From assembly GCA_949710005.1 (NCBI GenBank), contig OX453279.1, positions 26,476,762-26,540,761 of the forward strand: a DNA stretch of 64,000 nucleotides. The letters run 5' to 3'. Of this stretch, positions 1-64,000 are shown piece after piece; the first letter of the stretch is position 1, and each line of letters begins with the position of its first letter. Below the pieces are notes generated by a model. The model did no database searches and had not been told where the DNA came from. It was given only the letters and a program-made list of their open reading frames with translations. The DNA is from Ricordea florida. Its lineage: Eukaryota > Cnidaria > Anthozoa > Corallimorpharia > Ricordeidae. Both the position numbers and the translations under genes were made by a program.

Positions 1-288
1 CGTGGTGCTTTCACTTGGTTTTCTTACCTTTATCAGCATTCTAGCCGTAAGCTTTTACTGTACTTTTTGTAAATATGCCTTATTAAACAAGCTTTCTTCG
101 TCAAGATGGCTGCATGTTGGCCGAGTACCTTTTTCGGTGTTTTTGTTTGGATGAAGGTCAATAAAAACGCAAAGAAAGAACATAGCCAATAGAATATAGC
201 ATATAGCCAATCAGAACTCAGGATTTGTTTTACTTACCTGCTCGCAGAACCATCCATAATAAATCGTTGTAATGTTTTTGATGAACAG

Positions 289-423
289 ATGATCAATGGA
301 CTGCCTTTATTGGTACATGGACTGACATTGGACATTCCTGGACTGGTGACATTCCTGCTACCAATGTGTGGCATTTTGGACCAGCTCGAATCTGGAATAT
401 TCCGGTTAACTCAGACAATTACG
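289..423 (+). CDS. ZP gene exon: N-terminal LamG-like region, part 1
   Basis: The acceptor follows GAACAG and the donor is GTTAGT. It is open throughout and encodes a Trp-rich segment containing WTAFIGTW and VWHFGPARIWNIPV. It ends in phase 1, which joins in frame to the exon at 4233. No upstream exon was found in the first 288 bases. Confidence 0.6.
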
Positions 424-3400
424 GTTAGTTGACCTGATACAACTCGCAAGGTGGGATGGGTTGGGGAGAACCCTAAACATTATCAAATAAAAATGTAGAA
501 TTATGAATTATAATTCGGTCGAAACTATTAACTTTTTTCCCTCCCAGAGTTAAACTTTGAATTGTACTAAGTTGATTGGAAGCCTTAATCCCTTCTGTAC
601 TCACACACAAACCTCAGCAGGAGCCCGTCACCCGGAGCCTCCATACACACTATATCCTTGACTCAACCTTTGCTCGTATCTTTTTATTTTTAGAACAGTC
701 TCAAGAGAATATTTTGTGACTGAGACGCTATCACTGGTTTGTGACTGGATGTGACGTAAAAGAACAACTTTGTTCTGATTGGACGGTACAATGCATTCGT
801 GGGAATTCGAACGACTAAAAATAGAAAGATACGGGCAAAGGTTGTCTCCTAGGGTTTATGAGGGACATGGAGGCTCCAGGTGGTGGGCTCCTGACCTCAG
901 GCAACACAATGTAACTGGAACTCTTGACCTCGTAGGTCTTTTCGGTGACCTTCCTAGGACTATTGTAATTCAATTCTCCAGGATCTGATATTACAAATTC
1001 CATTTCTCCAACTTCTTCAAAAAACTTCCAAAACATCCTTATAAGACGTATTAGCTATTGGATAATTAACTTATGTCATGACATAGCTTTATACAGTCCA
1101 TTTCAAGAGGCTGTGGACCAACCAGTGGTGTTGTGGTCACTTAGGTTTATCCCATTGGCCAATAGGTTGTAGGAAACTGTTTCCTCAATTTCGGTAAAAC
1201 TTTTAACAGAGAAAAAAAAAAGAGCAAGGAACCACTGACTATGGATTTCTTCTTTCAGTGATAACCAGTCGCGTACAAACTATAGGGGGAAACGGTTGTG
1301 GTCATACATTCAAATACAAAACCGGAAGCATCACTACAACAAGGTTAGAGTGTAGATTCAGTTTAGTTACAGTTGATTTCACATTACTTTTCCGCGCCGC
1401 GTTGCGAAGTTCGTTGGAAAGTTAGGTACTAGGTTACGAAGTAGCCAATTACGTGGCGAATTAGACAATCAAGTTGGGAAATTCGAATCGAAGTTCCCAA
1501 CTTCGGCCGCACTAAACTTAGCAACTTCTGTAACTTCACATCTTCGTGTAATCATATGTAATTTACCTGCGAATTGATGAAACCTAATCCTTTTGCTAAA
1601 CAGAGGAAGGCATTGCCGTGTGACGTTCGTGACATGATCGTAGAAAAGTGGTTAGAGGGTTTCAAACCATTCGAAATAACGCAGCAGTTTAATTACCGAG
1701 AAAGACAGTTTCAAATATTGAGGATTGGTTTGTTAGTACAGGAAGCGTTCAATTCAACGAGGAGTTGGGTGCAATAGGTTACGCACAGCAAGAACAGATG
1801 ATGTTGTCTTGTACACGGAGTTTTGACAGTTTTGTAAACGTCAAAGACCAAATATGTCGACTGCTGCGGAAGTTCAAAAGCAGTTAATCCAAAGTCAGGT
1901 TGCGCGGCTAAGGATTCGCAATGAAAAGAAAACATATTTAGAAAATGCTAATGACAGCAAAAATCATGTATGTAATATAAAATTTCGAATTATTCAGTAA
2001 ATGCTTTTCAGAAATCAGCTTTATCTGTAGACGGCTCGTAAACCCATTTCCTTGTTAAGTTTCTTTTATCAGCTGACAAGAAGCACTATCTAGTTTACCA
2101 CTTAACAGTTCCATAAACTTATCCAGTTCACACGTCATCGCCAAGTATTAGCAACTTGCGAAGTTCAGTGCGGCTGAAGTTGGGAACTTCGATTCGAAGT
2201 TCCCAAGTTGATTGTCTAATTCGCCGCGTAATTGGCTACTTCGTAACCTAGTACCCAACTTCGCAACGAACTTCGCAACTCGGCGCGGAAAAGTAATGTG
2301 AAATCAACTGTAAGAGGCACTGATGTTTACCGAGCTTCATGCCATATGAATACACCTTTTTACATGGTTTATCGTTGCTATACATTCCTACATCATGCGC
2401 ACGACAGAGTATAAATTGGTTATTGCACACAGTCCAATAGGCCAATTAGATGTCAAAGCAAATGCATGTCAGCAGCACAAAACGCCCGAAAGCGCGTGTA
2501 AGTGGTTGCGATTAGTCTAGCTTTGCCTCCCAAGTTACTTTTGTTCCCAATCAGCTTGACGCACCCATTAAGCCAACCCTTGCCTCCCATTCGTAGCAAA
2601 ATTGCTCTCAACAGTAAAGTGAAAACCGCTCTTTCATGCATTATATGTTCAATCAATCAATCAATCAATCAATCAATACTTTATTTATACACGTAACGCC
2701 TAGGAGCTATATTAGCTCGTTATAATACGTACGTGTGTGAAATTACATTCACAAAGGCCATACCACAACACCGGGAACTACGTCCCCTACTCTTTGCGAA
2801 CAGCGTGTGGGTTCTTTAACGTCCCACGAAGTTATTACAACCAAGGGTTGTGAGACGGGACCTACGGTTTATCGTCCTTATCCGAGAAGACTAGAAAGTC
2901 TAACCATTTGCAGATGTCATTACAAAGGCAGCACATTCTCCTCAAATAATTTAAAGACCCTGAGTGATGGTCCGGCCGAGGTTCGAACCCACGACCTCCC
3001 GCACGATAGTCCAGTGCTCAACCAACTGAGCTAACTGGTCGGCGGTGTTGTAGTTCAATTTTTTTCTTTGGTTCAAATTTTATTTTCCTTTGTTTTCTGG
3101 TATGGTGTATGATAATGAGTTTGAAACAAAGGAAATAAAATTTGAACCAAGGATAAAATTGAGCTACAACATATAGACTAATTACAACACTTTTGTTCTG
3201 GTTACTACATGACCAGACGACTTACAATCGGGTTTTTACATGGCTACATCACATACATAAGCAATTTAACAAATCGGCGCCTCGTGAACACTGTGATGAC
3301 GCGTACTCGTTGTCGATAAGAGTACAGACAACGCTAAACCACATTCGATTTGTTTTTTACCACTATAGCAACGTTAAAAAACGTCAAAGAAAATGTTTTT

Positions 3401-6400
3401 CTCAGAGCGTGACCAAGATCGTGACACAAAAAAAAGAGCAAGCGTTGTCTATAACTTTCTCGTAATCTGATTGGTTTATCCTCCAAAATGAGCGTTTCAT
3501 GATTGGCTACTGCTTTGCGTGACACATTGAAACAGCGTTGTCAAGACTCTTATCGACAACGGCAAATTAGCCAATCAGTTTGAGAGATTAGTAGCAATTG
3601 TGGTAAAGAAAACCTTTTTGTTTGCTGAAATACACATGAATATTTGTTCCAGGAAGTAACCTGTTTCGAGAAGCTCGCAGTTTTTCGCGAGCAAAGCTTA
3701 AGGAAAACTAATTCTAATTCATTGATTAGTATAAGATAAAATTTACAATATTAGATGCCCCGCAAATAGCTATTAAGCTAATTTAGGCGGAAGAAAGGCC
3801 CGATATTTATTATCGGTATCGCAAGGTCATGGATTCAAATCTTTTTCAAACATGCAATTTTTTTAGGTCTTTTCTTCTCAACTGCTCAAGTTGCGTTCAT
3901 AGCTGCAATGATCTTTTACTTAGGGACGGACCATTAGAAAAGTGATGGGGGGGTGGGGAATTTTCAGCTTGCACGAATTTTTTGTTTCGCTCACTACTTG
4001 TGCAGGAATTTTTTTTTCAGGTGAACCCCTCTGCATGACTTTTTTTTTACCTTCTTCTTTGCATGAATTTTTTTCTTGGCATTTTCCCTTGCATGAATTT
4101 TTTTTGTTTTTTTTCCCCACCCCCACCCCCCATCACTTTTCTAATGGTCCGTCCCTTATTAAACGTTTTATAATCGTTCGCTTTGAGTTATGAATTACTG
4201 CTGACATTTTAATTTCTGTTTTAATAGTTTAGTGACGAAGGCATGGGGTTTCTTCCTTCATGGAAGTAACAGCATTTACATATCACAGAGCGGAATAGAG
4301 TCCGACCCACGGATAACCTATCCCCTAACTTCGGGTATTTTTCACAACCTTAAGTCTGTGGTCAATGGAACGAACGTCAAGATTTATATCAACAACAATT
4401 TTGCGCAGGAAATCACAATGCAAGGGACTGGGGCCGACTCAAAGACAGATAATTACGTAGGACTATGGTGCCACGCTCCCTTGAACCCAGTAGTGGGCGA
4501 CAGCTTTAGCGTTGAAGGTAAGAAACCAGTTTTGAAGTTTCTTGGAAGCTAGTCATAACAAATACGAGAGGGGTAAGGGGGTTCAACAAACCTTAGGACC
4601 GCACTTAAAGACTTGCAACCCTCTTCTCCAGCAGCATTTCTCTATTGAAATAAGGTTGAAAACACTTTATGAGTTTATAAGCCGAAGTGCGTGAGAATTT
4701 GCCACTAGGAACGGCTGCACCAACCCAAAAACCAGATCACTTGAAGCTGTTCTGTAGACGAGGAAAGGATTAAGGATCAGGTTTGATGATGGTCGACGCA
4801 CTATCAGAAGAGTCAGTTAAAGAGTCAAATCAGACAGTCAGTCAATCAGTAAGCCAGTTAATCAACCAGTCAGCCAGTACGTTGGTGGATCACTAATTAG
4901 TAACTCGTTAAATCAGTCACTCAGTCAGTTGGCGAGGCAGTCACTCAGTTGATCAATCAGTCGGTCAGTAGGCCACTCAGTCAGTGAATCAGTCAGTGAG
5001 GCAGTCAGTGACAGTGTCATTTCATTAGTCACTCGATTAATCAGTCATACAGTCAGTCAGCCAGTCAGTCAGTTAATCAGTGAGCCAGTCAGTTAGTCAG
5101 TGAGGAGTCAGCCAGTCAGTTGTTAAAGTGAATTAAAAAAATAAACCCCAAAAAATAATACGAAAACAGCAACAATCGGTGTTTAACTGCCCTGATGAAT
5201 GGTATTGTAGTCTATGAAGGGCTTGGGCCTTTCATTTGTTTCTTAGAGCATTCTCGATTACCAGAGGCTACGATTATTTTGACCAGCGTCAAAAATCGGT
5301 GGTCAAAAGAATCATGGCCTCTAGGAACGAGAACTCTGTTAGAGCTGGTTTGATTCTACACGCATGCGTAGAGGACACACGTCTCTTTCTTTAAGAGTGC
5401 GTGCTACAAAAAAGTTAAGGCCAATACAGTTTCTTCGTAGTTGATACGATTTTTTCCGTTTGCATGTTGAAGGTTCTTCACAGTGTCCTGCCTTAGATGA
5501 CGTTGATCCACTCGTTCATGTTTCTCCAAACGATTGCTTGATGTCAGCTCAGGACACGGACGCAAACTGCTCTTTCTTTTGTCCCACCGGCTACCTGATT
5601 AATGGTTCGTCTTACATGGAGTGTGGATCAGATGGTGAATGGTCAAGTGACGACAGTTTAATATCATGTCTTGGTGAGAAAATGCCTTTTTGATAACACT
5701 AAACTATGAACTTGTAACTTCCAGCTGCGCGTAAGTTATATCTGCTTCAGATGAATGGTCCAATGAAACATCTATAAAGCGAACACCCTCGGCACCTTTT
5801 GAAGTGTACCATGTTCGCTAATAGACGGCGATCCACTCAGTGAAAGTTTTTAAAAATTAACACTGATTCAATGGTTTCTCTATGTATCTGCTGTAATAGG
5901 AATTAGGTAAACTTCGATCGTGTATGATAATCTTACTAATATCATCGTGGTAATCAACAGTTTTTCACAGCTTAATGTGTGGATTTATCACTATTCAATC
6001 GAATCTTTCAAGGACGTAATCCAGTACTATATCGTAAATTCAGTGTAGCATAGACTTCAAAGAGCTTTTTAACAATGGAAATTACCAAAATAAAATGTTA
6101 ATTTTGTGTCTGTGTCCTCTAAATAGAGGTTTGTACAAGACGCTAATTTTGGGGCCCGACTAAGGCTGTGTTCCTTTAGTCTAATCCGGATCATCAAGGG
6201 AACCGATGAATCCTTGTGCAGAGTGGATTCATCGGTTGCCAGACCAAGATCATAGAAAAGGAACACACCCTAAGCGTCTGCTCAATACAGAGCGTCCAGT
6301 TAATAGGACAATCACATGACTTTTGGAGGGCATATAGTTTATTTGTGGCCCGAGTAGCATCATTTGCGCCCGAGCGCGAAGCGCAAGGGCGCAAATGATG

Positions 6401-7288
6401 CTACGAGGGACACAAATAAACTATATGACCGACAGAAGTCATGTGATTATCATTATTATCAATACACAAGGCCAAATCGTACAAATTCATTTAATAAGAA
6501 AAAAATGTTTAACAGAGATGTAGCATGAAACTATGGTATGGAAAGTTGTTGCTACAATACGATCAGCTAAACAAGAGCCAAATAAAATTCCTTTTTGTTT
6601 ACAATAAAATGTCAAATATAATCTAGTTTAAAAAGATTGGTAACAATGATTAGCAAAAAGACAGTTTATATTTAAAAAAATAATAGTCTTCCCGTTCACA
6701 GGCAATGGACTCAGCTGCAGGGCCGTTAATGCATTAACGGCCCGCTAGGAGTCATTTGCGGCCCGCAAAGCGCGTGTTTTCAAGAGGGCGGTTTTCAATT
6801 TGGCCGCGTGTCTTGATAATAATAGAAGTTTCTCTGTATCTTAAAACGAATAGACAAAAGGAAGATGAAATTATTGGGAATGAAAAAGAGAAGCCTTAAC
6901 ATTCAGTAGCGAAATGGTTAGCAAGTTCACTTGAGCCATTTGTTTTTTGTTGTTTCTTTGCACTGTAGCAGGCAGCGTTGAAATAATGTTTGAGGAATGA
7001 AACCTTGTAATGGATTCGCGTCTCACCAAAAGTGGAATTACACTTCTTGTCGCTTCCTGCATCAACTGATTATGAAAAAAAAACAGACAAGAAAAACTTG
7101 GTTACAACCTTTGGCCGACAGAATAAACTAAAGAATTCAGGAATAGAATATAAAACAAATCAAACGATAGAAATCAAAAGGAAACAAGCAAACAGAAAAT
7201 AGATAAAGCAAACAAGCAACGTTGTGATATGGTACTAGCAGTAGTAGTAGTTCACTGTTAGTAATAGTAGTCGTATTAGTAGTCGCAG

Positions 7289-7343
<55 letters not shown>

Positions 7344-7437
7344 TGTAGTAGTAGTAGTGGAAGTAGTAGTAGAAGTAGTAGTAGCAGTAGTAGTAGTAGT
7401 AGTAGTAGCAGAAGTAGTAGTAGCAGTAGTAGTAGTA

Positions 7438-7494
<57 letters not shown>

Positions 7495-10400
7495 TATTAG
7501 TACTAGTGGTAGTAGTAGTAGTGGTAGTTTTGTTTATAGTTTTCAACTTGTATCACTGATATCAGGTTGGGGTCCTGTTTCATTTTTGTCAATATAAATA
7601 TTTCCTTAGATATTGATGAATGCACCGAGCCAGACAATGGCGGCTGCAGTCACAAGTGTATCAATACCGAAGGAAGTTACGAGTGTACTTGTCCAGACCC
7701 TGAATTGAGCTTATCGTTGGATAACAAAACATGTCATGGTACGGAGCGGTGCTATTCTGCACGTTGTTTGAATCTATGTTCAATGGTTTCCATCTTTATC
7801 ACTAATAAATCATTCACCGTCATTTCGCACAACCCCAAATGGTGCTCTTGCAAGAAAAAAGACGGTTTGTTCTTTAAACCTCATCAATAATTATCAGACC
7901 CTTACCTCATCTGTTTTTAAGATTACTTTACCCTGTCCTGTTTCGTATGTTAAAGTCTATAGTATACACCGTGGCTTTGGTCTTACTATAGAGCCATAAG
8001 TGAATGAAAACATGAAATATGGAGTAGAAGTATTTATTTCACAATATGGTTCTTACTTTTTAATCTGTGAATCAAACCATGCAGTGTGACCATTTTTTGG
8101 AAAGCTACTTACCAGTACTGTGTTGTGGTACAGTTCACTTTAGTTATATGTCGTTGTGTCACCTATATCTATTCTGTAGCACTAGTTCCCGGCACAAGTT
8201 GCTGGTGTCGTTCCCCTTAAAATTGAATTTCACTTCTCGACCGTGCCGGTAGTACAAAGGCACTTGCCTTAATATCTTTTCCTTATAGCGCCCGACGTAG
8301 AGGTGAAGTGTACACAGGAGAATATGACGATTTCTATTCCCAAGTCTATTCTGCGTGGTATCGATGGTTCTCAGCTTCATCTCTTGGACACGGCCTGCAA
8401 TGCTACAGAAACCAACGAAACTTTCTTCCTCGTAACACCACTTACCGAGTGTGGTACAACTAAAGAAGTTAAAAGCGGCTCTGGAACTGTTGTTTATTCT
8501 AACAAAGTCCTGTCTGCTCAAACAACGTCTCTTGTGACACGTGCACGAGCGATCGAGGTACCTTTTAGTTGCATATATTCCAGGTACGGCATAGTTTCGT
8601 CCCTCGGTTTGAAGACCCAGAACACAAAACTCGTGTTTGATAAAGAAGGCAAAGGAATCTTTACCATGTCTTTGAAAATATTCCCTGATTCTAATTTCGA
8701 GACGTCTTACACGAACGCGGACTATCCCATTAATGTGGTGGTACCTGAACCTATCTTTTTTGAAGCGTCGGTGACATCAATCGACACAGGGCTGTCAATC
8801 AGAGCTATGAAGTGTTACGCCACGCCCACCGAAAATCCTGAAGACTCTGTGCAGTACGATATTATCGATGATGGGTGAGTAAAAAGATATGAATAATAAA
8901 CTCAGAGACGATAAGAACAAGTGTAGCCGGGGCTGTGAAAGTGCTGCGGAAATTTGGATGTAGTTTGCAAATTGGAACAAGGATTTAACAACAACAACAA
9001 CAACAATTATCTATTTATTTGCCACATTGAACGAATTTTACAAAAAAAAAAATAAACAGAATAAGGTAACTATATCAGGCAAAAAACTACTTTGTATAGT
9101 ATAAACTAAACGAGTTTAGTAGTTTCAATAAGACATAAACTTGCAATTCTGAGTTGTAGCAAGCAAAGGAAAGAGAGCAAAAAATAAAAATAAAATAAAT
9201 ATAAAAAAAAGAAAAGGAAAAAAAAGGGAAAAAGAAAATTGGAGAGAAACGGTACCAAATAGTAGTATCGTATTTATCAAGTATTATTTTAATAGTAATG
9301 AGTTAAAAATAAATTGAGAATACGAAACCAGCATTAATCGTCAGAAGATGAAATTTGCTCTTCATTGCTTTCTTAAATAAATGCAGATAACTACTTTTCA
9401 ACAGAAGGATCAATGTAGTGTAAGTTAAATTTACCGTAATTAGTTCTAACATGATCAATATAAGACTTGTATTTTGATGCTACCCTAGTATTATGATTGT
9501 GCTTAGATCTAGTGATATACGTGAACAAATGTTGTCAAAAGCCTTAACATGAAACATGAAAATATTGTATGAATTGTTACAAGATACATCAGTTTAATTA
9601 ATCCTAGCTAACAAAGGGCTAGAGTGAGCATCTCGCTAAGAAAATGTTATTATTCGTAATGCCTTTTTTTGCAGAACCACAACAGATTTAAGAGTTGTAG
9701 CATAAGTGTTTCCCCAAGCAATCAAGCCATAAGTAAGGAAAGGATATACTAAGGAATAGTATAGCCGAGTGAGAATTTCATTAGTAACAAAATGTCTAAG
9801 CTTAGATAAAATGAGGGGCTCAATGGGGTTAACCGTTAGCCGTAAAACGGGCAAAAAAATTAGCCGTTAGGCGTAAATATTGAAACATTTTAGCCGTTAG
9901 CCGTAAAAAATATTAACCGTTAGCCGTAAAACAGCCAAAAATATTAACCGTTAGCCGTAAAACAGTCAAAAATATTAACCGTTAGCCGTAAAAGTCATCA
10001 CCCTATTGAGACCTTCTAGAATGCCAATGCCCCTTGAGATTTTCTTACCGACTTCATGTGTATGTTTTTTTTCCAATTTAAATTACAGTCAATAAGAAGA
10101 CCTAGGTATTTCACATATGTCATTCGCTCCACAAGTCTGCCTGAAATTTTTAAGTTAATTGGTTGAGGATTTCTCTGCGGAGGACAGAAATTTGTTTTTC
10201 GAATATTTAAAGATAGCCTGTTTAACTGGAGCCATCTAATAACTCGAGGGAATGTAAATTTTGATCTTGTAAAAAAATGTTGGTATCATCTGCAAAGAGA
10301 TGAAAATCAACTGCATAGGAACATTTATGAAGATCATTTACATACATCAAAAATAATAATGGCCCCAGTATGGATCCCGGCACCTTACATATAATCTGTT

Positions 10401-13279
10401 TTGAGTCTGAGTCTATAACTTGAGTATAAAGACCTCGTGCAGAAATGGTTCTCATTAATTTATTTTGTTGATTAAGTTTCTAAAAACGCTAACGCTGACA
10501 CTTGAGTCATGGAATAGCATGCTACTGTAAGAGGTTCCAGTTTCTTTTGTTAAAAGGCTGCAGGTTTCGGATTTATTCAAATTGAAGAGATTTGTATGTA
10601 TATGTATGTGAATATGTGACGCCACGTAACATTAGAGCTTTCAAAATGCTGGTTCAGTTTTCCGCGCTGACTAAAACACGAAATCATGTCCAGGTCACCA
10701 AGGTGTGAAAAATCCATGGCACATGGCAGCTGCTGCACAAGTGTAAAACAACAAACTGCACTGAAGCAAATTAACAAAAATATCGAACGTTGTGCTCTTC
10801 CACAGCGCAAAGCATTGTGGCCTGCTAAAAGCGAGGTTAAAAACCACGGCGGTGATTATGATTGCTGCTCCGCTGGCTGCGCTCTCTCCGTAGCAATAAT
10901 TAACATAGATATTTGATATTACAAAGAAAAAGTGCACATTGCAACCAGGTGGACAATCAGAAGTTTGATGCTACCGTCGGTTTAAAATAATGAACGTAAC
11001 TTTATAAGGGTCGGGGAATTGGACCATTTTAAGCTACATGCATCATTTCAAACCAGCGTAGCATCAAAATAAAATTGTTCTTACAATCTAATAGCCTATT
11101 ACAATTTTGACTCGTAATAGTAAAATGCGCATGCGCTGTAGGGTATAGAGTGTTGTTAAATCAAGAGATCCGGGATCGAACCCAGGCGATGGCAGTTGCA
11201 ATGTATTCACCTCCTTACGCCATCCTGACTAAAAAGTTTCTTTTTCCATCGCCTTATACTTTCTGTGAAAGTGGGTCGACAGTCAATTTGCCAAAATTGA
11301 CCGCAGTTGCATCAAGGAATAGCATGTTTAAAGTTTGAATCACCTTTGTGAATATGATGCTGATGACTTTGCATATCCAAAATGGATGAATATCGTCTAA
11401 AAATTAAAGTTTTCGATTCAGTATCCAGGTAAATAAATTTGGGTGTAGAAAAATTATATTTAAAATAAATTCTTTATTATATTTTTTATATATATTTCAA
11501 TTTTATTATTACCATCATTTCTTAAAGTTTGTTTGATGTCTTGCACTGATGGATGCCCCCCTTTGCAGGACTAAGACTTGTGTAGATGCAGATGCAAATA
11601 TTTTTCCTTTTTCTCCATTTTTCTTCACAAAACATTTTAGGGACGGACCATTAGAAAAGTGATGGGGGGGGGGGGGTGGGGAATTTTCGGCATGTGAAAA
11701 AGTCACAATTGGACCTTCCTTCTGCACGATTTTTTTTTTAACCTTCTTCCTTGCATGAATTTTTTTTTTTTGGCATTTTCCCTTGCATGAATTTTTTTTT
11801 GTTTTTTTCCCCACCCCCCCCCCCCCCCACCCCCATCACTTTTCTAATGGTCCGTCCCTTATACGCCTTGCTTTTCAGATGCTCCGTTGATCAGACAGTC
11901 ATTGACTACCCAGCACCTGCGGTCAGTGTTCAGAGGTTCAGCATAGGCTCCTTTCAGTTCCTTGGTGATCGTGAAGAACACTACGCATTCTTTCATTGTC
12001 AGTTAATGATTTGTAATGCCTCTGACCCAGACTCCCAGTGCGCTCAACCGTGCCTTCTTAATGTCCGAGGGAAACGTAACATAGAAGATTACCTGGACAC
12101 GACCTACACGTTAGTGCAGGGACCAGTCCAACTGGTTTTTGAAGAAGACGGAGAGCTAGAAGAAAAAGAGAAAGACGAAGAGGAAGATTCTAACAATAAA
12201 ACTGGCGCAAAAGGTGAGAAAAGACTTTGAAATCCTCTGGTCCACTTTCTGAATGTTTTTGAGTTCAAAATGTTTAGTACGAGATAAATTTTCTTTTTAA
12301 ATTAAACAATACCCTGTAATATTATGTCAGTAGATATGGGTATCATGCCCTATGCTGCGTTGTCAGCAATTGCATCCGCATTGGCGCATCAGTTAATTAG
12401 ATGCCGACAAAAAATGTTACCATAACATCAATTCAACCTCCTATATCACCCTACGTCTTAAATAAATACCTCTTATTAACCGAGTTCGAGGTCCGTACTG
12501 TAAGTTAAGGACCTAGTTTTTTTTCCGCGAAGCGCGCGGGCCATAAATCCGAGCGGCAAAAACGAGGATCCGTAACTTACTGTACGGACCGAATAAACGA
12601 GGTTCTCAGTGTAACATATTTATTATATCTCTGGAGTCATTTTGACGACGAAAAGAAATTTTAGCGGGCCGTACAGTGAACTACGGCCGGCTAAATTGAC
12701 CTATCACAGCTCGCGTACTAACTGAGAAACATGATAAGACTTATAACGTTGAAACAAATGTCCATCAACTAACCCTCCGAGAAGTTTGACAGTTTTGAAA
12801 ATTTAAGATGACCTTGGGATTTTTCATTAAAAGTTCTGCAACTTTTACCGAGGAGCAAGGTTCCTCTTGCATTTCTTAGGTATTTGTTTTCAGTGCTGTC
12901 ACTATGGTAACAACACCAAGAACTAACTTACTAAGAAACGATTTGTTAACTGAATCGGTTAATGCCTGCAAAACAAAAACCAGCATACCAGGCATCAACC
13001 GATTTTAACAATCGTAATCCAGAAATTCAGGGAAATGACTCGATTTTATTGTTTATAAAGGAAGGTGCAGTCTTGATCGTAGCCTTTGCAAATTTCCAAT
13101 TTTTACCTTTTTGCATAATAATCCTAAGTATAGTAATTTATAATATCCTTTTTATAGGCTTACATATTTTTAATGTCTGTAAATTGTATTTACTAATTTT
13201 ACTTTGATTTAGTTATTCTTTCTGTTCTGAAAACCACTTTTGTGAGAACGCACCCTGTTTAAAGATTGTTATTGTTATT

Positions 13280-13312
<33 letters not shown>

Positions 13313-13583
13313 GTTATTGTTATTATTATCATTGTTATTGTTGTTGCTGTTTGCTTAAACTGCACAGTTTTTGAACATCTTTAACAGTGCATGAAATGTC
13401 AAATTGTGGCTATAATAATCCACCATACTGAAGGCTCTATGAAATGATGGAAACCCTAGTAACTCTTCGATCTATATTCTATCCTGTTTAGGTTCCACTC
13501 TATCTGTCTCCTTGGCTCTGTCTCTGGTTTACGTCGTGTTTTTGGCGGGAACAGCTCTGGATCTCCTTCTAGAAGTTATGTGA
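289..13583 (+). CDS. ZP-domain transmembrane protein (LamG-like, sushi, EGF, ZP), 5' partial
   Basis: Seven exons join in phase: 289-423, 4233-4517, 5473-5673, 7610-7738, 8289-8874, 11879-12213 and 13492-13583 (TGA). The product is read as an extracellular, membrane-anchored protein. In order it has a LamG/concanavalin-like region, a sushi module with six Cys, a calcium-binding EGF module starting DIDEC, a ZP module, a dibasic RGKR site with a hydrophobic patch (YTLVQGPVQLVF), an acidic stalk and a C-terminal hydrophobic helix with almost no cytoplasmic tail. In ZP proteins, furin-type cleavage releases the ectodomain for filament assembly; ZP proteins are also known from coral skeletal matrix. 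The start codon and signal peptide lie left of the window. Introns hold many repeats. The ZP, EGF and membrane parts are clear; the naming of the N-terminal fold is inference. Confidence 0.85.
424..1366. other. Intron sequence, nothing recognised
   Basis: First part of the large ZP-gene intron 424-4232. Only short chance ORFs are present. Confidence 0.5.
1367..2313. mobile_element. DNA transposon remnant with long terminal inverted repeats
   Basis: The ends are inverted copies of about 165 bases, starting TTACAGTTGATTTCACATTA on each strand, with many CGAAGTT/AACTTCG words. The interior carries a short plus-strand ORF (1574-1777) with VRDMIVEKWLEGFKPFEI, reminiscent of the helix-turn-helix N-terminus of Pax/Tc1-type transposases, then decayed sequence with RPSMSTAAEVQKQL in another frame. 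No target-site duplication is clear. It is read as a non-autonomous or decayed copy. Confidence 0.65.
2649..3044 (-). mobile_element. tRNA-derived SINE, minus strand
   Basis: Read on the minus strand the 5' head (3044 downward) looks like a tRNA: A-box-like TTAGCTCAGTTGGTTGAGCA and B-box-like GGTTCGAACCTC. The body ends in TAAATAAAGTA and a (TTGA)n tail at 2649-2677. A second, split copy lies at 60935-61604. Confidence 0.75.
3047..3170. mobile_element. Foldback MITE
   Basis: Arms of about 50 bases are nearly perfect inverted copies, beginning GTTGTAGTTCAATTTT and ending with its complement, around a loop of about 25 bases. It directly abuts the tRNA-like head of the SINE. Confidence 0.65.
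3308..3561. mobile_element. Small inverted-repeat element
   Basis: The outer ends CGTTGTCGATAAGAGT and its complement are inverted, about 254 bases apart overall, with no coding interior. It is probably a MITE; no target duplication was read. Confidence 0.45.
3923..4155. mobile_element. Harbinger-like MITE, copy 1 (TSD TTA)
   Basis: Terminal inverted repeats GGGACGGACCATTAGAAAAG are followed by GTGATGGGGG. The flanking TTA at 3920-3922 and 4156-4158 is the target-site duplication. The interior is a run of CTTGCATGAATTTTT-like words. Three more copies occur in the window. Confidence 0.85.
4233..4517 (+). CDS. ZP gene exon: LamG-like region, part 2
   Basis: Joined to the previous exon it reads NYVTKAWGFFLHGSNSIY, then a strand-rich stretch with HNLKSVVNGTNVKIYINN and YVGLWCH. 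This resembles the later beta strands of a LamG/concanavalin-like sandwich (inference). The donor is GTAAGA. The acceptor at 4231-4232 was chosen over the one at 4226-4227 because only it preserves the phase. Confidence 0.7.
4797..5130. repeat. Degenerate CAGT-type microsatellite
   Basis: A long stretch of imperfect (CAGT)n / (CAAT)n words lies in the intron before the sushi exon. Confidence 0.75.
5246..5338. repeat. Short foldback sequence
   Basis: TTCTCGATTACCAGAGGC and a later inverted counterpart (GCCTCTAGGAACGAGAA) flank a shorter inverted TTTTGACCA/TGGTCAAAA pair. Confidence 0.45.
5473..5673 (+). CDS. ZP gene exon: sushi/CCP-like module
   Basis: This single exon, phase 1 at both ends, encodes about 67 residues with six cysteines and a late GEWSSDDSLISC, typical of sushi/CCP modules. 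The symmetrical phase fits a shuffled module. The donor is GTGAGA. Confidence 0.75.
6303..6453. mobile_element. Foldback MITE
   Basis: Nearly perfect arms contain CATATAGTTTATTTGTG and GTAGCATCATTTGCGCCC, with complements on the far side of a GCGCGAAGCGC loop. The outer flanks (TCACATGACTT / AAGTCATGTGA) continue the inversion. Confidence 0.65.
7241..7535. repeat. (TAG)n trinucleotide microsatellite
   Basis: About 295 bases of TAG/GTA repeat with scattered GCA and GAA variants. It ends about 75 bases before the EGF exon. The antisense translation is poly-Leu and is not a gene. Confidence 0.95.
7610..7738 (+). CDS. ZP gene exon: calcium-binding EGF module
   Basis: It encodes DIDECTEPDNGGCSHKC, then NTEGSYECTCP and a final Cys: six cysteines with the D-I-D-E-C calcium-binding start and the consensus Asn and aromatic positions. 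Phase 1 at both ends. A long TAG trinucleotide tract ends about 75 bases upstream. Confidence 0.93.
7739..8288. other. Intron with one diverged copy of a PH-RCC1-FYVE-gene intron repeat
   Basis: The stretch 8040-8150, read on the minus strand, resembles the tandem units at 18721-18983 (TGGTCACACTGCATGGTTTG and AAAAAGTAAGAACCA). Nothing else is recognised. Confidence 0.5.
8289..8874 (+). CDS. ZP gene exon: ZP-N and start of ZP-C
   Basis: It encodes the ZP-N half, starting VEVKCTQENMTISIP with LTECGTT and VPFSCIYSRYG, followed by ZP-C material with MKCYATPTENPEDSVQYDII. The spacing of Cys and aromatic residues is typical of ZP modules. The donor is GTGAGT, phase 2, and the junction with the next exon restores DDGCSVDQTV. 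Confidence 0.93.
8984..10480 (-). mobile_element. Truncated, decayed non-LTR retrotransposon
   Basis: On the minus strand, 10455-10222 encodes RT blocks (GSILGPLLFLMYVNDL, then FADDTNIFL) and 9854-9636 the C-terminal part (YYSLVYPFLTYGLIAWGN, LQKKALRIITFS). Stops and an intervening repeat break the frame. The left edge, with (ACA)n in plus orientation, would be a (TTG)n 3' tail of the minus-strand element. It lies in the intron between the two ZP exons. Confidence 0.75.
9829..9999. repeat. Short tandem repeat of TTAACCGTTAGCCGTAAAA units
   Basis: Five or six imperfect units of about 30 bases, sharing CCGTTAGCCGTAAAA, interrupt the decayed LINE between its RT core and C-terminal part. Confidence 0.7.
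10481..11145. other. Intron sequence, nothing recognised
   Basis: No coding, RNA or clear repeat structure was seen apart from short chance ORFs on both strands. Confidence 0.4.
11146..11225 (-). repeat. Possible tRNA-derived SINE fragment
   Basis: The minus strand shows a B-box-like GGGTTCGATCCCGG near a weak A-box-like region. No full cloverleaf could be drawn. Confidence 0.3.
11640..11858. mobile_element. Harbinger-like MITE, copy 2 (TSD TTA)
   Basis: Same terminal repeats as the copy at 3923, with TTA duplicated at 11637-11639 and 11859-11861. Its right end sits 20 bases from the ZP-C exon, so the region used for branch point and pyrimidine-tract recognition is partly element-derived. 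Confidence 0.85.
11879..12213 (+). CDS. ZP gene exon: ZP-C end, furin site, acidic stalk
   Basis: It continues the ZP-C half (GCSVDQTVIDYP, HCQLMICN, CAQPCLLNV), then RGKR, a consensus furin-type site, then the external hydrophobic patch YTLVQGPVQLVF, and an acidic run of Glu, Asp and Lys. The acceptor lies only 20 bases downstream of the right end of a MITE (11640-11858). Confidence 0.93.
12468..12738 (-). mobile_element. Foldback MITE, family with GTCCGTACTGTAA, copy 1
   Basis: It contains inverted GGTCCGTACTGTAA/TTACTGTACGGACC arms around GCGAAGCGCGCGGGCC, then a second foldback around TAGCGGGCCGTACAG. It is the inverted counterpart of the copy at 17556-17844. Confidence 0.65.
13268..13350. 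repeat. (ATT)n microsatellite
   Basis: Imperfect ATT/GTT/ATC trinucleotide repeat in the last ZP-gene intron. Confidence 0.8.
13492..13583 (+). CDS. ZP gene last exon: transmembrane helix and stop
   Basis: It encodes roughly 20 hydrophobic residues (VSLALSLVYVVFLAGTAL), then a short LDLLLEVM tail and TGA. It fits the C-terminal membrane anchor of ZP proteins. Candidate AATAAA polyadenylation signals lie at 14355 and 14691. Confidence 0.8.
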
Positions 13584-14890
13584 TAGGTCTGCTGAACAAG
13601 TTACGTGTCAGCGTTTCACCATTCGGTATATTTCAGCGTGTGGAGCAAACAGAACTTCAAAAACGTGTTGGAAACTTGATGGGAACTTAAAGATTCGACA
13701 CCATTGATTTTCTTCACGATTTGTATTAGCAGTTTGAGTTTATCATTTTGCATACTAATTAATTTTTCCTTGGTCACTTACAAACCTCCGTTTGCAATGA
13801 CCAGAATTTTTCTTCGTGATCGTTTTTGGTACACATCAAATGACCAAAAGTAATGATTTTGCAAGTCGCTAAAGGTGTATATTTTCTTTGATCCTAACTC
13901 TTGGTACATATTCAATTTGCACCTCGTGTTGTTCTGGACGAGTTGCCAAGTTTTCAACATTTTAGAATCTGCGTTTGCTCGGTTTATGCCGCATGGTTTT
14001 GGAAATCTCAAATGATCTAGCTTTAGCTGGGCAGATCAGCGTAAACAAAGCATGGAGTATTTAACCAGCTTTTAAGGCCCTGACGGTTTAGTTTTGTCAG
14101 GCTTCATGTTAGTAAATATCGACTAACTCAAAATGCAGGTTTGGTCAGCGGTTAAATGATGTCGGCCATAAGAGCCATGCTTCTTTTGTGAGTAACATGA
14201 TCTTGGGAGATGCTCTTTGGGTTGTCAGAAAACGAAAATCAGCCACGGGATAGGTTCAGCATTTTGGAAAGCCGATATACAGATGACAACAGATTTTACC
14301 TTTCAGAGCTATGTTAATGAAGATGGCAGTTGTGTGGTGCCATGTTTATTAACCAATAAATTAAAGCTTTATTTATAGAAAGGCAGAGAGTATCCATTTT
14401 ATCTCTTTCGTCAATGAGAGAATATAGAGAATTGACATTACAGATTTTACTTCGAAGAGTTTTTAATAGTCAGGGTGACAGTTATGTGTTGTCATATTCG
14501 CATTAATTTACTCTGAAACAAATTCAGTCTTCATTTCTGAGAAGGGACCAAGGAATATTTTAAATAAGTGTTTAATAAACTAGGACGGTGGACTCTGATT
14601 TGTCGGGTTTGGGACTGACAGAGGTGTGTGGTGTCATGTTCATTGTGTGCCAGACAAATTCAGACTGAACGATGTAAGCAGTTATGAAGCAATAAAGTCT
14701 GTCAGTTTAAAAACAGGATGTGACTTACTCGGTGGGGTGTGGTGACGATGAGGGGGGGATGATTGGAGAAGGGAAGGGGGGTTAACAGGGATGGCTTTGA
14801 ACATGTCTCCTGTCAACAGCACGGGACGCGATTTGGCAATTTAGGGCGTGAGTCCGTTTACCCGCAAGGACATATGGCCCAGGCGCTAAT
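13584..14890. other. 3' flank of the ZP gene
   Basis: Presumed 3' UTR and intergenic DNA. AATAAA occurs at 14355-14360 and 14691-14696. No further gene was seen. Confidence 0.4.
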
Positions 14891-14896
14891 AATAAC

Positions 14897-14985
14897 TGAA
14901 ACAACAACAGCGACAACAACAACACAACAACAACTACAACAATAATAACAATAACAATAATAATAATAACAATAATAATGACAAT
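14897..14985. repeat. AAC/AAT microsatellite
   Basis: Purine-rich ACA then AAT trinucleotide repeat. Confidence 0.8.
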
Positions 14986-15179
14986 GATAAAAAAAGAGAA
15001 ATGGATAAAAAAAGAGAAATGGATATAAAATCGTTCGTACAACAGGTTATACATATTAAACATTACATTACAATTCTCCTATAAAAATGTCCTCTTACAT
15101 CTAGTTTTCCGAGAAGAAAGGAAGTTAACTTAACAGATACCTACTATATTAAAATTTAAGCGGCAGTTATCTATGAAGT

Positions 15180-15924
15180 CACTTATCTTACGAAAGGGTG
15201 TCCTTGAACCCCTGAAACCAGTATGCACTGATCTTAAATTTCTCAGGACAGAAGTGGTCTCAGTCATGTAATAACAAAGTGGTAAGGTTCACCGTCCATT
15301 TGAGAGAGTTTCTCCACTAAATACTTCAGGAAAATGTGACACTCAGTGCCCATGCCGCCATTGGTTCCAAATACCGGTACTAGAGGTGTTACAAACGACC
15401 CCATGTCAACATCTAACATTCGCTGCGGATACTTGCGCTTCTTCTCGTCTTCTTGTTCTTTGAAGATTGTGAACGTTGGCTTGCTCTGGTTGCATTTGGA
15501 AATAGCATGCGTAACTCTAACACCGAAAAATGCCGTAATTCCACCAGAAACTTACCTTTATGTCCAGTCTTGCCTTCGAGCTTATGACGGCGCTTCTAAG
15601 ATCGAGTCGTTCGTTATCGAAAGGTTGAAGGCGTGGTTCAACTTCAGCATTCGTGCAAACCCTCCTGACAAATGAGGTTAGTAGCTTTCAAACACCATCG
15701 TGCATCTGCGCTACAAAACCCCCTTTTTTGCATGACAGGGCGTGGCCGATAGCAAATTTCTCTCCACAAATGCAATGGCTTAGTAAAACAGCCAGAGGCA
15801 TGTTATAACGTAAACGCAGAGAGTCTCTGAACTCTGAACGTGCAGCGTAAAACCATCGAGCTATGGACGCACTCGCGAGGTTGCTAAGCACGAAAAATGT
15901 GTAAGAGATGCTCGAGGCGAGCAT
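15180..15924 (-). pseudogene. Decayed retroelement ORF, C-terminal CCHC/nuclease-like segment
   Basis: On the minus strand, 15924-15688 encodes SLRLRYNMPL and then CICGEKFAIGHALSCKKGG, a C-x-C...H...C cluster. Downstream, in shifted frames, are VEPRLQPFDNERLDLR, ARLDIK, EKKRKYPQRMLDVDMGSF and FGTNGGMGTECHIF. This order (zinc cluster, then a D-containing segment) resembles the C-terminal region of retroelement ORFs common in cnidarian genomes, perhaps with a restriction-like endonuclease. Frameshifts and stops show it is dead. Family assignment is from memory and unverified. Confidence 0.55.
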
Positions 15925-16028
15925 CTCTAGTTTCTTGAGTGCTTAGCAAACCTCCCAAGTGCGTTCATAACTTGCAACTACACAACTTCACAATCTGATG
16001 TCAGCATACAACCCATGGGCAAATGGAT

Positions 16029-17398
16029 CGCGCATATTAGCCAATAATAGCGCGCGCTTTGCCAAAGCTATGTTGTAATAGCCGAACATAGTGCGAGCTT
16101 TGCCAAAGCTATTTAAATAATATTGTGGTTCTGTCGAGGAACTATCGGCTGATACTTGCCCCGCGGAAATTTGATGTTCTTAAGAAAAATATCAACCGAT
16201 AGTTCCAAGACAAAAACACTCTACTGTCTTTATTGTTCACCGCTAAATTTTCTCCCGCGCGCCAGTTGAAAAACAGTCAAAATCCACTAAATGCAGATCA
16301 ATTGAATATTTATTCAATATACATTGGCTAAAAAATATGGTATAACTGTCAGAAAATTCACATTTTTACGGACGAGTACTATCCATCCGGGTATTTTCCG
16401 GGCATTATGGGCTGATAGTGTCTCTCCGCGGATGAACACTATCGCGTCACGTGATCAATTTGAACCGATAAGAATCGGAGAAAATTTAGTGGTGAACTTT
16501 AAGTTTTAATAGCCAATCATAACGCACGCTTTGCCAAAGCTATGTTGTAATAGCCAATCATAGCACGCGCTTTGCCAAAGCTATGTACCGGTCACATTTG
16601 ATCACATTGAAAATGGAATAAATTAATATATAATAGCCAATCATAGCGCGCGCTTTGCCAAAGCTGTCATAATAGCCAATCATAGCGCACGCTTTGCCAA
16701 AGCTATGTTGTAATAGCTAATCATAGCACGCGCTTTCAAAAACCTATGTTATAATGGCCAATCATAGCGCGCGCTTTGCCAAAGCTGTCACAATAGCCAA
16801 TCATAGCTCGCGCGTGGCCAAAGCAATGTTGTAATAGCTAATCATAGTGCGCGCTTTCCCAAAGCTGTCATAATAGCTAATCATAGCACGCGCTTTGCCA
16901 AAGCTATGTTATAATAGCCATTCAGAGTGCGCGCTTTGCCAAAGCTATGTTATAATAGCCATTCATAGCGCGCGCTTTGCCAAAGCTGTCATAATAGCTA
17001 ATCATAGCACGCGCTTTGCCAAAGCTATGTTATAATAGCCATTCAGAGTGCGCGCTTTGCCAAAGCTGTCATAATAGCTAATCATAGCACGCGCTTTGCC
17101 AAAGCTATGTTATAATAGCCATTCATAGCGCGCGCTTTGCCAAAGCTGTCATAATAGCTAATCATAGCACGCGCTTTGCCAAAGCTATGTTATAATAGCC
17201 ATTCATAGCGCGCGCTTTGCCAAAGCTGTCATAATAGCTAATCATAGCACGCGCTTTGCCAAAGCTATGTTATAATAGCCATTCATAGTGCGCGCTTTGC
17301 CAGAGCTATGTTATAATAGCTAATCATGGCGCCCGCTTTGCCAAAGCTATGTTATAATAGTCATTCATAGTGCGCGCTTTCCCAAAGCTATGTTATAA
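16029..17398. repeat. Satellite: about 40-bp monomer, 80-bp higher-order unit
   Basis: The monomers share AATCATAGC, GCGCGCTTTGCCAAAGC and (A/T)TAATAGC. Two monomer types, ending CTGTCAT or CTATGTTAT, alternate in the centre. The word CAAAGCTGTC recurs at 16981, 17061, 17141 and 17221, exactly 80 bases apart. The left part is split by an insertion at about 16110-16505. GCTTTGCCAAAGC is a near palindrome. Confidence 0.9.
16110..16505. mobile_element. Insertion within the satellite
   Basis: Non-satellite DNA carrying an inverted pair GTTCACCGCTAAATTTTCTC (16234) and GAGAAAATTTAGTGGTGAAC (16478), plus shorter inverted pieces (CTATCGGCTGATA / GGGCTGATAGTG). Probably a MITE; exact ends unclear. 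Confidence 0.5.
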
Positions 17399-17555
17399 AG
17401 ATAGTTACAACATTAACAACGACAGCAATAGCAATCGCAGTTTCGTTTCATCACAGTTTTTCTTTTGGGCGTTTTGAAAAAGCTATAAGACGCACTGTTT
17501 CTTTATATATTTTTCGTTTGTTTGTTTCTCAACATTCACCGACCAGCTAATATCG

Positions 17556-17844
17556 CATTTTATTATATCTCTCAGTTAGTACGCGCGCTGTGATTGGTCA
17601 ATTTAGCGGGCCGTACTTCACTGTACGGCCCGCTAAAGTTTGTTTTGGTCGCCAAAATAACTCCAGAGATATAATAAATAACTTATTAACCTCGTTTTCT
17701 CGGTCCGTACTGTAAAATACGGATCCTCGTTTTTTCCCGTCGATTTATGGCCCAAGCGCGAAGCGCGCGGGCCATAAATCGACGGGAAAAAACTCGGTCC
17801 GTATTTCACAGTACGGACCTCGAACTCGATTAATAAGAGGTATA
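17556..17844 (+). mobile_element. Foldback MITE, family with GTCCGTACTGTAA, copy 2
   Basis: Two nested foldbacks: GCGGGCCGTACTTCACTGTA around one centre, and CTCGGTCCGTACTGTAAAAT with its complement around GCGCGAAGCGCGC. Opposite orientation to the copy at 12468. Confidence 0.7.
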
Positions 17845-18377
17845 TATGCGATCCTGAAGACGATAACCACCACGAAATTATCAGCTACGCAGCATGGTAA
17901 TTAATATGCTAATTTTCATCTCTGTCTTTCGTCTTTTTGGTGCCTTATCTGTATTTAAGAAATTTTCAAGCTACTTTATGATAGCAACGTGTACAACGGA
18001 AATTGCAATTCTGTTGTTTCTTTTTTTAGTTTAAGCCGGGCAATTCTAAGTTAATCTGTACATTGGGCTTATTTGGACGTCAAGAACTATAGCCTCCGAC
18101 TTAAAATGGAGTTCCGGGCACGTCAGGTTATCGCGACTTTCGAGAAGCGGGCCCAGGATTGTTTCTTTGTCTCAAATCCGGTGTTTGAGGTTTGATTTGA
18201 ACCTGTCCATCCCTTCAGATCCTGAGGAGTCCCCTCTCCCCCAGGGGGGGGGGGGAGTCTGTTTTTAAAGTCTCCTAAAATTTCACCACCACCGAGTCTT
18301 TAAATATCTCGTAAACCTGCTGGGCAGGGGCGAGGGTCCTATAGTCTCGATCTCCGGAATGTTAGCAGTGTTTAACG

Positions 18378-18383
18378 TTTATT
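18378..18383 (-). promoter_or_regulatory. Candidate polyadenylation signal of the PH-RCC1-FYVE gene
   Basis: TTTATT on the plus strand reads AATAAA on the gene strand, 30 bases past the stop codon at 18414-18416. Confidence 0.5.
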
Positions 18384-18413
18384 GCGACGGAAGATACAAC
18401 ATGGACGAACTAT

Positions 18414-18563
18414 TTAGGACGAAGCGTTTGTTTCTTCAAGAATAACGTGGTAGCATTTGTCACACACGCGCCGTGGAATCCGATAACCAGGAAGATTAAG
18501 AATTGGAGTTCTTTTAGAGGTGCAAGAAGCACAGTAAACTCCGCCACATTTCCTGCAGTGATG
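18414..18563 (-). CDS. PRAF-like exon 17 (FYVE end, stop)
   Basis: It encodes HHCRKCGGVYCASCTSKR ... RRVCDKCYHVILEE, completing the basic motif and four zinc pairs. TAA at 18416-18414. The ORF visible in another frame here is a shadow. Confidence 0.95.
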   Translation of the reverse strand, partial: HHCRKCGGVYCASCTSKRTPILNLPGYRIPRRVCDKCYHVILEETNASS

Positions 18564-21500
18564 CTGCGGATTGGTAAAAAAGAGTCAACTTTTAGCGTTC
18601 GCTTTAATTTAAACAAATGACCAGACTAAACTACGACAAGATGGTTTACGAGGGACACCTCTTATATGAGACGCCTTAATTACTGTCAACAGTAACCTAA
18701 TACAGTATTGTTCAATAGCTTCCCAAAGAATTGTCACACTGCATGGTTTGTTCCACAGATGAAATAGATATAACCACACTGTATAGTCAACAAAACAGTA
18801 CCACAGTACAGTACTGTTCAGTAGCTTTACAAAGAGTGGTCACAATGCATGGTTGATCCACAGATGAAAAAGTAAGAACCACACTGTATAGTAAAACAAA
18901 CAGTAGTACAGTACAAACTGTTCAGTAGCTTTCTACAGAATGGTCACACTGCATAGTTTGATCCACAAATGGAAATTTCGGTTATAGCAAAAGAACGTTA
19001 ACAGTACTGCTACAAATCTTACACGAACTGTTATCTAGTATAGCATATAAGACTTTCTTAAGCCATGCACAAAACAAACCTATTTATTTCTTAAAGTTGA
19101 CCTTAACAACTAAATCGCTTTTAAGATAATGCACACACATAATACACAACACAACAGTTTACCTTTCTGTTTACCAAGGAGAATTTGGTTTTGCATGCCA
19201 TGCAGTTCTTTATCAAGTCGTCTGACACCCAGGCCCTAGTAACTAGACAAGCTGTGTGTGTGGTAGCACATGCCACAGAACGCACACGTTTTCCATCCAT
19301 ATCCAGTTCACAAGGAAGCGGCCTGAAAAAAGTAAATGAATGCAGTTAAATGCAATTTAACTAATGTCCCACCCACACCAACTAAACATGTTTGGTTAAA
19401 CCAGGTTTTCAAACGTAAAAATTGGTAACAGAACACTGAAACACGGGCTTTCACAAAGGCTTCAAATAGACTGTAACATGTTCTTTCCATTTGTGGTAAA
19501 TGTGTAGTCGAAAACGACAGTAAGCAGCTTTTATAAAGGAAACAATTTTAAACCGTGTTTGAATTAACAGCATTTAAACATGTTTAAGCTCTGGTGTGAG
19601 CGGGGTATAAGTTAACATAGAAAGAGCGACCACTCTTTTCTGGAGTGTTGCGGTCAGTGGTCAGTGGTTCTGCCCACTCAACTTCTATTTAGCACAATTG
19701 ATCATTTTATCTTTCTCATTTGTTTTAGTTCACCTGTTTTTTCCATCACCATGCCCAAGTCGACCACCCTTTCCTTTGCCCCAAGTGAAAACTTCGCCTG
19801 CCTCTGTGAAACAAGAGAAGCAAAACAAACTACACTTTTTCAACTGACATGGTCGTGGGTACCAAGTATAAAAAACTGCTTTGAGAATATGCGAGGAAAC
19901 GCATTGCATGTGAGGCATCTATGACAAGGAAAACATATGGAAAATATCGTTTTCAAAAACTGCCGGAGTAAACAGTGCATAGCCTTCCTTCTTCGGTAAT
20001 ACAAATGGAATGAAGCATTAGATGAAACCCCACGCAAGGCGAACGCGAAACACAGAGGGAGGCGGTGGGGTTGAGGAAAGAGAATCCCACTCCCCGTCCC
20101 CCACCCCCTTGCTTTCTGATCTTTCATCCAGGTTTCTTTGCTCCGCGACTGAAGAAATAGACGAGTGAATAGAAGTCTATAGTCTATCAGGACCACAGAG
20201 GACTATTTCGTGGTGTATAAATTTGATTTCTGTATGCATCCTACATAAGGGTGAACTGAAAGGCGAGTTCAATGTAGGATCAATGTAAGTATTTTGGCAA
20301 CTGTGCACCAGCCCCTCCCTTAACCCATAAGTTAATAAGTTAAGTTAATAAGTTAAAACGTTAGCGTTAATGCTGGGTTAGGGGAGGGGTAGGTGCACAG
20401 TTGCCCAGATACTGACATTAATCCGAATGATGTGCTTTCATTAATGTTGCCCTTTGTCCTAATATTGCGGTTGCAAACCGAACTCTTTTACTTGTGTTCC
20501 ACGTCTCGGACAAACGCAGCACTGCCTTTAGGAACTAAGTCCTCCATGAGAGGGCCGTGAACCTATGTTGGTGGTCGACCCAGTAGGGGACCTAGAGTCC
20601 TAAGGGACGGACCATTAGAAAAGTGATGTGGGGGGGGGGGTGTGGGGAATTTTCAGCTTGCACGAATTTTTTTTTCGCTCACTGCTTGTGCAGGAATTTT
20701 TTTTCTTGGCATTTTCCCTTGCATGAATTTTTTTTTTTCCCACCCCCCTCCCCCCCCCATCACTTTTCTAATGGTCCGTCCCTAATGTTTACTTGCCTAG
20801 TGTAACGAACCTGTGTGTATATCTTGTTTATACTCAAATAATAAGTAACCAAATCAAGTAACCAAAAAACAGGATTCTAACCTGTTACGATAGCCGTATG
20901 AAATGCCCCGCAGGACACCTGAACCGGTTTAGAGTGTTTTGAGTGAGCAGGAAGGTGGATTCGAACTGGAGTATCAGCACGCTGGAGTTGCTCGACTGGT
21001 TTGCCTCGCTGATTTATTCCAAGTTGATTTTCGCTGTTGTCACCCATTCCAAACAGCCTCCCCTTTTCTAAAGTAATTAGAAAAAGAAAAACATAGTTAC
21101 GCAAAAGATTTATCGTTGTGTAGCATAAGGCAGATAATGTCGGGAGTTTTTCTAACCAGTTTTGTGTCGCGCATCAAACAGTATGCAAGTCAAGAGGACC
21201 ATACCGCATTTGGAAAGATTTCTGTGCCCCTTTGTTAAAAGAAGCGGAACTTGGTTATACCATTTTAGTATAAATACTCGAATGATTCTACAAAATTGCG
21301 CGCTCTGATTGGTTTGCTATCTCGGATTATCAGCCGATAATCACCTCAACGAACAAAAAGGCTGCCAGTCGTTCTCGCGCTTTTGATGAAATAAAATTTT
21401 TTCGTTTTGCACAGTGCTTTTTCTTTTCTTTTTTTGAAATAATCACCTGTGCATATATACTAAAACAATTATTCGCCGAAGGCGAAGTGATAATTGGTGA

Positions 21501-24500
21501 ATATTCACCGATAATCACTTCGCCTTCGGCGAATTATTGTTAAATAACGACCCGCAGCAACATTTAGTGATCTTGCTATTAATGACTTTCTAAATTGTCG
21601 ACACTTCCCTCTCTCTTTCCCTTTGAATGTCGTACGTTTAGGTTAGCAAGAATGATAATACGGTAGGGGGTGGGGTGGGGGGTTAAGGTGAGGAAGAGAA
21701 CTTTCATGTATGAGACCATGGGTAAATTACTGACACCCCCCCCCCCCCAAAAAAAAAAAAAAAGCCGCAGTATCTAGTAATTTTGCACCTTGTTACAACG
21801 GATCAATATCAGTGTCTGGGCAACCGTGCACCTACCCCTCCCCTAATCCAACAAGTTATAATGAGTTAAAAAGTTAGCGTTAATGTTGGTTTAGGGGAGG
21901 GGTAGGTGCACGGTTGCCCAGAAACTGATATTGATCCGTTGTAAGCTTTGTCTAGTGTTGCACTCTTTATCTTTGTGCAGCTCACAGCACCAGGATATTT
22001 TAAATCAATTAAGCGATGAAATTTGTGTTCTTAACTGGCTCAACTTTAGCCTTCGCAGTGGCTGGACGAGATGCACAAAAATGTGCATGTTACCTTTAGC
22101 ATCGTTACGGCAACACGAACAGTTTTACGGCGATGCTACCAAACAAGCTACAGTTGACCGGCTGAAAAAGTCGTAAACAAGTTTTTCAGACCGTGAAGTT
22201 AACAAACGTTTCATTCCACAATGCCATTGCAAGGAAAGTGAGCGCAAAGGTCTTAATGTCTGCACGTTTCACCTTCAGAGAGAAATGATATAAATGAAAT
22301 GATATAACGCATTCTACGGAAGTAGAATGATCTTACTTGTTAAAAATACACTGTGTTTGGCTCCACAACTAACATCGGTGATCATGGGATTCCTGTGAGA
22401 AGTGAAACGCGAAGTTATTGGACTTGTAGATAGAAATAGATAAATCAAATAACCTTTCTTTAAGCCCGGTGATAATACAACGCACGAGTGGCAGTTTGAC
22501 TGACCAAATAGAGAAAAAAAATGTTGCAAATAAAAGATAGCTTTCGTTATTAATAAGAGACACAACTGGTGGGAGACAAACCCGTTGGCTATTTATAAGT
22601 GTGGTTGAGAATTTGAAACTTGGGATGACCGTATTACAAATTCAGCTAGTGTTCAGGACGTGTATCGAACCTGGGACCGTGACCAGATTACAGTTGCAAG
22701 TCTGGCGCCCGAACCACTCGGTAAAGCTGCCTCCATTAAGTAAGCACAAGTCTTCACAGAGTCTTCGCACAGAGTCGGACACTATCTGAGTCGCTGAGTC
22801 TAATCTGTTTTTCTTTCTCCTGGGTTTTTTTTAGTTTTAGTTTCGTTTAGTCATGATCAAGGTTTCAGTGTTTATTTGCTCAATACTCTGGAGGTAAGTG
22901 AAGTGCATGTGTCACATTGTAAGTGTCTAATTTGCACAATGAAAATCAATTTACCACATACTTTTTGTAATCATTTAAGCTACTGGTGCGAAAAACGTAA
23001 TTGTAGTAAAGCGTTGTAGTAGCGCGAAAATCCAATTAAAGGAAGTGTTTGTTAAAAAAATAATAAATAAAAAATAGCAATAATAATGGATTATGCGTAG
23101 TTTCACAAACGAGCAGCAGTGCTTTATCAAGAATAAAACACGAGGTGTAGCCGAGTGTTTTATTCTTGATAAAGCACGAAAAGCGAATGTATTGAACGGC
23201 TTCAAAAACGTTTTATGTAGACCTATTCATTATTACCCTAAACTTTGGATTTTGATGTATTTTGACCAAGATAATTGAACGCAAATGTTAACAGTGTCTA
23301 TATCAGATATAAAGACACTCATAAAACATTAACTTCCTTTGTATTTTCTTTATGCATTGTAAATGAGTTTTTGAATGTCTAGTTAACAAATATATTTATC
23401 GTACCAATTGTAAAGAAATGGGAAAAACCCTCTTACTTAAGTTCTGCAGATGATACCAAGGACACTGGTTTTGTAGCAAAAGGTGAATGACCAGTTCCCA
23501 ATTGACCGTAATCGTTTGAGCCCCAAAGCCAGAGATCGCCAGTTACTAGGCGTGAAAAAGAAAGAAAGATTCGTGCCACAATAAACATCAAGGTATAAAG
23601 CCTGTTAATAATACCCAGACACATCTATTCGATGAAATCAATGACAACAATTAAATAAATCAGCAATCAATGGGTAATTGATGGTTCATAAGTTGACCAG
23701 TCATTGAGTAATTGATGAATAATCAAAGTATTGGTCATCGAGTACTCATCAATCACCCATTGATTATCGCTAACAATCAATGACTAATCAGTTCATTACT
23801 CATTGATTACTCATTGACTACTCATCGATTATTGCTCATTGATGTCATTCATCATCGATTTATGGGGGCTGGTAAAACTCTTTACTTAACAATTAGAACT
23901 GTTTTGGGCTGAAATAAAACAAAGAAAAGATTTAGCCCAGGAAAGGTAACTGTTTGTTTGAGATATTGGCGGTTTATCATTTACAAAAAGTTCCCAGAAA
24001 CTCCGGTTGGAAAGTAAATGGAACACAAGATTCCTGGACGTTCAGGTGGAACGTTCCGAACGGAATTTCGTGTTCCATTTCCTTTAAAGTCATCTATCAT
24101 CCCTTTTGGTGTCGGTTCTAGAGTCTCCGTGCAAACAAGAGTGGGTTTTGCAAATGACAAACAACAATACCGAACAGAATTTTTCCCAATTTTGAGTTTT
24201 GCTTCAGTTTACCATTTGTCAAAACCGTACACTGACCGGTTTTTCAAGTAAATGGTAAACAACCATTGATTTCCGGAGTTTATAACCATTTGATTAAAGT
24301 GGTCGGCACGCATGCGTTTTCCCGGGCTCAGTCATAGTGTGACAGTATGTATTATTGAAAGTTCTGATTGTTTCACTGGGTCGTGTGCGTCTGCTATGAT
24401 TGGCCAGATTAATTACTTTGGTTTTGGTATTAGGACTTCGTTTTCCCGCCCATGGTGTGACAATATGTATTTTTTAGAGTTCTGATTGGTTCACTGGGCC

Positions 24501-27500
24501 ATGCGCGTCTGCTACAATTGGCCAGAGTAATTACTTTGGTTTTGTTATTAGGATTATGCGTCATTCGAAAACCACCTTAGTGTGATACGTACATGATAAT
24601 GCAGCGCTGTGGTTTTTTCCGCAAGTTACAAAGGCGACTGGGTAGCCTTGAAGTGTTTCTATACAGACTGGCTCGTAACTCATTGCTGGTCCTTCAACTC
24701 CCAACTGACCAAGCGTATTGTCACCAAAAGCAAAACAATTGCCTCCTTTTGTGGAAGCCGCAACAACTGCAAGAGAAATTGAATTATTCATTGGCACGCC
24801 ACAGAAAATTAAGCAAATATAAAAATAGGCAAGCATTGCATTCATGTGGCTACTGCACTTATTAAGTTTATTCGGACCTTTTTGCCATACCTACCGCCTT
24901 TCCTCGATTTCAATATTTTTACATAATTTAATCTCTTCTTAGTTTAAACACAATTACAACTCTTTGCGGTGCGCGAATTGTACAGTACATTGTGATTGGC
25001 TAAATACTAGGCACGTGCTGAATGGCCCCTTCACTCCCTCACTCACTCATGTTTCCCTCGACATATTGGCCACTGCATTATTTCATATGCAGTAGCCAAG
25101 AAAACCATACAAATTTCTTCCTTTAGGGGTGAGGTGGGTGCGTGGGTTTGTGAACTCTTTCTTATTCTTTTCTACTATTCAGTTATTCAGTTATTTAAAT
25201 TGATTTAATTTATTATTAATTAATATTTTTTGTTTTCTTTTTTACTTGCTTTACATACTGACTATAATTGGATGGGGAGCTAACAAGAAAACCTAACAGT
25301 TTATTTGGCTTCCCAGCTCACATACTATTATTCTTTTATATTTTAAAGTCAAGATAAACACTAATTTCATTTATGTTAAGTAAAAATGTAATATGACCAT
25401 GAGCTGAATAAAGAATTATTCAATTATTAAGCAATTGGGTCTCAGTAAATAATGAGTTAGGCAACGGTCCTTGTTGAAGAGGCTAGTAAACTAAATACTA
25501 GCATACGTATTCAGATTTCAAGAAGTTGCAAAGTACATTTTACACTAATTCACTCATTTACAAAAATCCTACCGATGTACTTTTCTCGAAGCAATACCTA
25601 GCTTTCACTGAATAATTAACTTGTAAAGTACCAACCCAATTTTCTAGCTACTGTTCAATTTTATTCTGCAATTCGATCTGCGAACAAAGGGTGCTTTCCA
25701 TTTACTCTAAGTGAGCTGACTGAATCTACTCCAGTCAACTGAAAAGCGCCGATTCCGTGCGGGGCCGCACTAATTGAGGCGAAAAATGTTCAGAGCATTA
25801 ACGCACAATCATGGCAAAAGAACCGGGGGGGACCTAATATTCAAGCAGAGCCCGTTAATTAAACGAGAGTCAGTTCTCAGAACAAATCAGTCCAGGCGCT
25901 CATATCAGAAAAAATCCATGCTCCCTTAAGTTTATTTCTTCAGAATACGTTACATGTTTCTTACCTATCGTATGGGCAGCTCCACAAGCAACATGGCTGA
26001 TCTTATGCCCCGAGAGGCCTTTCACAAGTCTTGGCAACACTTCCTTGCGGGATAAACCTTCATATCCAAGATGCGGTCCGCCTTCGCCCCAAGTGTATAA
26101 CTCTCCGGATGCTTGAAGGCAAAATATACAAGCGATATATTGAAAATCAATTATGACCTTTTTTCTACTCAACTTCCAGGCATAAATTCATAATTGGTCT
26201 AAAGAAAGCCGCAACGAAAAGAATGGAGGAAAATATTGTTTTCAACTTCCAACGGAAAAATCCACACAAAAAAATTCGACCACAGAAATATTTACGATCA
26301 AGTCTTCGAACCTTAGCCGTGTTACAGACCAGTTCAGGGCCGTTGTCAGTAAGAGGGAAACCGAAGCACATTTAATTTTTAGTTAAATAATGCGCGATCT
26401 CAGTTCCAACGCAGTCATCATAAACACCCCGAATACTCTGTAGCGAAATTTAACCATAGACATTGCCTCAGTCATAATCTCTTCTGGCCATGGCCCTCCG
26501 GTAGAATAATTTAAATCTTCCAAGCTCGCCCATCCTCCCCACTTCTCCCCTCCACTTTCGTCGCTTAATTTTTTTTTTTTGCTCAGTCATGCGAGATTAC
26601 TGTACAAGCGCGGACAATATCCTATAGAATGCCTTGGTTTATACCAGACGTAACAACTAGAACTCAATTCTTGACAGGCTGGCACTTAGGTCAAGACGAC
26701 TTACCACACACCGCAGCAGAATGGAACTCATGACAAGCAACTTTGACAACTTTCTTGTCTTTCAATTCGGCAATTCTGATCGGTGTTGCTCTGTCTCTTA
26801 AATGTCCCTGACCAAGCTTGCCACCATAACCAGAACCCCAAGAAAACACTTCACCTTCCTCTAAACACAGAGAGGTTAAAGAACATTCAGAAACAAATTC
26901 TAAACAATCAGTACTGAAACCATATTTAGCATTCAGAGGTAAAGCTGCTACAGTAATTACACCACGTGACCCAAATCCACCTGTTTCAAAATGGCCGATA
27001 AAAAAAATCGGTAGAAAATGAAGTTTCGCAGCAATGAAGTTGATTCCCTCGAAAATTGACCATTTCCACCTTAAGTTAAATGTACTGCAGATAAAAAAAC
27101 ATCTCGAGTTTTTAGGGTGCCTGGTTGGCCGTCATGTTTTTTCTGGCACAATAAATCTTGAAACTTTTAACTAGAGTTTAAGTTTTCATTGACTACTCAC
27201 TGGTTACAACCATTGTATGGGTGACTCCACAAGCTACTTTATGAATATCTTTAGCCAACAAAGCCTCCACGACTCTTGGAATGTTCTCTTCTCCATTTTC
27301 GCCATGTCCAAGCATTCCTGTTGAACCTTCACCCCAAGTGTACAAGTCACAAGCATCTGCAGGGAAGTAGCAAATACAAATGGGCATTATAACCTCACCT
27401 CTAATGCCATGGTAGAAAGCTATTCACTAGTTTATGCCACCTATAAATGCCTCTGGACTTTTTGATAATTCAACCTTTTTCAAATATCTCAACTTTCCAG

Positions 27501-30500
27501 GTTTTTCACAAATGCTATTTATTTGGGATACTAAAAATGGGGGGGAGGGGGGGGGGTCTGTCACAGGAGTTTTAATGAGATCAGTCACAGTTGTGTTTCA
27601 AAATGATGGTTACATAACTGACTTCATCTAGAAACCAAGAAGAACGTAAAATACCAAAGAAAGCTTATGAATTGTCATGTGCTCTTTTGCTCCAAGGTAC
27701 CAAAGGCAGAGGGTAAAAGCAGTTGTGCAACAAGAAAGAACTTCCTTGACTTGAAATATATCATAACATTTGAAAACACCGTTTACATTTACCTTCATCA
27801 TAATGCTTCCCACCAGGACCAAGAACTTCTAGAGGAATCTAGAAAAACAAAAGTAAAAGTTGCTGCCAAAAAATGTGTTCCTTAAAAATTATTATAGATC
27901 TATTTAATGCATGCCATTTTGACTTCTTCTACCAAAACAAATAAATACAATAATTCATTAACAAAGCAGAATTTTCTCTGGACATCAACTGCATTATGTA
28001 CCATGTCATAGGCGTTAATAAAGATAATGAGGACATCAATTCAGATAAATTACATAAATAATTTTTTCACATGCAAAATTATTACATATGATTAATATGA
28101 TATATTACGTACAATTAGATAATTATGATCTTAATACATAGTTTTCCACAAAAAAATATTTTTTTAGAGTTTAGTTTAGCTTCTAAAGACAATTACTAAA
28201 AGCCAAATAAATTAGCCTTTTAAACAACATTTAAACCAGAAACCAAAAAACAACTCCATGTCTAAAATCAGCCATGCTTTAAGCAAATACTGTATGGCCA
28301 CTCACCTCCTCATAATCTGTCTCATCCTGTCCTCCCTTTTCATATAACTCATCAATTGCTTTCTTATTACAAAACCCACTCATCAAGGCCTACAAACAAG
28401 ACCATGACATATGACGTAATTTTAGAACACTAATCACTGGCATTAATTATTAGTTGTTGTTGATGCTGCTGATGACCTTGCCGGTATTTTCACAATCATA
28501 TAAAACGGAAATAAATGATATAAGGATTTATAAAATAACTCAGATACTAATAAGCCCGCTGACTGGTCGAAAAGCTATGGGTTATTGTGCCTGTAAACCC
28601 ATAGAAAGGAGAAACATTTTCTGTTTTCATTAAAAGTTAGTTTATAAAAGCAATGATAATTATAAACCACAGTTTCTATGGGTTTACTGGCGTAATAAAC
28701 CACTTGGGCAGTGCTATAAGACCTGGCTCCCACCAGGGCTCTGGCAGGTGCTCTCCTCCAAATTGCTGGTTATATTTCTTGCATTAATGTGCTCATGAAC
28801 AAAAGGAACTTTAGTCAACTCTGCAGGGTGCTAACATCAAGTAGCCACCTGCTTCAAATCTTATTGAAAGCACTCCTTGGGGTGTGGGGAGAACACTCGA
28901 TTGGCTGGTAAATCATGAGCGACAGGCAAGTGATTTACAAGCTCTTCTCGCGTAAACCGATAGAAACTGGGCTTTATTGCTTAATTATCAATTTGTGAAC
29001 AGCTGGATACTGCAGAAAGAACTCCAATGTCAGGAATGTTCACTCGGTGAATAGTAACTTTTTAGGGTGCACTCATTTTTTCAAACCAGCGTAGCATCAA
29101 ACTATGTCTGACTCTATTAAACTAAATTGGAAAAGCAGAGTGTGGAATTAGAGAGGGTGTTCAGGTATCTATTGACACTTGACCTTAGGCAAAATCAACA
29201 ACTTAAACAAACAAACCTGCAGGCCCATTGTCCATACATCAAACTGCTGTTTATCTAAACACACAATGTCCACTGTATGTGCAGCTCGGCCAACTTTATA
29301 AACAACAGAGAAAGAAATTGACTGCAAAGGAAAAATAACATTTTTTTGAATTTGCAAATGTTGTTTGACAGGTGTTGTGACTGAATGATTACCTGTAGCT
29401 CATATCTTTCATATTAAGTATTTGATTACTAAAAAATTAATTACCTAAAGAAAAATTCTCTCAAAAATGTTTGGATTTATTAAAAAAGCTCTTCTAATAG
29501 TTTGCTGCTAACAGTACCTGACCTTTTCAAGTGTGGTGGAGATGTAAGCTACTCCATCAGAGCACCATTTTACTGAAATTTAACTACTTTGAACTTATTT
29601 ATAAAATTTAATGGACTTACTGGACTCTAATTGACCCCAGGTTGAATACAACTAGCAATATTACCATAGTTCAAGCGCTTGGCTGAGGAAGCTGATCATT
29701 CTATAAGATTACTGTCTTTCCTTAAGGCTTTCTCATGACTTTTTCACCTATTATTCAATGTTAATACAGTAAAATAACTGAACTGAACAGAATGCATGCC
29801 ACAGTGTGTGTCAGCTACATACATGTTTGTCATATGGTATAAATTACATTTAAGAACATAGAGTCAGCAACCCTTCATCTTGTTAGTGATGGTATTTTAC
29901 TTGCCAGGCAAGCAAAGTGTGACCTATTGATTCTCTTGTACACAGAAAGCTGGTGATTCTTCAGGCGTATGAATCTAGAATGTGAAATTCTTGAAAATGA
30001 AACACATGCCACTCGATTAGTTGTGAGTAAGATGGGTTATAATCAAACTTCTTCAACTTCAAGACCTTGTTTTGTTTTTAACAATAATGCCACACAAAGA
30101 AAACCTGTCATAGTGACCAGAAAAGAAAAATCTCTTCCTGCCTGACGCTTCAGAGTTGACACTAATGTGCACCAGCGTTGAGGCATACCTGGGTAGGAGC
30201 TGATGCATATACATATGCATGTGTATTGTGTCTGCATTGTTTGCTTAGTATTGGTCTGCACTGTACAATACTGTACCTATCAATTTGATAGAGATCTAAG
30301 CTTTGATAAAAGATATTTTATTGATACTATAAACTATACGTCACCTCACTCTGTGGTACAGGAAAGTTCTGGAATACTTTGGTCTTCTGTCCTTTGATTA
30401 GGTCAATCATGTTTGAAACTAAAACTACAACATAAAAATAGAAACATATCTAATCCAATAGACCATTTACTCCAAATGCACCATAACATCTGCATGCAAG

Positions 30501-31552
30501 CCTTAAATTCTACACTAAGTTTTTCACCTCAGCTCAAATGGACTGAGCATTTAATGAATATAATGAACATCTCAAATATCAATGTTACTTCTCTTTATTT
30601 TTAACTGATTATTCAGTTCTGATGTAGAGTTATCAGTTCTGTTTCATTGAGTCCTACCAGTTTTATCTCCCGCTTTTCTAGGTGATCCCCACTGTAAGCT
30701 TGAAAGATCTGCAGGTTAAAAAAACAGGCAAGCATTGCATGCATGTGGCTACTGCATTTATTAAGTTTATTCGAACCTTTTTGCCATACCTATCGCCTTT
30801 CCCTGATTTCATTAGTTTTACACATTCTCTTTTGAGTTTAAAAATAAATCGATATAAAAGCAAATTGCATTGTGCATTGTGATTGGCTAAATACTAGGCA
30901 CACGCTGATTGGCTCCTTCACTCACTCAATCACTCGTGTTTCCTTTGACATATTGGTTCCTGCATTATTTCATAATTATGTAGTAGCCAAAAAAATCAAC
31001 ATGAAATTTTAATGTAAAGCTTGAATATCATTGCATTTAACTTTGCAAACACAAAATCTATTTTTTTTTACCTCTGGATAAAACAAATCTCTTTAACTGT
31101 GGAGTTCCCTACAGTAGAGAAAAAGAAAATTAAGTTAAATTGTTTGTTAATATAATATACTAAAATACTTTGTATTAAATATGACAGGTCATACTGGACA
31201 TCATTATCGTCAAGTCCTCTATTATAATAAAATATTGATGCTCGTGTAAATGAATACCCTGGCCAAAATATGTTTTACTAATATATTTATAAAAGCACTG
31301 AATGTATCTGGTTACGTTTCGGAATGTGGAAGTTGTCGTCAAACAAATTGTATGTGTTGCCACCTAAAAGTAATTAGTTTGTGGTCATATTTCATCAAAA
31401 GTACAGGGATATCGACAAATAAAAAGAGGAGAAAGACTTACGTTCCGTTTAGCTTTAAGCATAATAGAACTTTTGGTCATCTTAAAAACCGAGAAATAAG
31501 AAGATTCAGGAAACGAGGAGTGATTGCCAACAGCTCGTTCAGTTGTAGCCAT
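18414..31552 (-). CDS. PH-RCC1-FYVE protein, PRAF-like, complete
   Basis: Seventeen minus-strand exons join without a frame break into 623 codons plus TAA. In transcript order: 31552-31442, 31108-31072, 30708-30658, 30418-30345, 29321-29217, 28389-28306, 27838-27793, 27356-27201, 26860-26705, 26111-25965, 24766-24593, 23545-23437, 22392-22337, 21067-20882, 19803-19734, 19322-19163, 18563-18414. Residues about 24-130 form a PH domain, 170-550 seven RCC1 repeats (a full propeller), and 552-617 a FYVE finger with WVSD (552-555), RKHHCRKCG (573-581) and RVC. This is the order of the plant PRAF family, minus its BRX tail. Expected role: PI3P-membrane binding; an exchange-factor activity of the propeller is only inference. 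The ATG is the first in the open first exon. Confidence 0.92.
18721..18983. repeat. Tandem repeat, about 110-base unit
   Basis: Two to three imperfect units share GTCACACTGCATGGTTTG, CCACAGATGAAA, AACCACACTGTATAGT and CTGTTCAGTAGCTTT. They lie in the last intron of the PRAF-like gene. A single inverted copy is at about 8040-8150. Confidence 0.7.
19163..19322 (-). CDS. PRAF-like exon 16 (RCC1 repeat 7 end, FYVE start)
   Basis: It encodes VRSVACATTHTACLV, closing the propeller, then WVSDDLIKNCMACKTKF, the WxxD and first zinc pair of the FYVE finger. It ends VNRK before a GTAAAC donor. Confidence 0.92.
19734..19803 (-). CDS. PRAF-like exon 15 (RCC1 repeat 7, first half)
   Basis: It encodes EAGEVFTWGKGKGGRLGHGD. 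Acceptor TTTCACAG, donor GTGAAC. Confidence 0.92.
20277..20433. mobile_element. Foldback MITE with CCCCTCCC arms, copy 1
   Basis: Arms GGATCAATGTAAGTATTTTG ... CACCAGCCCCTCCC and the inverted GGGGAGGGGTAGGTGCACAG ... TAATCC flank a TTAATAAGTTAA-rich loop. Same family as 21800-21941. Confidence 0.65.
20604..20782. mobile_element. Harbinger-like MITE, copy 3 (TSD TAA)
   Basis: Same GGGACGGACCATTAGAAAAG ends, with TAA duplicated at 20601-20603 and 20783-20785. It ends 99 bases from PRAF-like exon 14. Confidence 0.85.
20882..21067 (-). CDS. PRAF-like exon 14 (RCC1 repeat 6)
   Basis: It encodes KGRLFGMGDNSENQLGINQR, a longer insert containing LPAHSKHSKP, then VQVSCGAFHTAIVT. Donor GTTAGA. Confidence 0.93.
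21284..21545. mobile_element. MITE with GATAATCACTTCGCCTTCGG arm, copy 1
   Basis: It shares GCGCTCTGATTGG, CAGCCGATAAT, TTTGAAATAATCACC and a 3' foldback (GCCGAAGGCGAAGTGAT and complement) with 45090-45355. Confidence 0.6.
21800..21941. mobile_element. Foldback MITE with CCCCTCCC arms, copy 2
   Basis: Nearly perfect arms: GGATCAATATCAGTGTCTGG, GCAACCGTGCACCTACCCCT, and their complements around a GAGTTAAAAAGTTAGCG centre. Confidence 0.7.
22337..22392 (-). CDS. PRAF-like exon 13 (RCC1 repeat 5, second half)
   Basis: A 56-base exon encoding NPMITDVSCGAKHSVFLT, completing blade 5. Acceptor CACAG, donor GTAAGA. Confidence 0.9.
22651..22735 (-). repeat. tRNA-Leu/Ser-like sequence, probably SINE head
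   Basis: On the minus strand, GGCAGCTTTACCGAGTGGTT is an A-box-like start; then GGCGCCAGACTTGCAAC, a longer variable part, and a B-box AGGTTCGATAC. The acceptor stem does not pair, so a functional tRNA is unlikely. Confidence 0.5.
23113..23182. repeat. Short foldback
   Basis: GTGCTTTATCAAGAATAAAA and its complement flank a CACGAGGTGTAGCCGAGTG centre. Confidence 0.6.
23437..23545 (-). CDS. PRAF-like exon 12 (RCC1 repeat 5, first half)
   Basis: It encodes TGDLWLWGSNDYGQLGTGHS and continues to SSAELK; the second half of the blade is in the next exon. Donor GTAAGA. Confidence 0.93.
23640..23860. repeat. Degenerate tandem repeat (CATTGATTACTCATTGA words)
   Basis: Repeated imperfect copies of TCATTGAGTAATTGATG and similar words occur on both strands in the intron before PRAF-like exon 12. 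Confidence 0.65.
24338..24555. repeat. Direct duplication, about 119-base unit, two copies
   Basis: Both units contain TGTGACARTATGTATT, AGTTCTGATTG, GCGTCTGCTA and ATTACTTTGGTTTTG. It ends 38 bases from PRAF-like exon 11. Confidence 0.7.
24593..24766 (-). CDS. PRAF-like exon 11 (RCC1 repeat 4)
   Basis: It encodes GGNCFAFGDNTLGQLGVEG ... VAFVTCGKNHSAAL. Donor GTACGT. Confidence 0.95.
24829..25098. mobile_element. MITE with TGGCTACTGCA ends, copy 1
   Basis: Ends TGGCTACTGCA and TGCAGTAGCCA are inverted. The body shares CCTTTTTGCCATACCTA, TGTGATTGGCTAAATACTAG and CTCACTCAC words with 30727-30989. Confidence 0.65.
25099..25964. other. Intron sequence, nothing recognised
   Basis: Intron between PRAF-like exons 10 and 11; no further structure seen. 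Confidence 0.4.
25965..26111 (-). CDS. PRAF-like exon 10 (RCC1 repeat 3)
   Basis: It encodes GELYTWGEGGPHLGYEG ... ISHVACGAAHTI. Donor GTAAGA. Confidence 0.95.
26705..26860 (-). CDS. PRAF-like exon 9 (RCC1 repeat 2)
   Basis: It encodes GEVFSWGSGYGGKLGQG ... VVKVACHEFHSAAVC. Donor GTAAGT. Confidence 0.95.
27201..27356 (-). CDS. PRAF-like exon 8 (RCC1 repeat 1)
   Basis: It encodes DLYTWGEGSTGMLGHG ... HKVACGVTHTMVVT, one complete RCC1 repeat with the TWG and CG-x-x-H-T signatures. Donor GTGAGT. Confidence 0.95.
27793..27838 (-). CDS. PRAF-like exon 7 (linker)
   Basis: A 46-base exon encoding IPLEVLGPGGKHYDE before the first RCC1 repeat. Donor GTAAAT. Confidence 0.82.
28306..28389 (-). CDS. 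PRAF-like exon 6 (linker)
   Basis: A 28-codon exon, phase 0 at both ends: ALMSGFCNKKAIDELYEKGG and an acidic end, the linker after PH. Donor GTGAGT. Confidence 0.85.
28390..29216. other. Intron sequence with dispersed inverted words
   Basis: Several copies of ACCCATAGAAA / TTTCTATGGGTTTAC lie in both orientations between 28575 and 28970, suggesting MITE relics. No gene seen. Confidence 0.35.
29217..29321 (-). CDS. PRAF-like exon 5 (end of PH)
   Basis: It encodes SISFSVVYKVGRAAHTVDIV followed by CLDKQQFDVWTMGLQ, the final strands and C-terminal helix with the invariant PH Trp. Confidence 0.9.
29322..30344. other. Intron sequence, nothing recognised
   Basis: Intron between PRAF-like exons 4 and 5; only short chance ORFs. 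Confidence 0.4.
30345..30418 (-). CDS. PRAF-like exon 4 (PH)
   Basis: It encodes SNMIDLIKGQKTKVFQNF, matching the I-x-x-G-x-x-T-x-V-F motif of PLC/PRAF-type PH domains. Donor GTGACG. Confidence 0.88.
30658..30708 (-). CDS. PRAF-like exon 3 (PH)
   Basis: A 51-base exon encoding DLSSLQWGSPRKAGDKT, including the Trp common in this PH subfamily. Acceptor CTGCAG, donor GTAGGA. A MITE copy lies 37 bases upstream in the gene. Confidence 0.85.
30727..30989. mobile_element. MITE with TGGCTACTGCA ends, copy 2
   Basis: Second copy of the element at 24829, in the same orientation, in the intron between PRAF-like exons 2 and 3. The left flank AGGCAAGCATTGCAT is also shared, so the true element starts about 20 bases outside the inverted TGGCTAC. 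Confidence 0.65.
31072..31108 (-). CDS. PRAF-like exon 2 (PH)
   Basis: A 37-base exon encoding GTPQLKRFVLSR, the second PH strand. Acceptor CTGTAG, donor GTAAAA. Confidence 0.85.
31442..31552 (-). CDS. PRAF-like exon 1 (start, PH begins)
   Basis: ATG at 31552-31550 starts MATTERAVGNHSSF. The exon ends with SSIMLKAKRN, the first PH strand, at a GTAAGT donor, phase 0. Confidence 0.85.
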
Positions 31553-31829
31553 TATTAAAATGTCGATGAATTCTCACTCGATTATCTCCAATCAGACATT
31601 CAGCACAATTTACATCAACCTGGAGACTTAAAGCAACCGATCCAAGCACGGTGGAAACTCGTTGCAAGAGATTTTTACTCTTTTGAGAGAAGTATAAAGT
31701 ACTCTTCTGCCTTCCGGTTGACATAGAAGAGTCACGTGGTGCAAAAGACGAAAATATGGAACCCAGGCCCATATTCTTCCACTCTTCCGAGTTCTCAGAT
31801 CCGAGTTCTCACTTTTTCCATCTGAAGCA

Positions 31830-40675: not shown

Positions 40676-43600
40676 GTACGTTTTTTGCAGAGTTCGTGCG
40701 TTTTTCGTTTGTGTTGCGTGATTTTTAACCAAACTCAAGTCATTTGCAATTTATGTGTGGTTTGTAGTACAGTTTTCATTCATCGCAGGTTATTCTTCTT
40801 GCTCTCGTGACACCATATAGTGAATCCGAGATCAGGTTTTAGTTGATTGCGAAATTTATTAAACTGATTTTAAGGGCGAAATATTTGTCTTGTAACATAA
40901 AATTAGTAAACTGAAAACTTATGATTTCTGTAACTACAGTTGCAAAGTCGATACGTATCCCACCCCTCGACTATGTTAACATTAGAGATTGACGTTAAGT
41001 GTCCGTGTTTAATTATAGCAGAACTACGCCTACTGCCTTAAGTTTATCGATAAGATTTAGACAATTATTCTTTCTGGATATTACACTTGATGCAAGTCAT
41101 GAGATTATGTATTGCATTTCATTGGTTGGTACATAGAATATTGTCATGTTTTTGTTATTTTTGCAAACTCTGTAGTTAATGGAGAACTTTTTGGAGGGCT
41201 GGGAACTTGCAAAATTTTTTGTCTTACAAAGCAAGACGAGAAGTTAATAAAACCAAGAATAGGTTTGCAAGGTCTCTGAGTGCCAGTAAAAATAAGGAAA
41301 AATGAACTTGGACAAAAGCACACTACATTCCTTAATAAAGGCATGCAAGGGTCAAAGTACATTGTACATGGTTTCAAGAACAATTAGGCCTGTTCTGTCA
41401 ACCCATCCCTTGGTTTATTTTGTGATATTTTCATTCAGTTATAAGCCAACTGAAAAATGGCAAGCTACTGTTTTTTTACGTGGAGTAACCAATGTTCATT
41501 TTGAGGGGTGGTATGGTTGAATTCACAGTTTTGGGCCTATTAAAAGCACTAACAGTTAGACAGACTCTGGGTGGTTCTCGGTGTCATTGATCGGGTGTTT
41601 ACAACACAAAATCAAGAACCATCAACTATACATAATCAAAAGTCACTTTAATAACTGCTTTCCTCACATTAGATTTTTAGCTCTTTATAAAATGATTCCC
41701 TTGAGACAGGCTGTGACATGGGCATCTGGCCATGGTTCATATTAGAGAGGTCATGTAACTTGACAGAATTGAAACCATGTCCTAAGATAAACATCAGTTT
41801 AATTGATTTACAAATAACATGTTTTAATTTGTTATCACTCAGTTGCTAGTATTCAGACAGCTGCATGCACTTGTAATTGGACAGTTTCGTGTGGCCATCA
41901 TTTTCATTCTGCTCTGCTAAATCAACCAGTTAAGACATAAGTAATTAATATATTAACTATTTATTATGTAACAACAGCATATCACCCCTAAGAGCCATAG
42001 CCTCCCATTTTTGTGAAATTATAACTAATTCATTGAAAATTGTAAATAATTGGTTAAATCAAATACAACTGAGTAGTAAAAAAAAGAGCAGGTTGAGCTT
42101 CGTTAAAAAAACTGCGTAGACTGAATACTTGCCCCCTCTGGAAATATCATTTTCCCTTGTTCAATGAAATGGAAAGTTGTTTCTTTGGAGCAACTGTTTC
42201 AGGGAAAAAAAACCATTAGATGCATGCCAGCATGCATTATGGTGTTAGATTGAACTTGACTTGATCAATCAAAATACATTACCACACATTTTATGAAATA
42301 TTTCAGGTTATGTCTCAGAGCTCAGGAACACTTACCAGTCTTCCCAGCAGCCCGTGACCGATGATGAAACAACTCTTCACAAATTTTGTGTCAAGCTAGA
42401 AACAGTGCTGAGACATGAGCAAAGGGGTAAGATTAAGAATCAGTGTTTTCATCAGCTTCAAAGAAGAGTTGCAGTACAAAACAGCAAAGACCATAGTCAA
42501 TATTCACAAACTGCAGAGTCTTAGCCCTAGGAAGACAAATTCTAAAATACCCTAGCTAAAAATACCCTAGCTAACTTGTCAATTATGGAGCAAGATGGCG
42601 TCAAGTGTCCAAAAATATAATGGTATTATCCTACAATTGATGTCAATGGATGATTTGCCAGTAATCAGATCCCGTTTTATGCTGAATGGATCTCAATGGG
42701 ATTACCAGGGGGCAAACTTTGCAAGTCACTCGGAGAAAATGTTTTGCAAAAAATTGTTTCCACGTAGAAGAAAACTATTTTGGAGAGAGATCAACACGTT
42801 ATTGCCACTGTTTTATCAGATATAGGTCTGGACAATGTAGATAAGTGAAAAATGTAAGTTTTTATTTGAATAACTCAGTGTTTATTGTTAAAATTGACAT
42901 CGCTTGGTCTCAAAATATTACAAAATTAGGAATAAATTGTGAACAAATAACTCAATGGAGCCTTTTCAGTTGTATTTACGTGTATACAGGCTGCTTTTGG
43001 CTTATTTCTCAGCTCAGTAATACAATGTAGTAATATTGGAAATATACCCAGTGTCATGTCACCAGTAGCGATCATAAATAAAATATCACAAATTATTTGT
43101 TCTGTTAGCTGGGGGTTGTGACGACAATTGAAGAAACCCAGAAAAACAAATGTTCTTCCTCACATTGGTATATTAAGACTCTATACGCCCAAGAATAAGA
43201 TAGATATTTTGTTGTAGGCCAGAGAGATTAATCATGATCATTTTAAGCTTACAACAACTGCAAACGTCAGTTCCAATCATTTCATACATTTATATATGTT
43301 ACAGAACCTCTGAATGTCCTACACTAACTTTTCCTCAATCACTGCCTTTTTAACCTACGGATTTTGTGTTTCTCATTTCTAGTTTCATCCCTCCAAAGAG
43401 CTATTGCCCGGTAAAAACAATTTCCATCTCTTCTGACAATGACTTATCTCCGTTGATAAGGTAAATTTCCAGAAGCCATAGTTCGTTTGTAAAAGATGTC
43501 ACTAATAACAAAATAGCTTGTACACAATTAATTACAACTGGGAATGCTTCATTGAGTTATTTGCTCATTTGATTTATACCTAATTTTGTAATATTTTGAG

Positions 43601-46600
43601 ACCATAATTAAGCAATGTTGATCTCACAATAAACCTTAAGCAAGCCAGGAAATTTGTCATATTTCACGGTTATTCAAACAAAAACTTACCCTTGCCTCAT
43701 ATCAACTTTGCCCAGACTCATTTCTGATAAAACAGTGGCAAAGAAGTGTTGATCTCTTTCCAAAATCGTATTCTTCGAATTGGAAACAACTTTTCCCTCT
43801 ACATTTTCTGACTTGCAATGTTTGCCCCCTGGTGATCCCAGAATCCATTACACATAACTACTGACAAATCATCCATTGATGCCAACTGTATAACAGCATG
43901 GATTTTTGAACACTTGACATCACAGAACTTGTGTATCTGAGAGAGCAGAAAAATGGTCGGTGAAAGGTTTCAACATTGAATGAGGAAGATATCAGTAAGT
44001 TGCAAGGAGAAAAGGACGGTTTTAACACAAAAGTTGACCAAAGCTCTGTAAATGTTAAGGAATGGGTTGCTTTTCATTGTGGAAAATGCAATGATAATAT
44101 GAATTCTTCTTTTGTCACATGACGCAGTCACTGGAAGTTGATCACAACGTTTCAAATGCTTACTGCTAGTCTTCGTCAGGCAGTAGGGTCAACTGATTTT
44201 AGCCCACCGTTATAATTTTCATCAGCTACTCTTTGCTCAATAATAATTATGGTGAGCAAGGTTTAAGTCTTGTAGTTCATGTTTTGATCTTGCTTTTATT
44301 CTAGAAAGATACTCTTTTCTTGGGGCGAGGAAAGACTACTGGAACTTTATCCAAGAGAGTATTCCAAAAGATGAAGGAGTCAAGTATGTTCAATTTTTAC
44401 CTCAGGTGGGAGTTCTGCTTTTACCCTTTATTATTCCTCAGAGGCAACGTTGAGACGCTATTAGTGACTGCTGTGCAAAATATTCTGTTCATGTAAATAT
44501 TCATTCAAGATTATATATTTAAAATAAAAATTAGGATATTTATTATACAGCAAGGACGTCTAGAGGAAAATACAAGAATTCTAGTTGTTCCCTTTTTAGT
44601 CAGGTGTTTACCATACATGGGAACAGTCATAGGTTTTATGTACTGTAAATATTTTTCAAAAACCAGCAAATTCAAAATTTGCAAAATATATAATATTAAG
44701 CTTCTTTTACTAACCTGTAACATCCTGTGCAGTTTGGAAAAAACTGGTCGGAAATTACCATTAGCAAGTCAGAATCATGGGATTTTTTAATGTGTGTAAT
44801 CCAAATAGCGAACTGAAGTCCTTCTTCCCTGAATTATCATGACAATAATCACTGGTGTTGATCTTCTGTACGAGTTTATAAAAATAAATATTTTTTGATT
44901 CTTCATTAACAGGTCAGAACTTCCCAAGGAAAAGGGCGAGCTTTTATTCGATATTCATTAGCAAAAAATTCTTTAGCTGATTCTATTCAGAGATGTCTAG
45001 TGCACAGGAAACTTCTGAGGTACTAGTTACACGTTCTAGAGTCACTGCACATTTTCTTTCTGCTGTTAGGATAAATACTCAGGTGATTATACAAAATCGC
45101 GTGCTCTGATTGGTTCGTTATCTCAGATTTTCAGCCGATAATGAACTCGACAAACAAAATGGCTACCAGACGTTCACACACTAAAATTTTTTCATGTTGT
45201 ACAATGCATTTCCTTTTCTTTCTTTGAAATAATCACCCATGTAATTATTCACCTCAGGCTCAGTGATTATGGGTGAATATTCACTTTGACTTTCTCTCTG
45301 TGAATATTCACGGATAATCACTTCGCCTTCGGTAAATAATTGTTAAATAAAATTGACTCATCAAACCGTATTGTTTAGAGTGTTAATTCAAGAATAAGCA
45401 TTGCTACAGTTGTCATCATGCATAGACCCAAAAATTTGAATGGGAACTATTTGTAAGCCAACTGAGGCTTGCCTAAAGGAATATACATAAAGTTTGGATT
45501 ACAAGACCTTCAACTTCGGAGTGAAAACGAGTCAGGGGCACGCCCAAAACAATGAGAGTTTGGTGGTTCTTTTAGGAATACCCTACTAGCAGTGCCATCA
45601 CTTTATGCCCCTGGTTATAGTTGTTGTTGAGGTTATTCCTCAACAAGTTTATAATTCCAGTAGTCCGTATCGATTACGATATCCATTCAGGCAAATACCA
45701 ATGTGCCGTCATGTAATTTATGGTAGGCCACCCTATACAGTGTTTACAGGAGTATACAAGGGTTCACAAAGGTATATCCGTACAAGTAAACCCTTGTATA
45801 CCCCTGTAAACACTCTATATAGTGACTATATGGTGGCCTACCATGAATTAGATACCAACGTGCCACGGGGATATCAGGTTTCTGTCCTTGCCATGTGTTC
45901 ATGAGAAAATCTGACAAGCTAATAGTGCAGAGACGCTCATCGTGTTTTTCTTGCGGGTTGCTGTAGTCCAGCAAAGAAAAGTGATACGTAGAGTATGCCA
46001 AGATCTGTGTGGTGTTAGTGTTAAAACAGTAAAGGATCGTGTAGCCAAAATCCCAGTGTGATTTGTCCACCCGGACGGTGTTTGAGTCTCCACCCATTCG
46101 TCCCTGGACAATTGTTGATTTCCTTTGAGATATTGGTAAACATTAAGTATGAGGTTGAGCATGGGAGCTAAAATTAGCTATGTAGGCTTTGGTAATTATC
46201 GCTATCATGTAAAAACCAAATCCACTGTGATTGCTTTATTATGCATACACCTGAGTGCCTGTGAAGACGAAAGCGCCAACAGGAACTCCAAGGTTACTGT
46301 ACAGTACATTGCACTTGTAAACAACTTTATTTTTAAGCTGTTGTCTGTAGGCATGATGTCACTTCTACACATATGAAAACAATTTTCTGTGTCATGTTTC
46401 AGTAGCCAATCAGAATTGAGATAGTGGGAACAATTAACACTTAATGACAGGTCCCAGTGAATTTTGCTTCCCGTGAATATGAAACATTTAAACATTGAGA
46501 TTCTCGGGAAACAAAATTCACTGTTCCCCTCGGGACCAGTATTTAATTGATTTGTTATATAGCAGTACAAATGTTTCAAAGCGGTGGAAAACAAATAATC

Positions 46601-49600
46601 ACTTTATTGACAAATGACGCTCTGATCACGTGCAATAGCGGTTAAGATTTCGCAGGTGAAGGTGAACTGTTTTCCGTTTGACGTCATAGATTTTCCCATG
46701 TTGCCCGCTCACGGCATTTGGCAGCAAACAGTTTCATTGTTAGGTGTCATGTGATCATGAACTGGCTAATGAGTGGGCGTGCTGTAGCGGGAAAAACGCC
46801 AGCTATATCAACAATTTAGAATTTATTTATTTATTTATTTCTTGTTTATTTCACTTGTCAATCAGCACCTGCTACAGATCAGAGGCAATCTTGTTGCACC
46901 CCTCCTTATCAGCCGCACTGGTTAACAAATTGTATGATTTGAATGATGTGGAGTTCGATCTTCTATGTTCCGGTCATGAACTGGATATCTCCTGGCCAGC
47001 ATTTTCTAGGTTAGTGGTAAAAAAAATAATACAGTGACATTAACGTCCATTTCTACACCTGTTTTTGTCAAGCAGACTTTCACGTTTTCTTACTTGCCGT
47101 GGCCTCACGGTCTGTTACTATGATTTTTAGGCGTCAATTGCAAAGTTATATTTAACAATTAGATTATGAACGCGAGATTTCTATGCTAAAAGCGCCCATA
47201 CGTCGCCATTTTGAAAATCTCAAATAAGTGCTGTCTAATGGGTGATAGTCTGCAGTAGCTAAGCCAATCACATTGCGGCATTTGCATTAGTCTGCAAGTA
47301 TATTTTTGACTAAAAGCTGACATTTGAAAGTTGGGTACTTCAGATGATTTCTAGTGCCCCTCACCCGAACCAACCAATTACCTTTTTCTTCTACATTGTA
47401 TGATTATCTTCAGGACAAAGGCGCAGTCGAGCCTTTGAAGAGAGAAGAGAACTGAAAATATGACGCGCATCGGAGTATTTTTTTTTTGCGAAATTCAACG
47501 TGTTTGATATTGTGATGAAACACATATCGAGTGTTATAGTTTCTCAAATGAAATTATTTAGAAGTAGAAATTAACAATGCAAAAACGCGCCGTGTGTCAT
47601 AAGATATCCAAACACATCACGGTGTCTGATTTCCCTTGTATTTCCCTCGTGCATTACACCTTTTGCTGTTCATTTACGCAAAGTATAATTCATTAACATC
47701 AATGGTTGAAACAATAAGGCGAATATACGTTCATTAGCACCAACATGACTTTCATTAACGCGAAAGAATATTCAAGTATGCTATTTGCATGTCTATTCAC
47801 ATTCAATAACATCAACGGACAAACAATAACGCCTTTGGACAATCAAAGGTAACGAATGTACTTTCAATACGGTGTTTTGAATAACCATTTACGCCAAAAG
47901 AAAATCAATTGCATCATTTGACAATCATTGGTGCAGAAAAGACATTCAGTGGTACAATTTGCATAGGAATGCACAATCAATTGCGCCTTTACAAAATCAT
48001 CCATCCAAAACCAACAATCAATAATCCCAACGGACAAACATTTGTGAAATAACGACAATCAACTACGGAAAAACAAAATTCAAATTCGTTTTATTATAAT
48101 AAGATAATTATCCTTCAATTTCCTCGTTATTCAAACATCTGGGAATATAGGTTTGCATGAATCTGTACCATTGTCCACATTTAGCAACGGTGATCGTACC
48201 GATGTTTATTAAGTACAAGAGCAGATGAACAACAGAGCAGAGGCAAGAAGACAAGGAATTGCATTAGGCGATTTCCGCACTCGATTGTTACTTGAAGCCT
48301 TTACAAGAAACATCGGTGAATGTATATTTTGCGTAAATGAACAGCAAAAGGTGTATTAGTGAGTTCGAGAAGTCTAAGGAAACCACTCCAGGATGGGTTT
48401 TTGGTTTTGGTTTTCGATAACCGTTAGCGATGAAAAATTAACAATGCAAAAACTAGCCATGTTTCATAAGATATCCAAACACGTCACGGTGTCTGATTTC
48501 CCTTGTATTTCCCTCGTGCAATATTAATTTGTTTGGGTAGTCTAAGGAAACCACACAGTGCCATCACTGGGGCTCAAACACCAGAGCTCGAATTCTGGTC
48601 CTCCACCTCGGACGTCCTACACGCTAACTACTACACTATCCCGACTCCACCTGATTATCATTAACAAAACCTTTAATTTGACTGCAATTCAGGAGAAGCT
48701 TTGTGGATCGGCAGGACTCTGTTTCTGGTAGAAGAAGTAGCGTCAGTAGCATGACCAGTGCTGATTTTAGGGTACGTTTAAAGAGCGTTGACCGTCACCA
48801 ACCCGATAGGCTCTGACGAGGCGTTTTTTATCGCTCGAAACGTCAGCATCCCTCCACCCTTACAGTGGTACAACTTACATCAATCGACTGATTGGTTCAA
48901 CCAAGTTTTGCATGTTTCCACTTCCCACCGACGCAGCACCAGTTTCCGTATATACTAAATCGTTTTTTTTTTTTTTCGTTTTCGCTACTTTTGGTATGAT
49001 CACCGTATAGTTATGTCATTGTAAAGCAGGGTAAAGGCGCATGCAATCCTTGGGCCCCACACGATTGTAATGTTGGTTGGACTCCGTCACGCGTTCCTCT
49101 ACCAAGTAGGGAGGAACGCGAATGTCTGCGTCACGCTCTCCTCCACGTTGGGAGAAACGCGTGACGAAGTCCAACGAATGTCTGCATAGGAGCTACACTT
49201 GACCGCAGCGTATCTCAGGTTCATTGCAACATATTTGCAGCTTAATATTCACAACAAATGAAGTATTATAAGGGAGGTAGCTTCTAATGAAACTGGTGCT
49301 GCGTTGGTTGGTAATTGAAAAACACAAAGAATAATTTATCAAACGAGTTATGAAGTATGGCTGCTTGCGTTTGAGCTCAATTTTTCATCTTTTTTTTTTG
49401 GGGGGGGGGGAGTGGGAGCATTAGGGTCTTATCCCTTCTACCACTGTCGCCTCAGTGTGCATATGTGTGGCTTTAACATACCCTTACTACATTATGAGTT
49501 ATGAAGTTGTACCACCGTAGTATTTATTAGAGTATGTTAAAATTAAAGGAGTGCGGACGTTTCGAGGGTTAGCTTTTCGTCGTCGGATTAACGCTCGAAA

Positions 49601-52600
49601 CTTCAGCACATCTTTAATCCGACGGTGGGGAAACTGACTTTGTCAACTCGTTTGATAAATAAAAATAGTAGACGCTTGCGAGCAGTTAACCCTGTAGTTG
49701 TACCTTTGGCATTCGCTCTCAGAAGGGGCGAAACTACAGAGTGTCTGCACAAGACGTCACGGCAGCCATGTTGGTGTACCAAACTTGTCTGGTGTGCCAT
49801 GAAAATGTGCCAAGACGTCACGGCTGCCATGTCTGGTGTGCCATGTTGGTATACCCCAGGAATTAAATTCTATTCTTATGTAAACACAATCTTTTGTTAC
49901 CGTTAAAAACATGGTTGCTGGTCGCGTGAGTGAATAGGCTCTATAACTGTGGTCAGAAACCAGGGGCACCCAACGAGAATATAGTTCAAAACCACTTAAA
50001 TATAGCATTGTTAAAGTGTTTTAGTATTAAAAGGGTAGATATAAGCATATTTTTATCCCCTAAAATTTTTTAATCTGTTCGGATTTCCTAGCTGAAAGTC
50101 TTGTGATCCGAAAATTATAGCGATCAAAACTTACCTTTTCGAAAATTTCAGTCAGAAAATAGGCTCCCGAAAATTCTAGGTGACCTTTTTACGTTAGAAA
50201 TCCGTTAAAAATGGGCAATAATACCATTTTTTAGATGTTTGAAAATCCTAGGAGAGGTAAACAAACAGTTTTTTTTTAACAAAGGTTCCGAAAATTCTTG
50301 ATCTCAATCGTCTTCCGAACAGATATTTTCCGAAAATTGACGTTGGGTGCCCCTGAGAAACCCACAAGACTTGAAACGTGTAACACGCATTCACAATTTG
50401 TCCAGATTCAGTATTTCTTAAGTACCATATTTGGAAACTGCCTGCCCCAGTCTTTGAGCTTGTTGGCAGTGTCCTGCCTCTTTGGCGCGTCGTAAACATG
50501 CATTTGCAGCAACGATGTGACCGCCATGTTTTGAGCAGAGGTGGGTATTTCCCGGTAAATACGTCATGCTACCAAAGCCAGTTTGATTGGTTAATTTGGT
50601 TTTCTCAATTTTCGGTAATACATTCATGTCCTATATACACCAAACATTTAAAGCATTTTAACTCTTCTGCTTTTCAAGATATCTTGCTGAAAAAATTCAT
50701 GTAAACAAAGCATCAAGTAAGAAACAACGTGTAGAAGTATAAGATTTTTTTGCTGGAAACGTTTTCGTGTAATTATCAATTGAAATATCAAACAGGTTTT
50801 GAAGAACGGCTCCAAAATATAGGACATGAATGTATTACCCGATTTTTTCCAAATATGTTACTTTGTAGATTGAATGAGAGCAAGCTGTGGGTAAAGACAT
50901 TCAAAGGCAGTTACTCGTTTCAAGTCTTCTGGGTTTCTCGTGTTGTTTGATAGCCACAATCTTTTCTATTGTGTTGAGTTAGTGATAATTCTCAGTTCAG
51001 GGATCTTCTCTTCCTTACCAACCATTGTATCAACCTATAGATACACGTGCGTAGAGCTAAATCGGTTTATTGGTACTGGAAGGCTCTTATTACTTTGTTG
51101 TAGAATGACAGACCAGATCCTCTTGTTGGCTTAGCGTCAGAGCTCTCTTGCCTGAAGGCGATTTTCCTCGAGGAGAGTCCCCAAGGGCAAGCCGATGGCA
51201 CTGAAGTCTTCGATAACGTGAGCATCCATGATTCTTCAGTGGAGCCGCCTTCGATTACAGAAATCACTTTAGAAATATCACACCTTCATCAAAGAATCCT
51301 GCAGTGGAAAGCTGACATAGAATCTCAACTTGCCAGAGTTTCTAACGATGCGAGAAGAGCGCACGACGAGAGGAAATTTTCTGTTCAAGAGTACGAGCTT
51401 AAGTTCAAACAATTGAATGAAAAATACTCCAACTTGACAAAAGCGGCTTCCGAAGAATCAAATACGAAAGTCCAAGAGCTTTTGGCGCGTCTGAAAACCG
51501 CTGAATTGGCGCTCAGTGATCGGGAGGCTCAGATAGAACAACTAAGGAACGAGGTACAGACGGCTGTTTTGTCCTCTCACGAAACTCAGAGGTTGTCTAT
51601 TCAACTCGAGAGCCAGGTGGCCGCGTCTACGAGAAAGCAAAACGAGTTGTCGTCCGAATGCGAGCAATTAAAAGAAAGACTTAAATTTAAGGACCAAACT
51701 GCAGAAGAGTTGGGATCAAACATTGCTGAATTAAAGGAGAAAATTAGTGAGCTACAAACATCGGAAACAGAAGCTAATAAGAGAGTTGCTAAGCTCGAAG
51801 GAGAGTTGCATGCTAAGGACGTTGCCCTGGAGAGGGTACAAGAGTCTTTTGAAAAAGTGAATGGAATGGTGTTTGGTTCATTCGAAGAGCTAGAGTTGGA
51901 ATTAAAGACGCGGTTGATGGATAGGGAAAAAGGAATGGAAAGCCAGAGTGAAGAAAATAGAAAACTGGCAAGAAATTTGTCTGAGATTGAACAACGGAAT
52001 CAGGAGCTGACAAATAAACTCTCTGACTCAAATATCAAAGTAGGCAAGTTGGAAAATGTGAACAATGAATTAGAAAATACGATACAGGACTTACGATCTC
52101 AGGTTAATTTGCTAGACCAAGAATATAACACGTTTGTATCGGACTTGAAGAAGACTTTAGGACGTCATGAAAGTTCTGATGAACTGGACGGCCGCCAAAT
52201 GGGAAAGAAATACAATGGAAGTGTTTTAAAGGTGAATAAGAGAGAAAGGTTCTTCTTGTGTTCTTCTTAGACTCACCGTTGACGTTTCTTCATTTTTATC
52301 TTTTGTGTCCAATTAGACGGCCAATTAATTAAGCAATTAATCATGACTATAACAAAATTCTAAAATCTGATTGGCTATCAACTGCCCTGATTTTGCCTTA
52401 ATAGTACAGTTAAATAGGACAGTACCCGTCATGCCTGTGATTATTTTGACGCCATAACACGAGCATAAGGAAAAGAAAAATGTTTGTTTTTCTTGTGTTA
52501 ATGCTTGCGCTTACGCTTGTGCCTATCTCACAAGTGTGAACCAGACTTAACATTTTTCTCGCCTCTACGGTATTAATTTTCGTGTAAAGCTCTCTAAAAA

Positions 52601-55600
52601 TGACCGTGGTAGTCGCCTTTTTTTTCGCCAATATCAGAGCTTAACCGACCACTCTCTTTCGCAACCTGTACTTGCGCTAAGGATTGTTAACAGGGCAAAC
52701 AAACTGCGCCTTAACCCTGGGAAATTGAGGTACTCGCGCCGTGTGGTTTCTTTCGGGTTTTGTGTTGCGTTTACTTGATCAGATCCGTTTTTCGAAAGCT
52801 TCGATGACTCACTGGGCCCGTAGTACCATCGTCGTGTCGGAGTCTAGCAAATGTCTTTGTACGTCCTAGCGTACAAATAAACCAAACTTTTAAATTAACC
52901 TAAAATTATCTTCTTACGCAGACAAAATGTAATTCCCGTTGTAAATTTTTGGATCTAGCTTTCCGTGTTCGATAAGTTACCGGGCCATTGGAGATAGCGC
53001 GATTGTGCTGTTGAGAAAGTCTGTGTGGTCCTCTTTGCCTTATGGTAAATTTTTTGTGCATTTTCTAGCAAGTTGGGCAACTGGTCGATCAAATGTCGCT
53101 TCTCCACCAACAAATTGATGAGAAGAACAGCCAAGAAAAACAACTGACCCAACAGATGGCAAAACTAGAGGCAAACATCGTGCAGAAAGATTTAGAGATC
53201 GAAGCGTAAGACTTGTCTTATATTTTCTGTTTTCACAATTCACCCCTGCGTTAAGGTTGGTTTCCACTGTCGCGTAAATTCAACGTACGCGTAGGCGTGA
53301 ATTTAACTGGCTTTATGCGTAAATAAAATTGGAGACGATATACGGGGCTTTCACGTAAACGTAGAAAGTTGAACAGTATCCAACTTTATTACGTTTACGC
53401 CGAAGCCTTCAATTGTATTTACACGTAAAGCCGGTTGAATTAATGCTTAGGCGTACGTTACTTTTACGCGACAGTGGAAATCCACCTTAAGTCTGGGGGG
53501 GAGGGGTTACTTCGGTATAAAAGAGACGAGGCTTCGTACCTTTCAGGGGTTTAAATTTGTGGATTGTTATCGCTTAGGGTGCTAAAACCTAAGATGACTG
53601 TTGCCAGAGTTGTCTCGTTATCTTTTAGGGGCTCGCGGTAAAGTTATCGCCTAATGCTTTCAAAAGTCATTGAGTGTTTGGAAGTTATCTTTATTACTAT
53701 TAATATTTCCAGTGTCAGTTATATAAGGGACGGACCATTAGAAAAGTGATGGGGAGGGGGGGGGGGGGGAATTTTCAGCTTGTACGAATTTTTTTTTTTT
53801 CGCTCACTGCTTATGCAGGAATTTTTTTTTCAGGTGAACCCCTCTGCACGAATTTTTTTTAGTACGTGTGAAAAAGTCACAATTGGACCTTCCTTCTGCA
53901 TGAATTTTTTTTTACCTACTTCCTTGCATGAATTTTTTTTCTTGGCATTTTCCCTTGCATGAATTTTTTTTTGTTTTTTTTCCCCACCCCCCCCCCCCCC
54001 ACCCCCTTATCACTTTTCTAATGGTCCGTCCCTAATTTGTTGTTGTTAAATTGGTACCTCTAAGGGGTGGAAAGGAATTTGGGACACGCCCATAAAACAA
54101 GATTCTGGTCCCTTTTAGGGGTGTTCTCGAAATTTTCCGACGAGCACCCATGTCACTCCTATACCAGAGTACCCCCAGGCCCCAGGGCCTTCAGTCTTCT
54201 TCGCACAGTTCGCAGCCCTTGTCTGCCTCGTTACGTAACGCTCCTCCCCCCAATGAGGAAAAGTGTTGCGTGACGTGTGAGACAACGTCTGCGAAGGAGA
54301 CTACTGCTGCGTAAATATAAACTCACTTTTTGTGTGTTAATGTCCCACCAACGCAACTCTAGTTTCTTTGTAATCTCCCCCTTTTACGTGTAATTAATGG
54401 CGTTCTTTATGCTTATCTCCCGCAGGTTAAACGAAGAAGTTGACAGCTCCAAGCGGAGAATCGAGTTTATTAACCGAGATAAAGGGATTTTGGAAAAGGT
54501 ATTGAGGTCGCTTTGCTACTATGTGTACATGAATCTGACGACGGGTTAATAGTGGGGGAGGGGTGGGTGAGGTAGTCTATAACTTTTTTATACCTCTAAT
54601 TTGTTCCTTAGTTGTTATGCCGCGTAGCTTGTAGTTGGCGCGTAACTCGAATGCTGAAGCAGAGAATATAAACTTTGATAGTAAATTTTAGTGCTACAGT
54701 CACTCTTGAAATTCCAACTTAGCGTTTTCTTTACTTGTACCACTGGTTAGTAGTGTTTCGAACATTTAATTTTTCACATTATCGTTTGTTTGGTTTGATC
54801 GTCAAGTTGCCCTAAAGCAACTGCTTTTCATTTAAATCCTAGCAGTATGCAGGATGTTTGTCCTATGAACCTAATGAAACGGCATTGCCCCCACGAGTCC
54901 CCCATAGGTCAGTGGTAGAGCGTCCGAACTAGAAATTGGAAAGTTGTTGGTTCGACTCCAAATGGGAAAAGTCGGATTTGCTTATTCCGAGTTTGCATGT
55001 GGCAGTACCGAAAAATACATCTTTCAATGCTTTTCGTGTTTTATAAAGCGCTTGACAAACACGCGTTTAGTTTCTTACGTTGAAGCTACATTGGTATCAA
55101 CCTTGTCTAGTTCTTTGAGGATTGCATTTTCTCCCCAAAGTGAGAAAACGACCCTCTCATTACAAGAGAAAAACTCCCATTTCAGGCAAAACAGGAAACG
55201 GACAATAAGGTTTTGATGCTGGAAAAGTCGGAGCAAACCTTAAAGTATGGAATTGACCTGGTCGTCGAGGAAAAGAGCAAAGCTTTGAATGAACTGACAC
55301 ATCTAAAAGGACAGCACAAAGAACAGAATGAGCTTAGAGAGAGCGCAGAAAGCCAACTTTCTGTTCTAAGACATCAGCTACATGAAACTGCCATTTCAAA
55401 GCAAGAACTTGCGAACGAGTTAAACAGCATCACGGCCACGCTGGAAACCATAAATTCCCAGAAACATTCCCTGAGTCAGCAACTGCAATCGCTAGACGAC
55501 AACATGGCGACTTGCCAAGATGAAAGGATTGGTCTGGAACACGAGTTAAACGTTGCTAGGCAACAACTAGAGGCGGCCAATGAGGCGCGGATTCGCGCGG

Positions 55601-64000: not shown

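Follow-up and report, generated by a model that had tools for sequence, protein, structure and literature searches.

A PH-RCC1-FYVE gene native to the corallimorpharian Ricordea florida, with the three-domain order of the plant PRAF/RLD proteins

The plant PRAF/RLD proteins are the closest described counterparts of the gene reported here; two domain names, DZC and BRX, have been used for their C-terminal domain, which we take to be one and the same. In Arabidopsis, the class V FYVE proteins consist of a PLC-type PH domain, then RCC1 and then FYVE (PMC3017826; this and the other papers are cited from the excerpts available), with DZC in 7 of 9 class V proteins (Wywial and Singh, PMC3017826) and BRX in 8 of 9 members (Furutani et al. 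2020, PMC6941992). For the RLD of PRAF1, GEF activity towards Rab8a is reported (PMC6941992, citing Jensen et al. 2001). PRAF proteins lie on endosomes and bind the Arf-GEF GNOM, which contacts the FYVE-coiled-coil part of PRAF4 and not its PH-RCC1 part (PMC8748900). The canonical PtdIns3P-binding FYVE site is R-R-H-H-C-R, and a plant FYVE of the RCC1-FYVE kind was reported to bind PtdIns(3,4,5)P3 better in vitro (PMC2837644). A 2022 plant paper terms PRAF/RLD plant-specific (PMC8748900), and the 2010 survey of Banerjee et al. lists, in its available text, RCC1 with FYVE outside green plants only in Nematostella vectensis (PMC2837644). Human PAM is described as combining a FYVE with RCC1 repeats, but in a different order (Wywial and Singh 2010, PMC3017826), and none of the 18 human RCC1 proteins covered in the available part of that paper has the PH-RCC1-FYVE architecture.

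We now report a predicted PH-RCC1-FYVE gene of R. florida, found in a window of 64,000 nucleotides (the whole stretch of DNA analysed). It occupies 31552..18414 on the minus strand, with 17 exons forming one open frame, GT-AG borders in 16 of 16 introns and every join in phase; the CDS of 1878 nt including the stop encodes 625 aa. The initial annotation had described 17 in-phase exons, which the single frame and the intron borders bear out, and a length of 623 aa, for which we find 625. The features are as follows.

31442..31552, minus strand: exon 1, initiation codon, N-terminus and first part of the PH region (upstream in-frame stop; A at -3, G at +4; donor gtaagt)
31072..31108, minus strand: exon 2, PH (GT-AG, in phase)
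30658..30708, minus strand: exon 3, PH (GT-AG, in phase)
30345..30424, minus strand: exon 4, PH (GT-AG, in phase)
29217..29321, minus strand: exon 5, C-terminal part of PH (PH_12 match, residues 46-131)
28306..28389, minus strand: exon 6, end of the PH match, and linker (GT-AG, in phase)
27793..27838, minus strand: exon 7, linker (GT-AG, in phase)
27201..27356, minus strand: exon 8, RCC1 repeat 1, phase 1-1 (Pfam RCC1/WD40_RLD; phases)
26705..26860, minus strand: exon 9, RCC1 repeat 2, phase 1-1 (Pfam; phases)
25965..26111, minus strand: exon 10, RCC1 repeat 3, phase 1-1 (Pfam; phases)
24593..24766, minus strand: exon 11, RCC1 repeat 4, phase 1-1 (Pfam; phases)
23437..23545, minus strand: exon 12, first part of RCC1 repeat 5 (Pfam; phases)
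22337..22392, minus strand: exon 13, second part of RCC1 repeat 5 (Pfam; phases)
20882..21067, minus strand: exon 14, RCC1 repeat 6, phase 1-1 (Pfam; phases)
19734..19803, minus strand: exon 15, first part of RCC1 repeat 7 (Pfam; phases)
19163..19322, minus strand: exon 16, end of RCC1 repeat 7 and first half of FYVE (WVSD, zinc cysteines 1-2; Pfam; phases)
18414..18563, minus strand: exon 17, second half of FYVE (HHCRKCG ... RRVC) and stop (Pfam FYVE; genome FYVE match C8:26495202-26495348)
18378..18383, minus strand: possible polyadenylation signal AATAAA, beginning 31 nt past the stop codon

The last of these is a weak candidate, because the hexamer also occurs 15 times within introns. As a control, 20,000 AG..GT chains matched to these 17 lengths were drawn at random from the same strand at 36.1-64 kb, and not one stayed open (minimum 13 stops); since our exons were picked by eye for an open frame, a choice that this control ignores, the gene is better proved by its Pfam scores. 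Scanned at full length, the protein matches RCC1 in seven stretches (291.3 bits), WD40_RLD at residues 175-548 (286 bits) and FYVE at residues 554-617 (76.7 bits). PH_12 scores 24.8 bits in the same scan, below its cut-off of 27, and 28.3 bits, above it, at residues 46-131 when the N-terminal 172 aa are scanned alone; we regard the N-terminal PH domain as present, marginally so. The better of two weak matches of this region is the PH domain of PLC-delta1 (E 0.13), and the PLC type that it suggests would be a weaker call than the marginal PH match itself.

WxxD and RVC are canonical FYVE features. The R. florida FYVE finger has WVSD, RKHHCRKCG, RRVC and eight zinc cysteines, with RKHHCR spanning exons 16 and 17, and with these motifs it carries the canonical PtdIns3P site. 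Five residues separate the RLD match from the FYVE match, and the protein ends eight residues after the latter. In Arabidopsis PRAF1, the stretch from the last RCC1 repeat to FYVE may be of similar length, with a FYVE that may likewise start with WVS. Pfam finds no BRX in the protein, nor in the 10 scanned of the 31 downstream minus-strand frames of at least 38 aa. Thus the PH domain (marginally), the seven RCC1 repeats, the canonical FYVE finger and the missing BRX tail of the initial annotation were all recovered.

Plant PRAF/RLD proteins share with this one the succession of PH, six or seven RCC1 repeats and FYVE (PMC3017826, PMC6941992), and we infer homology from this domain order and type. 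They differ in having a BRX tail, in most of the Arabidopsis members, and a coiled coil (PMC8748900), where the R. florida protein stops, and in the FYVE site, which is K-R/K-H-N-C-Y in plant RCC1-FYVE-DZC proteins (PMC2837644) and RKHHCR here. Lack of BRX is not unusual, as only seven or eight of the nine Arabidopsis members carry it; because it is missing, the gene falls outside PRAF/RLD as defined and is a member of a wider PH-RCC1-FYVE kind.

The gene is a native animal gene. The locus sits inside a 32.7-Mb contig, and repeats from other parts of the window recur at three places in its introns, in agreement with the earlier argument that introns sharing repeats with their neighbourhood speak against contamination. 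The 538-Mb genome yielded no second locus with adjoining RCC1 and FYVE matches, and its other FYVE matches show 35-50% identity. A phase-0 intron exactly before HHC opens the last FYVE exon, and is common to 5 of the 14 motif-bearing FYVE loci of the genome, counting the window gene (the others being L007, L008, L029 and L034). Searches with the last 123 residues among viral contigs (one stretch fitting the pattern) and with the RLD-FYVE part, residues 172-625, among prokaryote genomes (13 stretches) gave no confirmed relative; these searches detect close relatives only and so carry little weight.

Among solved structures, the propeller best matches the RLDs of HERC2 and HERC1. The HERC proteins themselves are very large ubiquitin ligases of the HECT type, whereas Pfam finds no HECT domain in the R. 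florida protein. Alsin_RLD is a weak match (54.3 bits, against a cut-off of 100). Alsin (ALS2) has DH, PH, MORN and VPS9 domains in a different order and is not known to have a FYVE. It is, like the protein proposed here, an endosomal RLD protein, and works through Rab5 (PMC3017826). For HERC1, action on both ARF1 and Rab proteins is reported (title of Rosa et al. 1996, as cited in PMC3017826). PAM, which is said to share RCC1 repeats and FYVE, differs in having three repeats, another order and other domains (PMC3017826).

We favour, with a little more confidence than doubt, a reading in which this native gene encodes a protein that is anchored on endosomes and there regulates small-GTPase traffic or serves it as a scaffold, and in which the gene shares a PH-RCC1-FYVE ancestor with plant PRAF/RLD. 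The protein would be soluble, with membrane binding at both ends and a protein-binding propeller in the middle: the FYVE finger would dock on early-endosome PtdIns3P, and the PH domain may add another contact to a phosphoinositide. With both contacts in place, the RCC1-like propeller would stay on an endosomal or recycling membrane and may there act on, or scaffold, a small-GTPase step. The lipid specificity and any GEF activity are predictions; that the protein works like plant PRAF/RLD is our best guess, as is Rab8/Arf for the GTPase class, because of plant PRAF1 and HERC1. Plants would later have gained the BRX tail and altered the FYVE lipid site. For this reading count the RCC1, RLD and FYVE scores, far above cut-offs in one spliced frame, the five-residue spacing of the last two, the PH_12 match of the N-terminus alone with the weak PLC-delta1 match, HERC2 and HERC1 as best RLD matches, the RCC1-FYVE protein of N. 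vectensis and the canonical site here versus the plant variant (PMC2837644), and the reported Rab8a activity and the endosomal, GNOM-bound state of PRAF proteins (PMC6941992, PMC8748900). Against it count that domain order and type alone link the gene to PRAF, with PH marginal and its PLC type more so, that the FYVE intron is common to ordinary FYVE genes of the genome, that for many propellers of the RCC1-like class no GEF activity is known, and that GNOM contact is not expected, because only eight residues trail the FYVE match.

That same intron, present in five of the 14 loci, is also what would be predicted if an animal RCC1-like propeller gene had independently gained PH and FYVE by exon shuffling, the resemblance to PRAF being one of domain list only. 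Such convergence, which we consider rather unlikely, agrees with HERC2 and HERC1 as best matches and with the absence of the architecture from the 18 human RCC1 proteins (PMC3017826, available part); yet it must produce three domains of the same kinds, identically ordered, with a PH possibly PLC-like as in plants and only five residues between RLD and FYVE, in a genome that offers no close FYVE source (35-50% identity), and the pre-HHC intron may simply be old. Transfer from a plant, a green alga or an algal symbiont might be suggested by the label plant-specific (PMC8748900), but is highly improbable in view of the 16 GT-AG introns, the repeats these share with the neighbourhood, the 32.7-Mb contig, a FYVE site that is canonical, unlike the plant variant, and the reported absence of RCC1-FYVE from chlorophytes (PMC2837644, available text). 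Of the origins first proposed, retained ancestry agrees best with these observations, convergence being the less probable alternative, and a recent transfer from plants or algae has no support.

Exon chaining might instead have joined two or three neighbouring genes, for example PH alone and then RCC1-FYVE: the gene model was read from genomic DNA alone, PH exons 1-6 are short and low-scoring, and half of the introns, 8 of the 16, contain AATAAA, including introns 2-5 and 7. We think this improbable, since frame and GT-AG are kept at every join, and RCC1 and FYVE at least belong to one gene because both lie in exon 16. If the propeller were annotated simply by its top matches, it could also be taken for a UV-B receptor of the UVR8 type: UVR8 (4d9s, 207.5 bits) ranks among the best matches with a solved structure, albeit with a lower score than HERC2 and HERC1. 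UVR8 photoreceptors have a tryptophan cluster in GWRHT motifs and, to our knowledge, lack PH and FYVE. The CGWRHT motifs align here with CGAAHT, CHEFHS and CGAFHT; with GWRHT absent from the protein, we rejected a UVR8-like function, and such a receptor can be practically discounted.

Returning to shared ancestry, a broader form of it, to which we give an even chance, is that PH-RCC1-FYVE was an ancient eukaryotic endosomal regulator predating the plant-animal split, that it was kept in some animals, together with its original PtdIns3P-binding FYVE, and lost from humans, and that plants later acquired the BRX tail and a modified FYVE, changes that made it a polarity factor. If so, the PRAF/RLD core is not plant-specific. 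Being complete, native to an animal and built on the same core of three domains, the gene offers an outgroup for plant PRAF/RLD. With it one can ask how the core works where BRX, LAZY and BASL are lacking, and also whether the animal FYVE binds PtdIns3P, as against the PtdIns(3,4,5)P3 preference reported for a plant FYVE in vitro (PMC2837644).

Novelty of the architecture in animals as such, which the initial annotation had implied, is not supported, RCC1 with FYVE having been noted in N. vectensis in 2010 (PMC2837644). It is thus known in part since then, and the complete gene backs the Nematostella note, whose protein likewise combines RCC1 and FYVE and is likened here by description only. 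As that annotation also held, function in cnidarians appears undescribed: among the literature matches listed we found no account of one. The phrase 'RCC1 and FYVE' is absent from 25 listed out of 10,655 matches, FYVE is absent from 40 listed out of 862, and FYVE, RCC1 and cnidarian together gave no match. The available parts of a dictyostelid, a myosin and an Oxytricha paper (PMC8923023, PMC2375034, PMC9958989) name no RCC1-FYVE protein, and that of an oomycete FYVE paper (PMC8233823) makes no mention of RCC1. In a Nematostella apical-organ paper, the sole mention of RCC1 concerns NEK9.

The PH-RCC1-FYVE gene, reassembled from the DNA sequence, occupies the following interval:

31552 to 18414, minus strand: PH-RCC1-FYVE gene, 17 exons

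All 16 introns are GT-AG (each 233-1269 bases, 11,261 bases in sum), and the exons, with a G+C fraction of 0.449 compared to 0.369 for the introns, splice into one open frame of 625 residues. This bears out the 17 in-phase exons and complete single frame of the initial annotation, while its length of 623 residues was two short. The start codon has an in-frame stop upstream, A at -3 and G at +4. AATAAA starts 31 bases 3' of the stop codon, but the same hexamer occurs 15 times in the introns (8 of the 16), and therefore supports the gene end only weakly. None of 20,000 random AG..GT chains of 17 matching lengths, drawn from 36.1-64 kb on the same strand, was open (fewest stops, 13), a control blind to choice because the real exons were chosen by eye for their open frame; the domain scores are stronger proof that the gene is real.

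Pfam finds seven RCC1 stretches (291.3 bits), an RCC1-like domain (RLD) at 175-548 (286 bits) and, after a linker of five residues, FYVE at 554-617 (76.7 bits), leaving eight residues to the C-terminus. The FYVE domain has eight cysteines and carries the motifs WVSD, RKHHCRKCG and RRVC; the top propeller matches are HERC2 (261.9 bits), HERC1 (255.8) and UVR8 (207.5). The least secure domain is PH, which is marginal: over the whole 625 residues PH_12 reaches 24.8 bits, below the cut-off of 27, and with the N-terminal 172 residues alone 28.3 bits, above it. Against solved structures at the laxest threshold, this part retrieves just the PLC-delta1 PH domain (E 0.13) and Inscuteable (E 1.1). The PH, seven-repeat RCC1 and FYVE composition proposed initially thus agrees with Pfam, as does the absence of a BRX (DZC) tail, with no match in the protein or in the 10 of 31 downstream minus-strand frames scanned. 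Since BRX was not found, we keep the protein outside the plant PRAF/RLD family and class it, more broadly, as a PH-RCC1-FYVE protein.

Banerjee et al. 2010 (PMC2837644) state that the RCC1-FYVE combination is plant-specific except for one N. vectensis case, that chlorophytes lack the architecture, and that the FYVE site of plant FYVE-RCC1-DZC proteins is K-R/K-H-N-C-Y. The present protein differs in having RKHHCR, and in lacking a detected BRX, which most of the Arabidopsis members have. Wywial and Singh 2010 (PMC3017826) assign PLC-type PH, RCC1 and FYVE domains to nine class V proteins of Arabidopsis and DZC to seven of these, and find no human counterpart; Furutani et al. 2020 (PMC6941992) place BRX in eight of the nine. 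PAM is stated to combine RCC1 repeats and FYVE in a different order (PMC3017826), which does not agree with Banerjee's single-case count. The family has since been termed plant-specific (PMC8748900). The gene is useful evidence that PH-RCC1-FYVE occurs beyond plants, as foreshadowed in 2010; native status and domains without BRX survive from the initial interpretation, whereas novelty in animals does not, RCC1-FYVE having already been in print for N. vectensis (PMC2837644).

By analogy, the protein probably works like PRAF/RLD proteins. Its FYVE signature makes it likely that it would hold the propeller on PtdIns3P membranes, where, as we infer from relatives, the propeller may work on a small GTPase or serve as a scaffold for one. 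RLDs are frequently mere binding platforms rather than exchange factors. The PRAF1 RLD is reported to have exchange activity on Rab8a (Jensen et al. 2001, cited in PMC6941992); PRAF proteins are endosomal, and the PRAF4 FYVE-coiled-coil part binds the Arf-GEF GNOM (PMC8748900). Because the protein is without BRX, LAZY/BASL-type recruitment as in plants should not be expected.

The gene is native to this animal genome (538 Mb), within a contig, C8, of 32.7 Mb. Three intronic stretches are repeats that recur at other places in the window with 79-100% identity:

20600-20790: intronic repeat
21265-21547: intronic repeat
18702-18970: intronic repeat

Copies lie at 3.9-4.2, 8.0-8.1, 11.6-11.9, 45.1-45.4 and 53.7-54.0 kb, and one repeat pair is split between introns 2 and 10. 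These repeats, and ZP and EGF frames nearby, uphold the earlier judgement that the gene is not contamination. The ZP (zona pellucida) and EGF frames (7540-12230, plus strand; 10 of 22 neighbouring frames scanned) are perhaps a single gene. A genome search with the RLD-FYVE part gave at least 60 matches (31-54% identity for those beyond the window), and among those listed there was no second site with adjoining RCC1 and FYVE matches.

Judged by domain order and type, we favour an ancestor shared with plant PRAF over chance, because the domain order is identical, the PH domain perhaps of the same type and the RLD-FYVE junction close. These likenesses make independent assembly of the architecture the less likely reading, though it draws some support from a FYVE intron common to other FYVE genes of the genome. 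This phase-0 intron lies immediately 5' of HHC. A genome FYVE search gave at least 22 matches in 21 loci (L001-L008, L029-L041); five of the 14 with an HHC motif have the intron (the window, entered from the rebuilt model, and L007, L008, L029 and L034), a count omitting the seven without the motif (L032, L035, L036, L037, L039, L040, L041). Such sharing suggests an old FYVE intron. Horizontal transfer from a plant, green alga or algal symbiont is highly improbable: the canonical FYVE site, unlike the plant variant, and the animal-type setting both speak against a recent event.

A phase-1 intron stands at the start of every RCC1 repeat (18414-27356); repeats 1-4 and 6 are one exon each, and 5 and 7 are interrupted once, giving nearly one exon per propeller blade. 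This plan differs from at least one other RCC1 gene in the genome, the match at C1:38676651 (another contig; query 4-157) crossing two repeat boundaries without an intron in a single open frame.

A LINE-type retrotransposon (31722-36035, plus strand) is oriented divergently from the gene and may bear on its promoter, since the first of the element's two open frames begins just 170 bases 5' of the gene's start codon; these frames are of 459 aa (GDSL-esterase match) and 977 aa (endonuclease and reverse transcriptase). A hairpin at 21793-21944 has arms 97% complementary, and long frames at 51104-55731 (plus strand) have weak matches, mainly to coiled-coil families.
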